Positions 1 through 64,000 of a stretch of DNA of 64,000 nt are shown here, in pieces. The notes under the pieces are model-generated. The model ran no database searches. It was not told the origin of the DNA and saw only the letters and a program-made list of their open reading frames with translations. How positions within the stretch are numbered: position 1 is the first letter of the stretch; every line of letters begins with the position of its first letter. The stretch covers positions 1 to 64,000 of the IMG/VR virus record IMGVR_UViG_3300032213_003338; one strand, given 5' to 3'. This stretch comes from a virus. A program made the translations under genes and the position numbers.

Positions 1-14
1 TAAATTTCTAAACA

Positions 15-998
15 TTAAATTCTTAATCCTTCTATCTGGCTAACTCTCTTCAAAAGTTCCTGTATTGGTTTGCCCATAAATGTTTTTGCTCCCTTCTGTG
101 CTGCCTCTACTATTTTTTCGGCAAGCTCTCTCGCTGTGGCTTTTACCTCTGGACTAGCTTCTTTTGACGCTCTTTGTGAAATTGGTCCAGCGCGACCTTC
201 TGAAATTTCACCCTTTTTGTAAGCACCGTATTTTAGAACTTGCTCATTCAAAGCTACACGAAAATAATCACGGGCATCATCGTTAATTGTTCTAATAAAC
301 TCTTTGTCGAGGTCTGTGTCTTTTTTTCTTTTAACCCATGACTTTATAGAAAAAGAGCCACCAAAAAGCATGGTGTGGGTTCCGCTTCGAGATCGCTTTG
401 CTATATTTGCCTTGATCGTTTCTTTAAGCGGCTCTAGTTTTGGGTTGAGCTTTTCATTTCCATTTACTCCAGGCCAAACACTATAGCCTTGAATATTCCC
501 TGTTGAAGGTCTTAATAACCACTCAAACCAGTTGATTTTTTGTGATTTTGATTTTTTGACCTTTACGTCTGAGTAGGGGTTTAGAAATGATTTCTTTGAA
601 ATATAAGATATAGATGATGCAATCTTATCAAGGTCTGTTTGATTTTTAAACCTTACAGTTCCTTGCGACCCGCTTTGATTTACTTCAACCTTAAAAAACG
701 CTCTGGATTTTTTAAAAATTAAATCTTCGATATTTGTGTTTTTTCTTAAACCAAGAGCGCCCCTAAGCTCCAAATCAGTCATAGCTTGTTTTATATTTGG
801 ATCATTTATGACATGTTGGCGAAATCTGTCTGCTAAAAACGCTGCTGTTTTTCTTGCGGCGACATTAACGGCTCTTTTCATAAGTCTTGATATTGCACCA
901 GAACCCTTTAAGTCTTTTTCAAGCTGTCTAATTGCGGAAGAGTATTCAGTTTGATCAAGTATAAGAAATGTGGTGGTGACCTTGGCTGTTTTAGCCAT
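15..998 (-). CDS. virion morphogenesis protein, possible tail completion or neck protein
   Basis: A 327-residue basic protein, last in the leftward head gene run. I place the start at the ATG at 998, so it overlaps the upstream gene by 8 bases; a longer reading from 1049 would overlap by 59. Position after capsid and connector genes suggests neck, head completion or tail terminator. The middle is rich in Lys, Ser and Trp and the C-terminal third is helical and charged. No motif identifies it; the role is inferred from gene order only. Confidence 0.55.
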   Translation of the reverse strand: MAKTAKVTTTFLILDQTEYSSAIRQLEKDLKGSGAISRLMKRAVNVAARKTAAFLADRFRQHVINDPNIKQAMTDLELRGALGLRKNTNIEDLIFKKSRAFFKVEVNQSGSQGTVRFKNQTDLDKIASSISYISKKSFLNPYSDVKVKKSKSQKINWFEWLLRPSTGNIQGYSVWPGVNGNEKLNPKLEPLKETIKANIAKRSRSGTHTMLFGGSFSIKSWVKRKKDTDLDKEFIRTINDDARDYFRVALNEQVLKYGAYKKGEISEGRAGPISQRASKEASPEVKATARELAEKIVEAAQKGAKTFMGKPIQELLKRVSQIEGLRI

Positions 999-1521
999 TT
1001 GATGTCTCCACCCAGTATGTTTTAACCTGGTGATAACCGCCAAGTCCATACGGGACAGGAGTCATAATTAGTTTTACTTTTATTTCTCTGCCCTTAAAAG
1101 ATGCATCAAAAACAGCGTCGGAACATCTCATCAAGTCTGGAGAATATTCTTTTGCGCATATCATTTTCCAAACGTTTTCAGATATACCGGCGGCTGGATT
1201 AAGCTCTTTAAACTCTTTGTTAGCGCCATAGACTCTTGCAATTATTGTCTTTGAGTTTTCTTGTATTTTTAATCCAGTTGGTGCAACCGGAAGATTTGAA
1301 AGCCCAACGCCTGGAACAAGTCTTGGGTTTGATCTTCCACCAAAAGAAGGCATGTACGCCTCTTTTTTTCCAATTGGGTCTTGAGAAACAGAGGCGGTTG
1401 CTTCTACAGCGTGGGAAAAAATAAGCTTACAAGAAACACCAAAGCTGTCAGTCAAGTCAGTTGCTATGCTGCGCCATTCTGATTTTATTGCGCTTAACTC
1501 TGAGCTTGAAAGAGTACCCAT
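991..1521 (-). CDS. probable head-tail joining or neck protein
   Basis: A 176-residue protein between a connector-like gene and the 15-998 gene, with a 2-base gap after the former. It has no signal peptide or membrane segment. The centre is Pro/Gly-rich and the C-terminal half looks beta-rich, as in small head-closure and tail-terminator proteins. No family motif is recognised; assignment rests on synteny with tailed-phage head modules. Confidence 0.5.
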   Translation of the reverse strand: MGTLSSSELSAIKSEWRSIATDLTDSFGVSCKLIFSHAVEATASVSQDPIGKKEAYMPSFGGRSNPRLVPGVGLSNLPVAPTGLKIQENSKTIIARVYGANKEFKELNPAAGISENVWKMICAKEYSPDLMRCSDAVFDASFKGREIKVKLIMTPVPYGLGGYHQVKTYWVETSNG

Positions 1522-1523
1522 TT

Positions 1524-2051
1524 TTATCTCCTATGAACTGTTGGCCAGTAGAAATCGACGCTTGTTTGACCAATATTTGCGCTTTCGTATGCACCAAATA
1601 TAGCCTTGAGTGTTGCTCTGTTCCCTTTTTCCCAGGCCCATCGTGCCTTTTCGTAGTTTTCAAGATATACCTTGTAGGAATCACCGCGAGCTTTTAGGGC
1701 AGAAGTCCCATCATAAGATGTTACATCGTCACGAATTTTTACACCGTATTTAGCGGCGTCTCTTCTCATTTCAGACATTGCCAGAATTGCACCAGCTTTA
1801 AAAACAAAGAGAGCTGGAATTCCGGGGTCAACATCTCCACTAATGATTGGGTCTGGTAATATTGTGTTGTTTGCTGTGTCTATAGTAAAAGTGTTATTTA
1901 TTAACTGAACTTCTGCGACAACAGCGGCAGCACTTAGAGTAATAAAACTTTCTAGTATTGCGTCAGTGTATCGCTGGGGCGAGTCTAGGTCGCCTATATA
2001 ATAGCGCAATCTTTCTGGCAAAACGTCTGTCCAGTTGTTTACTGTTGGCAT
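1524..2051 (-). CDS. putative head-tail connector (adaptor) protein
   Basis: A 175-residue protein three bases after the preceding gene on the minus strand. It opens with a WTDVLPERLRYYIGD-type segment and is mostly helical, with a C-terminal stretch (YKVYLENYEKARWAWEKGN) typical in character of gp6-like head-tail adaptors that dock on the portal. Length, helix content and place after the major capsid gene fit. Family membership is inferred by eye. Confidence 0.6.
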   Translation of the reverse strand: MPTVNNWTDVLPERLRYYIGDLDSPQRYTDAILESFITLSAAAVVAEVQLINNTFTIDTANNTILPDPIISGDVDPGIPALFVFKAGAILAMSEMRRDAAKYGVKIRDDVTSYDGTSALKARGDSYKVYLENYEKARWAWEKGNRATLKAIFGAYESANIGQTSVDFYWPTVHRR

Positions 2052-2054
2052 TTT

Positions 2055-2537
2055 TTAGACCCAGTGATCTTTTGGATATGTTTGAATGTAAATTACTTGA
2101 CCAGCACCCATATCACCAGTAACGGTTTTTGCCCATGCATTTCTTACCGTGGAGATATTTTGACCACCGAGCTGTATACTGTCGCCAGAACCAAGAGGGA
2201 AGCCTGTTTCAGAAGACCAACTACCAGAAACTGGTATATTATAACCAACACGAATTGCTGTTGGTCCTGGGTTGTATATTAGAACCGACTCAACCGGCTC
2301 TCCGTGATGGCCGCTTTCTGAAGCAAAAATGTATCTTCCGGCTGAATCTATTGATGGCCAGCCTGTTGCGAATGGCTTGATTGTTTTATCGTAGACAAAC
2401 TGGTTAGCTACTATATTTTCTGAAACAAGACCTATTATACCGTAAGTAATACTCTGCTGAACAGTTGGATTTTGATAAACAATAGCGCGATTTGTTACAC
2501 CGCTAACATTGCTTGGGTTTGTTGGGGCTAGTGGCAT
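2055..2537 (-). CDS. virion-associated beta-rich protein, unknown
   Basis: A 160-residue Ser/Gly/Val-rich protein with no membrane segment, directly downstream of the major capsid gene and its terminator. It has its own GTGTATTTAA promoter-like motif 13 bases before the ATG, and a Shine-Dalgarno AGAGG. Composition suggests a beta-sandwich virion component such as a decoration or head fibre protein. No family recognised. Confidence 0.5.
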   Translation of the reverse strand: MPLAPTNPSNVSGVTNRAIVYQNPTVQQSITYGIIGLVSENIVANQFVYDKTIKPFATGWPSIDSAGRYIFASESGHHGEPVESVLIYNPGPTAIRVGYNIPVSGSWSSETGFPLGSGDSIQLGGQNISTVRNAWAKTVTGDMGAGQVIYIQTYPKDHWV

Positions 2538-2550
2538 TTTTTCCTCTATT

Positions 2551-2561
2551 TTAAATACACA
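2551..2561 (-). promoter_or_regulatory. candidate phage late promoter motif
   Basis: TGTGTATTTAA on the minus strand, 13 bases before the 2537 start codon. It is one of about 16 near-identical motifs in this position in the window. Confidence 0.55.
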
Positions 2562-2593
2562 AATAAAAATCCCGCCCCAAAGGGAGCGGGATT
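2561..2593 (-). terminator. Rho-independent terminator of the major capsid gene
   Basis: AATCCCGC pairs with GCGGGATT (8 bp, plus an inner CCC/GGG stack) and is followed on the minus strand by ATTTTTATTT. It lies just after the capsid stop at 2617, and the next gene has its own promoter motif beyond it. Confidence 0.85.
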
Positions 2594-2616
2594 CTTAGTA
2601 TTTGCGTTACTGTGAA

Positions 2617-3681
2617 TCAGAAGGAACCAGCGAGGATGTATCTGACGTCTAGGCAAGCCCATCCGCCTTCCATCGAGCCGTAGAAACCAACCAGGCCGTG
2701 TCTGTGTAGATTTTCATCTTCAGTAATTTCAATCTTCTGAGATACTGGGTGGATGAAAGACTTATCTGGCTGGGTAAGGTCGAGGCCGATTACAAGCTCT
2801 TCGTCAGAAGCAGCGAGAGAGCCGCTTAGGACGCCGGTGTAGTAGAGTTGGTACTCTTGACCAACGCCAAGCTCATCAAGATCATGGAAGTTTACGCCGT
2901 ACATACCACGGACAGCGCCTTCTTCGCTTCTCTGGATTGAGCTTCTGATGTCATCAGAAACCAAGTTCAGACCCCACGCGCTCATGTCTTCAAATGCCTC
3001 TGGAGACATGTAAAGATCGGTGAGCTTGCGGCGGTTAGTGCTAGTGGAGTTGCCACCACCGTTTCTGCGAACGATGGTCTTCATGAGGCTAACGAGCTTT
3101 GGTGTGAAAGAACCAGCTGGCGCGTCAGCGTCATAAGCAGCGATACCACGACCGTAAGCAGCGGCGAGAAGAGTCTGCCAGCCGTCGTCGTTGTTCTTCT
3201 TTACGAAGGACATGTTGAGGACTTCAATCATTCTACGAAGAACGTCAAATCTGGCGTTCTTGAGGAACTTTCTGGTGCAGTCAATTGAGCTACCGATCAT
3301 ATAGGTGTTCAATTGAATGTAGTCAGCCTCAACTCTGCGCATTGGAATTTTGCCGTGGTCTGGGATAACGTATGCAACGTGATCCTTTTCAGTGCCTGGG
3401 GCAAGAAGGTCGAGAGGAATACGAAGGTCATTAGTTGTGCTGAAATCTTCAGTTACGAAGATGTCAGAAACAACGTCGCCCTTGAGCACACCCTCTCTGA
3501 TTGGGCCTTCAACAGCCTCGGAGTAGTTAAATTCATTTAGAGCAGAAGCAATGCCTTTTGCAATTTGAGCCTGCGCTCTCATTGAGACCGCTTTGTCATT
3601 GCTGCCAGCATCGGAAAGCAGCTGTTTTGCTGCGTCGGTAAGTTCTTGTGTTTCTACGCTATCTTTGATTTCGTTGTTCAT
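2617..3681 (-). CDS. major capsid protein
   Basis: A 354-residue protein with features of HK97-fold capsid proteins: a charged helical N-terminus (about 1-60), a beta-rich segment around VVSDIFVTEDFST (about 72-84), long helices with a basic patch (KFLKNARFDVLRRMIEVLN), and a C-terminus with the TGVLSGSL and GLVGFYGSMEGGWAC segments. It lies downstream of protease, scaffold and decoration genes and just before a strong terminator, as expected for the most abundant virion protein. The window shows no fusion or frameshift. Confidence 0.8.
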   Translation of the reverse strand: MNNEIKDSVETQELTDAAKQLLSDAGSNDKAVSMRAQAQIAKGIASALNEFNYSEAVEGPIREGVLKGDVVSDIFVTEDFSTTNDLRIPLDLLAPGTEKDHVAYVIPDHGKIPMRRVEADYIQLNTYMIGSSIDCTRKFLKNARFDVLRRMIEVLNMSFVKKNNDDGWQTLLAAAYGRGIAAYDADAPAGSFTPKLVSLMKTIVRRNGGGNSTSTNRRKLTDLYMSPEAFEDMSAWGLNLVSDDIRSSIQRSEEGAVRGMYGVNFHDLDELGVGQEYQLYYTGVLSGSLAASDEELVIGLDLTQPDKSFIHPVSQKIEITEDENLHRHGLVGFYGSMEGGWACLDVRYILAGSF

Positions 3682-3723
3682 TTTATACCTATTTCTTTTG
3701 TTTTTATTCAGCTTTTAACTCAA

Positions 3724-4278
3724 TCATAGATCAACGTAAACCTTAGCGTAACCGTCCTCGTCAACTCTAGAGAGGAACTTGCCGATTACGTATGAGCCAG
3801 ATGGACTGTTAATGTGAGCATTGAATACTGTGGCGTTGGTTGCTAGAGTACCTAAACCAAGCGCTCCGCTTGGAACAGTTGTAATGAAACCACTTGGGCC
3901 AGTGTAAGCAGTAGCGCCTGGAACAACAGCGACGGTAGTTGGGCCAATTGTGGTTACTACTCTGTTTGTTACAACGTAGCCCTTCTTTAGGAGGGTAATC
4001 TTATCACCAACTTGAACCTCGCTCTTGTATGGGTTGAGGATCTGTCTGGTGAGATCGATATTTACTACATCGTTGAGGAGAAGACCAAGAGGACGGACGC
4101 CAGTGGCGTTTAGACCGTACCAAACTTGGTTTGCTGCTTGGTCCATAGCGGCACCAGAAGCAACAGTTGAGCCAGTCGCGCTGACCCAACCACCACGCTC
4201 GCTGCCGTAACCAATACCGGTAGCCCAGAAATAAGAGATGTCTACGTCGAGTTCGTTTCTATCAGGTTTTAATGCCAT
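3724..4278 (-). CDS. putative capsid decoration/stabilisation protein
   Basis: A 184-residue Gly/Ala/Thr/Val-rich protein between the protease-scaffold gene and the major capsid gene, the usual place for head decoration proteins. It has a beta-barrel-like pattern (VQVGDKITLLKKGYVVTN) and no membrane segment. A GTGTATAATAAAAC motif and an AAAGG ribosome site precede it. Function is inferred from place and composition. Confidence 0.55.
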   Translation of the reverse strand: MALKPDRNELDVDISYFWATGIGYGSERGGWVSATGSTVASGAAMDQAANQVWYGLNATGVRPLGLLLNDVVNIDLTRQILNPYKSEVQVGDKITLLKKGYVVTNRVVTTIGPTTVAVVPGATAYTGPSGFITTVPSGALGLGTLATNATVFNAHINSPSGSYVIGKFLSRVDEDGYAKVYVDL

Positions 4279-4292
4279 TGTTTTACCTTTGT

Positions 4293-4305
4293 TTTATTAT
4301 ACACA
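4293..4305 (-). promoter_or_regulatory. candidate phage late promoter motif
   Basis: GTGTATAATAAAA on the minus strand, about 14 bases before the decoration gene start at 4278. Confidence 0.5.
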
Positions 4306-4324
4306 AATTTAAAATTTGCTTTAA

Positions 4325-4822
4325 TTATTTTCTTCGCAGCGCATGAGCTATGAGATTTTTCGCCACGTCGGCCTTGTTTTCACGCTTGGTCGCTACTACA
4401 AAATTCGGAGTTTGGGACTGTTGTTTCTTCGCTGCCGCAATTGCCTGTGAAGCCTTTGCGACGATTTCTTGCTCTGTGATTACCTTTTCAATCTTGTTGC
4501 TTACTTTGCTTACAGCCTTTCTTAGCTCAGCAAATGACTCTTCTGACATGGCTTTAAGCTCTGGCAGGTCTTCTTCTGTATAGCTTTCGCCAACCATTTC
4601 TCGCATTTCAGCAAGTCTGTCAGCGCCTACTTTGTTTTCGTAGGCTTGATCGATAATCTCTTCTGCTTGTGCTTTGAAGTCTTCTAGCTCTTCTAAACGA
4701 GCTAGTTTTAGGTTCATGTTTTCAATGTGGGTTGTCGCCAAAGCAATTGCTTGTTCGGCAAAAACCAATTGTTCTTTAAGCTCCAGAACCTCAGTATCTT
4801 TATTTGTATTTGTATCTGACAT
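4325..4822 (-). CDS. nested in-frame capsid scaffold protein
   Basis: A 165-residue product starting at an internal ATG (4822) in frame with the protease gene and ending at the same stop. Its own promoter-like GTGTATAAAAAC and a strong AGAGG ribosome site sit directly before it, inside the protease coding region. The sequence is acidic and coiled-coil rich (LEELEDFKAQAEEIIDQAYE), ending in a basic tail. This is the lambda C/Nu3 arrangement; expression is inferred from the initiation signals. Confidence 0.75.
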   Translation of the reverse strand: MSDTNTNKDTEVLELKEQLVFAEQAIALATTHIENMNLKLARLEELEDFKAQAEEIIDQAYENKVGADRLAEMREMVGESYTEEDLPELKAMSEESFAELRKAVSKVSNKIEKVITEQEIVAKASQAIAAAKKQQSQTPNFVVATKRENKADVAKNLIAHALRRK

Positions 4823-6241
4823 TTTTTCCTCTTTGTTTTTATACACAAAATTATTTTTATTTTCTAAACTACTGTCTTTTTTGTTTGCTTGGCTTAGAGC
4901 GTTATCGCCAGCAGATCCTGGTGCTGATTGCTGAGATGATGGCCCGCTTTGGTTTTCTTGTGGATTAAAAGTACCCTCTTGAATATCGCCAGAATCGCCC
5001 TCTGGTTTGTCTATATAATAGGAAGTTTCGGATTCTTGGGAAATGCCAAGCTCTTTAAGGACAAAACGAAGCTCGCGCTCATCCTCGCATGGACGATACT
5101 GTGGTATTGCCATTTGCTTTTCGAGATCTGTTGGGTCTGCCATTAAAGCCGAGTAAAGAAGTGGTTTGTCGCCGTGTCTGTCTTCCTGATAAAGGTGATA
5201 ACCAGTGCAGCCAAGTTTTATTTTTCCGACGCTTTCGGCTTCTTTTGCTGTGAAAAACAAGAATCCATCAGCTGGTGGCTTAAAAGAAGTTGGCATTTCT
5301 CTTTTATTTTTTAGGTCTTGTGGGGTGTCTGTTCTGGAAACATTTGAAGTGTCATCTGGCATTTCTGCTGGATTTAATATTGCACCAGGCTCTTGAAGTG
5401 TTGATATTGGAGAGGTTGCGTTCATAAGATCCTGTGCGGTTTGAGCAAAAATTATGCTGTATATTTTGTTCTTCTTTTTGTTTGCTGGTTCGTAAACTAC
5501 ACCTTGTCCAGAAAAAGTTATGTTCTTTAGCCATCTTCCGATCTGGTATCTTTGACCCTTGTATTGGGTTGTTCCTTTACCACCAAAAGCCAAAAGATCT
5601 TTAGACATTTTTGAGTTTGCGTCAGATCTGTCAAGGAATATTATTTCAGAGTCATCGTCTTTTCTTAGCGCGTATCCGAAGTCCTCAAAGAAGCATTCCA
5701 TTGAAACAAATAGCTTTCCGTCTTCAATGCCCTTTTTTATTTTTTGAGCGTAGGTTGGAAAGTAACCGGACCAAATTATACCGTCCTGTTTAACGTGTAT
5801 TTTTCCGCTGCAAGATCGTGGATTTTTGCAAGAAGACTCGTCTGCCTTAATTATATTAACCTCTGGAACATCCCCTTCTACAAGAGTTGTCTCAAGCATT
5901 ACGCCTATATTTTCATTTTCGGTGTCTTCAGAACCCTTGTGCATCCAATTGATTGGTTTAAATTTTGCTGTTGAGTATCGTGAAAGTATCTCTTCGGATG
6001 TAAAAACATCGTCGTTTGCATTCCATATATCGCTAACAAGTATTGATGATAGAGTTGTAACATCATCGGTTGGCTTATAGCCATTTGGTGCAATTGAGGC
6101 GATTGCGCAAGCGTTGCCCTTGCAGACATTATTAAGAGAATCTGTTTTTACAGAAATGTCGGTGACTAAAGTTGAGTCACATTTTGTTTTGTTATTAACT
6201 AAAAGTGAAGCTATTTCTTTTTCGCCTTCAAAGACTTTCAT
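4325..6241 (-). CDS. prohead maturation protease fused to scaffold
   Basis: A 638-residue protein. Residues about 60-270 resemble phage prohead proteases: INWMHKG with a candidate catalytic His, IGVM, a VSMECFF segment with a candidate catalytic Ser, then ITFSGQGVVYEPANKK near 250, matching the FSGxGxVxxPAN end seen in such enzymes. A Pro/Ser/Gln-rich linker (about 420-465) leads to a coiled-coil scaffold region (474-638) that also has its own internal start. The expected role is cutting of scaffold and capsid proteins in the prohead. The exact protease clan and catalytic residues are not certain. Confidence 0.7.
   Translation of the reverse strand: MKVFEGEKEIASLLVNNKTKCDSTLVTDISVKTDSLNNVCKGNACAIASIAPNGYKPTDDVTTLSSILVSDIWNANDDVFTSEEILSRYSTAKFKPINWMHKGSEDTENENIGVMLETTLVEGDVPEVNIIKADESSCKNPRSCSGKIHVKQDGIIWSGYFPTYAQKIKKGIEDGKLFVSMECFFEDFGYALRKDDDSEIIFLDRSDANSKMSKDLLAFGGKGTTQYKGQRYQIGRWLKNITFSGQGVVYEPANKKKNKIYSIIFAQTAQDLMNATSPISTLQEPGAILNPAEMPDDTSNVSRTDTPQDLKNKREMPTSFKPPADGFLFFTAKEAESVGKIKLGCTGYHLYQEDRHGDKPLLYSALMADPTDLEKQMAIPQYRPCEDERELRFVLKELGISQESETSYYIDKPEGDSGDIQEGTFNPQENQSGPSSQQSAPGSAGDNALSQANKKDSSLENKNNFVYKNKEEKMSDTNTNKDTEVLELKEQLVFAEQAIALATTHIENMNLKLARLEELEDFKAQAEEIIDQAYENKVGADRLAEMREMVGESYTEEDLPELKAMSEESFAELRKAVSKVSNKIEKVITEQEIVAKASQAIAAAKKQQSQTPNFVVATKRENKADVAKNLIAHALRRK
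4836..4848 (-). promoter_or_regulatory. internal promoter motif for nested scaffold gene
   Basis: GTGTATAAAAAC on the minus strand, within the protease reading frame and about 14 bases before the internal ATG at 4822, followed by AAAGAGG. Confidence 0.6.
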
Positions 6242-6243
6242 GT

Positions 6244-6256
6244 TTTAATATACACA
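6244..6256 (-). promoter_or_regulatory. candidate late promoter motif of protease gene
   Basis: TGTGTATATTAAA on the minus strand, ending two bases before the ATG at 6241. If it acts as a -10 element, transcription would start at or next to the start codon. Confidence 0.5.
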
Positions 6257-6290
6257 TTAGTTTTAAAGAGTAAAAGTTCTATAATATTTC

Positions 6291-6944
6291 ATGCACGCAA
6301 ACTCGCCAGTGATAAAAGTTTTCATTAAAAACGATTTCTTGTACGACATGGAGAAAAAAGAAGGTTTCACTGAGGGTCATGTTTTTGGTGTTAGATCAAT
6401 GCGAGCAAGAAGTTTGCTTTTTCATGTAATGCTTAAAACTGGAGCGCACTGGCGTGGTATTCCGCTTCATTCTATGTGGTGGCACAAGCCAGAAGATGGG
6501 TCTGAGCGCTACAGCCTTGAAAACTTACAACTCTGGGACTGTTTTACTGAAAAAATACAAATAATACAATGGGACTATTTGCTTGGTCATCAATGCGATT
6601 GTTTTTTAAGAAATAAAAAGGTCGTTCAGGGAGAGTATTGGTTTACTGTGGAGTGGCTGAAGGATGAAAATCCAGACACTTCATTTGTTTCAACTCCTGA
6701 TCAAGATAAATGTGCTCATATAATAAAATTGGATAACGGTCAAATTGCCGCCCTTCCAACAAATAGAATAGCCTTTAAGGACGCCTATTTCATTGGAAAC
6801 AAACCAAATCCTGGGGCTGAGGGGTATAAGGTATCTTCTAAGGTGTGGAGCGCCGAAACTTGTGATAGGTGGTCTGTTTCAGAGGAAAATGGTGTATTTT
6901 ATTTAGATGAAGAAGAAAAAGAATGCAATACGCAACAAGAGTAA
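6291..6944 (+). CDS. conserved-looking phage protein, unknown
   Basis: A 217-residue soluble protein on the opposite strand to its neighbours, divergent from the protease gene. It is rich in Trp, His and Cys (for example HWRGIPLHSMWWHKPED), which suggests metal or nucleic-acid contacts, but no catalytic motif is clear. The 3' end overlaps the next gene by 38 bases, so the two are probably co-transcribed. Confidence 0.55.
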   Translation: MHANSPVIKVFIKNDFLYDMEKKEGFTEGHVFGVRSMRARSLLFHVMLKTGAHWRGIPLHSMWWHKPEDGSERYSLENLQLWDCFTEKIQIIQWDYLLGHQCDCFLRNKKVVQGEYWFTVEWLKDENPDTSFVSTPDQDKCAHIIKLDNGQIAALPTNRIAFKDAYFIGNKPNPGAEGYKVSSKVWSAETCDRWSVSEENGVFYLDEEEKECNTQQE

Positions 6945-7155
6945 AAAACCTACTGAGGCTGAGTTTTATTACTTTTGCGCGTTTTTGGAATCAGACGGGG
7001 ACGTTTATCCGCTTCTTTTGACTAAAAACGAATTAAAAAGAGCAAAATCAAGAGCTGTAAAAAATAAAGAAGACGTGCCTTCCGAGTTTTTAGTTTTTCA
7101 GTACTCTGATGGGTCATTGAAAAAATTAAACAGTGAAAGCTTGAGTAAGCCATAA
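6907..7155 (+). CDS. small basic protein, unknown
   Basis: An 82-residue protein that begins with a Lys-rich stretch and overlaps the end of the previous gene. No membrane segment or known motif. The Lys-rich N-terminus could contact nucleic acid. It ends 45 bases before the convergent lipoprotein gene. Confidence 0.45.
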   Translation: MKKKKNAIRNKSKKPTEAEFYYFCAFLESDGDVYPLLLTKNELKRAKSRAVKNKEDVPSEFLVFQYSDGSLKKLNSESLSKP

Positions 7156-7200
7156 AAGCAGGCGCGAAAATCCTAGGCCCACCGAAGACTAATCAAGCTC

Positions 7201-7500
7201 TCACGTATTTTCTTCCTTTTTTTCTTCTGGCTCGTCTTTAATGTCACCATCATCACAAAGCAATGGTTTTCTTATAAACTCTCTATAAGCCCATAATAGC
7301 GCTATCAGGGCAACTGGGGCATACCAAAAAAGCCAACCGTAACCAGTTGTGTCCGTGGCCTGGTGCTCTATTGATTTCTTGATAGAAAGCATAACAGCAC
7401 TGTCTCCAGTTGTGTCTGGTATTATTCGTGGTGTTGTGTCACATCCAAAAAGAGAAACCGAAAAAAGCAACGGCCAAACTATTTTTGTCATTGGTTTCAT
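7201..7500 (-). CDS. putative phage lipoprotein with one further membrane segment, possible spanin or lysis accessory
   Basis: A 99-residue protein with a signal peptide and lipobox (LFGC, Cys about 20), then a hydrophobic segment (LFWYAPVALIALLWAY, about 56-71) and an acidic tail. It overlaps the holin-like gene by 4 bases. A small lipoprotein next to a holin-like gene suits an outer-membrane lysis component, but the lysozyme is 8 kb away and no spanin family is recognised. Confidence 0.5.
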   Translation of the reverse strand: MKPMTKIVWPLLFSVSLFGCDTTPRIIPDTTGDSAVMLSIKKSIEHQATDTTGYGWLFWYAPVALIALLWAYREFIRKPLLCDDGDIKDEPEEKKEENT

Positions 7501-7931
7501 GATTTCCTCGCTGCTGCAGATGTGCCAAAGTAGAATCCAACTATACTAAGTAGTATTTGTCGATTTTCTGATGAGTACAAAAAGCCGTTTACTTCAACAA
7601 AAAATTTCTTGCTAGTTTCTGGAATTATGCCAAAAAGACCCTCTGGATTTGTTGCGTCAACTTCAACAAATGTTGGTACTCCAAAAAATGGAAGTATAAA
7701 AGGTGCTGCTATAGAACCAAAAAGAACAGTTAAGACAATAAGCTGTCTAACGCCCTTTCCTACGTCTATTGGAACTCTTTTAGCGGCCTGGTCTTGATTT
7801 GAGGTTGTTTGCTTATTCGCCTCAATTACTCTTTCAAAGAGTTCTTTTTCGTCCTGCCTTTTTTCGGCTAGGTAGCGAAAAATAAACCCCAAAGTGCTAC
7901 CACCAATCATTGATAAAAGCTCAATCGGCAT
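7497..7931 (-). CDS. putative holin-like membrane protein
   Basis: A 144-residue protein with an N-terminal glycine-containing hydrophobic helix (about 3-20), a charged coiled stretch (25-60), a strong membrane segment (LIVLTVLFGSIAAPFILPFFG, about 64-84) and a C-terminal segment ending FYFGTSAAARKS. The pattern and size fit three-segment holins. It lies between the portal and a lipoprotein gene, with a promoter-like motif upstream. Topology and lysis role are inferred. Confidence 0.5.
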   Translation of the reverse strand: MPIELLSMIGGSTLGFIFRYLAEKRQDEKELFERVIEANKQTTSNQDQAAKRVPIDVGKGVRQLIVLTVLFGSIAAPFILPFFGVPTFVEVDATNPEGLFGIIPETSKKFFVEVNGFLYSSENRQILLSIVGFYFGTSAAARKS

Positions 7932-7946
7932 ATTTACCTCATGAGC

Positions 7947-7955
7947 TAATACACA
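7947..7955 (-). promoter_or_regulatory. candidate late promoter motif
   Basis: TGTGTATTA on the minus strand, 15 bases before the 7931 start, followed by a GAGG ribosome site. Confidence 0.5.
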
Positions 7956-7974
7956 TTTTTTAATAGCTATTTAT

Positions 7975-9612
7975 TTAAGTGCTCTTTTTGTTATCAGCAC
8001 GAGTTCTTTTCTTAACTTTTCTCGTAACAGTATCCTTTGCACCATCTGGCCTTCCAGCTTTGCCTGGAGGCTCTTGCGATCCAGGCGTTTGCTCTCGCAA
8101 CTGTTGCAACTCTTTTGCTTTTTTGTGGTTGCTTTCAGGTATAATAGTTTGAATGAACGGGCTAAGTTTATCAAGAACTTCACCATCTTTTCTCATCTCG
8201 CTTTCGTTCTTTACTCTCGCCTTTTCAATGTTCCACATTTCCCCGACCTTTTCTAGGATAGTTTGGTTAGAAATGATGTTTCTATCTGCAAGCTCAATGA
8301 GAAGCTTAAAGTAGCTTGGTTGATCAAATAGATTGTCATTATTGAATCTGACCTTTGGTCTTTCTTGAAAGCCCATGTCGTCGCAAATCTGATTGACTTC
8401 ATGCATGATCCAATCAGACATGGCTCTTCTTACGCAATCTATTCTTTTCATAAGGTTTCTAAGACCTATAAATGAGTCCGAGCTTCCTGGAACATTGCTA
8501 TCACCGCCTATCAAGCTCTTATGCACACCAAGACCAAGAAGCATTGATTCGTAGTTTTCTTCAAAGTTTTGTAACTTTTCTATTGGTGGGAAAAACTGTT
8601 CGTAATCTAACATTGAATCCCAGATTACATCTAAAGTTCCACCGGTGTGGTTTTCAAGTATTTTAGCAAGCTTTACAATAGAGCCTGTATCTGGCAAAAT
8701 TTCAGCTTTGTGATCACCGAGCTTCCAAAGACGAACAGAGTTGTACCAGCTGTCAAGAGCGCTTATTTTTGCCATTCGCAGCTTTTCATTGTAAATTACG
8801 TCGTGTAAAATGCTAAAAATAAAACTTTTAGCCCATATTTCGCTGTCTTTTTTCTTGTAGTGTGCTACGTACACCTCATCTTCTGGAATCGGTATTACGG
8901 TTTCTCCAACGCTAGTTTTTTCACCAATTAGTTTTTTAATTTCTTCTGGAACACTTTTAAGTATGCTCTTGTCTTGAGCGTAAGCGTCTTTAAGATCTTG
9001 AACCTGCGCAGAGCTTACTTTAATTCCCCAGCGCTTGACTCCAGAAAAAATAGCTAGCTCACCACCGAGAAGTCTTATTGTTTGTGGATCATAAAAAACG
9101 TATTCAGTTGGTATGTCTATTTTTTCAACAGCGTTAGCTCTTTTCATTCTTCTTACTGTTGGAGTATCGATTTGCGATGTTTTTCTTCTTACAACTACAT
9201 TGCCTTCAACGACAAAATAATTCGCAAATCTTTCACTTCTTTCTTTGAGCGCCACATTGCTTGACCAAACCTTGAAAAAGTTTGTTATGTTTTCGTTTTC
9301 GCTTACTATTTCAAGACCTTCAACCGCTGTTTCTGTGATCAAATCAACAACAGATCTAATAACGCCAACGCTTTGATAAGCGTTTCTGCAAGACGTCATT
9401 ATGTCGTTGTCTTTATCTGGAATCCGCTCGTGCGGTCTGAATCTTTCGTATGTTGTTCTTGTGAACGGAGGCCGAACAGATATATTCTCTTCTAGGTTTG
9501 AGTAGAATCCGGCGACGGCCATATCTTGGCTAGCCATAGCCCGACCAAGTTTATTTAGTCCTTCTTGCCTGGCCTGATCTGGCGATATATAAAAGTTCTG
9601 TTCCTCTGACAT
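7975..9612 (-). CDS. portal protein
   Basis: A 545-residue protein directly after the large terminase gene. It has a helical N-terminal part, a central region with the VEGNVVVRRKTSQI and YVFYDPQTIRLLGGE segments, a stem/wing stretch (EILPDTGSIVKLAKILENHTGG), a long C-terminal helical region (RNLMKRIDCVRRAMSDWIM) and a basic tail. Order terminase-portal-protease-capsid and length of 500-560 residues are typical. The protein forms the dodecameric DNA gate at one capsid vertex. Confidence 0.88.
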   Translation of the reverse strand: MSEEQNFYISPDQARQEGLNKLGRAMASQDMAVAGFYSNLEENISVRPPFTRTTYERFRPHERIPDKDNDIMTSCRNAYQSVGVIRSVVDLITETAVEGLEIVSENENITNFFKVWSSNVALKERSERFANYFVVEGNVVVRRKTSQIDTPTVRRMKRANAVEKIDIPTEYVFYDPQTIRLLGGELAIFSGVKRWGIKVSSAQVQDLKDAYAQDKSILKSVPEEIKKLIGEKTSVGETVIPIPEDEVYVAHYKKKDSEIWAKSFIFSILHDVIYNEKLRMAKISALDSWYNSVRLWKLGDHKAEILPDTGSIVKLAKILENHTGGTLDVIWDSMLDYEQFFPPIEKLQNFEENYESMLLGLGVHKSLIGGDSNVPGSSDSFIGLRNLMKRIDCVRRAMSDWIMHEVNQICDDMGFQERPKVRFNNDNLFDQPSYFKLLIELADRNIISNQTILEKVGEMWNIEKARVKNESEMRKDGEVLDKLSPFIQTIIPESNHKKAKELQQLREQTPGSQEPPGKAGRPDGAKDTVTRKVKKRTRADNKKST

Positions 9613-9635
9613 GTTAACCTATTCTAGCTATTGGA

Positions 9636-9646
9636 TCAATACACTA
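9636..9646 (-). promoter_or_regulatory. candidate late promoter motif of portal gene
   Basis: TAGTGTATTGA on the minus strand, 23 bases before the portal start at 9612 and overlapping the terminase stop. Confidence 0.4.
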
Positions 9647-11614
9647 ATACGCTATGTTCCCCTGTCTTCCTTCTTCCATCGATATATTTGAAGATCTTTG
9701 GGCGCCTTTCATTTTTCTCATACCTCTACCTTGGTACATCGAATCGGATCTTATATTGTTTTGCACAATATATTTTGAAGAATAGCCGCCAAATGTAGAG
9801 ATCCCTTGCTGCTGTGCATTGTCTAAGTTTCTTGCAGCGTCATTTGCTAGCAATAAACTTGTAAAGTGGTCTTTTTTGAGTCTAAGCTTTATCCCCTCAG
9901 TTACAACACCTTTTATTTTTGGTAGATCCCACCTTTTTTGACCCTTTGCCGTAGTCTGTTCTTGTATCAAGGTGGTTTGATACTTACACTCCTCTATCTC
10001 TGACAGAATGTTATCGTGGCTATAATCATCGTCTGAGTCAAGTCCTAGTATTTTAGATTGCTCTATTCCAACAGCATCGTATTCTGGAAATAACACCTTC
10101 ATGGTGGTGATATCTTTTAGTAAATTGAAATGCGATGACTCATACCACTCACGAGAAGAGAACTCAATTACTTTTATTACGTGAAGCCCTACTTTGTCAG
10201 AGCATTCTTCGTCGTCCATATCATACAAGCAATACTCTCCGTCTTTTAATTTTGTATGATCTTTTAATCCCTCGATTATTGATCTGCCACCACCACCAGA
10301 GTCAAGATGCATTCGAACAATGTTGAATCTAGCAAAAAGATCATGTATCTTTCTGAGAATAAATGTGTTGTAGTCTGGAATTTCTTTGTATCTATCTGGA
10401 TACTTTTTCTTATCTGCCTCAAAGCGCTTTCTATTTGTGCTCCAGCAAAACACTAGCTGCCTACTGTTTTCTGTTATTTTTACTATGCTTATAGCTAGAT
10501 TATCTCTTTCTGATGCTGGGTCTATTCCAAGAACATATTTTGCGGTCTTGTCTCCGTAAGACTCTACAGTGAAAGAGACTTCTCCGTCTGGTGTTTTGAC
10601 TGGGCTTGTTGCTGCGTATATAGCTGATGCGGGATAGAAACCCTCTGAATCTTTTGCAAACACACAACCGTATTCCATTTTGAAAATTACTGAATCCATC
10701 GTTGCTCTACCTTGATTCAATATTGTTTCATCCATAATGCCTGGTGGCATTTGATCAAAAGGTATTCGTACTATTGCGTATTCGCTTGGGTCAACACCGC
10801 CTTTTCCTTCAGCTGATATGATATTGGCGTAGTCTTGGTAGTACTTGTAGAAGTGATTGAATTGGTAGCTAACAGTACCGGCAAGTATTATTTGGTTGCC
10901 TTTGTTTTTTAGATTGTCGTCAATCGCGTCTTCCCCAAGCGTTTCTTTTAAGGCTCTTCTTATGTACTCCTGCTTTACTTTTTCAAAGGTGTTTTGGCTC
11001 TGTACAGCAGCAAAGCCTCTGATTACAACCTCAAATATGTCTGGGTTAACTGAAGCAAACTCGTCAACGATAATTACGTTTGCTCTAAGACCTCTGATTT
11101 TTTCACCAGTTCCTATAGGAATGCCCATGATCTTGCTGTCACCAAGATCCCAGTTAAATCCAAGAACGCTTCTTTTTGGCCCGTTGTTTGGTCCGCATAT
11201 GTCCTGCAAGACAGGCGCATTTTTCCATATGTTTTCCATAGACTCAAATACTAAACCGGATTGTCTTAAACCAGCACCAGCAATTACTATTTTTGATCCT
11301 GGGTTAAACATTGCTTTTAGTATTGCTGTAATACCAAGCATTGTTGTTTTTGCTCCACCTCTTGTTGCAATCAAAATTGGAAGTCTTTTGTTCCATATCT
11401 CGTTTAGAACAGCCATCTGATATGGGAATAAATTTACACCAAGAAAATGTTTTGCCGTGAACCCGATGTATCTTGGGTCCATGCCTATTCTTATAAGTTC
11501 TTCTGCCGTTTTTTCTTTTGGGGAATAAATATCAATTGGGTTTTTGATATCAAAGGCGCTTGTATCACCAAGCTCAAGATAAAGATTTTCAAGATACTCT
11601 TGGCTCAGTGTCAT
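9644..11614 (-). CDS. terL: terminase large subunit
   Basis: A 656-residue packaging motor ATPase and nuclease. The N-terminal domain has Walker A ATRGGAKT (about 83-90) and Walker B VIIVDEFA (180-187). The C-terminal RNase H-like nuclease shows GIDPASERD (about 363-371, Asp 365) and MHLDSGGGG (Asp 437) as acidic metal ligands. It uses ATP to pump DNA through the portal and cuts the concatemer. It overlaps the ERCC4-like nuclease gene by 26 bases and sits just before the portal gene. Confidence 0.95.
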   Translation of the reverse strand: MTLSQEYLENLYLELGDTSAFDIKNPIDIYSPKEKTAEELIRIGMDPRYIGFTAKHFLGVNLFPYQMAVLNEIWNKRLPILIATRGGAKTTMLGITAILKAMFNPGSKIVIAGAGLRQSGLVFESMENIWKNAPVLQDICGPNNGPKRSVLGFNWDLGDSKIMGIPIGTGEKIRGLRANVIIVDEFASVNPDIFEVVIRGFAAVQSQNTFEKVKQEYIRRALKETLGEDAIDDNLKNKGNQIILAGTVSYQFNHFYKYYQDYANIISAEGKGGVDPSEYAIVRIPFDQMPPGIMDETILNQGRATMDSVIFKMEYGCVFAKDSEGFYPASAIYAATSPVKTPDGEVSFTVESYGDKTAKYVLGIDPASERDNLAISIVKITENSRQLVFCWSTNRKRFEADKKKYPDRYKEIPDYNTFILRKIHDLFARFNIVRMHLDSGGGGRSIIEGLKDHTKLKDGEYCLYDMDDEECSDKVGLHVIKVIEFSSREWYESSHFNLLKDITTMKVLFPEYDAVGIEQSKILGLDSDDDYSHDNILSEIEECKYQTTLIQEQTTAKGQKRWDLPKIKGVVTEGIKLRLKKDHFTSLLLANDAARNLDNAQQQGISTFGGYSSKYIVQNNIRSDSMYQGRGMRKMKGAQRSSNISMEEGRQGNIAY

Positions 11615-12158
11615 TTTTAATTTCCCCTAGAATTGATCTAAAAATATTACACGCATATCTTCTTGCAAAATATTTGTTACTTAAAAATAGAGTCTTGATC
11701 CCCCACTTATGATCAATTTCTGATACTCTTGAAAGAACAAAGTCTGGTGGTAGTGTAAAGTACATTCCCTTTTTTGGGTTTCTACCCATGTATTTTGCGT
11801 AAGCATCGTGCAGATCGTCTTCTACTATTATTAGTGGTCTTGTATACTTTTGAAGACCGTCTAGTTCTCTTTGAAAACGCTCCCAGTTTTTTCCTATATT
11901 TCCCAGAAGCTCTTCAACAGATGCTTTTCTTTCAATAATTATACTATTTTTAAATTCGGGCATATCATAGCCATCTAGCGTATAATCACCGTACTCTAGA
12001 TTTTTAACCAAAACGTTTTTTACAAAAAATTTAGATGGCAGCTTTTCTGAAAAATCCCACGGCTTTTTTTCTTGGTTATCAATGATAACGCTTGCGTATA
12101 TAGCGCTCTCTACTGTTTTTTTGGCCTTCTTTAAGGAACCCTTGTTTCCTGAGTTCAT
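11589..12158 (-). CDS. ERCC4-type (XPF/Mus81-like) nuclease
   Basis: A 189-residue single-domain nuclease. The motifs in order are VIIDNQEK (about 24-31), GDYTLDG (57-63), IIIERKASVEELL (73-85) and FQRELDGL, matching the ERCC4 pattern Asp...GDY...ERK. This family cuts branched or flap DNA, so it could resolve replication junctions before packaging. It starts inside the HNH gene (80-base overlap; the start has a good GAGG site) and ends inside terL. Target structure is inferred from the family. Confidence 0.8.
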   Translation of the reverse strand: MNSGNKGSLKKAKKTVESAIYASVIIDNQEKKPWDFSEKLPSKFFVKNVLVKNLEYGDYTLDGYDMPEFKNSIIIERKASVEELLGNIGKNWERFQRELDGLQKYTRPLIIVEDDLHDAYAKYMGRNPKKGMYFTLPPDFVLSRVSEIDHKWGIKTLFLSNKYFARRYACNIFRSILGEIKNDTEPRVS

Positions 12159-12477
12159 TTATCCTCTGTATTTCTTCGGTGTTTTTTTGACAAATAATTT
12201 TAAAAAACTCCGATTCAAACTGCTCCTCTTTTCCAGTTACCAGCTCGTGGTGTTTTTTGCAAAGGGTTATTCCATTAAATTTCTCTGTTCTTAGCCTTGC
12301 TGAGTTTGCATATTTTTTGATGTGATGCACTTCAAGACCTTTTTTTACGCCACATCCTGGAAACTGGCATGAAAACTCATCTCTTTTAAGAACATCTTTT
12401 CTGAAACGCCAATACTCTGGTGAGTATCTACTGTCCCTACGCCTGAATTTGGGTTTCCTCAGCCTTTTCTTTGCCAC
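12079..12477 (-). CDS. HNH nuclease
   Basis: A 132-residue basic protein with a zinc-type HNH core: CQFPGC (about 38-43), GLEVHHIKKYA, a central Asn in FNGITL, then CKKHHEL. The start is GTG at 12477, just behind a GTGTATTAAA motif. Its place beside terL recalls the HNH proteins that assist terminase cutting in many phages, though a homing origin is possible. It overlaps genes on both sides. Confidence 0.82.
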   Translation of the reverse strand: MAKKRLRKPKFRRRDSRYSPEYWRFRKDVLKRDEFSCQFPGCGVKKGLEVHHIKKYANSARLRTEKFNGITLCKKHHELVTGKEEQFESEFFKIICQKNTEEIQRINELRKQGFLKEGQKNSRERYIRKRYH

Positions 12478-13459
12478 CGCTATTTAATACACTTTGAGCG
12501 TAATTAATACTGTAGTCGTGCTTATACATCTCATAAAGCAGGTCCTTCCATGTATACTCTGGTTGCCACCCAAGCTCTCTTTTAATTTTTGATGGATCTC
12601 CACAAAGAACATTTACCTCAAGCGGTCGATTAAAAGCTGGGTTTATCTTGCAGGCTTCTTCTGGATTAACATCCGCTAACCCACAAACATAATGCAGCGC
12701 GTCTTTAATTGATATAGTTTCACCAGTTGCAACAACGTAGTCGCTTGGTGTTTGCGCCTGAAGCATCATCCACATTGCTTTAACGTAGTCTTTTGCGTGG
12801 CCCCAGTCTCTTTTGGCTGCAAGATTTCCAAGCTCAATTGGTCCAGAAACACCAAGTTTATATCTAGCTATACCGTTTGTTATTTTTCTAGTGACAAAAT
12901 CAAAACCTCTTCTGGGGCTTTCGTGATTGAAAAGTATTCCACAGCAAGCATAAATACCGTAAGACTTACGATAAATATCAACCATGTTGTGCGCATACAT
13001 TTTTGCGGCAGAGTATGGGCTTCGTGGAACAAAAGGTGTTTTTTCTGATTGGTTTTCAGTTACGCCACCAAACATCTCGGATGTAGATGCCTGATAAAAT
13101 TTTGTATGTGGCGAATGCTTTGCTATTGCCTCAAGAACTATTGTTACCGCCGTACCATTAACATAGGCACAAGATATCGGCTCTTTAAAGCTTTGGCCAA
13201 CATGAGACATAGCGGCGAGATTGTAATATTCATCTGGCCTTATGTGGGAAATAATACTAAATATTCCAGAAGCATCTGTTATATCAAGGTTTATCTGATG
13301 AAAGTTTACGTTTTTTTCAGCCTCAAACATGTTAGAAGCGTTTTTTTCTGTTGAGCTTCTTCTATATATTCCATATACTTTGTATCCATTACTAAGTAAA
13401 AGCTCAGCTAAATATGAAGCGTCTTGTCCTGGGCAACCTGTGATTATTGCTGTTTTCAT
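12437..13459 (-). CDS. gmd: GDP-mannose 4,6-dehydratase
   Basis: A 340-residue short-chain dehydrogenase/reductase of the extended class. The NAD(P)-binding turn is TGCPGQDASYLA (about 7-18), and the catalytic set is Ser/Thr near 125-127 plus Tyr 149 and Lys 153 in YSAAK. The RRSS segment (33-36) is typical of this enzyme. It converts GDP-mannose to GDP-4-keto-6-deoxymannose, the first step to GDP-fucose and related sugars. The gene lies inside the packaging operon, overlapping neighbours by 4 and 41 bases; the glycosyltransferase at 60.9 kb is a possible downstream partner. Confidence 0.92.
   Translation of the reverse strand: MKTAIITGCPGQDASYLAELLLSNGYKVYGIYRRSSTEKNASNMFEAEKNVNFHQINLDITDASGIFSIISHIRPDEYYNLAAMSHVGQSFKEPISCAYVNGTAVTIVLEAIAKHSPHTKFYQASTSEMFGGVTENQSEKTPFVPRSPYSAAKMYAHNMVDIYRKSYGIYACCGILFNHESPRRGFDFVTRKITNGIARYKLGVSGPIELGNLAAKRDWGHAKDYVKAMWMMLQAQTPSDYVVATGETISIKDALHYVCGLADVNPEEACKINPAFNRPLEVNVLCGDPSKIKRELGWQPEYTWKDLLYEMYKHDYSINYAQSVLNSGGKEKAEETQIQA
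12484..12493 (-). promoter_or_regulatory. candidate late promoter motif
   Basis: AGTGTATTAA on the minus strand, inside the 3' end of the dehydratase gene and 6 bases before the HNH GTG start. Confidence 0.5.
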
Positions 13460-14298
13460 TGTTGTTCTCTTGTTTTCTTTATTGTTTCTGAATCTAGTAA
13501 TTGAGGAGCTAGTTCTCCGTCCATATATTCTATGGCATTACGCATGCTATCTTGTTTTTTTTCCATGGAAAGCCGAAGCAATTCTGCCATACGACCCTCT
13601 TTTTCCCTTGTCTGCATGGATTCAAACTTTTTACAAAGTGAGAAGAATGTGTCTCCACCTACTTTGCCCTTTTCTTCTCTTTGGCGTCTAGTTGCATTAA
13701 GTGTTTCGTTTAGCTTTGTAGATTTTTCTAATAAATCTTTGTATTCTTTATTTAAGTCTGTTGCCCGCATAGACGCATTGAATATTTTTTGATATAGCTC
13801 GGCTTGTTTTGGGTCTGACAGATCCAAATCTTTGACATCAACAATATCATTATTTGCCATAAGAGAATCCCGTATTCTCATGGCGTCATAATAGTCTTTT
13901 TGATTCTTGTCTATCCTTAATTTTAAAAATATTAGCTGCTCAACAGTGTTTTGCTCTGTGTGGGTGAGGTCTTCAAGCTGAATTTTATAATTTGCCCATT
14001 CTTCGGAAAATAAAATCCAGTCTTCTTCCGGTAGTTGTTTTTTTATTCTTGACCCTCTTGGGCTTGTTTCAAATGAACGAACGTGAAAATCAAATATATC
14101 TCTGTTTTGATAATCTTTTCTTTGTTCTATCATCACAACCGGATCTTTGGTTGTGTTTTTCATCATGCCAATACTTTTTCTGTAGCGCTCCACAGTTTTT
14201 ATTGAACAGCCGATATGTTTTGCTATATCAGCGTCTGTTTTGTATTTGCAGTTATTTTCTATGTATATCTTGTCAGCTTCTTCAATTCGTTTTGCCAT
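13456..14298 (-). CDS. probable terminase small subunit
   Basis: A 280-residue protein with an N-terminal helix-turn-helix (YKTDADIAKHIGCSIKTVERY, here positions about 18-38) and a long helical, coiled-coil-rich remainder. DNA-binding head plus oligomerising helices, and location upstream in the terL operon, fit a small terminase that recognises packaging sites. It could instead be another DNA-binding regulator. It overlaps the dehydratase gene by 4 bases and the sigma-like gene by 17. Confidence 0.6.
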   Translation of the reverse strand: MAKRIEEADKIYIENNCKYKTDADIAKHIGCSIKTVERYRKSIGMMKNTTKDPVVMIEQRKDYQNRDIFDFHVRSFETSPRGSRIKKQLPEEDWILFSEEWANYKIQLEDLTHTEQNTVEQLIFLKLRIDKNQKDYYDAMRIRDSLMANNDIVDVKDLDLSDPKQAELYQKIFNASMRATDLNKEYKDLLEKSTKLNETLNATRRQREEKGKVGGDTFFSLCKKFESMQTREKEGRMAELLRLSMEKKQDSMRNAIEYMDGELAPQLLDSETIKKTREQQ

Positions 14299-14878
14299 CT
14301 CGCCACTCCCCCATTATTTGTGTTATTTCTAAACGAAGCTTATTTTTATAATATGAATTTACAGGTTCTTCAGATAGACAGGCGCGATATATTTCAAGCC
14401 CTTCTTCTGATAGACGCGCTTCTACAAAGTCTTTTAGCTCCCCAAAGACAACAGAGTTTTCTGTTTCGTTTTTACAAGTCGCTGGCTCGTATGCAACAGA
14501 GTCGTCTTTTGAGTTTCTTGCTTTTGCGCTAAGCGAAACTCTAGCCTTTTTGTGTTGTTCATTTAAACTACCACAATGGTCTCTATAAAAGTTTTTAAGT
14601 CTATTTTTGACAACCCTGTTGAGCCAACGCTCAAGCGAATTTATGTCGTCCCAGCCAATACCTTTTTCTGGTTCGTAAAACTTTAACTGCTGCATGCAAA
14701 TAAGACGGGCTTGCGAAGCTATATCTTCTACTGTCATGTAAGCAAACGTTTTGCCCATGTGGGTTTGGGCTATTTTTTCAACTAATGACAAAACCTCGTC
14801 TCTTGAGATTTTCGCCCCAGATGTTTTTGATATTTTTTTCAAAAAGATTGCGACTGCGTCTTTCTGAGGTCTTTTCAC
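14282..14878 (-). CDS. sigma-70-like factor, candidate late sigma
   Basis: A 198-residue protein first in the leftward operon. Residues about 45-100 (VEDIASQARLICMQQL, then LERWLNRVVKNRLKNFYRD) match the pattern of sigma region 2, with aromatic and basic residues placed to bind and melt a -10 element. A clear region 4 helix-turn-helix is not visible at the C-terminus. The start is GTG, five bases after a consensus TATAAT, so the factor may be made early by host polymerase and then drive the GTGTATTA motifs. Confidence 0.65.
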   Translation of the reverse strand: MKRPQKDAVAIFLKKISKTSGAKISRDEVLSLVEKIAQTHMGKTFAYMTVEDIASQARLICMQQLKFYEPEKGIGWDDINSLERWLNRVVKNRLKNFYRDHCGSLNEQHKKARVSLSAKARNSKDDSVAYEPATCKNETENSVVFGELKDFVEARLSEEGLEIYRACLSEEPVNSYYKNKLRLEITQIMGEWRDGKTN

Positions 14879-14883
14879 GTTCT

Positions 14884-14889
14884 ATTATA
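14884..14889 (-). promoter_or_regulatory. host-type -10 element for the sigma-like gene
   Basis: TATAAT on the minus strand, 5 bases before the GTG start at 14878. No good -35 element is seen. It differs from the GTGTATTA motif of most neighbouring genes. Confidence 0.5.
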
Positions 14890-14899
14890 GACTAGAAAG

Positions 14900-14908
14900 G
14901 TGTATTAA
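14900..14908 (+). promoter_or_regulatory. candidate late promoter motif
   Basis: GTGTATTAA on the plus strand in the divergent gap before the 14924 gene, followed by an AGGAG ribosome site. Confidence 0.55.
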
Positions 14909-14923
14909 TTACAGGAGAATATT

Positions 14924-15127
14924 ATGCAGGATAAAAAAGAAAGATGGAGCGAAGAACACAAAAATTTTCTTAAGCTAGAAGCTGGAAAGATGAGGGACTG
15001 TGAAATAGCGTCAACCCTTGGGAGAACTCTTAAATCGGTAAGAGAAATGAGAAGACGAATGGGTCTTGTAAAAATGTGTGGTCGTGGTAGGGTAGAGCTA
15101 AGACCAATACAGCAAGCAGGGGCATAA
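14924..15127 (+). CDS. small Myb/SANT-like helix-turn-helix protein
   Basis: A 67-residue basic protein with RWSEEHKNFL, CEIASTLGRTLKSVREMRRR and a C-terminal Arg-rich part. The tryptophan-led helices followed by a recognition helix resemble small Myb-like or GcrA-like DNA-binding domains. It starts after a promoter-like motif and an AGGAG site and leads a three-gene rightward run with 1-base gaps. Possibly a regulator. Confidence 0.6.
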   Translation: MQDKKERWSEEHKNFLKLEAGKMRDCEIASTLGRTLKSVREMRRRMGLVKMCGRGRVELRPIQQAGA

Positions 15128-15128
15128 A

Positions 15129-15581
15129 ATGGCAGATAAACCGCTTGAGTCTCCAACGCCAAATTCATTAGACATATATTTATATAGAGAGTCTAGAAAT
15201 GAATCTTCGTCCACCATGGAGTGTTATATAGGAGATTCTTTAGCTGGTGATTTTAGCGGAAAATATGTATATGCAATACTTTACAAAGCGTTTGGGTCGC
15301 CATCTTTTACAACAATATATTCATGGCAGGGCGGCGTAGCGCAGCAAGAAGACTCTTTTATAAATAAAAAACAATGGTTTTATACGCATTTTCACGGTTC
15401 TTCAGACAGCGGTCAGTATTATGTGAATATTACTGACACTGAAGACATTGGTATTTCCTACTCATCTTCAACAATTTCTTTTCCAAGATTTTCGGGCTAC
15501 GGAAAAAGGCAAACTCGTTATTCTGGAAATGCTTCTTTAAAATCTCAAAGAAAAACCAGAAAGCAAATACCGGGCTTCTAA
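15129..15581 (+). CDS. Ser/Tyr-rich protein, possible virion component
   Basis: A 150-residue protein rich in Ser, Tyr, Phe and Gly, with alternating polar and aromatic residues suggesting beta strands, and a basic C-terminus. No signal peptide or known motif. The gene starts one base after the preceding stop. Confidence 0.45.
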   Translation: MADKPLESPTPNSLDIYLYRESRNESSSTMECYIGDSLAGDFSGKYVYAILYKAFGSPSFTTIYSWQGGVAQQEDSFINKKQWFYTHFHGSSDSGQYYVNITDTEDIGISYSSSTISFPRFSGYGKRQTRYSGNASLKSQRKTRKQIPGF

Positions 15582-15582
15582 A

Positions 15583-15957
15583 ATGCCTATTACTTTATCA
15601 AACAGAACCGCAACGACAGTGACACTAACAGGGTCTGGCTTTAGTGGGCTAGGCACGGGGGCGTACATAAGAACTGGTGCTTTAGATGTTTTGACGGAAC
15701 AGACAAATCCATCTTTACTTTCAAATTCGTGGACTGTAATATTAAGCGTCTCTTCTTCTGGTGGAAATTATATTTTTGCGACTTACACAGTTAGCAAAGG
15801 CGGCGTTGTAAGTATAGTGGAAACCGATTCGTTTAGCGTAAGTGGTTATTTAGAGCCTTCATTAAAACAAAAACAAGTTACCATAAATAGCTTGTCGAAG
15901 GCTGGCGCTAAACTTAAATTAAGATCGCCTTCAAGAAGAAACTTTCCGAGTATTTAA
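15583..15957 (+). CDS. beta-rich small protein, possible virion component
   Basis: A 124-residue protein dominated by Ser, Thr, Val and Gly in alternating patterns (TLTGSGFSGLGTGAYIRTG), with a Lys/Arg-rich C-terminus similar in character to that of the gene before it. It converges on the lysozyme gene, leaving 7 bases. No family recognised. Confidence 0.45.
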   Translation: MPITLSNRTATTVTLTGSGFSGLGTGAYIRTGALDVLTEQTNPSLLSNSWTVILSVSSSGGNYIFATYTVSKGGVVSIVETDSFSVSGYLEPSLKQKQVTINSLSKAGAKLKLRSPSRRNFPSI

Positions 15958-15964
15958 GTAGCAC

Positions 15965-16810
15965 TTAATCCAAGATAAATGTTTCTTGAGGTGTAGATGG
16001 CCAATTTGGTAAACTTTCTGGATTTGTTGGAGAATTTGAATTACATGGATTTGTTCTTGCTGTTTCTGGATTTGATGCTGTAAATGTGCCAATCGTTGTT
16101 GGTGTATACGAACCTCCTGATTTCATTATCGCAATCATTGGTTCTGTTCTGTCACTTTGTGTTTGATTATACCAAGTTGATCTTTTCATTTGGTTTGCCG
16201 CTTCTACATAGTCTGGTGGCTGTTGTTTTAAGGCTGCTATTAATAAAACAAAGTTTCTTATATCTGCTTGATAGCTTAGCGAAACCAAAACACATTGTAC
16301 TGGATACGGTAATCTTGACCATGCTTCTGGACCTAAAAGGTTAAATATAACCTTATATGCGTTTTGTAGATCTACATCCGCCCACTGCCAAGCAGTATCA
16401 ATAGATACTGGAGCTTGAGATGTTCCTGGCATTGGACTATATCCATTTCTAGAACCTGCAGAAAATATTATTGGATCAGTGTCGGAGTTTATGCCATCCA
16501 TTACTGATGTAAAATATCCACCAAGCCTTGATCGAATTCTTGAAATTGAAACTTTTCTTGTGTCAATTAGTGTTCCAACTCCTACTGTCCAATAGCCTTC
16601 GCTATCTCTATATCTATAGGGCCTATAGCCCTCCCAAAAACCAATTAGGCTTTTCCAGTATGCATTAAGCTTAAAACAAGGAATAGGTGCGGGCTTTGGT
16701 TTTTTCGGTGGTTTTGCTGCTGGCTCGGCTGGCGATGGTGTAAAAACTGTTGGTTCTGGCTTTGCGACGCCAAGCACGATACTAAGTTTATTAATAGCGG
16801 AAAAATCCAT
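15965..16810 (-). CDS. T4-type lysozyme (GH24) with N-terminal leader
   Basis: A 281-residue endolysin or virion lysozyme. After a leader (INKLSIVLGVA, residues 6-16) and a Pro/Lys/Ala linker (17-44) comes a glycoside hydrolase 24 domain: Glu 60, Asp 69 and Thr 75 keep the spacing of T4 lysozyme Glu 11, Asp 20, Thr 26, within YRDSEGYWTVGVGT. It cleaves peptidoglycan glycan strands. I start it at the ATG at 16810, ten bases after a GTGTATTAAAAAT motif. The leader is shared with neighbouring proteins, so virion packaging is possible. Confidence 0.85.
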   Translation of the reverse strand: MDFSAINKLSIVLGVAKPEPTVFTPSPAEPAAKPPKKPKPAPIPCFKLNAYWKSLIGFWEGYRPYRYRDSEGYWTVGVGTLIDTRKVSISRIRSRLGGYFTSVMDGINSDTDPIIFSAGSRNGYSPMPGTSQAPVSIDTAWQWADVDLQNAYKVIFNLLGPEAWSRLPYPVQCVLVSLSYQADIRNFVLLIAALKQQPPDYVEAANQMKRSTWYNQTQSDRTEPMIAIMKSGGSYTPTTIGTFTASNPETARTNPCNSNSPTNPESLPNWPSTPQETFILD

Positions 16811-16815
16811 ATTTT

Positions 16816-16825
16816 TAATACACAA
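16816..16825 (-). promoter_or_regulatory. candidate late promoter motif of lysozyme gene
   Basis: TTGTGTATTA on the minus strand, five bases before the ATG at 16810 and directly after a terminator hairpin. Confidence 0.6.
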
Positions 16826-16833
16826 AAGAATAA

Positions 16834-16851
16834 CCCTCCTGTTAAGGAGGG
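16834..16851 (-). terminator. terminator between 16877 gene and lysozyme
   Basis: CCCTCC pairs with GGAGGG across a six-base loop; on the minus strand TTATTCTTTT follows. It separates two genes that each have their own promoter motif. Confidence 0.7.
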
Positions 16852-16876
16852 CTATTTTATTATCTTGTATTGTTTA

Positions 16877-17155
16877 TTATTGATGGACTGGTCTCATGGG
16901 GAGTGTTGTTTTAAAACCCTCAATTGGGCATGGGCCATCCATAGTTCCATGCTCTCTTCCAGTTTTATCTCTGCAAACACAAGTTGAGACCACATCTGGC
17001 CAAGTACCTGTAGTTTCTGTTTTGCAAACAACTCTTATCTCAGGAAGGCCAATTGGTTCCATTGGCTCCATCGATGGATCCGCCATTACAGATGGGGTCT
17101 TTTTTGCGGCAGTAATTGCGTTTGTGAGTTTTTCGATTGATTTTTCTAGTGACAT
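16877..17155 (-). CDS. small leader-tagged protein, unknown
   Basis: A 92-residue protein that begins MSLEKSIEKLTNAITAAKK, the amphipathic leader seen in the lysozyme and four other neighbours. The rest is Pro/Thr-rich with four Cys, two of them in CVCRDKTG. Promoter motif GTGTATAAA lies 17 bases upstream. Probably delivered to the same place as the lysozyme. Confidence 0.6.
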   Translation of the reverse strand: MSLEKSIEKLTNAITAAKKTPSVMADPSMEPMEPIGLPEIRVVCKTETTGTWPDVVSTCVCRDKTGREHGTMDGPCPIEGFKTTLPMRPVHQ

Positions 17156-17171
17156 GGTTATTCCTTATTTT

Positions 17172-17181
17172 TTATACACTA
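17172..17181 (-). promoter_or_regulatory. candidate late promoter motif
   Basis: TAGTGTATAA on the minus strand before the 17155 start. Confidence 0.5.
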
Positions 17182-17185
17182 ATTA

Positions 17186-17503
17186 TTAAAACATAACAGG
17201 CTGTGTTATGCATTCACTCCAATTACATGGAACTGGCACTGGTCCAGTTGTAGAAATAGCGCCACCAGGAGCGGCTCTTTGATAAGTAGTGCATTGGCAA
17301 CGAGGACTCTGTTCAAAACAACCTAATATTTTTATATTAGCATTCCTAGTAATGTGTGCTTTTACACTTTCGCATTTGGAAGTACCGCTGTTACGAGGAA
17401 ATTGGTCATCGCCAGGTAACCAAGGACTAGTTGGCGCTGACATACGACCGCTAGCTGCTTTAATTACTTGTGTTAAACGATTTATAGTATTTTCTAACGA
17501 CAT
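17186..17503 (-). CDS. small leader-tagged Cys-rich protein, unknown
   Basis: A 105-residue protein with N-terminus MSLENTINRLTQVIKAAS, nearly the same as that of the next gene, then a Ser/Pro-rich, Cys-containing body (CFEQSPRCQC). The two genes look like diverged duplicates at least at the leader. Promoter motif GTGTATAAAA precedes it. Confidence 0.6.
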   Translation of the reverse strand: MSLENTINRLTQVIKAASGRMSAPTSPWLPGDDQFPRNSGTSKCESVKAHITRNANIKILGCFEQSPRCQCTTYQRAAPGGAISTTGPVPVPCNWSECITQPVMF

Positions 17504-17518
17504 TAATTATATATCCTT

Positions 17519-17529
17519 TTTATACACTA
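17519..17529 (-). promoter_or_regulatory. candidate late promoter motif
   Basis: TAGTGTATAAA on the minus strand, 15 bases before the 17503 start. Confidence 0.5.
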
Positions 17530-17530
17530 A

Positions 17531-17974
17531 TTATCTAAATGGATCGAGATTCGGTGACTCAACCATCATTTCAATGTTTGGTCTGTCTGGAATAATAATC
17601 CCTGGTTTTACGTAAGTTGGCTTTATTGAAGGCTTCGTGGTTTTTTCGCTTACTTTAATTATACTGCGTCTAATTAGCTCCATGCGAAAAGCTTTATAAA
17701 CCCCTGAATACATTCCTTTTCCTGGATTTCCACACTTTTGGTTGAATAGATCGGAAAAAGATCGAATTATTTGTTCGACACACTCAGAAGAAAGCTGCTG
17801 AGTCTTCGCCTTGATGGCTATGTCTGACGCTATTTTAGAAATATCGGTTGGTTTCCATTTGCACGGAAGGGCACGCCTTGAAGGGCTTATTTTTAAATAC
17901 GAGCACGGAACAGCGTTTTGCTGATCAACAGCAAGAGATAATTTTTTTATTGCGGCAATTATTTTTTCTTGCAC
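17531..17974 (-). CDS. leader-tagged protein, unknown
   Basis: A 147-residue protein from a GTG start at 17974. The leader reads IIAAIKKLSLAVDQQ. The central part is helical and basic with Cys residues, and the tail is Pro/Ile-rich. It overlaps the preceding gene by 16 bases. Function unknown. Confidence 0.55.
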   Translation of the reverse strand: MQEKIIAAIKKLSLAVDQQNAVPCSYLKISPSRRALPCKWKPTDISKIASDIAIKAKTQQLSSECVEQIIRSFSDLFNQKCGNPGKGMYSGVYKAFRMELIRRSIIKVSEKTTKPSIKPTYVKPGIIIPDRPNIEMMVESPNLDPFR

Positions 17975-18588
17975 GGTTTATTTCTCGCTATTCTTGCGGC
18001 TTTTTCTAAATATTTTTTTCTTATATCTTCTTTATTTTTTTCAAACTTCTTTTTTCTATCACTGACTGTTGCGCCGTATGGGCTGCATTGGGCATTATAA
18101 GACTCTGTTTCTCTTTCTATTTCAAGAGAATACAGTATTTCATTATGCTTTGTTAGAATCTTGCATTTCTCTTCGTTCTGTTTAGCGTCTAGCTTGTCTC
18201 TATTAGTTGGCGCTTTGTCTCCAGGCTCCATAGAGTTAGGGGTCAAAACTGTTGGCATAACCGCGCTTCTTCCACGTCCTGGTCTCATTGATCCACCGTC
18301 TTGGTCTGGACCAACCGAACCTGCTTGCCCAAGCTTATGCTTTTCGCCTTCTGGCAAAAATGATGTTTCTCCTTCTGGCGCACAGGTTTCCCATTTCCAG
18401 CTAAATGGCGTCATTCCGCTTTCGGGGTGCGTGTTATCTATCCAGGTTATACGATCAGCAGCTCGTGTACCATCGCTTTTACAGCTGTTTGCGCTGCTGA
18501 TTTTTTTGTCGTATTTTGATTTTATATTACTGCATTCTGTCGGAGCAGCACCAAGAACATAAATTAATTTTGATATTGAGTTACTCAT
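17959..18588 (-). CDS. leader-tagged protein, unknown
   Basis: A 209-residue protein. I choose the ATG at 18588 because it overlaps the preceding stop by 4 bases (ATGA) and puts the shared leader MSNSISKLIYVLGAAP at the very N-terminus; a longer frame from 18630 would hide it. The centre is Gly/Pro-rich, the C-terminus strongly basic and helical with a Lys-rich end. Cys pairs suggest disulfides or metal binding. Confidence 0.6.
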   Translation of the reverse strand: MSNSISKLIYVLGAAPTECSNIKSKYDKKISSANSCKSDGTRAADRITWIDNTHPESGMTPFSWKWETCAPEGETSFLPEGEKHKLGQAGSVGPDQDGGSMRPGRGRSAVMPTVLTPNSMEPGDKAPTNRDKLDAKQNEEKCKILTKHNEILYSLEIERETESYNAQCSPYGATVSDRKKKFEKNKEDIRKKYLEKAARIARNKPCKKK

Positions 18589-19265
18589 TGTGGATTTGCT
18601 CCTGCTGGTGCTGCTTGTGTTGGTTGGCATGGTTTACATGGCGCGCCAAGCGCAGAGCGAACACCTTCTGTTATTGAATTAATTTGAGCTTTAAAAAAGT
18701 CTCTCTTTTTTGAGGTGTTTGGGTTTTTCATGCCACCGGCAGAAGAGTACGGCTCGCAGCCTTTTCTTGCCAATTCTATAGCTTCTAGAATTGCCGCAGC
18801 ATATAACATATCCCATTTTCCGCGTATGTATTTGCCAGATCTAGCGTCTTTGTGACCTCTTGTTAGAGCGCATTTTCTTAATATTTTTATACATTTAACT
18901 AGATCCTCTTTCTTTTTTAAGAACGGATCGTTTTGGACTTCTGGAGCTGCCAATTGTGGATTTTGTGCGGCGGCGGCTGGAGGATAGGTGTTTGTTGGAA
19001 CATATGGAGCGTCATTAACGGAAAACTTAAATATTTCTGGTGGAAGCGGATTTCCATTTTGAGCGTTCCAGGTTTCAAATTCCCAAACCTGACCCAGTGT
19101 TCCGTATGTAAGACCATCAATCTGCTGAACACCAGCATTGTAGGCCTCATTTATTTTTTGACGAAAACCCTGCCACTTTGCGGTTATTTCTTTGCATCTT
19201 GGGGGTGTGGGCGGTGGCGCTGCACTTATTGCTAGATGTTTAGCTATGACTTTATTTAGGCTCAT
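18585..19265 (-). CDS. leader-tagged protein, unknown
   Basis: A 226-residue protein starting MSLNKVIAKHLAISAAPPP, then a globular region with WQGFRQKINEAYNAG and a Cys-rich, Pro-rich C-terminus (CKPCQP). First gene of the leftward leader-tagged run, with two nested copies of the promoter-like motif before it. Confidence 0.6.
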   Translation of the reverse strand: MSLNKVIAKHLAISAAPPPTPPRCKEITAKWQGFRQKINEAYNAGVQQIDGLTYGTLGQVWEFETWNAQNGNPLPPEIFKFSVNDAPYVPTNTYPPAAAAQNPQLAAPEVQNDPFLKKKEDLVKCIKILRKCALTRGHKDARSGKYIRGKWDMLYAAAILEAIELARKGCEPYSSAGGMKNPNTSKKRDFFKAQINSITEGVRSALGAPCKPCQPTQAAPAGANPQ

Positions 19266-19272
19266 ACACGTA

Positions 19273-19282
19273 TTAATACACT
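19273..19282 (-). promoter_or_regulatory. candidate late promoter motif, leftward
   Basis: AGTGTATTAA on the minus strand before the 19265 start; a second weaker copy (CGTGTATG) overlaps the start. It faces away from a plus-strand copy at 19302. Confidence 0.5.
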
Positions 19283-19301
19283 GAATGCTTTTTATTTTAA
19301 A

Positions 19302-19312
19302 GTGTATTTTAA
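19302..19312 (+). promoter_or_regulatory. candidate late promoter motif, rightward
   Basis: GTGTATTTTAA on the plus strand, three bases before the ATG at 19316. With so short a gap the transcript would be leaderless or nearly so. Confidence 0.55.
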
Positions 19313-19315
19313 GCC

Positions 19316-20146
19316 ATGGACACGTATCGTTTATTTGTGGCTGCTATTAATAAACAGGTAGAGGTTTTAGGTCTAGACGACCAGCCTAAAAAAACTGATA
19401 CTGCATCATGTCCAGAAATATCAATTGCAAAAACAATAGAAGATCTAGTTTTTGGCGTTCGAGCTTGTTTTACTGCAGGTGGTGGCGTTATAAGCTCCGC
19501 TATTGTCGTTGGAATGATCGTTACTAAACTGGGTGAGCTTGCAATAGGAATGATAAGATCTGGATCAGTATCAAACTGGAAAGATTTTTTTAGTATGCTG
19601 TGTTCTTTTTTAGAAACAATAATAAAAACACTTCGTGATATTGGTGTGATGTCTCAATTTTTGGCAAACCCAGCGCTAGTCCAAATCCTAATTGGTCAAA
19701 TTCTTGGAAAGCTAGGTTTTATTCTTGGTGAGACTTTCTATGGTATAAACCGTTCGGTTTTTGAAAGCCAAAACTTTAATAATTTTCTACGAGACCTTTT
19801 TGTTGGTGGACCAAACAACATTTCTGCTTTTTGCAGAACGGTAGCCCAAATGACAGAGGAGGAGGTTGGTGAATTAATTAATACCATTATGGCGAATTTT
19901 GAATCTTTTTCAGCTGCTCTAAATTCTGTTTACAGTGTTCTGTCTCGCGGATTGTCCCAAATTGATTTGCGACCTGCTTTGGTGCTAGCAATAGTTGCTG
20001 CTCTTGGAATAACTATTGCGAGCGGGGGAACTAGCACACCGATAACAGCGCCAGCGCTTGCGGTATTGGTTGCTGTTTTTATAATGTTAGGTATGGAGCC
20101 TCCTTCAGAAGAAGAGCTTTCGGGGTACGGAATAACAATTGGATAA
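19316..20146 (+). CDS. leader-tagged hydrophobic protein, unknown
   Basis: A 276-residue protein. The N-terminus (YRLFVAAINKQVEVLGLDDQ) resembles the leader of the lysozyme group. Several hydrophobic helices follow: about 55-72 (VISSAIVVGMIVTKLGELA), 100-150, and a C-terminal pair (ALVLAIVAALGITIASGG and ALAVLVAVFIMLGM). A membrane-active or internal virion protein is possible; no family is recognised. Confidence 0.55.
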   Translation: MDTYRLFVAAINKQVEVLGLDDQPKKTDTASCPEISIAKTIEDLVFGVRACFTAGGGVISSAIVVGMIVTKLGELAIGMIRSGSVSNWKDFFSMLCSFLETIIKTLRDIGVMSQFLANPALVQILIGQILGKLGFILGETFYGINRSVFESQNFNNFLRDLFVGGPNNISAFCRTVAQMTEEEVGELINTIMANFESFSAALNSVYSVLSRGLSQIDLRPALVLAIVAALGITIASGGTSTPITAPALAVLVAVFIMLGMEPPSEEELSGYGITIG

Positions 20147-20196
20147 AAAATGAAAAAAGAACTTAATTACAGACAGAACGGCTCTGTTTAAGGGCT

Positions 20197-20208
20197 TGTG
20201 TATTTACA
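20197..20208 (+). promoter_or_regulatory. candidate late promoter motif
   Basis: TGTGTATTTACA on the plus strand, three bases before the ATG at 20212. Confidence 0.5.
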
Positions 20209-20211
20209 AAT

Positions 20212-20883
20212 ATGGAAAACTTTTCACAAGGTGCAGAGTGGACAACTAGGTATAAAAATGATCTCCCTGACAGCGCTTTTCTTTATATTGAGGCTGGTGG
20301 CAAAAGGGACTCCGAGGGAAAAATCAAGCCTCGTTCGCTGCGACACTTTCCGTACAAGGACGCGGACGGCAAAGTTGACCGCGCGCACATTCTTAATGCG
20401 ATTGCACGAATCCCACAGGCTAAATTTCTGTCTCAGGCTCAAAAGGACAGACTGCAAGCACGGGCAAGGAGAATATATCTTAAGTTTGTAAAGTACAACA
20501 GCAAAAAAGCAAACTCGTTTGTTGATATTTTAAATAAACTTTCTGCGGCTGTTGGTGGTCCTAAAATAGCAATGGAAAAAATGGAGAAAATGGCACAGCG
20601 AATAGATCCAGTGGCTCAAGAAGTTTATGATATCGTCGTGCGTTTGTACTCCAATAACGAGTGTGTTATGAAAGCACTTGGCGATCTTAATATTTGGAGC
20701 AGTCGTAGGCGTGGAGACTGGAAGCCAGATTTTCTACGTTATTTAAATAATGAGGTAGAAGAAATCCGAAGACAAAATCCAATTTATAGTGCGGATGTAG
20801 TTAGCGCAATTTTAATGTCTCGGGCACACCAATGGATTGAGGGTTATGCGCCAGAATGCTTTCGTAATACTGTATTAGCATAA
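20212..20883 (+). CDS. DUF6582-like domain protein with internal leader motif
   Basis: A 223-residue protein. Residues about 15-85 (LPDSAFLYIEAGGKRD, PRSLRHFPYKDADGK, AILNAIARIPQAK) match a short domain often fused to phage head proteins or maturation proteases. At about 100-116 lies NSFVDILNKLSAAVGGP, the leader-like motif found at the N-termini of nearby proteins, then a helical C-terminal domain. Cleavage after the first domain would expose the motif; that is inference. Confidence 0.65.
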   Translation: MENFSQGAEWTTRYKNDLPDSAFLYIEAGGKRDSEGKIKPRSLRHFPYKDADGKVDRAHILNAIARIPQAKFLSQAQKDRLQARARRIYLKFVKYNSKKANSFVDILNKLSAAVGGPKIAMEKMEKMAQRIDPVAQEVYDIVVRLYSNNECVMKALGDLNIWSSRRRGDWKPDFLRYLNNEVEEIRRQNPIYSADVVSAILMSRAHQWIEGYAPECFRNTVLA

Positions 20884-20899
20884 AAACCTATAATAATGG

Positions 20900-21433
20900 G
20901 TGGAAACCTGGAAAGCATTAGCCCGTAATCCCAACTACGAAGTCAGCACCGAAGGTCGCGTCCGTGAAAAGGCGCGGCCTGTTTTTAACCGTGGCAGAAT
21001 TCACTCAAAGCCCCCTAGAACTATTGAACCTTTTATCGACACAGAAGGCTACGCTTTTGTTGTTTTGAGAAAACCAATGGGTACAGGAGCGGAAAAGATA
21101 TTTGTTCACAGACTGGTTATGGAGGTTTACCAGGGAGAGTGTCCAGACGGAATGACTGTTGACCACATTGACAGAGTACGAACACACAACGCTCTGGCTA
21201 ATTTACGGTACGCAACAAAGGCCGAGCAGACAGAAAACAGAGATTTAAGCAGAATATCGGGGGAAAACTCGCGTTTCAGCAAATTAACGCAGTCAGATGT
21301 TGATGAGGCAAGAAAAATGATTGGTCTTGGTTTTGACGACGGCGTTATTGCTGGTCGTTTTGGTGTAAGTTCTGCGACAATAAAAAATATAAGAAACGGG
21401 AAAAGCTGGAAAAATGCAAATACAAATAATTGA
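20900..21433 (+). CDS. NUMOD4/HNH homing-type endonuclease
   Basis: A 177-residue protein from a GTG start at 20900. Residues 1-60 fit NUMOD4 (NPNYEVSTEGRVRE), about 70-115 an HNH core (VHRLVMEVYQG, TVDHIDRVRTHNALANLRYAT), and 125-170 a helix-turn-helix (VIAGRFGVSSATIKNIRNGK) for target binding. Such enzymes are free-standing mobile nucleases. A TATAAT-like box sits just before the start. It overlaps the methyltransferase gene by 20 bases. Confidence 0.88.
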   Translation: METWKALARNPNYEVSTEGRVREKARPVFNRGRIHSKPPRTIEPFIDTEGYAFVVLRKPMGTGAEKIFVHRLVMEVYQGECPDGMTVDHIDRVRTHNALANLRYATKAEQTENRDLSRISGENSRFSKLTQSDVDEARKMIGLGFDDGVIAGRFGVSSATIKNIRNGKSWKNANTNN

Positions 21434-22784
21434 TGAGTTCAAATATTTGATCAAACCTCTCTCAAAAGAACAAAGGGATTCTCTTCGGGATAACATAAAA
21501 AAATATGGGATACGAGAGCCTTTGGTTGTGTGGAAGGAAAAAAATATACTTATCGATGGTCATAACAGATTTGATATTTGCAATGAGCTTGGAATAGAAC
21601 CACAGATAACATTTTATTCGTTTGCAAATGAAGACGAAGCTAAGATGTTCATTATTGAAAATCAAGTAATACGAAGAAATCTTCAGCCATACGAAAAAAT
21701 AGAGGTATACCTAAAAATAAAAGACGTTTTAAATAAAATTGGATCTGATGCAAAAGCAAAAAAAGGAAAACAAAAAAAACACAACACCCTTTTAATCTTG
21801 GCTGAAAAAACCGGATACTCGCACGACACTGTGCACAAGGCGCTGTATATTGCGGCTAATGCTGATGAGGATAGCAAAAACTTACTAAGAGATGGAAAAG
21901 CCACAATAAATCAAATATATTCAAGACTGCGAGACAAAACCCGTGGAGGGTTAGCATCTAAATTTATAGTTCCACCATTCAGCATTATAGACACCACGTC
22001 AGATGAGTGGAGGCTTCGAAAGATTTTTTGGAAAGACTCTATAGGAAATTTAAGTGAGACAAGAAACGCCGAATGGGGGAAAATAAGTGGATCAAGTTCA
22101 TCGTCAAATCTGCTTGGTGTGATAAACGAAGGAACTAGCAACTTTGATCCCGTACTTGTTGAAATTATGCTTAAATGGTATTGTCCAGAAGGCGGATCAG
22201 TTGTTGACCCATTTGGTGGAGAGCAAGCAAAGGGATTTGTGTGTGGAACGCTTGGATATTCGTATCACGGAGTTGAAATACGGCCAGAGCAAGTAGAATT
22301 TAATCGCAAAATAGTGTCAGATGCAGGATTAAAAAACGTTAATTACTACACTGGAAACTCAAAAGACATAAAAACCCTTATTTCCTCTAAAAGTTTTGAT
22401 ATGTGCATTACATCACCTCCGTATTATAACTTGGAGGTGTACTCATCAGACGACTTAAGTTCCGTGGTGTCGTATGAGCAATTTTTAGAAGATTATTCTG
22501 TAATATTAAAGGAAACAACCGCTTTAATAAAAACGGGAGGATTTTTTGTGATAAAAGTAGGAGAGATACGAAAAGACACTGGTGAGTACTACGGATTTGT
22601 TGGAGACACAATCAGAATTCTTAGTGTGTGCGGTCTATCATTCTATAACGATCTTATTTTAAGAAATAGTGTTGGTACGGCAGCAATGCGCGCTTCTAAT
22701 AATATGAAAACAAAAAAGGTTGTACGCATACACCAAAACGTTCTTGTTTTTTACAAAGGCAATCCAGAAAATTTAAAGAGCTAA
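21414..22784 (+). CDS. ParB-like/DNA methyltransferase fusion
   Basis: A 456-residue protein. Residues 1-95 form a ParB/sulfiredoxin-like domain (DGHNR at 48-52), 95-175 a helical region with a possible helix-turn-helix, and 260-450 a SAM-dependent N-methyltransferase with VDPFGG (264-269) and catalytic TSPPYYNL (333-340). The SPPY form indicates amino-group methylation of adenine or cytosine. It may mark phage DNA against host restriction; no cognate restriction enzyme is beside it. Confidence 0.9.
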   Translation: MQIQIIDEFKYLIKPLSKEQRDSLRDNIKKYGIREPLVVWKEKNILIDGHNRFDICNELGIEPQITFYSFANEDEAKMFIIENQVIRRNLQPYEKIEVYLKIKDVLNKIGSDAKAKKGKQKKHNTLLILAEKTGYSHDTVHKALYIAANADEDSKNLLRDGKATINQIYSRLRDKTRGGLASKFIVPPFSIIDTTSDEWRLRKIFWKDSIGNLSETRNAEWGKISGSSSSSNLLGVINEGTSNFDPVLVEIMLKWYCPEGGSVVDPFGGEQAKGFVCGTLGYSYHGVEIRPEQVEFNRKIVSDAGLKNVNYYTGNSKDIKTLISSKSFDMCITSPPYYNLEVYSSDDLSSVVSYEQFLEDYSVILKETTALIKTGGFFVIKVGEIRKDTGEYYGFVGDTIRILSVCGLSFYNDLILRNSVGTAAMRASNNMKTKKVVRIHQNVLVFYKGNPENLKS

Positions 22785-22808
22785 TAAGTGAAAATAGGGG
22801 GCAATACA

Positions 22809-23282
22809 ATGCTGGAAATAAAGCGACTGCGTGCTGAGTTTTTAGCGCAGTACTGTGTTCACAGCGGATTTACTGGTATTGCGTGCCTGACGTGTGGCAC
22901 AACTGGTATCGCCCTGATACACGCGTGTCAAAAACATGATTTAGAGTGTAGGGTTTTTTCAAATCCAAAGCGCTGGTGGTCTAATGAGGAGTTTATTAAG
23001 CACAACGGGACCCAATTTTTTGACGCAACATCTGGGCATATACAGCTTTTACTAATGTGCAAACTAGGGCTGATTTACAGGGGGCTTTTGGGAGATATTG
23101 ATGATAGTAGTATCACTGTGCCAAGCGGTAGCGGTGAAACTGCTTTGAGTTTAAAGTTTGCGTATCCTGATAAAATCATTATTGCAGAGTACGGAAACAC
23201 AAAAGAAACCAAAAAAGAACCGTATGCGCCACTAAACGAAATTGTGCGCGCGCTTTGTGTTGTCCGTGTATCAGACATCTGA
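22809..23282 (+). CDS. small possible PLP-fold (cysteine synthase-like) protein
   Basis: A 157-residue protein; I choose the ATG at 22809, which has a GGGGG ribosome site, over a GTG at 22788. Two stretches, CGTTGIALIHACQKHDLECR and VPSGSGETALSLKFAYPDK, look like the substrate- and phosphate-binding loops of the tryptophan synthase beta/cysteine synthase fold, but the protein is half the usual length and no PLP lysine is clear. It closely follows the methyltransferase gene and is the last AT-rich gene before the GC island. Confidence 0.4.
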   Translation: MLEIKRLRAEFLAQYCVHSGFTGIACLTCGTTGIALIHACQKHDLECRVFSNPKRWWSNEEFIKHNGTQFFDATSGHIQLLLMCKLGLIYRGLLGDIDDSSITVPSGSGETALSLKFAYPDKIIIAEYGNTKETKKEPYAPLNEIVRALCVVRVSDI

Positions 23283-23414
23283 TAAACGCTAAAGTGCTTA
23301 TATTGATTTTTGGTGATGTGGTATTGGGTGCACCCCCCCGACCGACCGCGCACCTATGAGTGGCTCCGGCGAGTGCCGGACAATCACCCCCCCCCTCCAC
23401 TAGGAGTACTGACC

Positions 23415-23891
23415 GTGACGACCAAGAACCTGACCGCGAACCCGACCGTGACCGCCTCCCCCGCCCTCGTGCTCGCCCGCGCCTCCTCCACCTCCGTGAT
23501 CACCGAGTGGGACGTGGCGAAGGTGATCGCGGCTCCCGCGAAGTTCTGCAAGGACCTCCTCCACGCCATGCGGACGTGGAAGGCGAACCGCGAGATGCCT
23601 GAGCAGACGATGCGCGACATGCGGAAGGCGGGAGGCCTCTACGGGAGGAACCCGAACGGCGAGACCAAGAAGGCATGGACGCTCGCGAACGCGAAGGTTG
23701 CCCGTGCGACCGCCCAGTACGCGACCGCCGTTGACCTCCTCTCGAGCATCCCGAACCTGAGCGGGATCACGATCGGAAAGATCTCCGACGTGACCACGGA
23801 GCGCGAGCTGACCGCTCGTGACCTCCTGGATGGGCTGACCCTCCCGCCCTCGCAGAGCGAGATCGCGAAGTGGCTCGCTGACGCCGCCTGA
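23415..23891 (+). CDS. Ala/Thr-rich protein, unknown
   Basis: A 158-residue protein from a GTG at 23415 with an AGGAG site eight bases upstream. It begins with a Thr/Ala/Pro-rich segment and continues as helical, with ITEWDVAKVIAAPAKFCKD. In size and N-terminal composition it recalls the paired proteins at 28839 and 30460, though it lacks their conserved C-terminus. Codon use is extremely GC-rich, consistent with high expression or foreign origin. Confidence 0.65.
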   Translation: MTTKNLTANPTVTASPALVLARASSTSVITEWDVAKVIAAPAKFCKDLLHAMRTWKANREMPEQTMRDMRKAGGLYGRNPNGETKKAWTLANAKVARATAQYATAVDLLSSIPNLSGITIGKISDVTTERELTARDLLDGLTLPPSQSEIAKWLADAA

Positions 23892-23898
23892 CCCCGAC

Positions 23899-23929
23899 CG
23901 TGCCGAGGGGGGAAACCCCCTCGAGCACG
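23899..23929 (+). terminator. strong GAAA-capped hairpin, possible terminator
   Basis: CGTGC and CGAGGGGG pair with CCCCCTCG and GCACG around a GAAA tetraloop, with one bulged A: 13 base pairs just after the 23891 stop. The following ATTTACAT is only a weak T run, so it may instead be the 5' part of the structured RNA or a processing site. Confidence 0.6.
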
Positions 23930-24243
23930 ATTTACATAGAACGCGCGAGTCGTAGGAACCCCCTCCGCGAGTGCGCGAGCGAGAGCGACCGGTGAAAGAC
24001 CCGGAGCGCGACGCTCGTGGCTCGGGCAGAAGCGGACCCGGCTCGGGACCCGACCCCCGGAACACGGGGACACGAAGCTCGGGAGTGCGCGAACCCCTGA
24101 TGATCACGACCGGGAACGGTGCGCTAGGGCGCGCCGAGCCGACCCGACCGAGACGCGCAAGCGTAGCGGTCCCCATAACGGAGGCCGGTTGTCGTGGTTA
24201 GTTCGCTGCCGTGAGCGTGTAATGCGCGCACGGAGCGGGACGG

Positions 24244-25112
24244 ACGGCCTGTGGAGGCCGTACCCTGCAGGGCAAGTAGTAGGATCACGGACGATCCTGC
24301 GAAGTACAGTACCCGTATGATACAGCGAGTAGCGCTAGGCCATGCTCGCCAACGGTCGAAGGGTACGATAGGCTAGTTCCACCGACAGATACCGTAGGGC
24401 GGCTGTCGCGTGCTCCCCGGCTAGGCCGGCAGGTGCGCGGCGGTCCTACTGTGGTGATACGTGGGTGCGTTTGGCGTTGCGTTGCGACGTGATGCGGAGC
24501 GTGCCAGGCGGTCTGATATCTATGCAGCGGCTGCGAAGTTTCCTAACGGATTCGCTACGGCTGGAAGGACTGCAACTTCTGATAAGTAGCCAGCAAGGAT
24601 ATGCCACAGTTGATGATGCCCACGACCTAGATCCAATAGCGGGTAACTCCGCTAGGCGGTCAGCCTTCGGGCTGACGACAATAGGTGCGCTATGTTCGGT
24701 AGCCAACGGCTACGGGGTTGCATACGCGCGACAGACGCACCTGGGAGTCGATCATGCGGGGTTGCTTAGCGACCAGCCACGCATGACACGGCGGTATCTG
24801 TAGGCTACACAGTAGTGGGGTAAGCGGACGATTCTACTGCAGTAGCCGAGTCACAGTCACCAGTAACCCGCAGCCGCACGCATGGCTGCAGATGGGCGGG
24901 GCTAGCGTGCTATCACGCCCCGTTTCCCTACCCCAGCACGGCGGAAACGCTGTGCTGTGGGTTTCCCGGATCTACCGGCAAGACCCTGGCGGTCAAACAT
25001 CCGCTATGGGCACACAGTCTCACCCAGCCTTGACTGGCTGCGGTGGGCATTCACTTATGGACCGCAGCGTGCGGTTTCAAAGTCCTCATGTTACTTGCAC
25101 TCGTAAGGTGCA
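24244..25112 (+). ncRNA. candidate large ornate structured noncoding RNA
   Basis: About 0.9 kb (1.24 kb from 23,892 to 25,130) with no credible gene and dense complementary segments. Examples: 24244-24261; 24281-24298; 24309-24314 with 24361-24366; 24383-24388 with 24403-24408; 24475-24489; 24535-24540 with 24574-24579; 24636-24640 with 24689-24693 enclosing 24659-24676 (UUCG loop); 24699-24713; 24752-24786; 24803-24847 (12 bp in two steps); 24870-24889; 24897-24922; 24930-24962 (GAAA loop); 25038-25044 with 25061-25067. The UUCG and GAAA loops are canonical only on the plus strand. Size and phage setting recall GOLLD and ROOL RNAs; class not established. 23,930-24,243 is GC-rich with no gene I trust and less regular pairing. 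Confidence 0.65.
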
Positions 25113-25130
25113 GAAAGGTAGGATCTTGGT

Positions 25131-25589
25131 ATGAAGATCAGCAATCAGACGACGTTCACTTGGGTGAATGGTTGGAGCCTGACGATTGTTCCGTCTTGGA
25201 ACTGCGTGAAGATCAGTGTGATGGGGCCTCGCCAGGTGTTCTATAGGGTGTCGGAGGATCGGACGTACGTGCAGCCATCCGCTGATGAGGCGTTCGATTA
25301 CCTGAGCACCAAGGGTCTGGCTGAGGTGATGGTGCTGATCGGGCGCATGCCATCGCGTGTTACGGTCGAGCCGTTCGCGGTGGAGGAGCCGAAGAAGGAG
25401 AGCCTGGATGGTGTGCCGATGCCGTCGTCTGTGCGACTGAGGGCCAAGGCGACCATCGTGGATAACATGTGCCGGGTGTGTGGAGGGGAGACCAAGCAAG
25501 TGGGGGAGGTGCGCACCTGTGATGACTGTGGTCACGGGGCTGAGGGCGTGGCTTACGACCCCAACGAATTCAACAGCATGCAGTCCTAA
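25131..25589 (+). CDS. zinc-ribbon protein, unknown
   Basis: A 152-residue protein. Residues about 120-140 form a zinc ribbon (CRVCGG then CDDCGHG). The N-terminal part is beta-rich with several Trp. It follows the structured noncoding region with a GGTAGGA ribosome site. Role unknown. Confidence 0.6.
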   Translation: MKISNQTTFTWVNGWSLTIVPSWNCVKISVMGPRQVFYRVSEDRTYVQPSADEAFDYLSTKGLAEVMVLIGRMPSRVTVEPFAVEEPKKESLDGVPMPSSVRLRAKATIVDNMCRVCGGETKQVGEVRTCDDCGHGAEGVAYDPNEFNSMQS

Positions 25590-25610
25590 AGTCCTGAAAG
25601 GAGGACTCAC

Positions 25611-26021
25611 ATGAACCAGAAATGGCAGTTCCGAGGTCACTACCGCACCAACGAGTGGAGCGGCGGCTTGACCATGAACCGGTTCCCGAAGCCCAAGACC
25701 CCGGGGCGCACACTCATGCGCTCTGCATCCAAGGGCTTCCAGGTGGACCAGCAGGGTGGGAATCGCATCCCGAAGGTGGGGCTGGAGCGTAGGGCAATCG
25801 CGCTCGGTCACACAGTGGTGCGACCCACTGAACCGCTACCGCTTCCTGGTCGTCTACCCAGAGAAGTGAAGGCTCGCAATCGCCACGTGAAGCTGCGCGA
25901 CGCTGCGCAGCAGTGGCGTCCGCTTCCCTCTCGTAGGGTGGATGCGGCAGCACGCAGGGCAAGCGCTGCTCTGGTGCATGACTTCAAGGCGGCACTCGCC
26001 GCAAGAGGAGGTGTCCTGTGA
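25611..26021 (+). CDS. basic protein, unknown
   Basis: A 136-residue Arg/Pro-rich protein with an AAAGGAGG ribosome site. The high basic charge suggests nucleic-acid binding. The stop overlaps the GTG start of the exonuclease gene by 4 bases, indicating coupled translation. Confidence 0.55.
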   Translation: MNQKWQFRGHYRTNEWSGGLTMNRFPKPKTPGRTLMRSASKGFQVDQQGGNRIPKVGLERRAIALGHTVVRPTEPLPLPGRLPREVKARNRHVKLRDAAQQWRPLPSRRVDAAARRASAALVHDFKAALAARGGVL

Positions 26022-26536
26022 GACTCGTCGTTGATACGGAGACGAACGCAATCGACTGGGTGTCGTGGAACGCTGGAGACACGTCGTCGCTGCGCACCGT
26101 TCACTGCGTGTGTGCGTTGGACGTGGACACTGGTCGGGAGTTCCGCTTCCGCCAGTCGGAAGTGCGGAGCGGGATCAACTTCATCGCGCTCAACGCGCAG
26201 GAGATCATCGGGTTCAACGTGGAGTTCGACCGGAGGGTGATGTGCACCCACAACAAGATCGTGCTGCCGTCGTGGGTGACGCTGAACGACACGCGGCGAA
26301 ACGCAAAGTCCGCATTCCCCAATGGGTACAACGAGTACAGACTCCCGCGGGAATTGTGGGGGCGACACAGTCTAGAGGCGTGGGGACTGCGCCTCGGGAT
26401 GGACAAGGGGGACTTTGGTAAGTCCACTGACTGGTCGCAATGGTCGCAGGAGATGGAGGACTACTGCATGCGTGATGTTCACGTGACTGCAGCACTGTTC
26501 CACTTCTTGCAGAACCACCGCATCTGCAATGCCTAA
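26018..26536 (+). CDS. DnaQ-like (DEDD) 3'-5' exonuclease
   Basis: A 172-residue stand-alone exonuclease domain of the DNA polymerase I type. Exo I is VVDTETN (Asp 6, Glu 8), Exo II NVEFDRR (Asp 71), Exo III MEDYCMRDVHVTA (Tyr 149, Asp 153), a full DEDDy set. It probably removes 3' nucleotides for proofreading or degradation. The start is GTG. Confidence 0.85.
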   Translation: MRLVVDTETNAIDWVSWNAGDTSSLRTVHCVCALDVDTGREFRFRQSEVRSGINFIALNAQEIIGFNVEFDRRVMCTHNKIVLPSWVTLNDTRRNAKSAFPNGYNEYRLPRELWGRHSLEAWGLRLGMDKGDFGKSTDWSQWSQEMEDYCMRDVHVTAALFHFLQNHRICNA

Positions 26537-26542
26537 ACCATA

Positions 26543-26577
26543 CCTCTCATGGCTTAATTGCTGTGAGAGGATTTTCT
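26543..26577 (+). terminator. terminator after the exonuclease gene
   Basis: CCTCTCA pairs with TGAGAGG, followed by ATTTTCT. A second hairpin (CTAGTGG with CCACTAG, 26,575-26,596) follows in the leader of the next gene. Confidence 0.75.
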
Positions 26578-26626
26578 AGTGGTAAGTATGCCACTAGTGT
26601 TCACACTCCAGAATAGGAGAGTTACT

Positions 26627-26980
26627 ATGCGTCAGAAGAAGACCCCGGTTCACTTCCTGTGCTGCAACGCGGCGCTCACGTCCCTGGCGATGATGTCGAT
26701 CCAGGTGGACCAGTTGGCGTTCCAGGGGGCGTTGATGACCAACGCCAACGAGTCGAGCAACGAGCCGTGCAAGATGCGCAACGCGATCGTGGCGCTCTCG
26801 GAGTCGCTCGGCGGGAGCCACATCGACTTCGAGGACGTCGTGAACAAGTGGGACGCGATCAAGGAGTTGTACTACTCCGGCATCTCGCCCGACAGCGACG
26901 GTGAGCCGCTCACCATGGACCTCTGCATCGGCGCCACGGAGGAGGCGATGCAGGCGCTCCTGACGTTCATGGACCGCTAA
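26627..26980 (+). CDS. small helical protein, unknown
   Basis: A 117-residue acidic, helical protein starting at the ATG at 26627, six bases after an AGGAGAG site. It contains FLCCNAALTSLAMMSIQVDQ and an acidic C-terminus. It lies between stem-loops and directly before tRNA-Arg. No family recognised. Confidence 0.6.
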   Translation: MRQKKTPVHFLCCNAALTSLAMMSIQVDQLAFQGALMTNANESSNEPCKMRNAIVALSESLGGSHIDFEDVVNKWDAIKELYYSGISPDSDGEPLTMDLCIGATEEAMQALLTFMDR

Positions 26981-26988
26981 ACTCCTCA

Positions 26989-27062
26989 ACCCCAGTAGCT
27001 CAAACGGATAGAGCAGCTGCCTTCTAAGCAGCAGGTTACAGGTTCGAGTCCTGTCTGGGGTG
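26989..27062 (+). tRNA. tRNA-Arg (anticodon TCT)
   Basis: Full cloverleaf: acceptor ACCCCAG/CTGGGGT, D stem GCTC/GAGC, anticodon stem GCTGC/GCAGC with loop CTTCTAA, T stem ACAGG/CCTGT with TTCGAGT. CCA is not encoded. It reads AGA codons, which are common in the AT-rich parts of this genome. Confidence 0.95.
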
Positions 27063-27065
27063 TTC

Positions 27066-27093
27066 ACCCATGGTATGTACGCCATGGGTTTTC
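27066..27093 (+). terminator. terminator after tRNA-Arg
   Basis: ACCCATGG pairs with CCATGGGT and is followed by TTTTCT. A short hairpin (TTTGCCA with GGCAAA) follows at about 27,101-27,116 before the next ATG. Confidence 0.75.
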
Positions 27094-27123
27094 TACTCTT
27101 TTGCCAATGGCAAAGGATCTGTT

Positions 27124-27357
27124 ATGGTCAAGCGTTTCTTCTCGTCCATCGGCCGTCTCGCAACCATGGTGTTCATCCTGTGTGTCACTGTCTATGGTGC
27201 GGCTCAGCCGTTTGTTGATCTTCCTCACAAGGCGCTGATCAATGAATGGCTCGTGATCGGGTTCTCTGTGCTGATCATCTGGAACATCCGTGATTTTGCG
27301 CATGATCTTGGCTTCTGGTGCAACGAGGTCAAGAAGTCCTACCGCGGACAGGAGTGA
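27124..27357 (+). CDS. small membrane protein
   Basis: A 77-residue protein from the ATG at 27124. Two hydrophobic helices, about 12-30 (LATMVFILCVTVYGAA) and 44-58 (WLVIGFSVLIIWNI), are joined by a short loop, with a charged C-terminus. It is likely an inner-membrane protein of unknown role. Confidence 0.6.
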   Translation: MVKRFFSSIGRLATMVFILCVTVYGAAQPFVDLPHKALINEWLVIGFSVLIIWNIRDFAHDLGFWCNEVKKSYRGQE

Positions 27358-27359
27358 CC

Positions 27360-27500
27360 ATGTCAGACATTGACAAGCTCATCCATCGGGCTGTTCGCAG
27401 CCTGATGCGACGTAAGAACATCAGTTTCGCGGAAGCCTGTCGTATCGTGTATACGAGGGTGGACGTGCTTCAGTCCTGCGAAAAGGCTTCGGCCCTGTGA
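27360..27500 (+). CDS. short helical protein, unknown
   Basis: A 46-residue protein starting at the ATG at 27360, two bases after the previous stop. Basic and helical (LIHRAVRSLMRRKNISFAEA), like a small DNA-binding or adaptor peptide. A terminator follows. Confidence 0.5.
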   Translation: MSDIDKLIHRAVRSLMRRKNISFAEACRIVYTRVDVLQSCEKASAL

Positions 27501-27527
27501 CAGTTCGCTGTCTCTAGCTCAATGGCT

Positions 27528-27559
27528 CGTATCGGAGAAATCCGGTACGGGCTTTTTCT
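27528..27559 (+). terminator. Rho-independent terminator
   Basis: CGTATCGGA pairs with TCCGGTACG (one G-T pair) around a GAAA loop, followed by GGGCTTTTTCT. Confidence 0.85.
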
Positions 27560-27603
27560 ATTGGCATGGTGCTAATAGATCTTTCTAGAAAGGAAGGTTT
27601 GGT

Positions 27604-28011
27604 ATGAACAAGGAATTGAGTGAGCGGGTTGACAAGGCCTACGGGTCCATCAGCAACATTCAGGCCAGGGCTTGCGCTGATCACGGTCCTGGGGTGGCCA
27701 TGGTTCGGGGTGCGTTCGGTGAGTACCTGATTCTGAGCGACCTGAAGGAGCTGATCAGTGAACTCGTGAAGGAGAACAACAAGATGGTGATGCGAGAACT
27801 GGAGTTGTCCCGTTCAGTGATTGATCTCGAGGGCAAGGTCGCGTCGCTAGAACGTGTGGAGCGCCACTCCGAGTTCGTCATGGCCAGCATCATTCGGGAA
27901 CGCGATGAGGTGCGTGACACGCTGGCAAACATTGTGGTTCTGTCCGAGGATATGCAGCGGCGTTTGTCGAGGAACAGCCGAGACCGGGCATCAGAAAGGA
28001 ACATCCGATGA
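27604..28011 (+). CDS. coiled-coil protein, unknown
   Basis: A 135-residue protein with an AAAGGAAGG ribosome site. Residues about 45-125 are almost wholly heptad-patterned helix (LKELISELVKENNKMVMREL), so it is probably an oligomer. It overlaps the kinase gene start by 4 bases. Confidence 0.6.
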   Translation: MNKELSERVDKAYGSISNIQARACADHGPGVAMVRGAFGEYLILSDLKELISELVKENNKMVMRELELSRSVIDLEGKVASLERVERHSEFVMASIIRERDEVRDTLANIVVLSEDMQRRLSRNSRDRASERNIR

Positions 28012-28490
28012 AGTCATGCACTCTGTACATCATCCGTGGGTTGCCGGGATCTGGAAAGTCCACACTTGCGCATCGGCTCGTGGGCGACGGCAACTACTTT
28101 GAGGCGGACATGTACTTCACAGATCCCAAGACTGGTGAGTACAAGTTCGATCAAACCAAGTTGCGCGAGGCTCATGCGTGGTGCTTGGAGAGCACCAAGA
28201 AGGCCATGCGCAGTCGCTATGAGACCTTTACGGACAATGTTCCGTGGGATCCCAATGGTGAGCCAGTGACAAGCCATGGAATCGGTGACCCAACTCCCGT
28301 TGCTGTTTCGAACACATTCACCCAACTCTGGGAGATGCAGCCGTACATCGACCTGGTGAAGAGTGAAGAGTTCTCAGCGGACTGGGAAGTGTGCATTGTT
28401 GAGCTGCACAACAACTTTGGAAGTGTTCATGGCGTTCCCACCGAAGCCATTGAACGCATGCGCAGTCGGTGGGAGAAAATCGGAGAATGA
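28008..28490 (+). CDS. P-loop kinase-like ATPase (AAA_33/N4BP2-like)
   Basis: A 160-residue protein with Walker A GLPGSGKST (about 11-19), then EADMYFTD and a region rich in His, Trp and Cys (AHAWCLESTKKAM). The set YIIRGLPGSGKST, EADMYF and YKFD fits the small N4BP2-like polynucleotide-kinase fold found in phages. The likely activity is phosphoryl transfer to a nucleic-acid end or similar, but the substrate is unknown. Confidence 0.75.
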   Translation: MKSCTLYIIRGLPGSGKSTLAHRLVGDGNYFEADMYFTDPKTGEYKFDQTKLREAHAWCLESTKKAMRSRYETFTDNVPWDPNGEPVTSHGIGDPTPVAVSNTFTQLWEMQPYIDLVKSEEFSADWEVCIVELHNNFGSVHGVPTEAIERMRSRWEKIGE

Positions 28491-28491
28491 C

Positions 28492-28704
28492 ATGGACGAA
28501 GAAATGATCAACTTTTTCAACCTGTGTGGGAAGATCCAGGACATGATGCTTGCGAATGAGCGGCTCAGGGAAGAGAACGCTCGTCTCAAGGATGAGGTCA
28601 AGAAGGTCCGAAAGGATCGTGAGGAAGGATTCCAAATTTCTGCACAGGGACACAAGCAGCTCATCGACGCTTTGATCAGCGGAGATCTGAAGCTGAAAAC
28701 ATAA
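28492..28704 (+). CDS. coiled-coil small protein
   Basis: A 70-residue protein starting one base after the kinase stop. The middle is a leucine-zipper-like coil (MLANERLREENARLKDEV). Possibly a partner of the preceding gene products. Confidence 0.55.
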   Translation: MDEEMINFFNLCGKIQDMMLANERLREENARLKDEVKKVRKDREEGFQISAQGHKQLIDALISGDLKLKT

Positions 28705-28709
28705 ACACA

Positions 28710-28826
28710 GTCTGTGCGGGGGAAACCTCTCACAGACAATTCTGCAGGGGCGCCTGCAGTAGCCACTCTTTCCTGAAATGTCTCAGGTTGATGGCTTAAT
28801 ACGCTTTGTGTGACTCAGTCACACAG
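28710..28826 (+). promoter_or_regulatory. leader region with four stem-loops
   Basis: Four hairpins in 120 bases before the 28839 gene: GTCTGTG/CACAGAC, CTGCAGG/CCTGCAG, CCTGA/TCAGG and TGTGTGAC/GTCACACA. The sequence TGGCTTAAT here also occurs at about 26,550. They may be processing sites, insulators or protein-binding sites. Confidence 0.45.
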
Positions 28827-28838
28827 AAAGGGTTGGTT

Positions 28839-29267
28839 ATGACCAACTCCACCGTTACTTCGTCCGTCACCACCTCGCCCGCCAACGTCGCCCGCAACGC
28901 GACCAAGAAGGAGGCCACCCGCGTGGCTGAGATCGTGGTCGAGTTCCGCAAGGCTGGCACCGCGTCGTCTGCGGTGTCTCAGGTGCGCCGCGTCGTGGGC
29001 CAGGTTCTGAACACCCGCACCATGAGCGCCGAGGACCGCGTCATCGCGATCACGGCAGGCTACGAGGCGCTGAAGGCGCAGATCGTGGCGCTCGTGGAGC
29101 AGGAGGCTCAGGCGGCGCTGGAGCTGTCGCAGATCCCGGACGGCACCACCGGTCCGGGCGGTATCCACATCGCTGATGTGAAGACGGAGATGTTCGCTGC
29201 CGCCTCGAAGAAGACGGCAACGGAGAACAACAGCTCTGCGCTCCGCAAGGCTGGCATGCTGGCGTAA
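28839..29267 (+). CDS. Ala-rich paralogue family protein (copy 1)
   Basis: A 142-residue Ala/Thr/Val-rich helical protein with an AAAGGG ribosome site. Its C-terminal part (GTTGPGGIH, DVKTEMFAA, ENNSSALRKAG) matches that of the 30460 protein almost position for position, so the two are paralogues. Codon use is extremely GC-rich. An abundant DNA-associated or structural protein is conceivable; the function is not known. Confidence 0.7.
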   Translation: MTNSTVTSSVTTSPANVARNATKKEATRVAEIVVEFRKAGTASSAVSQVRRVVGQVLNTRTMSAEDRVIAITAGYEALKAQIVALVEQEAQAALELSQIPDGTTGPGGIHIADVKTEMFAAASKKTATENNSSALRKAGMLA

Positions 29268-29344
29268 TTTCACTTTCGCACGAGGGTTCGGGGGTGGGGC
29301 CGAAGCGCCTCACCCCTGGCCTTCCAAGAGCAGGAGAACACGAC

Positions 29345-29635
29345 ATGAAGCAAGGAAATCAAGAGATCTCTGCCATGGTTGCGACCATGCGTGAGATGAA
29401 CGCCCAGTCAACGCTCAACAGCAGTGAAATTCTGTTGGGTAAGATCATCGTTCATACCATGATGAGTGTTTCTCAGCCAGACATGCTTTCAGAGGATGAG
29501 CTGATTGACATGCACACGTTTGTGAACAAGATCGGGCTTACTCCAGACGATCTGATTCGCATGGCAGCCAAGATCATGGCAGAGAACCTAGTTAGGAAAA
29601 TGGAAGACCACGGAATGCTTCCATACCAGCAGTGA
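29345..29635 (+). CDS. small helical protein, unknown
   Basis: A 96-residue protein from the ATG at 29345 with an AGGAG site. Helical and Met-rich, acidic in the middle (MLSEDELIDMHTFVNKIG). It follows a GC-rich hairpin without a T run (GGGGTG with CACCCC, about 29,291-29,317). Confidence 0.6.
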   Translation: MKQGNQEISAMVATMREMNAQSTLNSSEILLGKIIVHTMMSVSQPDMLSEDELIDMHTFVNKIGLTPDDLIRMAAKIMAENLVRKMEDHGMLPYQQ

Positions 29636-29686
29636 CGGTCTCATAAAAACTCCTCAAAGCGGCCCAGTCCGCTAAGTGAATGAATC

Positions 29687-29712
29687 AGACACTACTGGGA
29701 GTGTCTAATTTG
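29687..29712 (+). terminator. stem-loop, probable weak terminator
   Basis: AGACACT pairs with AGTGTCT over a six-base loop, followed by AATTT. An ACTCCTCAAA motif lies upstream at 29,649. Confidence 0.55.
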
Positions 29713-29728
29713 ACCAAAGGAGGTCAAA

Positions 29729-30052
29729 ATGCAGTTTGTCAAGGTTATGCAACTCGTGCACCGTGTGCACACGGATTCGAATGGTAGGTTCTTTTACTCA
29801 AGCGTCATTCCTGAGCTGAGTGAGGTTCTGTACGCAGGCAGCAACTTTGCTGCGGCGCAGGACTTCTACTACTCCTACTGCGATTCCGCACGCAAGACCT
29901 TCCGACGTGTTCCGCGTGGTTACTGTATCGAGATCGTGATCCAGGGATACATGAACTCGACAGGCCCGAGTGGGATTGTCGGTGACAAGCCATGGCAGGA
30001 TCGTATCGTGAAGGAGCGTTCCTTCGAGATTCCTGCCCATTCCATGAGTTGA
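29729..30052 (+). CDS. small protein, unknown
   Basis: A 107-residue Tyr/Phe-rich protein with a full AAAGGAGG ribosome site. It is probably globular, with Arg-rich YCDSARKTFRRVPRGY in the middle. No motif identified. Confidence 0.6.
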   Translation: MQFVKVMQLVHRVHTDSNGRFFYSSVIPELSEVLYAGSNFAAAQDFYYSYCDSARKTFRRVPRGYCIEIVIQGYMNSTGPSGIVGDKPWQDRIVKERSFEIPAHSMS

Positions 30053-30065
30053 GAAAGAGACCAAA

Positions 30066-30353
30066 ATGCAGATCACTCTGTCAGAAGCTGTACAGAAGAT
30101 CGAAGAGGCCAAGGAGTCTGGCCGTGTCTTCGGCGTAACCTTCGTCAAGCGCACCGATGGAACTACGCGTGAGATGAACTGTCGTGGCGGTGTAAAGAAG
30201 GGTGTGACTGGACAGGGTATGAAGTACGACCCTGCATCCAAGAACCTAGTCACCGTCTTCGACATGCAGAAGGGCGAGTTTCGCCACATCAACCAGGACA
30301 CCATCACTCGTGTCACCATGAACGGTGTTACGTTCACCGTTGTCAAGGACTGA
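30066..30353 (+). CDS. SH3-like small beta protein
   Basis: A 95-residue protein with the pattern VFGVTFVKRTDGTTREMNCR, then GVKKGVTG and MKYDPASKNLVTVFD. This arrangement is common in small phage proteins predicted to fold as SH3-like barrels. Possibly a host-interaction or nucleic-acid-binding protein; role unknown. Confidence 0.65.
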   Translation: MQITLSEAVQKIEEAKESGRVFGVTFVKRTDGTTREMNCRGGVKKGVTGQGMKYDPASKNLVTVFDMQKGEFRHINQDTITRVTMNGVTFTVVKD

Positions 30354-30459
30354 CACTCAAACTCCTCATTTAGGCAACTCAAAAGCCTAACAAAGAGACA
30401 ACACCATACCGTGTTACTAGTGTTGATTCACACGCAACTTTCACTTAGGACTTAGAACC

Positions 30460-30873
30460 ATGACCACTCTCAACACCTCCGTCGAAATCCTCGCCTCCAG
30501 CACCATCGACGCCACCAAGAAGGGCGCAGCCAAGCTGACGACCCTGGTGACGGAGTACCGTGACGACAAGGCGACTCCGTCGAAGGCCATGTCTCAGCTC
30601 AACGCCCAGGTCGCGTCGCTCCTGAACGCGTCCGTTCCGGTCACCGAAGAGGCCCTACGTGCTTTCGGTGAGTCCGCGAAGGCAGCTGCTATCGCAGCTA
30701 TCGATCGCCAGATGGAGCGGGCTGTTGCTCTCGCTGGCATCGCACGTGGCACCACCGGCAAGGGTGGCATCCACCGCGACGACGTTGTGACTGAGCTGTT
30801 CGCTGCTCAGAAGAAGTCTCAGGCGGTGGAGAACAACACGGCAGCTCTCAAGGCTGCTGGTGTTCGCGCTTGA
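30460..30873 (+). CDS. Ala-rich paralogue family protein (copy 2)
   Basis: A 137-residue protein. C-terminal GTTGKGGIH, DVVTELFAA and ENNTAALKAAG match the 28839 protein. The N-terminal part is helical and Thr/Ala-rich. It is preceded by hairpins TTAGGC/GCCTAA and AACAC/GTGTT and followed by a very strong terminator, so it is probably a highly expressed single-gene unit. Confidence 0.7.
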   Translation: MTTLNTSVEILASSTIDATKKGAAKLTTLVTEYRDDKATPSKAMSQLNAQVASLLNASVPVTEEALRAFGESAKAAAIAAIDRQMERAVALAGIARGTTGKGGIHRDDVVTELFAAQKKSQAVENNTAALKAAGVRA

Positions 30874-30893
30874 TCTGAGCTGACGAGTAGTGT

Positions 30894-30935
30894 GGGGGTG
30901 GCGTTCAGTGTGGGCGCCACCCCCCCTTTCTCTTT
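30894..30935 (+). terminator. strong terminator closing the GC island
   Basis: GGGGGTGGCG pairs with CGCCACCCCC (10 bp), followed by CCTTTCTCTTT. Base composition falls directly after it. Confidence 0.85.
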
Positions 30936-30947
30936 CGAGGTTTTCTG

Positions 30948-31175
30948 TTGTCCAAAAAGCTTACAGAAGAAGATCGTGATCGTGTTGCTTGTTCAGTTTC
31001 TCGTGCAGGCATGAGTCTTGTAATGCTATGCGAAGAAACTCAAGATCCTGTCTTGTCATCAAAACTGAATAAGATTTTGAACGACGTCAGATCCGCAAAC
31101 GAGACACTTTGCCAAAAGCAAGGAGACACAGATGAGAACTGGAATGATGACGAATTCTGGCTTTACGTCAACTGA
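30948..31175 (+). CDS. small acidic protein, unknown
   Basis: A 75-residue protein from a TTG at 30948 with GAGG eight bases upstream. Helical, Cys-containing, with an acidic C-terminus. It overlaps the next gene by 44 bases. Confidence 0.5.
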   Translation: MSKKLTEEDRDRVACSVSRAGMSLVMLCEETQDPVLSSKLNKILNDVRSANETLCQKQGDTDENWNDDEFWLYVN

Positions 31176-31506
31176 TCAGAGTGATTTTGGGCATAGGGGT
31201 TTCTGCATAGAGTTTTCTAACGGATACTCTGTGTCTGTTCAGTGGGGCTGGATGAATTACTGCTCAAACAGAGGCGACGCGCAAAATCACAAAGACAGAG
31301 TGAGCACCTCGTTCAATTCCAAGACTGCAGAAGTTTTGCTCATGTGGAAAGGTGAGTTTGTTCCGGTTAATAAATTTCCACGTTCTCTTTTTCTAGCGTG
31401 GCAATACTCATTTGATGACTTTGGTGTTGCCGGAAATCTCTCCGCAGATTCAGTTGGTAGGCTGATCAGAGATGTTGTTTCTCTGGATAGAGAGCCTCTC
31501 GATTGA
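31132..31506 (+). CDS. small protein, unknown
   Basis: A 124-residue protein with an AAGGAG site before the ATG at 31132. Contains FCIEFSNGYSVSVQWGWMNY, a pattern repeated in small phage proteins of unknown role. It overlaps genes on both sides. Confidence 0.55.
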   Translation: MRTGMMTNSGFTSTDQSDFGHRGFCIEFSNGYSVSVQWGWMNYCSNRGDAQNHKDRVSTSFNSKTAEVLLMWKGEFVPVNKFPRSLFLAWQYSFDDFGVAGNLSADSVGRLIRDVVSLDREPLD

Positions 31507-31664
31507 CTGCAGAAGCAGAAAAACTCGCGTCTTGTGTTCGTGCATACATGGAATGTGTGTACGGTAGCTCTTCAAAACAGGAACAGGAACTAGCAAGGAC
31601 CGCAATGTTTCTGGCTTTGGCTCTTTATGACAAAGCTAGAAAGAGAAGCAAGGAATCGGAATAG
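31503..31664 (+). CDS. 53-residue helical protein
   Basis: Starts at a TTG overlapping the previous stop (TTGA) and stops at the TAG at 31662. The product is helical and basic at the end (YDKARKRSKESE), with two Cys. It fills an otherwise empty gap and uses the same coupled-start arrangement as its neighbours. Confidence 0.45.
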   Translation: MTAEAEKLASCVRAYMECVYGSSSKQEQELARTAMFLALALYDKARKRSKESE

Positions 31665-31708
31665 AGCCTGGCTTTTTCTCGCAACACTAACAACAATTCT
31701 TTTGCACT

Positions 31709-31930
31709 ATGGACACAGTTAAAAACTGCGTTGGATGCGGATCTCTCATACCGCAAGCTCGCATAGAAGCTTTGCCAAACACGTCCAGGTGTGTCAAGTG
31801 CTCAACCGAAAAACCAATGAAGGGTTACATGGTCTTTGGTCATAAGACCGCGCCTGATCTCATTTGTGTGCCAACAGAAGACTTGGAAGCAATAAGAATC
31901 GCAGATCGTGCAAACTCTAGGTCACGCTGA
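31709..31930 (+). CDS. DksA/TraR-type zinc-finger protein
   Basis: A 73-residue protein with CVGCGSLIPQARIEALP and CVKC, the four-cysteine finger plus IPxxRxEALP signature of the DksA/TraR family. Family members bind in the RNA polymerase secondary channel and alter transcription. The coiled-coil arm is absent, so it could be a shortened regulator. Confidence 0.8.
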   Translation: MDTVKNCVGCGSLIPQARIEALPNTSRCVKCSTEKPMKGYMVFGHKTAPDLICVPTEDLEAIRIADRANSRSR

Positions 31931-31934
31931 CACG

Positions 31935-31950
31935 AAAACTCCTCAAGGAG
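31935..31950 (+). repeat. ACTCCTCA motif covering a ribosome site
   Basis: AAAACTCCTCAAGGAG: CTCC can pair with GGAG, hiding the Shine-Dalgarno of the 31958 gene. The AAACTCCTCA core recurs between genes at about 26,980, 29,647, 30,358 and 42,748. Confidence 0.5.
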
Positions 31951-31957
31951 ATCACTC

Positions 31958-32581
31958 ATGAACATCACTTTTGGCTCTCGTCATCGTCCGTACAAGCAGG
32001 ATCCGATTTTCTACGCTTCTTTTAATTATGCAAAGGAAAGGCGTAAGGACAATCTAGCTGAAAGAGAGCGTGCGATTTCTGCAATCGCTGGACCAAATAC
32101 GTCGCCAGAAAATCTGGTGACGATCCGTTCCATGTATGATCAGACAACTCATCTGCGAACAACTGCCCGTGAGCTTTTGCTTACGATGGACTTTGTTCCT
32201 ACGCCACCGAATGTTCTTGATAACTACAGCCATCTTCACGATGAGCTGTGGACGTCAATCGAGTGCCTGGCCAAGTGTGGTGTTTACTTGCTTCACACAA
32301 ATCATCTGTCTGACATCGACTTGTACTCTCGTCTGTACTACAAGATCTTTGACGAAGAGTGTGCAATCATGCCTCCTAGTAATGAGGCTCATGAGTACAT
32401 TGACTGCATGCACGAAGTCGATCGATTTTTCCTGAATGATCAGATTGACACTAGCACTAGCAAAAATGAGAGCATTTACGCAAGGGGACCAATCTGCAAG
32501 AAGTTCACAAGAGAAGCTGCAAGCAATGCGTTTTCGCACAGCCGAGACTTTTTCCTTCCTCGTCCTGACAGCATTATCTGA
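31958..32581 (+). CDS. helical protein, unknown
   Basis: A 207-residue soluble, mainly helical protein with many His, Tyr and Cys (YSHLHDELWTSIECLAKCG). It may bind metal but no conserved ligand set is evident. Its ribosome site lies in the ACTCCTCAAGGAG hairpin. Confidence 0.55.
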   Translation: MNITFGSRHRPYKQDPIFYASFNYAKERRKDNLAERERAISAIAGPNTSPENLVTIRSMYDQTTHLRTTARELLLTMDFVPTPPNVLDNYSHLHDELWTSIECLAKCGVYLLHTNHLSDIDLYSRLYYKIFDEECAIMPPSNEAHEYIDCMHEVDRFFLNDQIDTSTSKNESIYARGPICKKFTREAASNAFSHSRDFFLPRPDSII

Positions 32582-32604
32582 GGCTTATAAGAAAGGATCA
32601 TCAA

Positions 32605-32991
32605 ATGGGACTTGATCAATGGTGCTACGCGTGTGATTGCGATGAAATCCCTGATGGGGTTCGTGTTGACTTTTGCAGACCAGACTCCAGTGTTGAAATC
32701 GCTTACTGGCGAAAGCATCCTAATCTCCATGGCTGGATGGAGGATCTCTATAGAAAGCGTGGTGGCACTGATGAGCAGTTTAACTGCACTGCGGTTGAGC
32801 TGACACTGAGTGACCTAGAAAATCTCGAGGACTCCATTCGAGAAGATGGTCTTCCTGATACTGTTGGCTTTTTCTTTGGTCAGTCTTACAGAGATGAAGA
32901 ACAGAGAAAGGAAGATCTTGACTTTGTAGAAAGAGCTAAGAAGTTAATCGTTGAGGAAGACAAGCGAATCTTCTACACTTCTTGGTGGTGA
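32605..32991 (+). CDS. conserved phage protein (MGLD... type), unknown
   Basis: A 128-residue acidic protein. The order MGLDQW, EIAYWRKHPNLHGWMEDLYR, FNCTAVELTLSDLENL and LPDTVGFFFG corresponds to a small protein family common in phage and some bacterial genomes with no assigned function. The ribosome site is AAAGGA. Confidence 0.65.
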   Translation: MGLDQWCYACDCDEIPDGVRVDFCRPDSSVEIAYWRKHPNLHGWMEDLYRKRGGTDEQFNCTAVELTLSDLENLEDSIREDGLPDTVGFFFGQSYRDEEQRKEDLDFVERAKKLIVEEDKRIFYTSWW

Positions 32992-33072
32992 ATCATTTCT
33001 TTCTAGAAGAAGAATCATTCACACAAAGCGTTGATCAACACGACAAACCCCAATACATAATGGATACTGAGA

Positions 33073-33306
33073 ATGGGCATTCTACAAGAAAATGTCCAGA
33101 TTCAAAAAGAAAGTAAGAAAGTGCGAAACCTCAGCAAGCAGAAGGTAACTCTTATTGTTGTTCTGTTCATCGTAAGTCTTTGCATCACAGGTGTTTGCTA
33201 CTACATGGCCTGGAAGGGTCAGTATTGGGGACTTTGTGGTGCATTTGGACTTACTTTGTGGAGTGGTGTGGCTAAGGTTATTGGCAAAGCAATCACGGAG
33301 GCCTGA
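33073..33306 (+). CDS. small membrane protein
   Basis: A 77-residue protein with a basic N-terminus, one clear membrane helix (about 27-47, VTLIVVLFIVSLCITGVCYY) and a second weaker hydrophobic segment. The stop TGA is followed at once by TATG of the next gene. Confidence 0.55.
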   Translation: MGILQENVQIQKESKKVRNLSKQKVTLIVVLFIVSLCITGVCYYMAWKGQYWGLCGAFGLTLWSGVAKVIGKAITEA

Positions 33307-33307
33307 T

Positions 33308-33523
33308 ATGAATTTTGAAATCACCAAGAATTGCGTTGTTACTCACAAGTCTTACACTGTCTTTGTTCAGCTACAGGACTTTGTGGATTGGCAGGAACGT
33401 AGAAAGCTAGCCAAGAATGCTTTTCCTTATCTGAGCACAGCAGATAGGGAGTTCATCATTAGTGGTATTTCTCCTGATGGATGGGATCAGATCTTTACCG
33501 AAGACGCTTCTGACGAGTCATAA
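33308..33523 (+). CDS. small protein, unknown
   Basis: A 71-residue protein whose ATG follows GAGGCCTGAT, the coupling junction type also seen at 34,888 and 42,964. Mixed alpha/beta pattern, acidic end. No motif. Confidence 0.5.
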   Translation: MNFEITKNCVVTHKSYTVFVQLQDFVDWQERRKLAKNAFPYLSTADREFIISGISPDGWDQIFTEDASDES

Positions 33524-33540
33524 CCAAAAAAATAGCCATA

Positions 33541-33849
33541 ATGAGCCAAAAGAGAAAGCACGCACGCAATATCCGATTCGCCTCTCAACACCTGATGAGA
33601 AAGGCAAACAGAGCAGCAGCAAGACTGGATAAGGCGACCAACAAGGATCTTGTGGAGTTTTATGATCTTCTCTACACAGATCTATCAAACGCTTGGATGA
33701 ACGCAAACAAGCGCTACACCGAATGGGAAGCACGAAACGGGTATCTGGATGATGATTGGTCTCCTATGGACGATAGCAGAAATTACTATCGCTACGAGGC
33801 CTGCATGAGTGTTGGTGACTACGAAGGTGCAAACGACTGCTTTCGTTAA
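33541..33849 (+). CDS. small basic helical protein
   Basis: A 102-residue protein with a strongly basic N-terminal half (KRKHARNIRFASQHLMRKAN) and an acidic, Tyr-rich end. Probably binds nucleic acid; no family recognised. Confidence 0.5.
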   Translation: MSQKRKHARNIRFASQHLMRKANRAAARLDKATNKDLVEFYDLLYTDLSNAWMNANKRYTEWEARNGYLDDDWSPMDDSRNYYRYEACMSVGDYEGANDCFR

Positions 33850-33957
33850 GACCACATAAAACACTCTAAAACCACAAAAACACACCACCACAACATCCAC
33901 AATACTGTTGTGAACACAGAAAACCGCGAAAAACCAAACTTTCATTTGAGGACTTCT

Positions 33958-34509
33958 GTGAAAGATAATTTACCTGATGAAACTCCTCAGAATCCACCCG
34001 TAGACCGCGAGTCTCTCCATACCCTTATCTGTCTTACTCCTATGTATACAGATGGGATTGTTAAGACGGAGTGGGTTCGAATACAGTGTTCAAATACGCT
34101 CAAAAAGCAGCCCTGGCTGCTCAGAAACGCGTTTTGTGCTTTGGCGTGGGATAAGATCCGTGGACTTTTCTTTGACTGGAGACTGATGATGGCACGATCC
34201 AAGGACGCAAATAAGAAGGAAACGATTAAGGTAATGTCTACTGACGTCCAGCTTACCAACGATGACAGGCAGTTGTCTATTTACGAACTGCTTTACGCCA
34301 CGCAATGTCAGGCGATTTCCGAATTCATTGAGATGATGGCTCGTGACGGAAACATGACCGATGAGCAGCTTGACTTTATTCAGAGGAAGCTTCTTGGCGG
34401 TCTTTCTGATAGCGCAAAGGCGGCTCTTGTCATTCGCGCCATGTACGGAAATCGAAAGGATCAATTTACCTTTGCCGACAAGACAAACCGCAAGCCGGAG
34501 GCTTTCTAA
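33958..34509 (+). CDS. protein of unknown function
   Basis: A 183-residue protein. I prefer the GTG at 33958, which has TTTGAGGA six bases upstream, over an upstream GTG at 33910 that lies in a CACAACA/TGTTGTG hairpin without a ribosome site. The C-terminal half is helical (LSIYELLYATQCQAISEFIE). The stop overlaps the next ATG by one base. Confidence 0.5.
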   Translation: MKDNLPDETPQNPPVDRESLHTLICLTPMYTDGIVKTEWVRIQCSNTLKKQPWLLRNAFCALAWDKIRGLFFDWRLMMARSKDANKKETIKVMSTDVQLTNDDRQLSIYELLYATQCQAISEFIEMMARDGNMTDEQLDFIQRKLLGGLSDSAKAALVIRAMYGNRKDQFTFADKTNRKPEAF

Positions 34510-34886
34510 TGCTTACTCATGAAATTGAATTTGATACGAAGACACTCAAGAACAAGCCATTCTGTGATGTGATGCGGCGTGAGTTTGGGGACTTTAACAA
34601 GATCGCCGTTCAGTTTTCTGTTACCAAATGGCGTTCTTTCCTTGAATCTCCAAGGCATTATACATACGAAGCAAAGGAAATCCTTGTTCACAGTGTTTAT
34701 GCCACAAATACCGAAACAGAAGATTACGTTGAATACGAAGATCCACAAGACGCACTGAGCGAAAACGGATACAGGCACATAATTGGCCTGTGTTTTAACG
34801 AATGCTCAGAAAACCCAAATATAGTTGTGGAGTTTGTTGAAGAGGCTCTCAATAGGAACCAGCCCGACAGATACGAGGAAGCTTGA
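34509..34886 (+). CDS. small acidic protein, unknown
   Basis: A 125-residue protein with an acidic centre (TETEDYVEYEDPQDALSE). It ends in EEA and TGA-TATG, the second coupling junction type described in the findings. Confidence 0.5.
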   Translation: MLTHEIEFDTKTLKNKPFCDVMRREFGDFNKIAVQFSVTKWRSFLESPRHYTYEAKEILVHSVYATNTETEDYVEYEDPQDALSENGYRHIIGLCFNECSENPNIVVEFVEEALNRNQPDRYEEA

Positions 34887-34887
34887 T

Positions 34888-35118
34888 ATGGAACCGAAGA
34901 TTGATAAGGCTTGTGCCGAGCACATTTCTCGTGAAGTCAATAAGATCCTGAGAATGGCAAGTCCCAAGATGTCTGAGGAGGACTTTTTCAGCATTGAAAT
35001 GGCTGCAGAGGGTCTCATGCAGTACATTTACAAGAACTCTATGACTGAAGAAGAGGAAGAAGACCAGACCCTTCTGGATGAGCAAACGGCAAATTACTAC
35101 AGAGATCTTGGTCTGTAA
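34888..35118 (+). CDS. small acidic helical protein
   Basis: A 76-residue protein, helical throughout with an acidic cluster (MTEEEEEDQT). Starts one base after the previous stop; GGAAGCTTGATATG carries both ribosome site and start. Confidence 0.5.
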   Translation: MEPKIDKACAEHISREVNKILRMASPKMSEEDFFSIEMAAEGLMQYIYKNSMTEEEEEDQTLLDEQTANYYRDLGL

Positions 35119-35135
35119 ATAAAAGGAAGCAACCA

Positions 35136-35381
35136 ATGAATGACACGGAAATCATAAACTCATTGATGCGTATTGACGGAAGATCGCAGAGCATCAATAT
35201 GATTGCTGCTAATCAAATTCGAGATCTAAATATCGAAATCGAACGCCTTCGCGCCGAGCGCGATGAGGCAAGACAAGAGGTATGCTCTCTTAAAAGTCTA
35301 GATCGTTGTTGTGTAATTTCCCCAAAGGGATACGCAGAATTACGAAAGTGGGACTGTTTCTCCAAGGAGGATGGCAAGTGA
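35136..35381 (+). CDS. coiled-coil/WDCF domain protein
   Basis: An 81-residue protein. A heptad coil (IRDLNIEIERLRAERDEARQ) runs into EVC, then a loop and KWDCFSKEDGK. The AERDEAR...C...WDCF arrangement recurs in the next gene and twice in the 56,834 protein. The last codons (KEDGK) are read from the AAGGAGGATGGCAAG that forms the ribosome site of the next gene. Confidence 0.6.
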   Translation: MNDTEIINSLMRIDGRSQSINMIAANQIRDLNIEIERLRAERDEARQEVCSLKSLDRCCVISPKGYAELRKWDCFSKEDGK

Positions 35382-35578
35382 GCGAAGAAGAGCGCGAGTA
35401 CCTGAACGAAACGATCAGGAACCTCAACAGTCAACTGGTTGATGCGTTGCGTGAGCGCAACGAGGCGAGGCGGGAGGTGTGCCAGTGCCGCTCCACTTCA
35501 TACCCACATGACATGAAGGAAGTATATGAAATTGCAGATTCCCGTGGTTGGGACTGCTACAAGGAGGACGGCAAGTGA
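35378..35578 (+). CDS. coiled-coil/WDCY domain protein
   Basis: A 66-residue protein from a GTG overlapping the previous stop (GTGA). The motif RERNEARREVCQC, then GWDCYKEDGK, matches the preceding protein. Ribosome site and GTG are again repeated at its 3' end. Confidence 0.6.
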   Translation: MSEEEREYLNETIRNLNSQLVDALRERNEARREVCQCRSTSYPHDMKEVYEIADSRGWDCYKEDGK

Positions 35579-35838
35579 ACAGAGAACGCTACATCGAACT
35601 CAACACCACGGGACAGGATCTCACCCCCGAAGAGTGGGATCAGGGTTGGCATTGGTGTGTTGAATGGGATGGCTTGCTTGTAGGCCCGAACACCGAAGAG
35701 GCTCTTGTCTGCTCTTGCAACCATCCTGTCATCGAAGCATGGAAGCAGTCTGATGCTGGCAAGAAGTTGCAAGAGGAACTTGATAAGCGGTTTGAAGAAA
35801 TTAATGAAAAAAACTTCCTCATGGAGGACGGCAAGTGA
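35575..35838 (+). CDS. small protein, unknown
   Basis: An 87-residue Trp-rich protein (WDQGWHWCVEWDG) with a helical C-terminal half that ends MEDGK. Starts at a GTGA overlap and passes the same GGAGGACGGCAAGTGA junction on to the next gene. Confidence 0.55.
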   Translation: MNRERYIELNTTGQDLTPEEWDQGWHWCVEWDGLLVGPNTEEALVCSCNHPVIEAWKQSDAGKKLQEELDKRFEEINEKNFLMEDGK

Positions 35839-36029
35839 GCAAGAAGAAGCGCAAGACCAAGATCACGAAGACTCAGCGAATCGAACAGCAACTCAAGTTG
35901 CTGTACAGGACAATGGATGAGTATCGGGACATGGAAAACAAACTGGTCGCAACTGGTGATCGGATGTTCCACCGCATCTACCAACTGGAACAGATTGCGC
36001 GAGGCTGGGACAAGGAGGACGGCAAGTGA
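35835..36029 (+). CDS. small basic coiled-coil protein
   Basis: A 64-residue protein, Lys/Arg-rich at the start and then a coil (RIEQQLKLLYRTMDEYRDME), ending WDKEDGK. Fourth member of the chain of genes joined by the repeated junction. Confidence 0.55.
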   Translation: MSKKKRKTKITKTQRIEQQLKLLYRTMDEYRDMENKLVATGDRMFHRIYQLEQIARGWDKEDGK

Positions 36030-36526
36030 GAATCATCATGATGGTCGAAATTTCTGATGGCGAAACCGAGTCTTTTTGGTCGCAGTTTGAAAAGATGGTT
36101 GAAGATTCGAAAGTTGAGGGTTTTTTCTCGCTTTGTCAAAACGGAAACTCCCTTGCCCATGAGCTTCCTCCGCATATGTCACACGAGAAATCTTTGGCTC
36201 AGGCGATCTCTGCTATGGAGCAGGACTTTCTTTGTGATTCTAATGAGCATGTTAGAACTGAAAGAACTGGAGAAGAGCATCTTAGCCTAGCCTATCAGGA
36301 AGAGGCTAGACAGGCTTGGTATGAAAATACTTACGGGCCAGATGGAGGAGAATTTGATGACCGAGATGATTATGACCCAAGAGAAGATGATGATTTAGAT
36401 GAAGAAGTTGACAGTGGCGATTTGAGCGACTCAATGAATAAGATTTGCGACAAATACGAAGACGTTTTCAAGAGGCTTAGTGAAACAGACTCAAAAGAAA
36501 ATCCGCATAAGGAAGGTGCTGACTAA
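36026..36526 (+). CDS. acidic protein, unknown
   Basis: A 166-residue protein from a GTG in the last GGAGGACGGCAAGTGA junction. It is very acidic, especially about 110-145 (FDDRDDYDPREDDDLDEEVD), which could mimic DNA or bind basic host proteins. The stop overlaps the next ATG by one base. Confidence 0.55.
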   Translation: MRIIMMVEISDGETESFWSQFEKMVEDSKVEGFFSLCQNGNSLAHELPPHMSHEKSLAQAISAMEQDFLCDSNEHVRTERTGEEHLSLAYQEEARQAWYENTYGPDGGEFDDRDDYDPREDDDLDEEVDSGDLSDSMNKICDKYEDVFKRLSETDSKENPHKEGAD

Positions 36527-36735
36527 TGGACCAGCAAACAATCATGCATATGTTTATTTCTGATCTCTCAACCGCCATTTTTACAAACAAGCCAGTCAAG
36601 GAGGTCTTTGATGCCTACGAACAAACTTTCAGAGTCTGTGCTAAGTCTTCCGGTAATAACGACATGGGTAATTCAGAGGTACAAGGGGAAAATCTCAGCG
36701 GATCTGCAGAAGTTCAAGACAATCAAGCAGGCTGA
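36526..36735 (+). CDS. small protein overlapping GP88 gene
   Basis: A 69-residue protein; the first half is helical, the second low-complexity and overlapped by 125 bases with the next gene in another frame. The start is coupled to the previous stop. The shared region probably codes mainly for the next protein. Confidence 0.4.
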   Translation: MDQQTIMHMFISDLSTAIFTNKPVKEVFDAYEQTFRVCAKSSGNNDMGNSEVQGENLSGSAEVQDNQAG

Positions 36736-37369
36736 TCTGGTTCACGGTAAGTTTTCGTCCCCGTCAAAAATGCCGGGATGGGGATACGCCTTGCCGTCAA
36801 GCAAGTGCAAGACAGGTGGAAAGCTGAGGTTTGTTGCTGGTTCTGTTTGCTTTTCTTGCTATGCAGCTGACGACTGGGCTTGGGCCAAGCAAGGAGGCCA
36901 TCACTCAAACTATCCCTGGAGCAATGTAAAGTCAGCAAACGCAAGGCGATTTGAGTCTTTGACTAATCAGCAATGGGTTCCATCAATCGTTTTCACCATT
37001 CTCAAGAGAAAGTGTAAGGAGTTTAGGTGGCACGACAGCGGAGACCTCCAGTCGCTTAATCACTTTTTCAATATCTGCAAGGTTTGCGAGAACACACCGA
37101 ATACTATTCATTGGCTTCCTACAAGAGAGTACGAGATCATTGATTCGGTTGATTTCAGTATTCCTGACAACCTTTGTGTTCGTGTTTCTGCACATATTGT
37201 CGGAAAGAACGCACCAAGACGATTCGCTAACACATCAATAGTTGTAGATGACCCTTCTGGTCACCAACATGTTTGCCCTGTGACAACAGACGAAGACCGT
37301 AAAAACTGCGAAGACTGCAGAAACTGCTGGGATAAATCGATTCCAACAATTGCTTACGTGAGGCACTAA
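36611..37369 (+). CDS. GP88-like family protein
   Basis: A 252-residue protein. The set MPGWGYALPSSKCKTGGKL, VAGSVCFSCYA, KSANARRFESLT, FRWHDSGDLQS and IHWLPTREYE matches the mycobacteriophage GP88 family, with conserved Cys suggesting metal binding. Function in phages is not established. I use the ATG at 36611, not the TTG just before it. Confidence 0.8.
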   Translation: MPTNKLSESVLSLPVITTWVIQRYKGKISADLQKFKTIKQADLVHGKFSSPSKMPGWGYALPSSKCKTGGKLRFVAGSVCFSCYAADDWAWAKQGGHHSNYPWSNVKSANARRFESLTNQQWVPSIVFTILKRKCKEFRWHDSGDLQSLNHFFNICKVCENTPNTIHWLPTREYEIIDSVDFSIPDNLCVRVSAHIVGKNAPRRFANTSIVVDDPSGHQHVCPVTTDEDRKNCEDCRNCWDKSIPTIAYVRH

Positions 37370-37728
37370 TGAAAGACATTGCTCTTGTTTTCAAAAACGT
37401 TTACGTTCCGAACGACTCAGTTCCGTACACTATCAGAGTTGAGGCCTCTGTTGACTTCTTGAACGAGGACGAAGACGACGACGATTGTCACATGGATTTT
37501 GTTTCTTCAGTCTGGGATATCAAGGAAATCAGGCTTACTGACTACACTAGGCACAGCAAGGCTAGTGTTGAGACATCCTGGGGTGTTGGTTTTTCACTTG
37601 TTGACAACAGCGAATACAAGAAGGTTGCTGATTTTGTAAGCTCATTTGATTTTGCAGAGATGGTTTACGACAGAATCGTGTCTGGAAACACTGGATCTGA
37701 AATCATTTACGGAGACTACTGGCTATGA
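37369..37728 (+). CDS. small acidic protein, unknown
   Basis: A 119-residue protein with a central acidic cluster (NEDEDDDDCHMDF). It starts on the last base of the previous stop and overlaps the next gene by 4 bases. Confidence 0.5.
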   Translation: MKDIALVFKNVYVPNDSVPYTIRVEASVDFLNEDEDDDDCHMDFVSSVWDIKEIRLTDYTRHSKASVETSWGVGFSLVDNSEYKKVADFVSSFDFAEMVYDRIVSGNTGSEIIYGDYWL

Positions 37729-37874
37729 AGGTTATAGTCGTTTTTGATTACCCAGACATCAACGATGTAAACGGTCCACTTGCAGATGAAGAAATTGACA
37801 CCTTGACCATTGATCTAAAGAATCTTGCCAAGGATGTTGGATACAAGTGGTACATTGATGATGTGGTAGGCTAA
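37725..37874 (+). CDS. 49-residue acidic protein
   Basis: Begins at an ATGA overlap at 37725 and stops at the TAA at 37872. The product (MKVIVVFDYPDIND...) starts with a beta strand and has an acidic centre. It is short but fits the gap and coupling pattern exactly. Confidence 0.55.
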   Translation: MKVIVVFDYPDINDVNGPLADEEIDTLTIDLKNLAKDVGYKWYIDDVVG

Positions 37875-37889
37875 TAAAAGGAACAAGTC

Positions 37890-38279
37890 ATGGCATTCAA
37901 AAGATTCATGTTTAACAACAAGACGGTGGTCTCGCTTGATGGATTTGATAACATCACGAGGCGAAGACCAGCTGACATGACAGCGCTTGAAACATACGTA
38001 AAATTTTGGTCTAGATCTTATTCGACACTTACTGTTGGTTGCGAGATTTTTGTTTGTGATAGTGTGTATTCTTATTCCACACAGTGGTCAAAGGGTCAAA
38101 TTCACAGACCTACCATTCTTCGTGCATCATTTTGGCATTCCAAAGAAAACAAAGAAGATCCAATTAATTTTAAGATCTGTAGTTCTTATGGTCTAAGATT
38201 GGAGAATCCAGAGGCGAGTTTTGATGAATTGAAGCTTGTTTCTGTGATTGTATCTGAAAAGATCAAAAGTATGCTCTAG
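37890..38279 (+). CDS. small protein, unknown
   Basis: A 129-residue protein with an AAAGGA site. Beta-rich with Tyr/Ser-rich VYSYSTQWSKGQIHRP. Its stop codon overlaps a promoter-like motif for the next gene. Confidence 0.5.
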   Translation: MAFKRFMFNNKTVVSLDGFDNITRRRPADMTALETYVKFWSRSYSTLTVGCEIFVCDSVYSYSTQWSKGQIHRPTILRASFWHSKENKEDPINFKICSSYGLRLENPEASFDELKLVSVIVSEKIKSML

Positions 38280-38290
38280 TGTATTATAAA
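38278..38290 (+). promoter_or_regulatory. candidate late promoter motif before rIIA operon
   Basis: AGTGTATTATAAA, two bases before the ATG at 38292. One of the few copies in the middle region; it also contains a TATAAA core like T4 late promoters. Confidence 0.5.
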
Positions 38291-38291
38291 T

Positions 38292-38591
38292 ATGGCACTG
38301 CAAATACGTCAAATCAAGTCCGATAAAAGCCTTGGACTTTTCTGGAACGGAAACACGTTTGCATCTGTTGGTTCTGCAAAAACATTTACATCATTCAGAT
38401 CTGCAGCTGTTGAAAGTGCTAGAATATCCGTGTCATTTGGTGTTCAGACAGAGGTTGTTGATTCTGTTTCAAATCAAAATGATGCAGATCTACAGTCTGT
38501 AACATATAAAACAACTCAAGAAGTTGGAAAGAAAACATCGTCAGTCAAAGTTGAACTTTTGTCCCAAGATGAGCCTTACACGAAATCATGA
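38292..38591 (+). CDS. small protein preceding rIIA
   Basis: A 99-residue Ser/Thr/Val-rich protein. It overlaps the rIIA start by 4 bases. No motif; its place suggests joint action or joint regulation with rIIA. Confidence 0.5.
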   Translation: MALQIRQIKSDKSLGLFWNGNTFASVGSAKTFTSFRSAAVESARISVSFGVQTEVVDSVSNQNDADLQSVTYKTTQEVGKKTSSVKVELLSQDEPYTKS

Positions 38592-40726
38592 TCTCAAACA
38601 TTGTTTCTCCAACCGTTGAACGATTCGGTTCATTCACAGAGTCAAAGTTTGGAATTTCCTCAAGCGAGGATCTTGTTTACATCTTTGACATCCTTCGCAG
38701 CAAGCTTTACTCAAATAAGATTGCCGCTGTCGTAAGAGAGTATTCTACAAATGCCGCTGACGCAAATGTGGAAAACGGACTGCGCGACAAGCCAATCGTA
38801 ATTACAGCGCCGACAAGAATGGTCCCGCAATTCAAGGTTCGTGACTTTGGTCGCGGACTTACCGAAGAAGAGATCAGGAATGTCTATTGCATGTATGGCC
38901 GAAGCACCAAGCGTAACAGCAATGACTACACTGGTCAGCTTGGTCTTGGATCAAAAAGCGGATTTGCTTACGGAGATTCGTTCACAATTGTCTCCTACAA
39001 GGACGGCGTAAAGCATACTTATACCGCATACATTGACGAAACCAGACTTGGCTCTATCGCAAAGGTTGACGAAAGCAAGACCCAGGAAGAGAACGGTATT
39101 GAGATTGTCATTCCTGTAAATATTTCAGATATCCGTTCTTTCGAGAGCGAGATCGCAACTGCTGTCAAGTATTTCAAGGTCAAGCCAAACGTTCTTAACA
39201 TCAGCGCCATTTCTTTCCAATCTGACGAAAAGGAGATCATCTCTGGAAAGGGCTGGAAGGTTTACGCAAATGGTGTAAACTCATATTACCAAAGTAAGGC
39301 AGTTGCTGTCATGGGAAACATTGGTTATCCAATCAATGTTCAAACCCTGACCAACAACACATACTCTGTAAACGCACTAAACTCACCAATCTGCATTGAC
39401 TTTGACATCGGAAAGCTTAGCATCTCGGCAAACAGAGAAGAGCTTGAGTACAACGAATCAACAAAGAAAGCTATTCTTGATCGTGTAAAGGAAATTGAAG
39501 CAGAAATTATTGATGTTACTGAAAAGCAGCTCAAGGACTGCAAGAACATCATTGAGGCAAAGAAGAAGTTTGGATCGTTTAACAGACACTTTAGCTGGAT
39601 TATCAACGGCAAGGTGAAGTGGAACGGCATCACGATCACAAGCAGCAGCCTTGATGTCAACACCACATTCTGCACCGCGAGACTGTACAATCCTAACGGC
39701 AAAAGCGAGGTTGTGCACCACATTTTCCTGGGCGACAATCACAGGAATGTTGAGGAGATCTTTTACCATGATGGTCAGCGTGGAAACTACGCAAAGGTAG
39801 CACACCTTGCAAAGACCAACAACTATTTCTACTGCCTTATCCAGTTTCACGACAGAACCAACGAGGACGGTGGAACTACATCGCCTGACGCATGGATAAA
39901 GGCAAACGGGCTTGATAGGAATCTTTTCAGAAACGCAAGCGTTCTTGCTGATCCGCCGAAGTCTGTCCGTGTTCCAAGAGTAAAGGGTCAGTCGTACTGC
40001 AACTGTTATTTTATCAACGATGAAAAGTCTTTGAAGTCATGGGGCACTGCTTCTGAGAATTACTCGAATGGGAAGTGCGACAAGAAGGCTGGTGGTCTTT
40101 ATATCAAAGTTGACCATTTCCTTGTCATGGTTAATGGATCTCGTACTTCCGCAAAGGATTTCATTCGCATTGTTAAGATTTTCAATGAGATAACTGGAGA
40201 CTCAATCGATCCAAACAAGATCCCGTGCTTCAGAGCAAGCGAGGCAGAATCTCTTAGCGATAAGTGGACTGACATAAACAGCTACATGATTGAAAAGCTT
40301 AATAGCTGCAGCACAATCGTTAAATACTCAAATCTACAGTCATACTCTGATATTTTCGAGTCTATTGACGGCTATTATGGTATCGGCATCTTCAATAAGA
40401 GCTTGCTGAACGCCATCTCTGCACGATCTAGCGAATTCACAGACAATACAAGGGTTTCAAACCTCATCCGTCTTTGGGAAAACATCAAAGCCTTTATGGA
40501 GGAAAACCGCAAGCAAATGAAGGGCGGCATGTACGATAAGATCAAGGATATTGGCCGCTACTTCACAATCAACGCTGATACCAATAACAAGAACGAGCCA
40601 GAGCAACTCAGAGAAGAAATTCAAAATATGGAAACAGAATACCCGCTTCTTGCTATCATCAACAGGTCTAGCAACAACAATACTGAACTGAACAAGCACA
40701 TCGTTAACTACATCGCAAAGCTCTGA
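38588..40726 (+). CDS. rIIA: RIIA-like GHKL ATPase
   Basis: A 712-residue protein. The N-terminal ATPase has VREYSTNAADA (about 49-59), RDFGRGL (85-91) and GLGSKSGFA (119-127), the N, G1 and G2 boxes of GHKL ATPases, as in T4 RIIA. The C-terminal 400 residues are less conserved. RIIA and RIIB act at the host membrane in lysis timing and in exclusion of other phages. The rIIB homologue follows after 19 bases. Confidence 0.88.
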   Translation: MISNIVSPTVERFGSFTESKFGISSSEDLVYIFDILRSKLYSNKIAAVVREYSTNAADANVENGLRDKPIVITAPTRMVPQFKVRDFGRGLTEEEIRNVYCMYGRSTKRNSNDYTGQLGLGSKSGFAYGDSFTIVSYKDGVKHTYTAYIDETRLGSIAKVDESKTQEENGIEIVIPVNISDIRSFESEIATAVKYFKVKPNVLNISAISFQSDEKEIISGKGWKVYANGVNSYYQSKAVAVMGNIGYPINVQTLTNNTYSVNALNSPICIDFDIGKLSISANREELEYNESTKKAILDRVKEIEAEIIDVTEKQLKDCKNIIEAKKKFGSFNRHFSWIINGKVKWNGITITSSSLDVNTTFCTARLYNPNGKSEVVHHIFLGDNHRNVEEIFYHDGQRGNYAKVAHLAKTNNYFYCLIQFHDRTNEDGGTTSPDAWIKANGLDRNLFRNASVLADPPKSVRVPRVKGQSYCNCYFINDEKSLKSWGTASENYSNGKCDKKAGGLYIKVDHFLVMVNGSRTSAKDFIRIVKIFNEITGDSIDPNKIPCFRASEAESLSDKWTDINSYMIEKLNSCSTIVKYSNLQSYSDIFESIDGYYGIGIFNKSLLNAISARSSEFTDNTRVSNLIRLWENIKAFMEENRKQMKGGMYDKIKDIGRYFTINADTNNKNEPEQLREEIQNMETEYPLLAIINRSSNNNTELNKHIVNYIAKL

Positions 40727-40745
40727 GACCAAAGGAAATCACACA

Positions 40746-41603
40746 ATGAACACTCCTTCCATCATCTGCACTGATATCAGCATGACCGTTGTTTTCTCTG
40801 GCGAGTCTCCTAAGGTGATCAATTCTAATCACCCGAACTTCCAGAAGTGCCGTGAAGCAATTCGAAACCGCGACTGGTCGTCTCTTCACAAGATGGTCAA
40901 TGTTGAAGAGGCGGTCCGCTCTTACGTCTCCGACAACGGCAACATTACCGTTGCCAACGGAACGATTTACTACAAGGGCGAGCAGCTTCACGGTCTTATT
41001 GTTGATCGTGTTTTCCAGTTCATGCGAGAGAATCTTCCGTTTGAGCCTCTCATCAACTTCATCAATAACATGATGGAAAATCCGTCATTCCGATCCCGCA
41101 ATGAGCTTTACGGATTCCTTGAGCATGAAGGCCTTCCTATCACGGAAGACGGCCACTTCCTGGCTTATAAGGCTGTTCGTAATGACTACTACGACATCTA
41201 TAGCGGCAAGTTCTACAATGGAATCGGCACTCGCGTTTCCGTTGCTCGCCGTAACGTGGATGACGACTGCAATCGTGGATGCTCTCATGGTCTCCACGCA
41301 GGTAGTCTTGACTATGTTCGTGGATACGGCCAATCTGACTCTAAGTTCCTGATCGTCAAGATCAACCCAAAGGACGTTGTTTCTGTTCCTTCGGAGGACA
41401 GCCGCAAGCTTCGCTGCTGCGAGTATGTTGTCCTTTCCGAGTTCAAGGAGCAGCTAAACAATCCTTGCTACGGTGTCGATGGTAGCGACTTCTCTTGGGA
41501 TGATGATTTTGAGGATGAGGATGATGACTGCTGCGGCAATGATTGCTGCACTAGCAAGGCCCCAAAGACTCGTGGTGACGAGTACGATTACTACAATTAC
41601 TGA
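40746..41603 (+). CDS. rIIB: RIIB-like protein
   Basis: A 285-residue protein. The middle (LYGFLEHEGLPITEDGHFLA, then CSHGLHAGSLDYV) matches the RIIB family core, which takes up most of T4 RIIB. The C-terminus is Asp/Cys-rich (DDDCCGNDCC), an unusual extension that may bind metal. It works with RIIA. Confidence 0.85.
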   Translation: MNTPSIICTDISMTVVFSGESPKVINSNHPNFQKCREAIRNRDWSSLHKMVNVEEAVRSYVSDNGNITVANGTIYYKGEQLHGLIVDRVFQFMRENLPFEPLINFINNMMENPSFRSRNELYGFLEHEGLPITEDGHFLAYKAVRNDYYDIYSGKFYNGIGTRVSVARRNVDDDCNRGCSHGLHAGSLDYVRGYGQSDSKFLIVKINPKDVVSVPSEDSRKLRCCEYVVLSEFKEQLNNPCYGVDGSDFSWDDDFEDEDDDCCGNDCCTSKAPKTRGDEYDYYNY

Positions 41604-41650
41604 AAACACTGTAGACAAGCAACTGAATAATTGCTAGAATCACTTCGGGA

Positions 41651-41692
41651 TGGGGGAGGTAGAGCGGCGTGTAGCTGTTTCTGCCTCTCCCA
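41651..41692 (+). promoter_or_regulatory. 13-bp leader hairpin upstream of DUF932 gene
   Basis: TGGGGGAGGTAGA pairs with TCTGCCTCTCCCA (two G-T pairs) over a 16-base loop that can form a small inner stem. There is no T run, so a protein-binding or processing element is more likely than a terminator. Confidence 0.6.
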
Positions 41693-41710
41693 CAACACTA
41701 AGGATTTACG

Positions 41711-42709
41711 ATGAGCAACGAATGCCACAAGATTGACATGACGACCGGCAAGGCTGCTATGTTCTCTTCTCGCGGAATGGTTCCGTGGCACGGTCTTGGG
41801 ACTGTGATCCAGGAAGACGCAGCAACTTCAGCAGACGCCATCAAGTATGCTGGTCTTGATTACTCTCTGTTCAAGACCAATCTCTGGACGATTGATGGTG
41901 ATGGTAACAAGATTGATGTTCCAGAAAACTTTGCTGTTGTTCGCGGAGACACCAATGCTGTTCTTGGTGTTGTCGGCAAGAACTACAAGATTTTCCAGAA
42001 CAGCGAAGCCTTTGAGTTCTTTGACAGCGTTGTCGGTGAAAAGCTTGCTATTTACGAAACAGCAGGTGCTATTCACGGAGGCAAGATTGTTTGGATTCTT
42101 GCCAAGCTTCCTGCTGAGCTGCGAGTTGCCAAGACTGACGATGCGACCAACGCATACGTCATGCTTGCGACATCTCACGATGGAAGCATGAGCGTTACGA
42201 TGATGCCAACGCTTGTTCGTGTCGTTTGCAATAACACATTCACGCTCGCTATCAACGGCTTCTCAATTGAGCGCGGCATCAAGATGCGCCACACGAAGAA
42301 TATGTCAACGAAGATTGACATTGCTCGTGAGCGTCTTGGTGTTGTCAATTCTCAGGTTGAGGAGTACAATGAGCAGATGAACGCTCTTGCAAAGCGCAAG
42401 ATCAACAAGACTGAACTCAAGTCCTATATTGAGTCTCTTTTCCCTGATAACGAAAACGCAAAGAACAATACTCGCACTGAAAACATGCGCGATCAGATTT
42501 ACGAAAACTGGGCGGAAACGGAATTTGCTCAGATTGAAGGTACTGCTTGGGCTGCATTCAATGCGGTGACTAAGTTTGTTGATCACCAGCGCAGCACGAA
42601 GGGTACTGATGACGCTGATCGCGCAAACAACAGGATGTACAGCGTCCTGATGTCTTCTGGTGCTGTTAAGAAGCGCGAAGCCTTTAATTCTGCCCTGGCT
42701 CTTGTCTAA
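41711..42709 (+). CDS. DUF932 phage/plasmid-like protein
   Basis: A 332-residue protein. The N-terminal pattern SRGMVPWHGLGTVIQEDA, then LGVVGKNYKIFQNSEAFEFFD and VVCNNTFTLAI, is typical of the DUF932 (TIGR03299) family found in phages and plasmids. The molecular role is unknown. It is flanked by strong hairpins. Confidence 0.85.
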   Translation: MSNECHKIDMTTGKAAMFSSRGMVPWHGLGTVIQEDAATSADAIKYAGLDYSLFKTNLWTIDGDGNKIDVPENFAVVRGDTNAVLGVVGKNYKIFQNSEAFEFFDSVVGEKLAIYETAGAIHGGKIVWILAKLPAELRVAKTDDATNAYVMLATSHDGSMSVTMMPTLVRVVCNNTFTLAINGFSIERGIKMRHTKNMSTKIDIARERLGVVNSQVEEYNEQMNALAKRKINKTELKSYIESLFPDNENAKNNTRTENMRDQIYENWAETEFAQIEGTAWAAFNAVTKFVDHQRSTKGTDDADRANNRMYSVLMSSGAVKKREAFNSALALV

Positions 42710-42719
42710 ATAAAGTAAT

Positions 42720-42746
42720 GGGGGCCGGGTGCGTTGCCCGGTCCCC
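42720..42746 (+). terminator. GC-rich intergenic hairpin
   Basis: GGGGGCCGGG pairs with CCCGGTCCCC (10 bp, one G-T) with no T run; AAAACTCCTCAAAAGGA follows. Probably an RNA processing or insulating structure rather than a classic terminator. Confidence 0.5.
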
Positions 42747-42770
42747 AAAACTCCTCAAAAGGATCTACCA

Positions 42771-42962
42771 ATGAAGCTCATTATTGAAAAAACAAACAAT
42801 TGCTATTATGCCTACACCGAAGATCAGCACCATCACGATACTGTTGAGTCTGGTCGAAGCGCAGAAAGTGTGAGGATGAAGCAGTCTTGGCTTGAAGAAA
42901 GCTGCGATCTTGCCGATATGCCAGAAGGCTCTTATATCGTTTTTGATATTAAGGAAGCTTGA
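42771..42962 (+). CDS. small protein, unknown
   Basis: A 63-residue protein. Its ribosome site AAAGGA can pair with TCCT of the preceding ACTCCTCA motif. It ends KEA with GGAAGCTTGATATG leading into the next gene. Confidence 0.5.
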   Translation: MKLIIEKTNNCYYAYTEDQHHHDTVESGRSAESVRMKQSWLEESCDLADMPEGSYIVFDIKEA

Positions 42963-42963
42963 T

Positions 42964-43374
42964 ATGAAGAAAGATATCGCAAAGAAGTGGACTAAAGAAC
43001 TTAGGTCCGGAAGATGGGAGCAGGGACGAGACGCTCTGTGTTCTGTTGAAGGCGATGGTACTATGTGCTATTGCTGCCTTGGTGTCTTGACTGAGCTTTA
43101 TAATCTAAATCAAAAGAGGTCAAGAAAGAAGACACTTATCACAGAAAACATTGAAGAGCGCGCCTTTGATGGAAAAAATGTTGTTTCATACAACGGCCAA
43201 GACGAGGTTCTTCCGGATGAGGTTATGAGGTGGGCCGGAATGTCTACCGAAAACGGTAGTCTGCTTGACTGTGATCTTGATGTTGATTACGAACATCTTG
43301 CAGACATGAATGACTCTGGCAAATCTTTTAAGTATATTGCTAGTATCATCGACCAGCATTACGAAAATCTATAA
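42964..43374 (+). CDS. conserved phage protein (CCLG motif), unknown
   Basis: A 136-residue protein with WTKELRSGRWEQGRDALCS and CYCCLGVLTEL. The W..ALRSG..Q....L......CCLGVL pattern recurs in many phage proteins of unknown role. The start is coupled to the previous stop. Confidence 0.65.
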   Translation: MKKDIAKKWTKELRSGRWEQGRDALCSVEGDGTMCYCCLGVLTELYNLNQKRSRKKTLITENIEERAFDGKNVVSYNGQDEVLPDEVMRWAGMSTENGSLLDCDLDVDYEHLADMNDSGKSFKYIASIIDQHYENL

Positions 43375-43412
43375 AAACTACTTAGTCGTAAGAAATTACG
43401 CAAGGAAGACCA

Positions 43413-43634
43413 GTGCCTTACCACAAGTTTAGAATTAATGCGGTTGACATGGATGGTTTTTGCGTAACAGTAACAAAAGAGATTCCAGAATTTAACCTAA
43501 GTGTCGTTCCTGGGCATGACGAATTTTGGGTTTTGTTTAATGGGACAAAAGACGAGGCAAAGAAACTCAAGATGTTGATTGAAGAACGTGTTTGTCCAAT
43601 TGAAAAAGCATCATATTCAAGAAGTCTTGGATAA
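43413..43634 (+). CDS. small protein, unknown
   Basis: A 73-residue protein from a GTG with an AAGGAAG site. Mixed alpha/beta, no motif. Confidence 0.45.
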   Translation: MPYHKFRINAVDMDGFCVTVTKEIPEFNLSVVPGHDEFWVLFNGTKDEAKKLKMLIEERVCPIEKASYSRSLG

Positions 43635-43648
43635 AAAACTATAATTGG

Positions 43649-43681
43649 TCTGGTTAGGGATAAAACCCTAGCCAGATTTTT
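43649..43681 (+). terminator. Rho-independent terminator
   Basis: TCTGGTTAGGG pairs with CCCTAGCCAGA (11 bp) followed by TTTTT. A TATAAT sits five bases upstream, so a promoter there would meet this terminator at once. Confidence 0.85.
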
Positions 43682-43682
43682 C

Positions 43683-43874
43683 ATGAAAAACCAAAAATAC
43701 CCAACTTGGTTTGTTGTTTACAGGAAAGTAAGCAAGAAAAAAGAAGCAGTATACTGTGAAATGGTCCTTGATGACAAAGGACTGAAGAAAGCGATAGCAG
43801 CAGCAACTAGGGATTTTCCAGAAAAAGAATACTTTGTTGAGCTTCAGAAAAAAGAACCTTTTATGGGGTGGTAA
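43683..43874 (+). CDS. small basic protein, unknown
   Basis: A 63-residue Lys-rich protein whose ATG follows the T run of the terminator directly. No ribosome site is visible, so a leaderless or read-through transcript would be needed. Confidence 0.45.
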   Translation: MKNQKYPTWFVVYRKVSKKKEAVYCEMVLDDKGLKKAIAAATRDFPEKEYFVELQKKEPFMGW

Positions 43875-44069
43875 ATGCCTTCTAGAAAAACAATTGAAGT
43901 GCCAGTGGACTTTTTAAAGTTTGTTGCGTCTCTCAGTGAATCAATCTATGTTGATGATGTTGACGCTGCTGCAGCAATCGGATTCAAGTACCTGAAAAAG
44001 AATAAGATTAAGCCGTACTCAAATTTCCAAACTTTTGATAGTTACAACGAAAGGCACGAAAATGAGTGA
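43875..44069 (+). CDS. small protein, unknown
   Basis: A 64-residue protein immediately after the previous stop. Begins MPSRKTIEVPVDFLKF, a strand-helix pattern like a small ribbon-helix-helix protein, but not enough for a firm call. Confidence 0.45.
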   Translation: MPSRKTIEVPVDFLKFVASLSESIYVDDVDAAAAIGFKYLKKNKIKPYSNFQTFDSYNERHENE

Positions 44070-44340
44070 TGACAACACAATTGATCTTCGCAAGTTTAAT
44101 AATAATCTAGCAGACCCAAACTACGTACTTAACAAAATTACTAGTCTTGAAAAGAGGATCAGGGTGATGCGTGAACTTTTGTGGGAGTGGAATCCCTCAG
44201 CAGTTCCTGTTTGGGAGCATTACAAACTTCAAAATGCTGGAGAGACTAGCGAAGACTATAACTTTATTAATGAAGACCCGGACTTCATAGACGAATATAA
44301 GCCATATGAGCCACCAGATGTTGAATACCCTGAATTCTGA
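44062..44340 (+). CDS. small acidic protein, unknown
   Basis: A 92-residue protein starting at the ATG at 44062, overlapping the previous gene by 8 bases. Acidic and Tyr/Pro-rich C-terminus. It overlaps the deaminase-like gene by 35 bases. Confidence 0.5.
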   Translation: MSDDNTIDLRKFNNNLADPNYVLNKITSLEKRIRVMRELLWEWNPSAVPVWEHYKLQNAGETSEDYNFINEDPDFIDEYKPYEPPDVEYPEF

Positions 44341-44791
44341 CGACAAAAACCGCGACAAAACCGCGAAAGGATCGCTACTTCTTGATTCGGCAATGATCAG
44401 AAGGCTGAATAAGTGCGTTGACCTCTCAATGTCTCTGATTGAAGACATCGACTCTGACTCAAAGCATGTTTCATTTGTTCTTAGGCGCAGCAAGATCATT
44501 GCTCTTGGCGTCAACAGAAGTATGCAGACACACCCTCTTGCGCTGAAGCTAAACTGCAGGTTTGGCACAATGCACTCGGAGCTTTCTGCTATTCTCAAGG
44601 CTAAGAAGTCAAACGAGTTTTACAATGCTACACTTGTGAACGTAAGACTTAGCTCTTCTTCACTAACAGAAAGGACGCCGATACTTAGAAACTCAAAACC
44701 TTGCAAGTCTTGCCAAAGACTTATCCTGGCTTGTCCTGAAATAAAGAAGGTCATTTACAGCACCGACAATGGATGGTACGAATATGCTTAA
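44306..44791 (+). CDS. cytidine/dCMP deaminase-like protein
   Basis: A 161-residue protein with a zinc deaminase core: HSELSAIL (His 90, Glu 92) and KPCKSCQRLI (Cys 133, Cys 136), then the typical IKKVIYST strand. The distance from HxE to PCxxC is at the longer end. It may deaminate cytosine nucleotides for dTMP supply beside ThyX; an alternative is a nucleic-acid-acting deaminase. Confidence 0.72.
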   Translation: MSHQMLNTLNSDDKNRDKTAKGSLLLDSAMIRRLNKCVDLSMSLIEDIDSDSKHVSFVLRRSKIIALGVNRSMQTHPLALKLNCRFGTMHSELSAILKAKKSNEFYNATLVNVRLSSSSLTERTPILRNSKPCKSCQRLILACPEIKKVIYSTDNGWYEYA

Positions 44792-45020
44792 TGCAGAACA
44801 ATCACTACAAATTGATTACTTTGGTGACGGTAAATATGTTCTTATGGTTGGCGAGCCGTTTTCAGGAAGTGATAGCCATTATTTTTCTTCAGTGCAAGAA
44901 ATCTTTGAATGGGTAATGAAGAACTACGGAGACACTCCAGTCGAGATGAGTCAGGTTGCGCATCTTGTTCTAACTATTGAACTTGGAGTTGGCCATGACA
45001 CTAACTTCAGCGGTGATTAA
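44784..45020 (+). CDS. small acidic protein, unknown
   Basis: A 78-residue protein; the ATG at 44784 is preferred because it overlaps the deaminase stop by 8 bases. Contains FSSVQEIFEWVMKNYGDTPV. It overlaps the next gene start. Confidence 0.45.
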   Translation: MLNAEQSLQIDYFGDGKYVLMVGEPFSGSDSHYFSSVQEIFEWVMKNYGDTPVEMSQVAHLVLTIELGVGHDTNFSGD

Positions 45021-45411
45021 CAACGCAATCCCACAAGATGAACCAGTTTTTATCTACAGAAATCTACATCGAAAGTGCTTCTCTATAAGAAAAGAAAGCA
45101 CAAAAAGGATCGTTGGATACGATACTAGTAATTTTGCAATAAACGCAGCTCAGTTTAAGGTATCCCAGGCTGGAAGAAGACGCGTTCTTCGCTCTGGACA
45201 AAAGAACGTACACGCTGGTATTCGCGGTTATTTTGAAAAGCTCCCCATCGGATTTGCCCTCCCAGAAGATGTCGTAAAAATAACTTACGATCCATATATT
45301 AGCTCAGGTTTCCATATTTCTGGAAACCCAAGTGGGCTTGTGCTCAAGGGCGCAAGCGTTGTATACTTTACGCAATACGGACTTTACACGAGGAAAGCCA
45401 ATGTTTATTAA
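44995..45411 (+). CDS. protein of unknown function
   Basis: A 138-residue basic protein from the ATG at 44995 with GGAG upstream. The middle is Arg-rich (KVSQAGRRRVLRSGQKNV), the C-terminus beta-rich. It resembles small phage proteins of unknown role. Confidence 0.5.
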   Translation: MTLTSAVINNAIPQDEPVFIYRNLHRKCFSIRKESTKRIVGYDTSNFAINAAQFKVSQAGRRRVLRSGQKNVHAGIRGYFEKLPIGFALPEDVVKITYDPYISSGFHISGNPSGLVLKGASVVYFTQYGLYTRKANVY

Positions 45412-46462
45412 GACAATCGCCGCTCTGACAAGTTTAGTATTGGTAGGCTCAGGCCCACAATATAACGGTGTATACAAAAGCATGAGCACTCATAGGGCCT
45501 GTTGCTGCAACAACATTGGAATACTGACAGACTCCACAAATTTTGAGGGGTCTATCACAGAACCATGCAAAACAGACTTTGAAAAGATGTACGAGGGCAA
45601 GGCTAATGTTATTCGTGTTGATAGCATTGAGACCTTAAACTCTTGCTCTGTTGTTTTCTTTGGTCTAGTAAGGCTCAGGGGCGCTTCAACACAAACAGCA
45701 TCACTTTATCCAAGCTATGATAACCACCTTGGTACAGGAAGTTCTGCTGCACTAAATGCAAAGCTTAACGAATACGTTAAAAATGGTGGAAAGGTCGTAG
45801 CTATTGGAGACACAGTAGGCAGATCCAGCGCCACCGTGCCTAACGGCACAGTCGAAGCAAATCTTAATACAATGAATGCCACCTTTACGGCTTTTAGAGG
45901 TGGTGTCTCAACTGGTCTTACAATTCTACCAGACGTATCTACTGCAAATCTTACATCCTGCACACAAGCAGGACTTGGTTGTTCTTGCGCATCAACACAA
46001 ATTAGCAGATACTGGACAGGAAGGGTGTCAGTACCATCAGGCGATCCTGACGGTGAAATTTTTAAATCTTCTGAAGACGTAAGCGAGCACTGGATATCCG
46101 CATTCGGTGTTGGTCATTCGTCTGGCGGCATTTCACTAACTTCTGATATTTCAGCATCATTCTTAAGTCTATCACCAAATACCTGCTCTTCTACATCTGC
46201 AACACTGAGACCGTTCGCTTACGAGAAAATCGAAAAAGGATACATTATCTATCTTGGCGATAGAAATATGTTTGCTTGGCAGAGAACGCTTGAAGCTCCA
46301 ACTGGTCTAACGCCAGCGCTTGCTCCATGCGGAGTTTCTAACAGCACTTTCCCAACAACAATCAATTGTTTTACTGGTCCTTCAGGCTATACAGGCCTAA
46401 ATGTTTACGAAGCAAATAAATTTTTCCTTTGGTCATTGCTAAAGGCTTGCTCTAGTTGCTAA
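45401..46462 (+). CDS. secreted or surface protein with signal peptide
   Basis: A 353-residue protein from the ATG at 45401. Residues 1-17 look like a signal peptide (MFIKTIAALTSLVLVGSG). The body is Ser/Thr/Cys-rich; LNEYVKNGGKVVAIGD recalls the glutamine amidotransferase/ThuA-like fold, and paired Cys suggest an exported protein. Such a gene is unusual among small early phage genes; possible roles are modifying the host surface or a virion part. Confidence 0.55.
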   Translation: MFIKTIAALTSLVLVGSGPQYNGVYKSMSTHRACCCNNIGILTDSTNFEGSITEPCKTDFEKMYEGKANVIRVDSIETLNSCSVVFFGLVRLRGASTQTASLYPSYDNHLGTGSSAALNAKLNEYVKNGGKVVAIGDTVGRSSATVPNGTVEANLNTMNATFTAFRGGVSTGLTILPDVSTANLTSCTQAGLGCSCASTQISRYWTGRVSVPSGDPDGEIFKSSEDVSEHWISAFGVGHSSGGISLTSDISASFLSLSPNTCSSTSATLRPFAYEKIEKGYIIYLGDRNMFAWQRTLEAPTGLTPALAPCGVSNSTFPTTINCFTGPSGYTGLNVYEANKFFLWSLLKACSSC

Positions 46463-46473
46463 AATAAATCATC

Positions 46474-46986
46474 ATGTCAGATGATACAAAGTTCAGCATT
46501 GCCAAAGCAACACAGCTTCTACAGTCATTTTCTGGACTGATGAAAAACGGCTGTGTTTCGCTTCAGGTTTATCAAGACCGAAGAAAGGCATGCGAAACAT
46601 GTGATCAAGTTCAAAAAAGACCGCGTGATGGCAAGATGTTCTGTGGCTCTTGTGGTTGCGGAACAAGAGATTTGGCGGCGTTGTTTGATCCAACTATAGA
46701 GCTTGAAAAAGATTACAGTCCCAGACTGTGGATGCCAAAGTCTAATTGCCCAAAAAACCTTCACAAAGATGAAGAAGGCACTGGTAACTACGCCCCAATT
46801 GGTGGAAAAATAAAACAACTTGTAGCATTTACAAAGGCGACCCTGGCTGAAGCTGCTGGTGTTTCTAATCCAGACGAGCAAACAGAGATGGTAAACGCAA
46901 CTGCACAAGCAGTAAAAGACGTAGTATCATCAGAAGAAGAGATAGACGAACTAACAAAGGAGATGGAAAATGATCAAGCCTCTTAA
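46474..46986 (+). CDS. zinc-ribbon phage protein
   Basis: A 170-residue protein with a zinc ribbon (CETCDQVQ, then CGSCGCG, about 38-68) and a further Cys in PKSNCPKNLH, then an acidic helical tail. The layout resembles small phage proteins thought to bind nucleic acid. Role unknown. Confidence 0.55.
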   Translation: MSDDTKFSIAKATQLLQSFSGLMKNGCVSLQVYQDRRKACETCDQVQKRPRDGKMFCGSCGCGTRDLAALFDPTIELEKDYSPRLWMPKSNCPKNLHKDEEGTGNYAPIGGKIKQLVAFTKATLAEAAGVSNPDEQTEMVNATAQAVKDVVSSEEEIDELTKEMENDQAS

Positions 46987-47167
46987 TAACGTAATGCAGC
47001 ATATAGCAACTTTTAATTTTGGTATTGGGTTTGGTAATAAGGTTTTTGCTTGCACTATTCAGGTATGGCCATTTGTTTGGGGTCTAAGCATATCTAAGTC
47101 AAGCGGCGTGTTTGAGACTCGTATTGGTCCAATTACAGTATCTTTTGTAACACAGCAAAATGTATAG
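46970..47167 (+). CDS. small hydrophobic protein, unknown
   Basis: A 65-residue Gly/Phe/Val-rich protein, possibly beta-rich or membrane-associated. It overlaps genes on both sides. Confidence 0.4.
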   Translation: MIKPLNNVMQHIATFNFGIGFGNKVFACTIQVWPFVWGLSISKSSGVFETRIGPITVSFVTQQNV

Positions 47168-47414
47168 ACTTCACATTGATATTCCAATGCCATTCACTGA
47201 GAGCGACGCAAAGTCGCTTTCTTTGTCAATCATCCAGATGCTTGATAAGGAAACTATCAAGGCTATGGGCGTTGATCAAATTAACTATCGTCTTGGGCAT
47301 GACGAGGATCGGCAGAAGTCAAATTACTTTATGACTAATGCTAGCGGGCACGTAAACAACAAAAAGAGCAAGATTACGCTTCTTGATGAAGAAAGTCCTG
47401 AAGCAGATATCTAA
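47160..47414 (+). CDS. small protein, unknown
   Basis: An 84-residue protein with a beta start (YRLHIDIPM) and helical middle, then a Lys/Asp-rich end. Last gene before the structured segment and tRNA-Lys. Confidence 0.45.
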   Translation: MYRLHIDIPMPFTESDAKSLSLSIIQMLDKETIKAMGVDQINYRLGHDEDRQKSNYFMTNASGHVNNKKSKITLLDEESPEADI

Positions 47415-47424
47415 AATAAAACAC

Positions 47425-47606
47425 AAGCGCACTTAAGCAGCCAAAGATAAAAGGCCAGGCTTATATGGATTAAGGCTCCTAGGGCCGAGAATTGAGAAGA
47501 GGTGCAAGACCTTCGGTGCGCTTTAATAGTTACTTCGCGTAGTGGGCGGACAGCTTCGCAGGCCGACTTATAATCGGCTCAAACCAGGGCAGCACTGGGA
47601 CTACGC
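47425..47606 (+). ncRNA. candidate small structured RNA next to tRNA-Lys
   Basis: A 197-base gap (47,415-47,611) with two nested domains. Domain 1: AAGCGCAC (47,425-47,432) with GTGCGCTT (47,516-47,523), enclosing small stems. Domain 2: GCGTAG (47,537) with CTACGC (47,601), enclosing GCCGA/TCGGC and CCAG/CTGG. It does not match tmRNA, RNase P, 6S or SRP RNA as I know them. Processing with the adjacent tRNA is possible. Confidence 0.5.
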
Positions 47607-47611
47607 ATTAC

Positions 47612-47684
47612 GCCTCTATAGCTCAGATGGTAGAGCATTCGGCTTTTAACCGATAGGTCGTAGGTTCGATTCCTACTGGAGGCA
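47612..47684 (+). tRNA. tRNA-Lys (anticodon TTT)
   Basis: Full cloverleaf: acceptor GCCTCTA/TGGAGGC, D stem GCTC/GAGC, anticodon stem TTCGG/CCGAT with loop CTTTTAA (one weak pair), T stem GTAGG/CCTAC. CCA is not encoded. Confidence 0.95.
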
Positions 47685-47686
47685 TT

Positions 47687-47926
47687 ATGAAAAAATGTAT
47701 TCTACTGTGTACAGTCATTGTTTGTTCTTGCTCAAACAACCAAGACGAACCAAATGCATACTATGACGAATACAGGCATCAGGTTGTTGTTGAAAACTCA
47801 GATGCTTACACTGTGCAAATGGGTTGGCTTGACAAAACTACATTCATCGACGTTGATGTTTGTTTGATGCCGCAAAACGAAGAGATTCATCTGTATGCAT
47901 CACACTCAATCGAAGACATCAAGTGA
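47687..47926 (+). CDS. small lipoprotein
   Basis: A 79-residue protein with signal peptide and lipobox VCSC (Cys about 15), then an acidic body. The ATG lies two bases after the tRNA. A phage-encoded lipoprotein may block superinfection or act in lysis; not determined. Confidence 0.6.
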   Translation: MKKCILLCTVIVCSCSNNQDEPNAYYDEYRHQVVVENSDAYTVQMGWLDKTTFIDVDVCLMPQNEEIHLYASHSIEDIK

Positions 47927-48080
47927 AAGCTGGGGCCTTTGGTGCAAGACAATAAATGACTGGCTAATGGAAGACAGAAAGACAATTGCTTCTTGGCCGA
48001 GTGAAAAAGAGGCCGAGTCGTTTAGAAAAAATCATACAGTTCACAAAGATTCTTACGAAGCAAGGCTAATTAATGATTAG
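47895..48080 (+). CDS. small protein, unknown
   Basis: A 61-residue protein overlapping the lipoprotein gene by 32 bases. The pattern WCKTINDWLMEDRKTIASWP, then EAESF and YEARLIN, fits short phage proteins of unknown role. The start is uncertain. Confidence 0.45.
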   Translation: MHHTQSKTSSESWGLWCKTINDWLMEDRKTIASWPSEKEAESFRKNHTVHKDSYEARLIND

Positions 48081-49005
48081 ACATCTTGGATACGCTTGCC
48101 AGTGTCTTGGTATTCAAAACACTATCGCAAAAAAGAAAGACAAGATATTTACAGACAGAACCCTCCGAATGGACGGGTTTTCTTTGTCTAGGGCGGGTGA
48201 TCTCGCATCTAAAAACGCAGCAGACCTCATCAAGATTCTAAAGTGGAACGAGCAAAACGAAATCAAGTTTTTTAGAATTGGCAGCGGAATGTTTCCATTT
48301 ATGGATCATCCGACTCTTGGCTGGACTCTTGATGATATTGACGTAAGGCACAAAGAATCAATCAAAAAGAGTATGAAAGAGGCTGGTGATTTTGCAAAAG
48401 AGAAAGGCATGCGACTCTCTTGTCATCCAGGACCTTATACATGCATTTGTTCTCCAAACCCAATGGTTGTTGCAAAAAGCGTAATGTGCCTTAATATGCA
48501 CAGCCTGATTGGTGACTTGCTTGGCTTTGGAAATGATTTTGCAATTAACATTCATGTGGGCGGTGTTTACGGAGACAAGACTTCTACATCATCTCGCTTT
48601 GTTGAAAACTTTGAATCTCTAGACGATAGATTAAAAAATAGAATCACTCTTGAGAACGACGACAAAGAAAGCATGTGGAGCATCTCAGAGCTTTATGAGA
48701 TGATTGCCTCTCGTTGCGATGTAAAGCTTGTTCTTGACATACATCATCACCGATTCTGTCAAAAAGAAACCCTCGTTGATGCTGCTCAAATGGCTTTCAG
48801 TACATGGGATGGCTTTTGCGAAATACCAAAAGTTCACTACTCCGAAAGCGCCACAGATAAAAGACCACAGGCTCATAGTAACTGGATTGCTTCGGAAATT
48901 CCAGTGCTCAGCGAAACAATTGAATACGATGTCATGCTTGAAACGAAGATGAAGGATGAGGCTCTTCTATCATACGTTAATCTGCAAAATGCAAATCATA
49001 GTTAA
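48073..49005 (+). CDS. uvsE: UV damage endonuclease UvsE/UvdE
   Basis: A 310-residue TIM-barrel nuclease. N-terminal HLGYACQCLGIQN, then RIGSGMFPFMDHP, LSCHPGPYTCIC, NIHVGGVYGDK, LENDDKES, LDIHHHRF and HYSES follow the UvdE order, with His and acidic residues as metal ligands. It nicks 5' of UV photoproducts, giving repair without the Uvr system. Phages exposed to sunlight gain from this. Confidence 0.9.
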   Translation: MIRHLGYACQCLGIQNTIAKKKDKIFTDRTLRMDGFSLSRAGDLASKNAADLIKILKWNEQNEIKFFRIGSGMFPFMDHPTLGWTLDDIDVRHKESIKKSMKEAGDFAKEKGMRLSCHPGPYTCICSPNPMVVAKSVMCLNMHSLIGDLLGFGNDFAINIHVGGVYGDKTSTSSRFVENFESLDDRLKNRITLENDDKESMWSISELYEMIASRCDVKLVLDIHHHRFCQKETLVDAAQMAFSTWDGFCEIPKVHYSESATDKRPQAHSNWIASEIPVLSETIEYDVMLETKMKDEALLSYVNLQNANHS

Positions 49006-49897
49006 AAATTGGACTTGCGGATTTTTCTCAGATCAAATGAAAGATTTGTACTTGTGGCTTGGTAATGGCTGTCTGACAAATAAACCACAAGTTTGCAATA
49101 AGCTTGACCAGTATCTATCATTAATACCAGGAATAACAAAGCCATCGTATTATGAATGCAAAACAAAGTATGATAGACCTGAAAACTCAAAAGCAACTGT
49201 CACATTTAGTGGTGGCAAAGATAGCGTTGCATCATGTTTGATACTAAAAGAGCTTGGATACGATGTAAGCGCTTTTTTATTTTCAGGAATAAATAGATCG
49301 CACCATCTTGAGCCTAATGCAGCAAGAGCCTCAGCTAAACTTATTGGGGTAAATCTTTATGAGGCGTCTGCATCATTCGTTGGAAAACATGCGTACTCTG
49401 AAAGCCCAATTAAAAACCAGCTTATTCTTGCCTCTGCTATTGATCTAATTTCAGACTGTTCAATTTTCTCATGTGGTAACACGAAAGAAGATGTAATTGA
49501 GAAAATGAAGATCAGTTTTAATTGGTCTGATTCCATTGAAATGTACGACGCATTTAATTTGTTTGTAAAAGATGTGATTGACTCATATAGATTTCTTATA
49601 GTTTTAGATAACGATAATCACGCAATTGATTATCTTTGCTCAAAAAATGAAGAAGCCCTAGTTGAGTCTATGTCTTGTATGCTTCCACATAGATTTTTTA
49701 AATCAATAAGAGGTAAGAATGAATCCAAATATGGAATATCTCTTATGAAAAACAGGTGCGGGTCTTGCGAAAAATGTTGCCACGAATACATCTATTTGTG
49801 CAATAAAGGATTTCATAAAAAAAATACCGGATTTTATGAACACTGCTTTTCTTTTCTAAAAGAAAGAGGAGATCTTGTTAATGTACCAAACATCTGA
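48989..49897 (+). CDS. PP-loop ATPase (QueC/ExsB-like)
   Basis: A 302-residue protein. The PP-loop is TFSGGKDSVAS (about 72-82), and the C-terminus carries CGSCEKCC (about 265-272), which resembles the zinc site of QueC. An extra N-terminal region of about 65 residues precedes it. PP-loop enzymes adenylate a substrate; QueC makes preQ0, a base used in tRNA and in phage DNA modification. No other preQ0 gene lies in the window, so substrate is open. I use the ATG at 48989. Confidence 0.7.
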   Translation: MQIIVKNWTCGFFSDQMKDLYLWLGNGCLTNKPQVCNKLDQYLSLIPGITKPSYYECKTKYDRPENSKATVTFSGGKDSVASCLILKELGYDVSAFLFSGINRSHHLEPNAARASAKLIGVNLYEASASFVGKHAYSESPIKNQLILASAIDLISDCSIFSCGNTKEDVIEKMKISFNWSDSIEMYDAFNLFVKDVIDSYRFLIVLDNDNHAIDYLCSKNEEALVESMSCMLPHRFFKSIRGKNESKYGISLMKNRCGSCEKCCHEYIYLCNKGFHKKNTGFYEHCFSFLKERGDLVNVPNI

Positions 49898-50444
49898 ATC
49901 TATAGACAAAAGAAATCTAATAGATCACTACAGGTACTGGACGCATGAAGCAATAATGACAGACCTTGACACAAGAAGGAATAACTTCAGTGTCCTGTGC
50001 TGCAATCTTGCGAACGACTTTAATATTGCTACAGTTGTACGAAACTCAAATGCCTTCCTTGCCGAAAAAGTTTTTATCTACGGAAACAAGAGATACGACA
50101 GACGAGGAACTGTTGGTACTCATCTGTATACTCATTTTAATCATGTAGCAAAAATTGACGACCTTAAAAAGACAATAGACATGCTTGGTAAGGACAAGAA
50201 GCATATCAGAATTGTCGGTGTTGACAATGTAGCTAATGCTCGCCCAGTAAACAAATACCAGTGGCCCAAGAACGAACACGTTATCATGGTGTTTGGTCAA
50301 GAACAAATAGGTATTGACAAAGAAGTTCTTGAAATGTGCCACGACTTGGTCTATATTGAGCAGTACGGATCAGTAAGAAGCATAAATGTCGGCACGGCAA
50401 GCGGAATTGCCATGTACGACTATTGCTCAAAAATAGTAACATGA
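49881..50444 (+). CDS. SpoU/TrmH-family RNA methyltransferase
   Basis: A 187-residue protein with the SPOUT knot motifs NIATVVRNSNAFLAEKV, IMVFGQEQIGIDKEVLEMC and SINVGTASGIAMYDY. It likely 2'-O-methylates tRNA or rRNA. It sits next to tRNA genes, which suggests a tRNA target. ATG at 49881 is chosen over a TTG at 49875 for ribosome-site spacing. Confidence 0.85.
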   Translation: MYQTSESIDKRNLIDHYRYWTHEAIMTDLDTRRNNFSVLCCNLANDFNIATVVRNSNAFLAEKVFIYGNKRYDRRGTVGTHLYTHFNHVAKIDDLKKTIDMLGKDKKHIRIVGVDNVANARPVNKYQWPKNEHVIMVFGQEQIGIDKEVLEMCHDLVYIEQYGSVRSINVGTASGIAMYDYCSKIVT

Positions 50445-50465
50445 ATCTATAAATCACAGGCACAT

Positions 50466-50538
50466 GGGGTCGTAGACCAACGGCAGAGTCAATTGACTCA
50501 AAATCAATAAAGTGTGGGTTCGAATCCCACCGGCCCTA
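50466..50538 (+). tRNA. tRNA with anticodon CAA (Leu), short variable loop
   Basis: Acceptor GGGGTCG/CGGCCCT, D stem GAC/GTC (fourth pair C-A), anticodon stem ATTGA/TCAAT with loop CTCAAAA, T stem GTGGG/CCCAC. The anticodon is CAA (Leu, TTG codons), but the variable loop is five bases, not the long arm expected of leucine tRNAs. Confidence 0.85.
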
Positions 50539-50541
50539 TTT

Positions 50542-50745
50542 ATGAAAAAATTCACTGAAGATAATTATCCGGCGTGGATTTGTAATGACTGCGCGAAGGA
50601 AATGAATGCCCAAAAAGCAATACGAGTATCAACATACCATACAGGAATATGTGGATTTTGTAACAAAGAAAAAGGAGTTACAGAACCACGAGATTGGGGA
50701 TACCCAAACTACCCAAAGAAAAAAGACAAAAACAGAAATAGTTGA
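50542..50745 (+). CDS. small zinc-ribbon protein
   Basis: A 67-residue protein with CNDCAKEM and CGFCNKEKG, a four-cysteine ribbon. The ATG lies three bases after the tRNA. Possibly a nucleic-acid or adaptor protein. Confidence 0.6.
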   Translation: MKKFTEDNYPAWICNDCAKEMNAQKAIRVSTYHTGICGFCNKEKGVTEPRDWGYPNYPKKKDKNRNS

Positions 50746-50854
50746 ATACATCGTTGGTTACATTGCTATAATTATCACATTACTATTTGTAATAATTCCA
50801 ATGCTGCTTGTTGCTGCTGCGGTTATTGCTGCTGGTTTTAAATTCTCAAAATAA
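50606..50854 (+). CDS. small membrane protein overlapping zinc-ribbon gene
   Basis: An 82-residue protein with a charged N-terminal half and two adjacent hydrophobic stretches (EYIVGYIAIIITLLFVIIPM and LLVAAAVIAAGF). It overlaps the previous gene by 140 bases in another frame, so the start is doubtful, but the membrane part lies mostly outside the overlap. Confidence 0.45.
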   Translation: MPKKQYEYQHTIQEYVDFVTKKKELQNHEIGDTQTTQRKKTKTEIVEYIVGYIAIIITLLFVIIPMLLVAAAVIAAGFKFSK

Positions 50855-50855
50855 C

Positions 50856-51422
50856 ATGATCTGGCTAACATCCGACACACATTTTGGTCACACAAATATT
50901 ATCAAGTATTGCGAAAGACCATTTTCTTCCGCAGAGCAAATGGAAGAGGTTATCGTCAATAACATCAACTCAATGGTTGGCGAAAGAGATGAGCTTTATC
51001 ATCTTGGTGACTTTTGCTTTCACTCTAACGGCAAAAAGTGGGAAACAGAAGTAAACAAAATTCTCGACAAGATCAAGTGCAAAAACGTTTATCTTGTTTG
51101 TGGAAATCACGATCCATCTGCGTCCTATGCAAAGAATCGCAATACTGGATTTAAGGACATTTTTGAATATTACGAAATGTCAGCAAAGCATCTATTTTTG
51201 TCAATGCCAGAAAACAGGCGGAACACAAAGATGATTCTTATGCACTACCCAATTGAGTCGTGGAGTAGTCAAAACTATGGATCAATCCATCTTCACGGAC
51301 ACACTCACGGAAAGCTTTTCTCAACAATCAAAAACAGATACGATGTTGGCGTTGACAGCAATAATTACATGCCAATATCACTGATGCAGATTATGGATAA
51401 AATTGGAATGGAGAACAACTAA
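50856..51422 (+). CDS. calcineurin-like metallophosphoesterase
   Basis: A 188-residue enzyme with all motifs in order: DTHFGH (about 7-12), GDFCFH, GNHDPS, MHYPIES and HLHGHTHG. Two metals bound by these residues hydrolyse phosphodiesters or phosphomonoesters. Phage members act on nucleotides or nucleic-acid ends; the substrate here is unknown. Start ATG at 50856. Confidence 0.88.
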   Translation: MIWLTSDTHFGHTNIIKYCERPFSSAEQMEEVIVNNINSMVGERDELYHLGDFCFHSNGKKWETEVNKILDKIKCKNVYLVCGNHDPSASYAKNRNTGFKDIFEYYEMSAKHLFLSMPENRRNTKMILMHYPIESWSSQNYGSIHLHGHTHGKLFSTIKNRYDVGVDSNNYMPISLMQIMDKIGMENN

Positions 51423-51562
51423 TGGAGTTTACTGATCAAAATGGCAAAAAATGGACTGGGTCTGAAATGGCAGCTGCTTTTTTGCTTCACACATTAATCT
51501 TTATGGCTAAGTCAATTTTATTCTGCATGATTTTTAACAAAATGACTGGCGGTGCGGTATGA
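51422..51562 (+). CDS. 46-residue membrane protein
   Basis: Starts on the last base of the phosphoesterase stop and overlaps the next gene by 4 bases (ATGA). It holds one membrane helix (AAAFLLHTLIFMAKSILFCM). Confidence 0.5.
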   Translation: MEFTDQNGKKWTGSEMAAAFLLHTLIFMAKSILFCMIFNKMTGGAV

Positions 51563-51768
51563 CAGCAATAGTAGAAGTCAAGATAAACACACCAGAAGAT
51601 ATGGTTACTTTTGGTAACGCCATAAAGCAATTTGACATTGAGCATCTAAACGTTGCATCAAGTTACGGCTATTCAACAGTTTCCTACAAGTGCACAAAGC
51701 GAGAGCTTTCAAAAATAAGAGACTTTTGGAGAAACACATTTGATAGCTGCCGCGTAGTAGCATATTAA
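51559..51768 (+). CDS. small protein, unknown
   Basis: A 69-residue protein with beta-alpha pattern (TAIVEVKINTPEDMVTFGNA). It lies just before tRNA-Arg. No motif. Confidence 0.5.
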   Translation: MTAIVEVKINTPEDMVTFGNAIKQFDIEHLNVASSYGYSTVSYKCTKRELSKIRDFWRNTFDSCRVVAY

Positions 51769-51774
51769 AATAAT

Positions 51775-51848
51775 GTTCCCGTAGCTCAGTTGGATAGAGC
51801 AAGTGCCTTCTAAGCACTAGGTCGCGGGTTCGAATCCCTCCGGGAACG
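51775..51848 (+). tRNA. tRNA-Arg (anticodon TCT), second copy
   Basis: Acceptor GTTCCCG/CGGGAAC, D stem GCTC/GAGC, anticodon stem AGTGC/GCACT with loop CTTCTAA, T stem GCGGG/CCCTC with one mismatch. It has the same anticodon as the copy at 26,989 but a different body. Confidence 0.93.
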
Positions 51849-51866
51849 CTAAACTAAAGAAAAAAA

Positions 51867-52316
51867 ATGAATTACTCAATATCTACAATTTACGGTGAAG
51901 GACAGCATTTCTACACAACGATTGATCAAGGATCAACATATGTTGGTTTATCATTCACTTCACCTCTCAATTTTAACTACAATTACTCTATCACTGAACC
52001 TAGAGGGCCGGCACTAAATCCGCCAACAACCATTAATTATTCGATACCATCAAACGATTACTTCATGGGAACCTTCAGTGGTTTTTGGGTTCATAACATC
52101 TACAGAGATGGTCATCTAGTTTATACAACACAAGGTGTAAATCAACAACTGTTCATCCCAATACAGTATGACTTCGTGCAAAGTGTCTCAATGTCTTTTG
52201 CCGCAGAATCAATTCCATATGACGGCCCTGCGAGGCCTCCAGTTCCTGGACCATCAGTTGTGTCTGCAATTGCCGTTGGCGTTTTGATTTTTGCTGCTAG
52301 GAAAAGACACAGATGA
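51867..52316 (+). CDS. protein with PEP-CTERM-like C-terminus
   Basis: A 149-residue Tyr/Ser/Asn-rich beta-type protein. The last 27 residues read as Pro-rich (PPVPGPS), a membrane segment (VVSAIAVGVLIFAA) and a basic end (RKRHR), the layout of PEP-CTERM sorting signals. No N-terminal signal peptide is visible, which argues against normal export. The stop overlaps the sigma gene start by 4 bases. Confidence 0.5.
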   Translation: MNYSISTIYGEGQHFYTTIDQGSTYVGLSFTSPLNFNYNYSITEPRGPALNPPTTINYSIPSNDYFMGTFSGFWVHNIYRDGHLVYTTQGVNQQLFIPIQYDFVQSVSMSFAAESIPYDGPARPPVPGPSVVSAIAVGVLIFAARKRHR

Positions 52317-52867
52317 AAAGAAAGAGGGGCAAAAAAATGCCAGCACTTGAAAGAAGGCCTTTGTTCTCCGAGATGAACGAGGATCAGGCAAATGAGTATA
52401 TTGTTTGTTACATTGAAAATAGATTTCCAAGAAGCGGTCCACTAATTGGAAAGCTTCCCGTGTCTGAGAGGGATGATGCTGTTCAAGAAATCTACATTGA
52501 TCTTTGGGAAAATAGATTTTCATACGACCCAACAAAGGCAGACTTTTCTACGTATGCCTTTAATCGCGGTCGCGGTGTTGTTAAAGATCTGATGACCAAG
52601 AAAAATAAGACATACAGGGTGGCATCTAAGATCTTTCAAGAAAAGCCAAAGTGCTATTATGTGGAAGATCATCTAAACGAGGTAGTTGAGCAAGCCGAAA
52701 AAATCCTCAGCAAGATCAGGCCGGAGTATGCTCAAATAATGAAAATGCGTTTTATCGAAGATATGACAATTGACGCAATCGCAAAGAGGATTAATTGCAG
52801 CAAGCAGAAAGTCTATCAGGTAATTTCTAGGGCTTGCGAAGAGAGTAAAAGGTGTATTAATATTTGA
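52313..52867 (+). CDS. sigma-70-like factor with region 4
   Basis: A 184-residue protein. Region 2 spans about 45-95 (DAVQEIYIDLWENRFSYDPT, then DFSTYAFNRGRGVVKDLM) and region 4 is a helix-turn-helix near 150-175 (MTIDAIAKRINCSKQKVYQV). It is a compact, ECF-like sigma factor. ATG 52313 overlaps the previous stop; an ATG at 52337 with a GAGGGG site is an alternative start. Confidence 0.78.
   Translation: MKRKRGKKMPALERRPLFSEMNEDQANEYIVCYIENRFPRSGPLIGKLPVSERDDAVQEIYIDLWENRFSYDPTKADFSTYAFNRGRGVVKDLMTKKNKTYRVASKIFQEKPKCYYVEDHLNEVVEQAEKILSKIRPEYAQIMKMRFIEDMTIDAIAKRINCSKQKVYQVISRACEESKRCINI
52852..52860 (+). promoter_or_regulatory. candidate late promoter motif
   Basis: GTGTATTAA inside the sigma gene end, six bases before the ATG at 52867. 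Confidence 0.5.
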
Positions 52868-53271
52868 TGAAACGGTACAATGATGCAAAAAAAATACTAT
52901 TCGCAGACTACAAAAATATTATGTCTGCGTATAGTCTCATTTGTACCCAGATTGAATTTCAAGAAAATGATCTAACACAAGATCAAATATCAGCAAAAGC
53001 AGCGTATTATACAGTCGTCTGGAGATACCTTGAGGGCGTCTCCCCAATGGTGTCATCGATTGAAAAGTTTATCAAGCAAAATCTTGATATTGTTCTTACA
53101 GAGATAGACAACGAGCTTGCTATAGCGATTCTCATAGAGAGCAAAATACACGATCTTGAGATAAACGGCCTGGCTTCTGTGACAAGAAATCAGGACGGAA
53201 CAACCGTAGTAAACCTCACGGAAAAAGGCAAAGAGGTTTCGAAAAAGATCAAAAGAGATGTGAGAGACTAA
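52867..53271 (+). CDS. small protein, unknown
   Basis: A 134-residue helical protein starting at the ATG just after a promoter-like motif. C-terminus Lys-rich. No motif. Confidence 0.5.
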   Translation: MKRYNDAKKILFADYKNIMSAYSLICTQIEFQENDLTQDQISAKAAYYTVVWRYLEGVSPMVSSIEKFIKQNLDIVLTEIDNELAIAILIESKIHDLEINGLASVTRNQDGTTVVNLTEKGKEVSKKIKRDVRD

Positions 53272-53272
53272 A

Positions 53273-53740
53273 ATGATTGAACGATGCAACAAGTCTGTAC
53301 CAACAGAGATTCTATTTGTTCACGTTACAACTAATCTTGCGCTACAGATGCAGTCAGTTGTCAGCAACCAGCCCACAATGAAGGCTGCTGAAAGAGAATA
53401 CGGAATTATCGGCAAGCAGCTAAAGAAAAACTTTTCTTTTATCTACACGGTCCTTGAGTCAATAGTATCATTTAACAGCGAGTGGGAGAAACAGATTACA
53501 GTATCTGCCGCAATGCTTGCGGTAGAGGCTTTTGCTCTCTCTCAGCAAGAGGATGTTTCGGAAGAAAAAGCAAAAGATATTGAATGTATTTTAGACTGGA
53601 CCGCTCTACAATATAAGAGCGGCACATATCGTGCCAACAAACCAGGATACAAATGGCGAGCAGCACTAATATTTCTTCTACTAAACGAAGTAAGCAACGA
53701 CACAAAACAACAAAAACCAAAGCGAAAGGCAAAAAGCTGA
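53273..53740 (+). CDS. helical protein, unknown
   Basis: A 155-residue protein, helical with a Trp/Tyr/Lys-rich end (KSGTYRANKPGYKWR). It overlaps the next gene by 88 bases. Role unknown. Confidence 0.5.
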   Translation: MIERCNKSVPTEILFVHVTTNLALQMQSVVSNQPTMKAAEREYGIIGKQLKKNFSFIYTVLESIVSFNSEWEKQITVSAAMLAVEAFALSQQEDVSEEKAKDIECILDWTALQYKSGTYRANKPGYKWRAALIFLLLNEVSNDTKQQKPKRKAKS

Positions 53741-54171
53741 AGTTCAATAGCGGCATGTATGCTCAAATGCTCTTTCCATCCATTTGCCATCTAAATGGGT
53801 GGGAGTGCGCAAGGCCGCTTCTTGAAGAGCTTCACTACGATTTTGTTGTTCGCGGTCTTAATGGAAATGAGTTTTCGACTGTTCAAGTTAAACAGTGCTT
53901 CTATGATAGAAAAAAAGAATCATTCAGATGCGATATCCGGAAAAAATCTTCCGGCAACAAGAAAGTACCTTATGAAGAAGGCGACTTTGATTTCCTGGCG
54001 GTCTACAATCCGATCACGGACTCATGGTATCTATTTTCGTGGGAATCCGTCAGTCATATCTCAAGCGAGATTTCAATAAATGACAGTCACGCCAGACACA
54101 AAATCCGTGTGGATATTCCGTTCGCTGGACCAAATCTTGCAAGAATTCGAGCAAAGAAAAAGCGAAAATAA
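53653..54171 (+). CDS. PD-(D/E)XK nuclease-like protein
   Basis: A 172-residue protein with YDFVVRG (Asp 63) and VQVKQC (Gln 78-Val-Lys 80), the D...(Q/E)xK core of this nuclease fold, plus an upstream helix with Glu residues and YEEGDFDFLAVYNP. The form fits the PDDEXK_5 type group. The first 30 residues are Lys-rich and overlap the previous gene. Target DNA unknown. Confidence 0.6.
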   Translation: MASSTNISSTKRSKQRHKTTKTKAKGKKLKFNSGMYAQMLFPSICHLNGWECARPLLEELHYDFVVRGLNGNEFSTVQVKQCFYDRKKESFRCDIRKKSSGNKKVPYEEGDFDFLAVYNPITDSWYLFSWESVSHISSEISINDSHARHKIRVDIPFAGPNLARIRAKKKRK

Positions 54172-54637
54172 AAAACTTGCTCAGCAATTTAACTATACTG
54201 ATATGAACAAAGGTGATGGGAGTACGGTACTCGTCACCACCAATGATGATGGTAAGCCTGAAGGCTGTTTGTGCAGGCACTGCTTTCAAAAATTGGATCA
54301 TTTACCGTTTTCTTACGGAAAGTATGTAAGTCCAATATGCGTAAAGTGTTTGCGCGATATTGCTTGGATTGAGTCACCAAATAACACAAAGGAGATTAAG
54401 ATGAAGAAGAGAACATCAAAGAACGATCCCGCTTCGGTACAGATTAACTGGTCAGAGTTTGAAACAATGGTCTCAAATGGAACAGCAAAACTTGTTGCTC
54501 TTGCGCAATCATACAATGTTTATCCAAATGATATGCGAGATATGATTATCGCAAAGTATGGAGAGAAGATTGAATTCAAGCGCGGCAAGAACGGTGGAGT
54601 TCGATTTAAGTCCGCAGTCCCTCAGCCTACAATGTAA
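54080..54637 (+). CDS. zinc-finger protein, unknown
   Basis: A 185-residue protein with CLCRHCFQKLDHL and CVKCLRDI (about 64-90), a four-cysteine finger, then a basic C-terminal half with AQSYNVYPNDMRDMII. It overlaps the nuclease gene by 92 bases. Probably DNA-binding. Confidence 0.5.
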   Translation: MTVTPDTKSVWIFRSLDQILQEFEQRKSENKKLAQQFNYTDMNKGDGSTVLVTTNDDGKPEGCLCRHCFQKLDHLPFSYGKYVSPICVKCLRDIAWIESPNNTKEIKMKKRTSKNDPASVQINWSEFETMVSNGTAKLVALAQSYNVYPNDMRDMIIAKYGEKIEFKRGKNGGVRFKSAVPQPTM

Positions 54638-54638
54638 C

Positions 54639-55259
54639 ATGAACTTCAGCTGGAAAAATTGCAAAGTCGTATCGGTTGTTGGAAACACAGGCAGCGGAAA
54701 AACCGCTGCTTGTTTTAATATTTTAGCTTCCGTAAAGGATAAAAAGACCTACATAGTAGATCACCCGTTTCCAGAAGCACTAGACGGCACTGGTGTTGAA
54801 AACATCCCCTCAATATCTTTTGAGGAGGTTTCAGACTGCGTGATTTGGGTTGATGAGCCACAGCTTGTATTTCCGAAATACGAAAGACGAAACAACGATG
54901 CTCTCTTAATGATGTGTTCTCTGGCTAGACAGAGAGACATTACTCTTGTTTTTTCCACAAGCGATACGCGATGGATCAACAAGGGAATGGAGTCTTATGT
55001 CGATACCTGGCTCATCAAGAATCTTGATTTCAACATGGTAAAGCAAGGCAGCATAATCAAAAAGATTATTGCTCAAAAGAACCACAATATCATGCCTTCT
55101 ACTTTTAAGCTAGCGCAAGAAGAGGCTATATTGTATTGCCCGAATCAAATAGACAGACCACAGAAGGTAAAGATGGGATTGCCCAAGTTTTGGAGCGATA
55201 AGCTCAGCAAGCCATACAAGTATTCAGCACTTAATTCATCAGCAATTTTTGGAGAATAA
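54639..55259 (+). CDS. HerA/Zot-like P-loop ATPase
   Basis: A 206-residue ATPase with Walker A GNTGSGKT (about 15-22) and Walker B CVIWVDE (67-73), followed by LARQRDITLVFST with an arginine candidate and a polar strand. The order fits the FtsK/HerA/Zot ATPases, which move DNA or remodel complexes. No transmembrane segment is seen. The upstream PD-(D/E)XK nuclease suggests a possible nuclease-translocase pair. ATG at 54639. Confidence 0.65.
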   Translation: MNFSWKNCKVVSVVGNTGSGKTAACFNILASVKDKKTYIVDHPFPEALDGTGVENIPSISFEEVSDCVIWVDEPQLVFPKYERRNNDALLMMCSLARQRDITLVFSTSDTRWINKGMESYVDTWLIKNLDFNMVKQGSIIKKIIAQKNHNIMPSTFKLAQEEAILYCPNQIDRPQKVKMGLPKFWSDKLSKPYKYSALNSSAIFGE

Positions 55260-55260
55260 A

Positions 55261-55509
55261 ATGATTGTCAAAGTAAAGAGTGAAACAGAAAATCCGCACG
55301 TGTTCTGCGTTGACCAGCCAGCAAAATACAACAACGGACATCACGAGCTGTACTGCCTTTTTAATGGTATTACGCCAGAAATTGGAAAAAGCTATAGCGC
55401 AATGCCAGTGCACAAGTGGGTCGATATCAATTACAAAGAAACAGTAATTGCACACTGCTTTGTTTCTAAAGGTCAACCAATAGATGATAACTATTCAGTT
55501 TATAATTGA
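55261..55509 (+). CDS. small protein, unknown
   Basis: An 82-residue beta-rich protein with His and Cys residues (HVFCVDQPAKYNNGHHELYC). Starts one base after the previous stop and overlaps the next gene by 26 bases. Confidence 0.5.
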   Translation: MIVKVKSETENPHVFCVDQPAKYNNGHHELYCLFNGITPEIGKSYSAMPVHKWVDINYKETVIAHCFVSKGQPIDDNYSVYN

Positions 55510-55795
55510 TGAAGAAGATTCATCAACTGAAATACAATACGACGACCCTTCGGAAATTTCTGACGAAATAGCGTATAAGATTCTCTATTGCTCGCAGATA
55601 TCTAAAGAGTGCTTTCTTGATTCAGCTGATGCAATTGCGGATATAATTGGACTTGAAAAGACGCAGGCAATGGTAAATGGAATACTTGAAAGATCTTCCA
55701 CACTTACAGGATCAAGCCAAAACAAAAAGGATACTGTTATACCAACGGTATTTTTAAAAAATGACGACAACGGAAGAGATGCTCAGATCGATTGA
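55484..55795 (+). CDS. small acidic protein, unknown
   Basis: A 103-residue acidic protein (EEDSSTEIQYDDPSEISDE). Role unknown. Confidence 0.45.
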   Translation: MITIQFIIDEEDSSTEIQYDDPSEISDEIAYKILYCSQISKECFLDSADAIADIIGLEKTQAMVNGILERSSTLTGSSQNKKDTVIPTVFLKNDDNGRDAQID

Positions 55796-56201
55796 TAGTG
55801 GATATCGTTTTTTTCTTGATCTTATGAACCCGCAAAAAACACCAAGGGTTCCAAAAGAAATAAGACAAAGAGCGCGCCGTGTTTCAAAACACTTTCCTTT
55901 TGATCACAAATACCTACTGCTACATACATCAGAGCTACAGCACAGTCGTCTTCTTGATGAAATAGAGGTGCTTCAAGACACTTGTGATCATCTTCAGACA
56001 GACAGGAACTGCCTTGCAGACGGCATACCACGTAAATATAAAATCGCAATGGAAGTTCTTGAATCAGAACAATTTGCGTGGTTGATGGCTGGCTCTAATC
56101 ACGTTAACTCAAATATCAACGCCATTAGACCGGCATACCAGGCCTGGAAAGAGGCCGGTGGTAGAGGATTTTTTAGTAAGGAACAAAATGCCAAAGTCTA
56201 A
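55761..56201 (+). CDS. helical protein, unknown
   Basis: A 146-residue, largely helical protein with a basic patch (EIRQRARRVSKHFP). No family recognised. Confidence 0.5.
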   Translation: MTTTEEMLRSIDSGYRFFLDLMNPQKTPRVPKEIRQRARRVSKHFPFDHKYLLLHTSELQHSRLLDEIEVLQDTCDHLQTDRNCLADGIPRKYKIAMEVLESEQFAWLMAGSNHVNSNINAIRPAYQAWKEAGGRGFFSKEQNAKV

Positions 56202-56466
56202 AAAAACAAAAGATTGTGGCGAATATCGACCAACAATTGTTGGAAACGGCTACGATGGTGAATTGGAAATAACACCGTGGTATAGCTCTACAAGAAAACA
56301 AAAGGTGGTTGACATAAGATCAGATATTTTGTCAAGCAGTGACCCGGTCCCGCCAGCGATTTCCTTTTACGATCCAGCTCGTCTAAGAAGGATATCATCA
56401 GTAATCTCGTCTCTAGCTGACTGGATGGAAGACAAGGGCGCCAACAAGGAGAACAACAATGACTAA
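56188..56466 (+). CDS. small protein, unknown
   Basis: A 92-residue protein starting at the ATG at 56188, 14-base overlap with the previous gene. Basic start, Pro-rich centre, helical end (SVISSLADWMED). Confidence 0.45.
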   Translation: MPKSKKTKDCGEYRPTIVGNGYDGELEITPWYSSTRKQKVVDIRSDILSSSDPVPPAISFYDPARLRRISSVISSLADWMEDKGANKENNND

Positions 56467-56647
56467 AACCACAAAAAAGACCAAAACTAAGACCGCAAAT
56501 AAGACTCTAAGACTTTTCCCTGATCATGGCGTGCTTGGCTTCCTTATGGATATTGCCATCACCGTAATGTTTCTTGGAACGGCATTCATGATGATGATGC
56601 TGTGCGTTCAGTTGGCTGAAAAGATCACCATTACCTTTGGAAAATAA
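56459..56647 (+). CDS. small membrane protein
   Basis: A 62-residue protein with a Thr/Lys-rich start and one strong membrane helix (ITVMFLGTAFMMMMLCVQLA). Confidence 0.55.
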   Translation: MTKTTKKTKTKTANKTLRLFPDHGVLGFLMDIAITVMFLGTAFMMMMLCVQLAEKITITFGK

Positions 56648-56651
56648 TAAC

Positions 56652-56834
56652 ATGGCCACCAAGACCAAAACGAATAAGACACCGATCACCCTCCACGGCA
56701 AGATGGATCACATTCAGGAGATGATTGAATTCCTATCCAATGAAATCATGGATGGCACGATCACCAACAACGAGATCACCGATAAGCTGGACGAGATCGT
56801 TACCAAAATTGAGAACTTTAAGGACTTGCTCTGA
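56652..56834 (+). CDS. small protein with Lys/Thr-rich start
   Basis: A 60-residue protein from the ATG at 56652. Its start (ATKTKTNKTP) resembles that of the previous protein. Helical and acidic after that. The stop overlaps the next ATG by one base. Confidence 0.45.
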   Translation: MATKTKTNKTPITLHGKMDHIQEMIEFLSNEIMDGTITNNEITDKLDEIVTKIENFKDLL

Positions 56835-57346
56835 TGCCCGACTACGAACCACTAGACTGCCGCCTTCGCTGCCACTCCAAGCGCACCGATCTTCCACCTG
56901 ATGTTCTTCGGGATATCTGTGAGGCTTACGTGAGGCTCCTCAACCTGGAAGAGGAATGCAATAAGAACAAGCAGTTGCAAGCCGAACGCGATGAGGCTCG
57001 CCGTGATGTCTGTAGTATGATGCACATGACTGGCTTCCTTGCAGGTGACTATGCTCACTCAAAGGGTTGGGATTGTTTCAAAGATGGTTATCCTGGCTTC
57101 TCATCCGATGTAAATAATTTTAGAGTTATATGGAATTCGCACACAGATAAAGTGACTGCCGAAAGAGACGAGGCCAGGAGGAATCTCTGTGATCTATATG
57201 TTAAAGGTCAGCCAAGTGCAAGCAGTATGACATCCCACGATTATGCCAATGAACTTGGATGGGATTGCTTTGGAAGGCCAAAGACGGAACAGCAAATGGC
57301 TATGGATAGACTCGCAGAACTTGATGAAGAACTTGGTCTTCAATAA
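56834..57346 (+). CDS. two-copy coiled-coil/WDCF domain protein
   Basis: A 170-residue protein holding two copies of the domain seen at 35,136 and 35,378: AERDEARRDVC...GWDCFK (about 54-80) and AERDEARRNLC...GWDCFG (about 110-145). The repeat implies duplication. The conserved Cys and Trp-Asp-Cys-Phe suggest a compact metal or disulfide core. No known family. Confidence 0.6.
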   Translation: MPDYEPLDCRLRCHSKRTDLPPDVLRDICEAYVRLLNLEEECNKNKQLQAERDEARRDVCSMMHMTGFLAGDYAHSKGWDCFKDGYPGFSSDVNNFRVIWNSHTDKVTAERDEARRNLCDLYVKGQPSASSMTSHDYANELGWDCFGRPKTEQQMAMDRLAELDEELGLQ

Positions 57347-57375
57347 GAATACTTCCTACAATATATACAAAACAA

Positions 57376-57819
57376 ATGAAGAAGAAGGTTGACTGGACTA
57401 AGAAACCAGAAATTCGCTGGGAAAAGCGACTTTGTCCAATTTGTAATGAGCCAACTGGAGAAATGAGCAAATGCCATGATCCAAACTCAAAACGAATATT
57501 TGATTCCTCAGATGAGGACGCCCCATTTCCAAAAACAATTGAGGTTAATGGGGACATACTTCCTCTGTTTAGTCCGCAATGCGCCTTTAGAAAAAGCAAT
57601 GAATTTCTTGTTTTTGTAAACTTTCCAATAACACACGAGATGGCGGATATTCTTGGGTCTATTGATGGTGTTGAAAAAATAATAGTTAAGTCTCCGTACA
57701 GAATGTTTGTTACTATTGCGGAGCAGTTTGATGAAGTTCAAATTAAGCAGCACTTTAACAAGTGCTACAGAGATCACGTACTAGAAAAGGCAAATGAAAA
57801 TGAGAATCAAAGTTCTTGA
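57376..57819 (+). CDS. zinc-binding protein, unknown
   Basis: A 147-residue protein with CPICNEPTGEMSKC near the start and a C-terminal alpha/beta domain (VEKIIVKSPYRMFVTIAEQF). It overlaps thyX by 26 bases. Confidence 0.5.
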   Translation: MKKKVDWTKKPEIRWEKRLCPICNEPTGEMSKCHDPNSKRIFDSSDEDAPFPKTIEVNGDILPLFSPQCAFRKSNEFLVFVNFPITHEMADILGSIDGVEKIIVKSPYRMFVTIAEQFDEVQIKQHFNKCYRDHVLEKANENENQSS

Positions 57820-58573
57820 TTACGGACACGTTGAGCTTGTTGATCATATGGGAAACGATCTAACGGTCGTTAATTCTGCGCGCGTTTCATTTAATAAAGA
57901 AAGCTCGTGGGCTATGGACTATCCATTTGGAGAAAGCGATGAAAGCCCAATTAAGACGCTGTCTCAAAAAGACAAAGCCCTAATTAAATATTTAGCTGAA
58001 CACAAGCACTGGACGCCATTTTCGCATCCGCAGATTACACTTCGGATCAAGGCCCCTATTTTTGTTCGAACACAGCTTTTTAAACATAAAGTTGGCTTCA
58101 CCGAAAACGAAGTCTCAAGACGATATGTTCAAGAAGATCCACAAATATACTATCCAAGATGGCGCGGAAAACCAACAAATGGTGCAAAGCAAGGCTCAGA
58201 GGACTTTTTAGATATAAATGAAGACTATAATTACGTGAATCGTTGCTATTCAATGGCTGTTGAAGAAGCAATGACAACGTATAGAATGCTTATTAATAAA
58301 GGAGTGGCCCCTGAACAAGCCCGATCTATTCTTCCACAGGGCGCTTACACCGAGTGGTGGTGGACTGGATCTCTTGCCGCATACGCTCGCGTGTATTCAC
58401 AAAGATCGGACCCTCACGCGCAATGGGAAGTTAGACAGTACGCTGATGTTTTTGACAAGATAATCGGACCACTTTTTCCGGTTTCTTGGGAGTGCTTAAC
58501 AAATGTCAAGACGTCAGGAACTGCTAGAGAAAATAATCATTACAAGCCTGTCTCTAAAGTCGAACAGCAATAA
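57794..58573 (+). CDS. thyX: flavin-dependent thymidylate synthase
   Basis: A 259-residue ThyX. N-terminal VVNSARVSF, then the signature region FKHKVGFTENEVSRRYV (about 96-112), a variant of RHRxxSxNExSxR with Lys for the first Arg and Gly-Phe-Thr for the middle. QARSILPQGAYTEWWWTGSL follows, with Arg and Gln at the nucleotide site. It makes dTMP from dUMP using FAD and folate. Confidence 0.92.
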   Translation: MKMRIKVLDYGHVELVDHMGNDLTVVNSARVSFNKESSWAMDYPFGESDESPIKTLSQKDKALIKYLAEHKHWTPFSHPQITLRIKAPIFVRTQLFKHKVGFTENEVSRRYVQEDPQIYYPRWRGKPTNGAKQGSEDFLDINEDYNYVNRCYSMAVEEAMTTYRMLINKGVAPEQARSILPQGAYTEWWWTGSLAAYARVYSQRSDPHAQWEVRQYADVFDKIIGPLFPVSWECLTNVKTSGTARENNHYKPVSKVEQQ

Positions 58574-59180
58574 GATTGTATATGACCACGCTTTTGTAAA
58601 TGAGCACGGCTTTTACGCCTGTGTTGTTGACACCGCCTCTCTTGATCTTTTTGAGCCTGGGCTACCACAAAATAATAGATTAATATCAGCAATAAACTAC
58701 CCATATCAGGGTCTTAGCAAGGACAGCGCGCTTGACTGCCTTGTTAAGACCTTTTCAATTATGAATAGTTCTTGTATGGGCGTAATAACAAGTCTAGATA
58801 AAAGTGATGTCGAGTCTGGTAATTACGAAAAAATGAGGGAGTTTCTTCTAGAGCTTTCTGAGCTTTCAGCGGTGGAAAAAAGAGTCGCTGTTGAGTTTTC
58901 TTGGCTTAAGTCCGACGAGCATTTGTCAAAACTGTTGAGCGTTGTTGCGCCGTATGAAGAAGTGCGTCTGGTTTTTTCTGGATTTTTATCAAACCCGAAA
59001 GACCTTAAAGAATTAAAGCAAGCCGCCAAAATATGCAAGGTCTCTGGCTTTGATAATTACGAGTACTTTGGATCAGTTCCAAACAAGATATCTAATATAT
59101 TCTCGATATTTGATATGGGATACAAGCTTGTCGGAACGCCTTCTCAGGCAATTCCAAAGCTGTTGCTAGATAAATTATGA
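58503..59180 (+). CDS. possible TIM-barrel (DeoC-like) protein
   Basis: A 225-residue protein overlapping thyX by 71 bases. The spacing of INYPYQGLSKDSALDCLV, KRVAVEFSWLKSDEHL, and VRLVFSGF weakly recalls deoxyribose-phosphate aldolase, which would suit a gene beside thyX, but the catalytic Lys pair is not convincing. Confidence 0.45.
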   Translation: MSRRQELLEKIIITSLSLKSNSNKIVYDHAFVNEHGFYACVVDTASLDLFEPGLPQNNRLISAINYPYQGLSKDSALDCLVKTFSIMNSSCMGVITSLDKSDVESGNYEKMREFLLELSELSAVEKRVAVEFSWLKSDEHLSKLLSVVAPYEEVRLVFSGFLSNPKDLKELKQAAKICKVSGFDNYEYFGSVPNKISNIFSIFDMGYKLVGTPSQAIPKLLLDKL

Positions 59181-59201
59181 TTGGTATTAAAAAACAAACT
59201 A

Positions 59202-59214
59202 GTGTATTTTAAAA
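59202..59214 (+). promoter_or_regulatory. candidate late promoter motif before virion genes
   Basis: GTGTATTTTAAAA, 13 bases before the ATG at 59228, followed by an AGAGG ribosome site. It opens a run of three virion-like genes that ends in a terminator. Confidence 0.55.
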
Positions 59215-59227
59215 CAAGAGGATAAAC

Positions 59228-59842
59228 ATGGCAACTAAATCAACTTCTAGTGCAACTACATATACAACAGCTGAATCAAACTTCGCTCAAACTGCTCGCG
59301 GCCTTGGTATCAGAAGAAACCAAGACACCCCACCAAGCCCAACATTTGATAAGCTTGGAAACTTTACAAGCCTTTCAAAGGCTGACGTCTCTGTACCAAG
59401 CTATGTAACAACCACATTTGCTGCCGGAAGCTTCACAGCAAGAGTTGCTGGCTTTGCCCAGACAGAATTTAGAAGAAAGCCAGGCGACACTACTCTTGCT
59501 TCCGCACAGCCGCTAGCTGGAATCCCAGAAAGAGTTGCGGACGGTGGCCAAAGAACATACTCACTAATTAAACAATACGATCTAAAAGAAAACGTTCAAA
59601 GCGGTGAGGCTACAAGATGGATGGATCTTTACGGTCGTGTTCTTGAAGTTAACGGATCTAACATAGCAATTCTTAACGACAAAGCCGCTAACGCTGAAAT
59701 CACATCCACAACCTTTAGTGCAGATACAGCCTCTGGTAATGAGACATACGCTAAGAACAAGGGTCTTACTTACTACACAAAGTACACTGGCGGAAACAAA
59801 TCAATAGGTGGGGTTGAAGCATTCAGCGTAGGCAAAGGATAA
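59228..59842 (+). CDS. virion-like protein, unknown
   Basis: A 204-residue Thr/Ser/Ala/Gly-rich protein with no membrane segment, in a three-gene unit. Composition and place suggest a structural protein. Family unknown. Confidence 0.55.
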   Translation: MATKSTSSATTYTTAESNFAQTARGLGIRRNQDTPPSPTFDKLGNFTSLSKADVSVPSYVTTTFAAGSFTARVAGFAQTEFRRKPGDTTLASAQPLAGIPERVADGGQRTYSLIKQYDLKENVQSGEATRWMDLYGRVLEVNGSNIAILNDKAANAEITSTTFSADTASGNETYAKNKGLTYYTKYTGGNKSIGGVEAFSVGKG

Positions 59843-59854
59843 AAGGCATAAAAA

Positions 59855-60463
59855 ATGTCAACAAACATAACAACACTAAATAATAACAAGAGCGTCTTTA
59901 AAGGCGGCGGTAGAGATATCGGCCCTGCGGCTGGTGATGTTCAGCACAACGACATAAGACCAACCCAACCAAACAACCAATTCACAACCTTTAGAGGCCC
60001 AAAACAACTGCAAATTTCAGCTGGCACCACAGAAGTATTCAATGTTAGAGCAATGCAGCTTGATGATGATGATCAAACTATTGCCATTAAGTTTAACTCT
60101 CCATCAGAATGCTTTACTGGTAACGGTGGAATGTTTATATCAGAGCACGACTTTATCATTGACAGCATAAAATTTAGATCAAGCAGCCCAAACGTTGGCG
60201 CCCTTACAGCAACACTCTTTAAATCAAATAGCGGAACCGCTTTTTCTGCCGGTACAGCCATTACTGCTGCGATGGACTTAACAACAGCAGCTCACACCGT
60301 TGCAACTGGTGCGTTGGTATCAGATACTGCTAGAACTGTAGTAAGGGGACAATCTGTTGGTCTAGTATTTACCGGCACACCCGATCAGGCTTCTGGCGTA
60401 CTTTTTAGCGTCAAGGCTAGACGCGTAATACCAGGAACAAGATTCGACAACTACCTAGAATAA
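59855..60463 (+). CDS. virion-like beta-rich protein, unknown
   Basis: A 202-residue Thr/Ser/Asn/Gly-rich protein with beta pattern, probably a virion decoration or fibre protein. It shares composition with the gene before it. Confidence 0.5.
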   Translation: MSTNITTLNNNKSVFKGGGRDIGPAAGDVQHNDIRPTQPNNQFTTFRGPKQLQISAGTTEVFNVRAMQLDDDDQTIAIKFNSPSECFTGNGGMFISEHDFIIDSIKFRSSSPNVGALTATLFKSNSGTAFSAGTAITAAMDLTTAAHTVATGALVSDTARTVVRGQSVGLVFTGTPDQASGVLFSVKARRVIPGTRFDNYLE

Positions 60464-60471
60464 GGATAAAA

Positions 60472-60855
60472 ATGTCAAACATTAAAAATTTACTATCGAA
60501 ACTACAAAAGGCTGTTGGCCAAGACGAAATGGGTATGACTCAGATGCAAATGATGATGCAGCAGCCAGAGATGGGTGGTGGTATGCAATCAGCTCCTGCC
60601 GAAATGCCCGAAATGCCAGAGATGCAAATGATGAGCGAAGAAGAGCCAGAAATGGAAGAAATGGATACCTCTGAGGTTGATGAAGAGACCAAAGAAATGT
60701 TTATGAGCGACATCAATGCTCTTATCGCAAACGCTGGCGATATTGCTAATCACGTTTCTCAAGGCAAAGAAATTGAAGCTTGGATGCTTGGCAAAATAAC
60801 ATTAGCCGCAGATTATATCTCTGCAGTTCGTGATAATTTTGTTGGTGATAAATAA
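60472..60855 (+). CDS. Met/Glu-rich leader-tagged virion protein
   Basis: A 127-residue protein. The N-terminus MSNIKNLLSKLQKAVGQDE fits the leader seen on the lysozyme group 40 kb away. The middle is Met/Glu/Pro-rich low complexity. The C-terminus (EAWMLGKITLAADYISAVRD) is a segment often found in phage virion proteins. A terminator follows. Confidence 0.6.
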   Translation: MSNIKNLLSKLQKAVGQDEMGMTQMQMMMQQPEMGGGMQSAPAEMPEMPEMQMMSEEEPEMEEMDTSEVDEETKEMFMSDINALIANAGDIANHVSQGKEIEAWMLGKITLAADYISAVRDNFVGDK

Positions 60856-60880
60856 ATAAATAAAACAACGTAAAAGTAAG

Positions 60881-60903
60881 AACCGGCAGCAATGCCGGTT
60901 TTT
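60881..60903 (+). terminator. Rho-independent terminator
   Basis: AACCGGCA pairs with TGCCGGTT over a GCAA loop, followed by TTT. Confidence 0.85.
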
Positions 60904-60916
60904 GCTATACTTAAAT

Positions 60917-61813
60917 GTGATAGCAAATATTTATACAATTATAAGCCCTCTATGCGACGATTACTATTTAAGCGGTGGCCATACCACTGGCAGAGATCTT
61001 ATTAATGCCTTGAAAGAGGCCGGGTATTTTGTAAATGTTATAACACCAAATGATCCTTTTCAGACACCAGACAGCGCAGATCTTTGTGTGTTTTTTGATT
61101 TATTCAATGATCCAGGCGGATCAAAATGGTTTGGCCCTGGCGAGCAAAGACAGTTTTTAAATACTAAAAAACCAACTGTTGTTTTTGAATGCGCGTATAC
61201 TGGAGCAACCCCAGAAGAATACGGCGGCTGGATGATACAGCCAGATGTTAGATACCAACCAAACGCAATAAAGACATTTATGGCTGGGTTGATGACAAAC
61301 AGCTTTGTTAATATATTTTTAAGCCCACTTCATTATAACGAGTGGTGCAAGTTTATTGGTAATCAAATCCCAAACCCGTTTTGCTATTTTCAAAAAATAG
61401 ACTCTGGTATATTCAATAACAAAGGATACGAAAGACCAATTAACGTTCTATATGTCGGGGCAATAACAGAAGCCAAGGGTGTTGTTGAAGCCCAGTATAT
61501 GTTTGGAAACAACATAAAGTTTATTGGGCGAGGAAATCTAGATCTCATAGATCAACAAAACTATTTAGGAACTGGAACTCCGCAAGAAATAGCAGAAGTT
61601 ATGAATAAGGCTACGTTCTTTATACACACACCAAACTGGAAAGAGGCGTCAGCAAGAACAGTTGTAGAAGCGGCGATGTGCGGATGTAAACTGATTGTAA
61701 ATGAAAACGTTGGGGCTTGCTCGTTTGGTATTACTGATTTGTCAAACCCCTATTACGGGCAAAAATCATTTAATGATTTGGTTAGTGCAATAAAATCAAT
61801 CAAGGGATCATAA
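60917..61813 (+). CDS. glycosyltransferase, family 4-like
   Basis: A 298-residue protein from the GTG at 60917 (a TTG at 60902 lies in the terminator). Residues 1-150 are the N-terminal Rossmann part; the C-terminal part has INVLYVGAITEAKGVVEAQ and WKEASARTVVEAAMCGCKLI, the nucleotide-sugar motif of GT4 enzymes with Glu residues. It transfers a sugar to phage or host glycans; with the GDP-mannose dehydratase it could use a deoxysugar. Confidence 0.8.
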   Translation: MIANIYTIISPLCDDYYLSGGHTTGRDLINALKEAGYFVNVITPNDPFQTPDSADLCVFFDLFNDPGGSKWFGPGEQRQFLNTKKPTVVFECAYTGATPEEYGGWMIQPDVRYQPNAIKTFMAGLMTNSFVNIFLSPLHYNEWCKFIGNQIPNPFCYFQKIDSGIFNNKGYERPINVLYVGAITEAKGVVEAQYMFGNNIKFIGRGNLDLIDQQNYLGTGTPQEIAEVMNKATFFIHTPNWKEASARTVVEAAMCGCKLIVNENVGACSFGITDLSNPYYGQKSFNDLVSAIKSIKGS

Positions 61814-61814
61814 A

Positions 61815-63020
61815 TTGACTTCTGAATTAATAAAAAACATTGTTCAAGAATCTTCTTTAATCATTGACATTGGCGCAAATGTTGGTCAAACTTTTCTTGA
61901 GTATAAGTCTATAAACCCAAACGCTATTGTGGCTTCAATAGAAGCTAATCCACAATGTGAGGAAGCTTTAAAACAATCAGGAGCAAATTATAAAATTATT
62001 GCTTTAGGTGAAAAGGCGGCAGATAATAAAGATTTTTATATAAACAAGAATGAGCCAACATGCCAAGGAGCCTCTTTCTTTAAAGAAAACACGGCTCACT
62101 ATGATGAAGGTAATTTTAATACGATTAAAGTGCCTACCATCACATTAGATGAGTTGACAGGATTCCAGACTTTTGATTTTATAAAGATTGATACGCAAGG
62201 CTCTGAGATGTCAATTATTAACGGAGGGGTTAATACTCTCGCAAGAACAAAGTGGCTTTTAATTGAACTGCCTGTGTTGGAATACAATGCTGGAGCCGCC
62301 TCGTCTGAAGATATTATTAATAGACTTTATGAGATTGGTTTTACCCCAAAACAAATAATTAAAGATAATAAATTTGGAGATACAGTTGTGCAGCAAGATG
62401 TATTGTTTATAAACACTAAATATGATCAAGATATCTTAGGCAGTGATTCTCCTCGAAAAACGCTTGGTGTAAAATATGATTTATTGTTATGGGCTTATGA
62501 AAAAATAAAGCCTCAATACTTTGTTGAAGTTGGCACATATAAATGCCAAACCTCTATTGGTTTATTTAAAACACATCTTCCTAACAAGGCTTATTTGCTT
62601 GATCTTTTTGAAAAAGCCCCACCTGAAGAACTACCACCTAACGACTTACCAATTACATCAGATCAAGCAGTGGGGCTGATACAAGAAAATTTTGGCGACG
62701 ATTTTGATTGTGGGGTTGTGGTTGGTAATTCAATTGATACACTGCCCGTTGTTGTGGATGCGATAAACTCATTTGATGCTGGTTCAACATTTATTTTCGT
62801 GGATGGCGGACATAGTTACGACACCACCCTTGCTGATCTAATGAATGTTAATTTAATAAAACATGAGCTATATGTGGCTATTGATGACGCAAACTTTTCT
62901 GGGGTTGCTCCTGCTATAGACGGATTTATTAATGCTGTTCGTAATCGAAACCCACAGCTTGTAGCGCATAGACCCAATTTAGTTATTTTTAAATTAGACC
63001 CACATGAACATAACGCTTAA
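61815..63020 (+). CDS. FkbM-type and second methyltransferase fusion
   Basis: A 401-residue protein from a TTG at 61815. Residues about 10-200 are an FkbM-like SAM methyltransferase (LIIDIGANVGQT, IKIDTQGSE). Residues about 215-395 are a second SAM-binding domain (YFVEVGTYKCQTSIGL, FIFVDGGHSYDTT). Both domains suit methylation of sugars or small molecules. The pair is probably part of a glycan cassette with the glycosyltransferase upstream. Confidence 0.75.
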   Translation: MTSELIKNIVQESSLIIDIGANVGQTFLEYKSINPNAIVASIEANPQCEEALKQSGANYKIIALGEKAADNKDFYINKNEPTCQGASFFKENTAHYDEGNFNTIKVPTITLDELTGFQTFDFIKIDTQGSEMSIINGGVNTLARTKWLLIELPVLEYNAGAASSEDIINRLYEIGFTPKQIIKDNKFGDTVVQQDVLFINTKYDQDILGSDSPRKTLGVKYDLLLWAYEKIKPQYFVEVGTYKCQTSIGLFKTHLPNKAYLLDLFEKAPPEELPPNDLPITSDQAVGLIQENFGDDFDCGVVVGNSIDTLPVVVDAINSFDAGSTFIFVDGGHSYDTTLADLMNVNLIKHELYVAIDDANFSGVAPAIDGFINAVRNRNPQLVAHRPNLVIFKLDPHEHNA

Positions 63021-63504
63021 CGTTTCTGAAATTAAAATATGTGAATGGATAGCAAAAAACAGATACGCCTCCAATAGAAACGGGGGCGTTTCTGATAAAA
63101 AGATCGGTCCTCAGTCGTGTGAAGAAACGGATCTAGAGGGAATATGTGGAGAGTTTGCTTTTTGCAAAGCTCTTAATTTATATCCAGATATGTCCATAAG
63201 TCCAAGAAAAGGCTCACATGATGTATTTGCCTTTGGTAAAACAATAGACGTTAAAACAACAAAATACAAAACCGGTAAGCTGCTAGCTAGACAGTCAAAG
63301 AACGAAGCCCCTTCTGAGATTTACGTTTTAATTGTTGGTCAGTGTCCTTCATATAAAATAGCTGGATGGTGTAGTGGATCAGATCTTATTAAAGACAGCA
63401 ATCTTTTAGATCTTGGTTACGGAAAAACATACGGACTTGAGCAGTCTGCGCTCAAGCCCGTAGAAAAGATTAAGGCGTCTTTTTTATCTAACCTTAAGAA
63501 TTGA
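63004..63504 (+). CDS. PD-(D/E)XK nuclease-like protein
   Basis: A 166-residue protein with EGICGEFAFCKALNLYP (Glu 50), HDVFAFGKTIDVKTTKY (Asp 73, Asp 82, Lys 84). The E...D...DxK order is the core of this nuclease fold and common in phage hypothetical proteins. It overlaps the methyltransferase gene by 17 bases and the next minus-strand gene by 21. Confidence 0.65.
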   Translation: MNITLNVSEIKICEWIAKNRYASNRNGGVSDKKIGPQSCEETDLEGICGEFAFCKALNLYPDMSISPRKGSHDVFAFGKTIDVKTTKYKTGKLLARQSKNEAPSEIYVLIVGQCPSYKIAGWCSGSDLIKDSNLLDLGYGKTYGLEQSALKPVEKIKASFLSNLKN

Positions 63505-64000
63505 CATTACTGTATCCATTATTTGCTTTTCGGTTGTTATTTTATCTTGGGCCATTTTAAGATTTGCAGCTAACGCGCAGTTGTCTCCACCAAGTTCAGC
63601 ACATGTTTTACCAGCGTGGAAAATACCCCCCACGCATTCTGCTGGTGCACCTACTTCACTACACCTAAAGCCGCCAAAGTCACCATCAGGACTACAGCAA
63701 GCGCCAGTCTGAGCAACTAAAAACATGCACTTAACTGCGTAAAGCCGACGAATAATATCAACCATTTCATTAATATCTGCATTACTAGGACAATTTACTA
63801 GATTATTATTTTCGTCCCTTCCGCAATGATATGATCTTATCATACGTTCAACGAAACCATTAGGACCAAATACGGAACCCCATGTTGAAGGGTCGTCAGG
63901 ATTAAATTCTGGGTGCTGCCTTTGCCAAGTCAAAGGCTGATCTCTGGTCGTTACAATTTGTTTTGACCCCTCGTCTTCATTGATGTATAACGCCTCGCAC
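63484..64000 (-). CDS. partial Cys-rich protein, cut by the window end
   Basis: The reading frame stays open to the right edge, so the start lies outside. The visible 170 or so residues are Cys-rich (GACCSPDGDFGGFRC, then CVGGIF, KTCAELGG), a pattern like repeats found in phage virion or adhesion proteins. The C-terminus is helical. Function unknown. Confidence 0.55.
   Translation of the reverse strand, partial: CEALYINEDEGSKQIVTTRDQPLTWQRQHPEFNPDDPSTWGSVFGPNGFVERMIRSYHCGRDENNNLVNCPSNADINEMVDIIRRLYAVKCMFLVAQTGACCSPDGDFGGFRCSEVGAPAECVGGIFHAGKTCAELGGDNCALAANLKMAQDKITTEKQIMDTVMSILKVR

Follow-up and report, generated by a model that had tools for sequence, protein, structure and literature searches.

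A leader shared by unrelated proteins

About 21 proteins of a 122.6-kb viral genome start with a short, basic amphipathic helix, the leader. This is a modular unit, kept by selection at the N-terminus of bodies that are otherwise unrelated. We consider it likely that this leader is a docking or packaging signal for virion cargo, which would be loaded into the particle and ejected at infection. The genome belongs to a near-complete, uncultivated tailed bacterial virus, and the window analysed here (64,000 nt) is a part of it. The TerL protein is only ~25% identical to those of isolate phages, and searches with the MCP returned no match in 50,697 isolate phage records or, as a host search, in GTDB genomes. 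From the length of the tape measure (1905 aa), we conclude that these phages are long-tailed.

The leader has the consensus h-x-[KR]-[LQ]-x-x-[AV]-[LI]-x-A-[AE], often with a Pro-rich linker after the helix. The first-pass annotation had given its form as I-x-K-L-(S/T), which fits some leaders but not all; in its broad form it reads h-x-[KR]-[LQ]-x-x-[AV]-[LI]. The same annotation had listed seven leaders at 15-20 kb, and all of them, from the lysozyme to 19316-20146, were found where they had been placed.

On the minus strand, a T4-lysozyme-like (GH24) protein (15965..16810) carries MDFSAINKLSIVLGVAKPEPTVF (~16810-16745); its true start is the ATG at 16810, and the TTG at 16825 falls inside the promoter element. 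On the same strand lie a 92-aa protein containing Cys (16877..17155; MSLEKSIEKLTNAITAAK, 17155-17102), a 105-aa Cys-rich protein (17186..17503; MSLENTINRLTQVIKAAS, 17503-17450), a 147-aa protein (17531..17974; MQEKIIAAIKKLSLAVDQQN, 17974-17915), a Cys-containing body (17959..18588; MSNSISKLIYVLGAA, 18588-18544) whose G001 orthologue has another leader, MNPIDKLKFVLAKEP, and the 226-aa p226 (18585..19265; MSLNKVIAKHLAISAAPP, 19265-19218). The p226 leader, reported earlier as IAKHLAISAA, is weak by itself and gains its support from orthologues. The plus strand encodes the 276-aa p276 (19316..20146; MDTYRLFVAAINKQVEVLG, 19316-19375), followed by a fused gene (20212..20883) in which a domain termed 'LPDSAFLYI' (residues 1 to ~100) precedes a leader (FVDILNKLSAAVGG, ~20512-20571) and then a variable body. 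This last copy had been read as an internal recurrence of the motif. In the relative G010, however, the first 116 aa form a separate gene that is followed by a leader-bearing gene; hence the copy is not truly internal, but heads a second gene that has become fused to the upstream one. The 'LPDSAFLYI' domain, which is associated with head morphogenesis, is part of the leader cluster and recurs with 55% identity inside a 661-aa protein of phage THSA-485A; that protein weakly matches Peptidase_S78 and sits between the portal and the next head gene.

The distant copy at 60,472 was borne out as well: a 127-aa Met/Glu-rich protein (60472..60855, plus strand) carries MSNIKNLLSKLQKAVGQ (60472-60525) with a profile score of 13.9, and its G001 and G013 orthologues retain the leader. 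At the window's edge, the first of five Cys-rich array genes (63484..64000, minus strand) begins with MKRSIEDIIKLVAVKQAVPPPPTRLEKP; the array ends at genome position 67513, outside the window. In total, 12 leader genes elsewhere in the genome add to the nine sites noted at first.

Enrichment, modularity and selection

Enrichment over chance was assessed by two profile searches. In one, a PSSM trained on the 15-21 kb leaders alone was scored on the remainder of each proteome. At ≥9 bits, G001 gave 8 matches within the first 25 positions versus 0 elsewhere, and G000 gave 3 versus 2 elsewhere, with 0.27 expected. PSSM matches in the tape measure and at the portal N-terminus were set aside, as they may be due to chance, and so was one at the scaffold C-terminus, which is absent from the top list of G001. 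In the other search, an iterated profile was run with internal-window decoys on 387 dereplicated genes from this phage and its relatives. It gave 50 N-terminal matches against ~2 expected. The shared leader noted at first is real, and more widespread than had been stated. Six of these matches are plainly false positives: five come from one methyltransferase-like family (KSINPNA...SIEA), which we do not count as leaders, and one is the tape measure. Windows that hold a leader are amphipathic, with a mean hydrophobic moment of 0.50 as against 0.27 (p=1e-12), and they are basic (charge +1.5 vs +0.2).

The earlier statement that the bodies are otherwise unrelated also holds, as the leader is carried by 25 (permissive clustering) or 37 (strict) body families, and unrelated leadered bodies occur in five genome regions. 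Relatives with 83% MCP identity keep the leaders, on new bodies, and a DUF5856 domain is leadered in G013 while leaderless in G007. Purifying selection is apparent in the MSLEK leaders (pS 0.55, pN 0.18); across leaders, amino acids are retained with synonymous sites near saturation. The divergence of the leader does not match that of the body in a1 (leader pS 0.09 vs body 0.46) or in c2 (0.96 vs 0.40), from which we conclude that leaders have been exchanged between orthologous bodies.

A late-promoter-like element upstream of leader genes

Leader genes have in common with head and tail genes a late-promoter-like element, GTGTATWW. It was first spotted on the leader genes and tested afterwards. 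Leaderless mRNAs are also predicted for this phage. On the minus strand, GTGTAT lies upstream of the lysozyme (16818..16823), 16877-17155 (17174..17179), 17186-17503 (17522..17527) and 18585-19265 (19276..19281); on the plus strand, it lies upstream of 19316-20146 (19302..19307) and 20212-20883 (20198..20203). Portal, protease/scaffold, decoration, tape-measure and tail genes are also preceded by it. Its upstream occurrences favour the sense over the antisense orientation (26 vs 6, 24 vs 4 and 24 vs 4). At the level of transcription units, linkage is strong in G000 (20/21 leader genes vs 51/136) and weaker in G001 (14/19 vs 79/166). Given that this test hinges on long operons, direct promoters were counted in its place: GTGTAT is found directly upstream of 10/21 leader genes versus 20/161 others in G000 (p=4e-4), 11/19 versus 19/166 in G001 (p=1e-5), and 5/14 versus 12/96 in G013 (p=0.04). 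A candidate late sigma factor is encoded at 14282..14878 (minus strand); this putative sigma-70 region-2-like protein matches Pfam Sigma70_r2 with E=0.0037, which falls below the Pfam cut-off.

Hydrolases, hairpin proteins and Cys-rich bodies

The leadered lysozyme matches T4 lysozyme in a PDB profile search (E=9e-10) and retains the catalytic E-x8-D-x5-T. At one locus, relatives have either the GH24 lysozyme (5 contigs) or a non-homologous hydrolase (6 contigs), never both, and both enzymes are leadered. The replacing hydrolase is probably like SleB, an enzyme with a catalytic GE...NR block: its only two PDB matches are both SleB, weak (E 0.22 and 0.29) and colinear in two blocks, and no Pfam match was obtained at E≤1.

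A second class of leader proteins (type II), to which p276 belongs, has a conserved C-terminal hydrophobic hairpin. Hydrophobic C-terminal segments are present in all 15 type II proteins tested, at least two of them in 14, compared with a single borderline case among 11 type I proteins. In p276 the hairpin spans approximately residues 221-260. Its AF2 model (low confidence, mean pLDDT 56) predicts the leader as a separate short helix (residues 3-14) followed by an unstructured stretch.

Leader-bearing bodies are also richer in Cys (3.2% vs 1.7%). Cys-rich bodies are unusual for proteins delivered to the cytoplasm, which counts against the cargo reading.

A candidate partner and the question of cleavage

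Between the portal and the MCP/decoration genes lies the gene of a 638-aa protein (4325..6241, minus strand), a candidate prohead protease joined to a coiled-coil scaffold, so named from its position and motifs, and a candidate partner for the leader. NWMHKG and LFVSMECFF are invariant in five homologues, and an internal start is possible near residue 474. PDB and PHROG searches returned no useful match, the sole PHROG being a weak 'amidase', hhalign found no homology to the THSA-485A protein, and the AlphaFold model is of very low confidence (pLDDT 36).

The first-pass annotation had likened the leaders to T4 sequences that a prohead protease removes. This part of the proposal is not sustained. 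The T4-type cleavage signal [ILFM]-x-E is not enriched (present in 14/66 leader proteins, against 115/354 of the rest), neither leader profile ranks T4 IPI-III, which have no sequence relation to the leader, and a search of the genome for an S77 or S78 protease, or for any prohead protease by homology, found no match. A homology to the T4 capsid-targeting sequence (CTS) through Tyr4 and Phe7 of p276 was likewise dropped, as the T4 profile scoring gave it no support. The leader is not a demonstrated CTS, and its removal by proteolysis is not favoured. Virion targeting, by contrast, is the reading with the best support, in view of the modularity, the shared late-promoter-like element and the sensible clients.

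Proposed function and alternatives

Tagged proteins would be made alongside those of the head and tail, from a late promoter that they share. Via its leader helix, each would bind a single partner, the same for all, in the particle under assembly, most likely the scaffold, the core or the prohead inner face, and the Pro-rich or disordered linker would let any body hang from the leader. We infer virion presence, a capsid-interior location, a partner and ejection; the cargo would ride in the virion until infection. The clients fit ejected cargo because a cell-wall hydrolase occupies a fixed locus and others have membrane-hairpin C-termini: the payload could comprise a peptidoglycan hydrolase and proteins whose membrane hairpins might line a conduit, while fast-changing Cys-rich cargo may act on the host. 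With slightly less than even confidence, we further suggest that, in a clade of large phages, a single docking peptide works as a general code for cargo, whereby a late gene that gains a ~15-residue leader would send its product to the virion. Its payload would be ~20 exchangeable proteins (cell-wall hydrolases that can stand in for one another, conduit proteins with membrane hairpins, and hypervariable effectors rich in Cys).

An unlikely variant is a T4-type propeptide, which would guide proteins into the prohead core and then be cut off by the prohead protease. The overall design is the same (short N-terminal amphipathic unit, diverse bodies, variable clusters), a protease/scaffold-like gene is present, and p276 shares Tyr4 and Phe7 with IPII and IPIII, targeting by the T4 CTS residing in residues 4 and 7 (PMC9026906). 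However, no common cleavage site was seen, and the motif, profile and protease searches described earlier speak against it. That the leader is instead an in-plane anchor, bringing proteins to the inner membrane in lysis or infection and not to the virion, is quite unlikely: its amphipathic, basic character, the type II membrane hairpins and the lysozyme client would suit an anchor, but conservation extends beyond amphipathicity (MSLEKxIQKLT), which is unusual in simple anchors, type II proteins have hydrophobic segments of their own and would have no need of a leader, and a role at the membrane is not evident for the soluble Cys-rich bodies.

It is decidedly improbable that the lysozyme is a plain lysis endolysin whose leader is unconnected with virions. 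It has the GH24 fold, like T4 e lysozyme, and no second obvious endolysin was noticed in a non-exhaustive look at the gene list; yet the same leader is found on the non-homologous hydrolase that occupies this locus in relatives and on ~20 non-lytic proteins, and the leader is neither a SAR nor a signal helix. Promoter, RBS and leader DNA are near-identical across tandem cassettes, with gene conversion at the a1 leader, as would be expected if the shared N-termini were functionless remnants of duplication or recombination at a conserved promoter-plus-start cassette. This we regard as very improbable in the face of the retained leader amino acids, the new leadered bodies in relatives, and the five regions whose leadered bodies have no detectable relation. 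Least credible is an export or maturation leader (double-glycine/RiPP-type or a secretion signal) handled by a host transporter. Short leaders do end in AA, GA or GG ahead of small Cys-rich bodies, but a search for a C39 peptidase (PF03412) was negative in the phage genome and positive in 8/14 control genomes, many of the bodies are of large size, among them the lysozyme and 340-aa membrane proteins, and the Pro-rich linker follows the leader with no fixed cleavage motif.

Comparison with known systems

Few phage cargo-targeting signals are known (T4 IPs, P1 DarB), and to our knowledge the choice of virion cargo by phages is mostly not understood. A leader recognisable by sequence on 25-37 families would let metagenomic genomes reveal virion cargo, including likely anti-host effectors, and would serve as a natural loading tag in protein delivery.

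By analogy, the best reading is that the leader acts like a T4 CTS or a microcompartment encapsulation peptide. The T4 CTS ends in [ILF]xE, the cleavage signal for the gp21 protease. In IPI-III and Alt, this short N-terminal stretch suffices for packaging, on divergent bodies and in gene sets that vary among related phages (PMC9026906). One short N-terminal sequence common to several different proteins is likewise found here, although with ~20 clients per genome, and 25-37 body families, as opposed to a handful, and without an LxE signal, sequence similarity or a detected S77 protease. In P1, the N-terminal 30 residues of DarB suffice to bring a reporter to the capsid, whereas Dar N-termini gave no consensus (PMC9024508), unlike the clear one seen here. 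Bacterial microcompartment encapsulation peptides also join an amphipathic helix to folded cargo by a flexible linker, comparable to the raised moment and Pro-rich linkers of the leader proteins; those systems are non-phage, with a different shell, and the likeness is one of design. Podovirus ejection proteins and crAss001 cargo are stored in the virion, some with predicted membrane helices, and are ejected ahead of the DNA (PMC10172136), but no common leader has been described for them, and the leader phages are long-tailed. Finally, compared with the T4 enzyme, the leadered lysozyme adds the leader, a Pro/Lys-rich linker and an insertion.

Enrichment of the leader at protein N-termini

The seven leaders reported at 15965-20883, together with two outlying copies, are all present where the first-pass annotation placed them, and the motif exceeds chance at N-termini in held-out proteomes and against internal-window decoys. 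A 14-residue profile, trained only on the 15-21 kb leaders and their orthologues, was scored on the remaining proteomes, with genes called by our own simple procedure. In G001, a colinear relative of 121,997 bases opened at a different point, 8 N-terminal windows score at least 9 bits versus 0 of 29,928 other windows; in the present genome (G000), 3 of 4,150 N-terminal windows do so versus 2 of 30,739 elsewhere. An iterated profile, with internal windows as decoys, gave 50 N-terminal matches against about 2 expected among 387 dereplicated genes of 15 related records. A few of its matches, to a methyltransferase family and the tape measure, are false positives.

A manual reading of all genes brings the total to about 21 leader genes, spread over several distinct parts of the genome. 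Five of them form an array at 63.5-67.5 kb (MKRSIEDIIKLVAVKQAVPPPPTRLEKP...), others occur in pairs (84.2-85.9, 91.2-92.4 and 102.5-103.3 kb), and one stands alone at 86.5 kb. The leaders are amphipathic and basic, and two kinds can be told apart. The first, type I (MSLEKxIxKLTxVIxAA; NPIDKLKFVLAKE and the like), precedes mostly soluble, often Cys-rich bodies, while type II (YxxFIxAxNKQ) precedes helical proteins. Hydrophobic C-terminal segments were found in all 15 type II proteins examined, 14 of which have two or more, making a hairpin. Of 11 type I proteins examined, only one has such a segment, and it is borderline. The array (L004, 63484-67513) encodes five paralogous Cys-rich leader proteins that share the C-terminal module GACCxxxGxFGGFxC...C.G.F..G..C....G..NC; those tested have no Pfam match, and none was found in the phage collection.

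Modularity, exchange and selection

The leader is modular. The bodies of 80 leader proteins, drawn from this genome and related ones, form 37 families (25 in a previous set of 66 to which no low-complexity filter was applied), the lists being profile matches supplemented by hand with type II and array proteins. A tandem array of cassettes in G001 (6381-8391) repeats promoter, start and leader ahead of different bodies, and a Pro-rich linker, PTRFDEPNxPxxTP, recurs behind different leaders on different proteins. Orthologous bodies carry either NSISKLIYVLGAA or NPIDKLKFVLAKE in one case and SSLNKLKFVISQSA or KSIAKLTELLVQQK in a second, and lysozyme orthologues carry three different leaders. DUF5856 has a leader in the related record G013 and none in G007 or, by sequence similarity, G010. 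The copy described as internal in 20212-20883 (+) is indeed present; given that in G010 the N-terminal 116 aa form a separate gene and the leader starts the next one, it is the result of a fusion and not truly internal.

The leader is also under selection, as synonymous divergence among MSLEK leaders is far above nonsynonymous (pS 0.55 vs pN 0.18). For a1, pS is 0.09 in the leader versus 0.46 in the body; this conflict between leader and body divergence shows exchange or gene conversion.

Proteins bearing the leader

The lysozyme is T4-lysozyme-like and retains the catalytic residues. In six related records its locus holds an unrelated leadered protein instead; in the PDB, this protein matches nothing but two entries for SleB, a cortex-lytic enzyme (E 0.22 and 0.29, in two colinear blocks). 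Exactly one of the two proteins occurs in 11 of the 11 records covering the locus; hence, some leadered cell-wall hydrolase seems to be required, irrespective of fold. The lysozyme body (15965-16825; 8444-9304 in G001) is near-identical between the two genomes, with a pS of 0.02 though that of adjoining genes is about 0.6-0.7, so the gene appears to have moved recently between these lineages.

The initial domain of 20212-20883 shares 55% identity with a portion of a 661-aa protein from Thermoanaerobacterium phage THSA-485A; the gene for that protein directly follows the portal gene, and the protein weakly matches a prohead protease. This likeness loosely ties the leader cluster to head morphogenesis.

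A late-promoter-like element

Leader genes have the element GTGTATWW about 14 or about 25 bases upstream, as do the portal, decoration, protease/scaffold and tape-measure genes and other genes of the tail. Upstream of genes, sense versus antisense occurrences number 26 vs 6 in G000, 24 vs 4 in both G001 and the related record G003, and 12 vs 1 in G007. In G000, G001 and G013, leader genes have the element directly upstream more often than other genes do; it was first spotted on leader genes and tested afterwards, making the enrichment values somewhat optimistic, and the structural genes form an independent set. T4-late-like copies precede structural genes at 2560, 4304, 6255, 7954, 9644, 14900, 59202 and other positions. 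No -35 element is evident. By analogy with T4 late promoters, recognition of GTGTATWW probably involves a phage sigma factor. The product of 14282-14878, a sigma-70 region-2-like protein (Sigma70_r2, E=0.0037) encoded beside packaging genes, is a weak candidate for this role. The commonest spacing is 14 bases before the ATG, and leaderless late mRNAs are therefore predicted.

A proposed docking role for the leader

We favour the reading that the leader is a docking leader for virion cargo. Leader proteins would be incorporated into particles by way of one shared receptor, on the scaffold, on the core or on the inside of the head, and would be ejected at infection. Removal by a prohead protease, which the first-pass annotation raised from the T4 example, is not favoured, because [ILFM]xE is not enriched in leader proteins and S77/S78 proteases were not detected in the genome. 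The motifs NWMHKG and LFVSMECFF of the candidate protease-scaffold gene at 4325-6241 (-) are conserved in five homologues.

In T4, targeting needs no more than the first ten residues of internal protein IPIII, of which residues 4 and 7 are the most important, and the set of internal proteins differs among relatives (PMC9026906). For P1, 30 residues of DarB suffice, and a consensus was not found among Dar proteins (PMC9024508). Microcompartment encapsulation peptides have a helix-plus-linker design in common with the present leader (PMC12339742). The present leader would work like all three, but by the tests made it does not belong to the T4 family. What is new is its breadth, with one recognisable leader across 25-37 protein families.

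Other features of the genome

The record has 122,608 bases, with the window covering bases 1-64000. Its first and last 50 bases are found again near the opposite ends, and such a direct repeat is expected if the assembly is complete and circularly permuted. Genes for TerL, the portal, an MCP-like protein and the tape measure are present, and no relative of the MCP was found among 50,697 isolate phage records. About 8 kb at 23300-31000 has 53-63% G+C, versus about 39-40% for the genome, with a sharp edge near 23.3 kb; G001 is colinear here and about 80% identical, and G013 likewise finishes in G+C-rich sequence. A GDP-mannose 4,6-dehydratase-like gene (12437-13459) lies amid the DNA-packaging genes and is kept in all relatives covering the site. 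A metallopeptidase-like protein with an HEYCH motif (G001 56454-57098; G000 orthologue 90547-91185), whose gene has a late-promoter element of its own, is possibly a second lysis or virion enzyme. Finally, a possible holin/spanin pair lies beside the portal gene at 7201-7931: the first product is small and has hydrophobic segments, and the gene after it is lipoprotein-like and has a late promoter.
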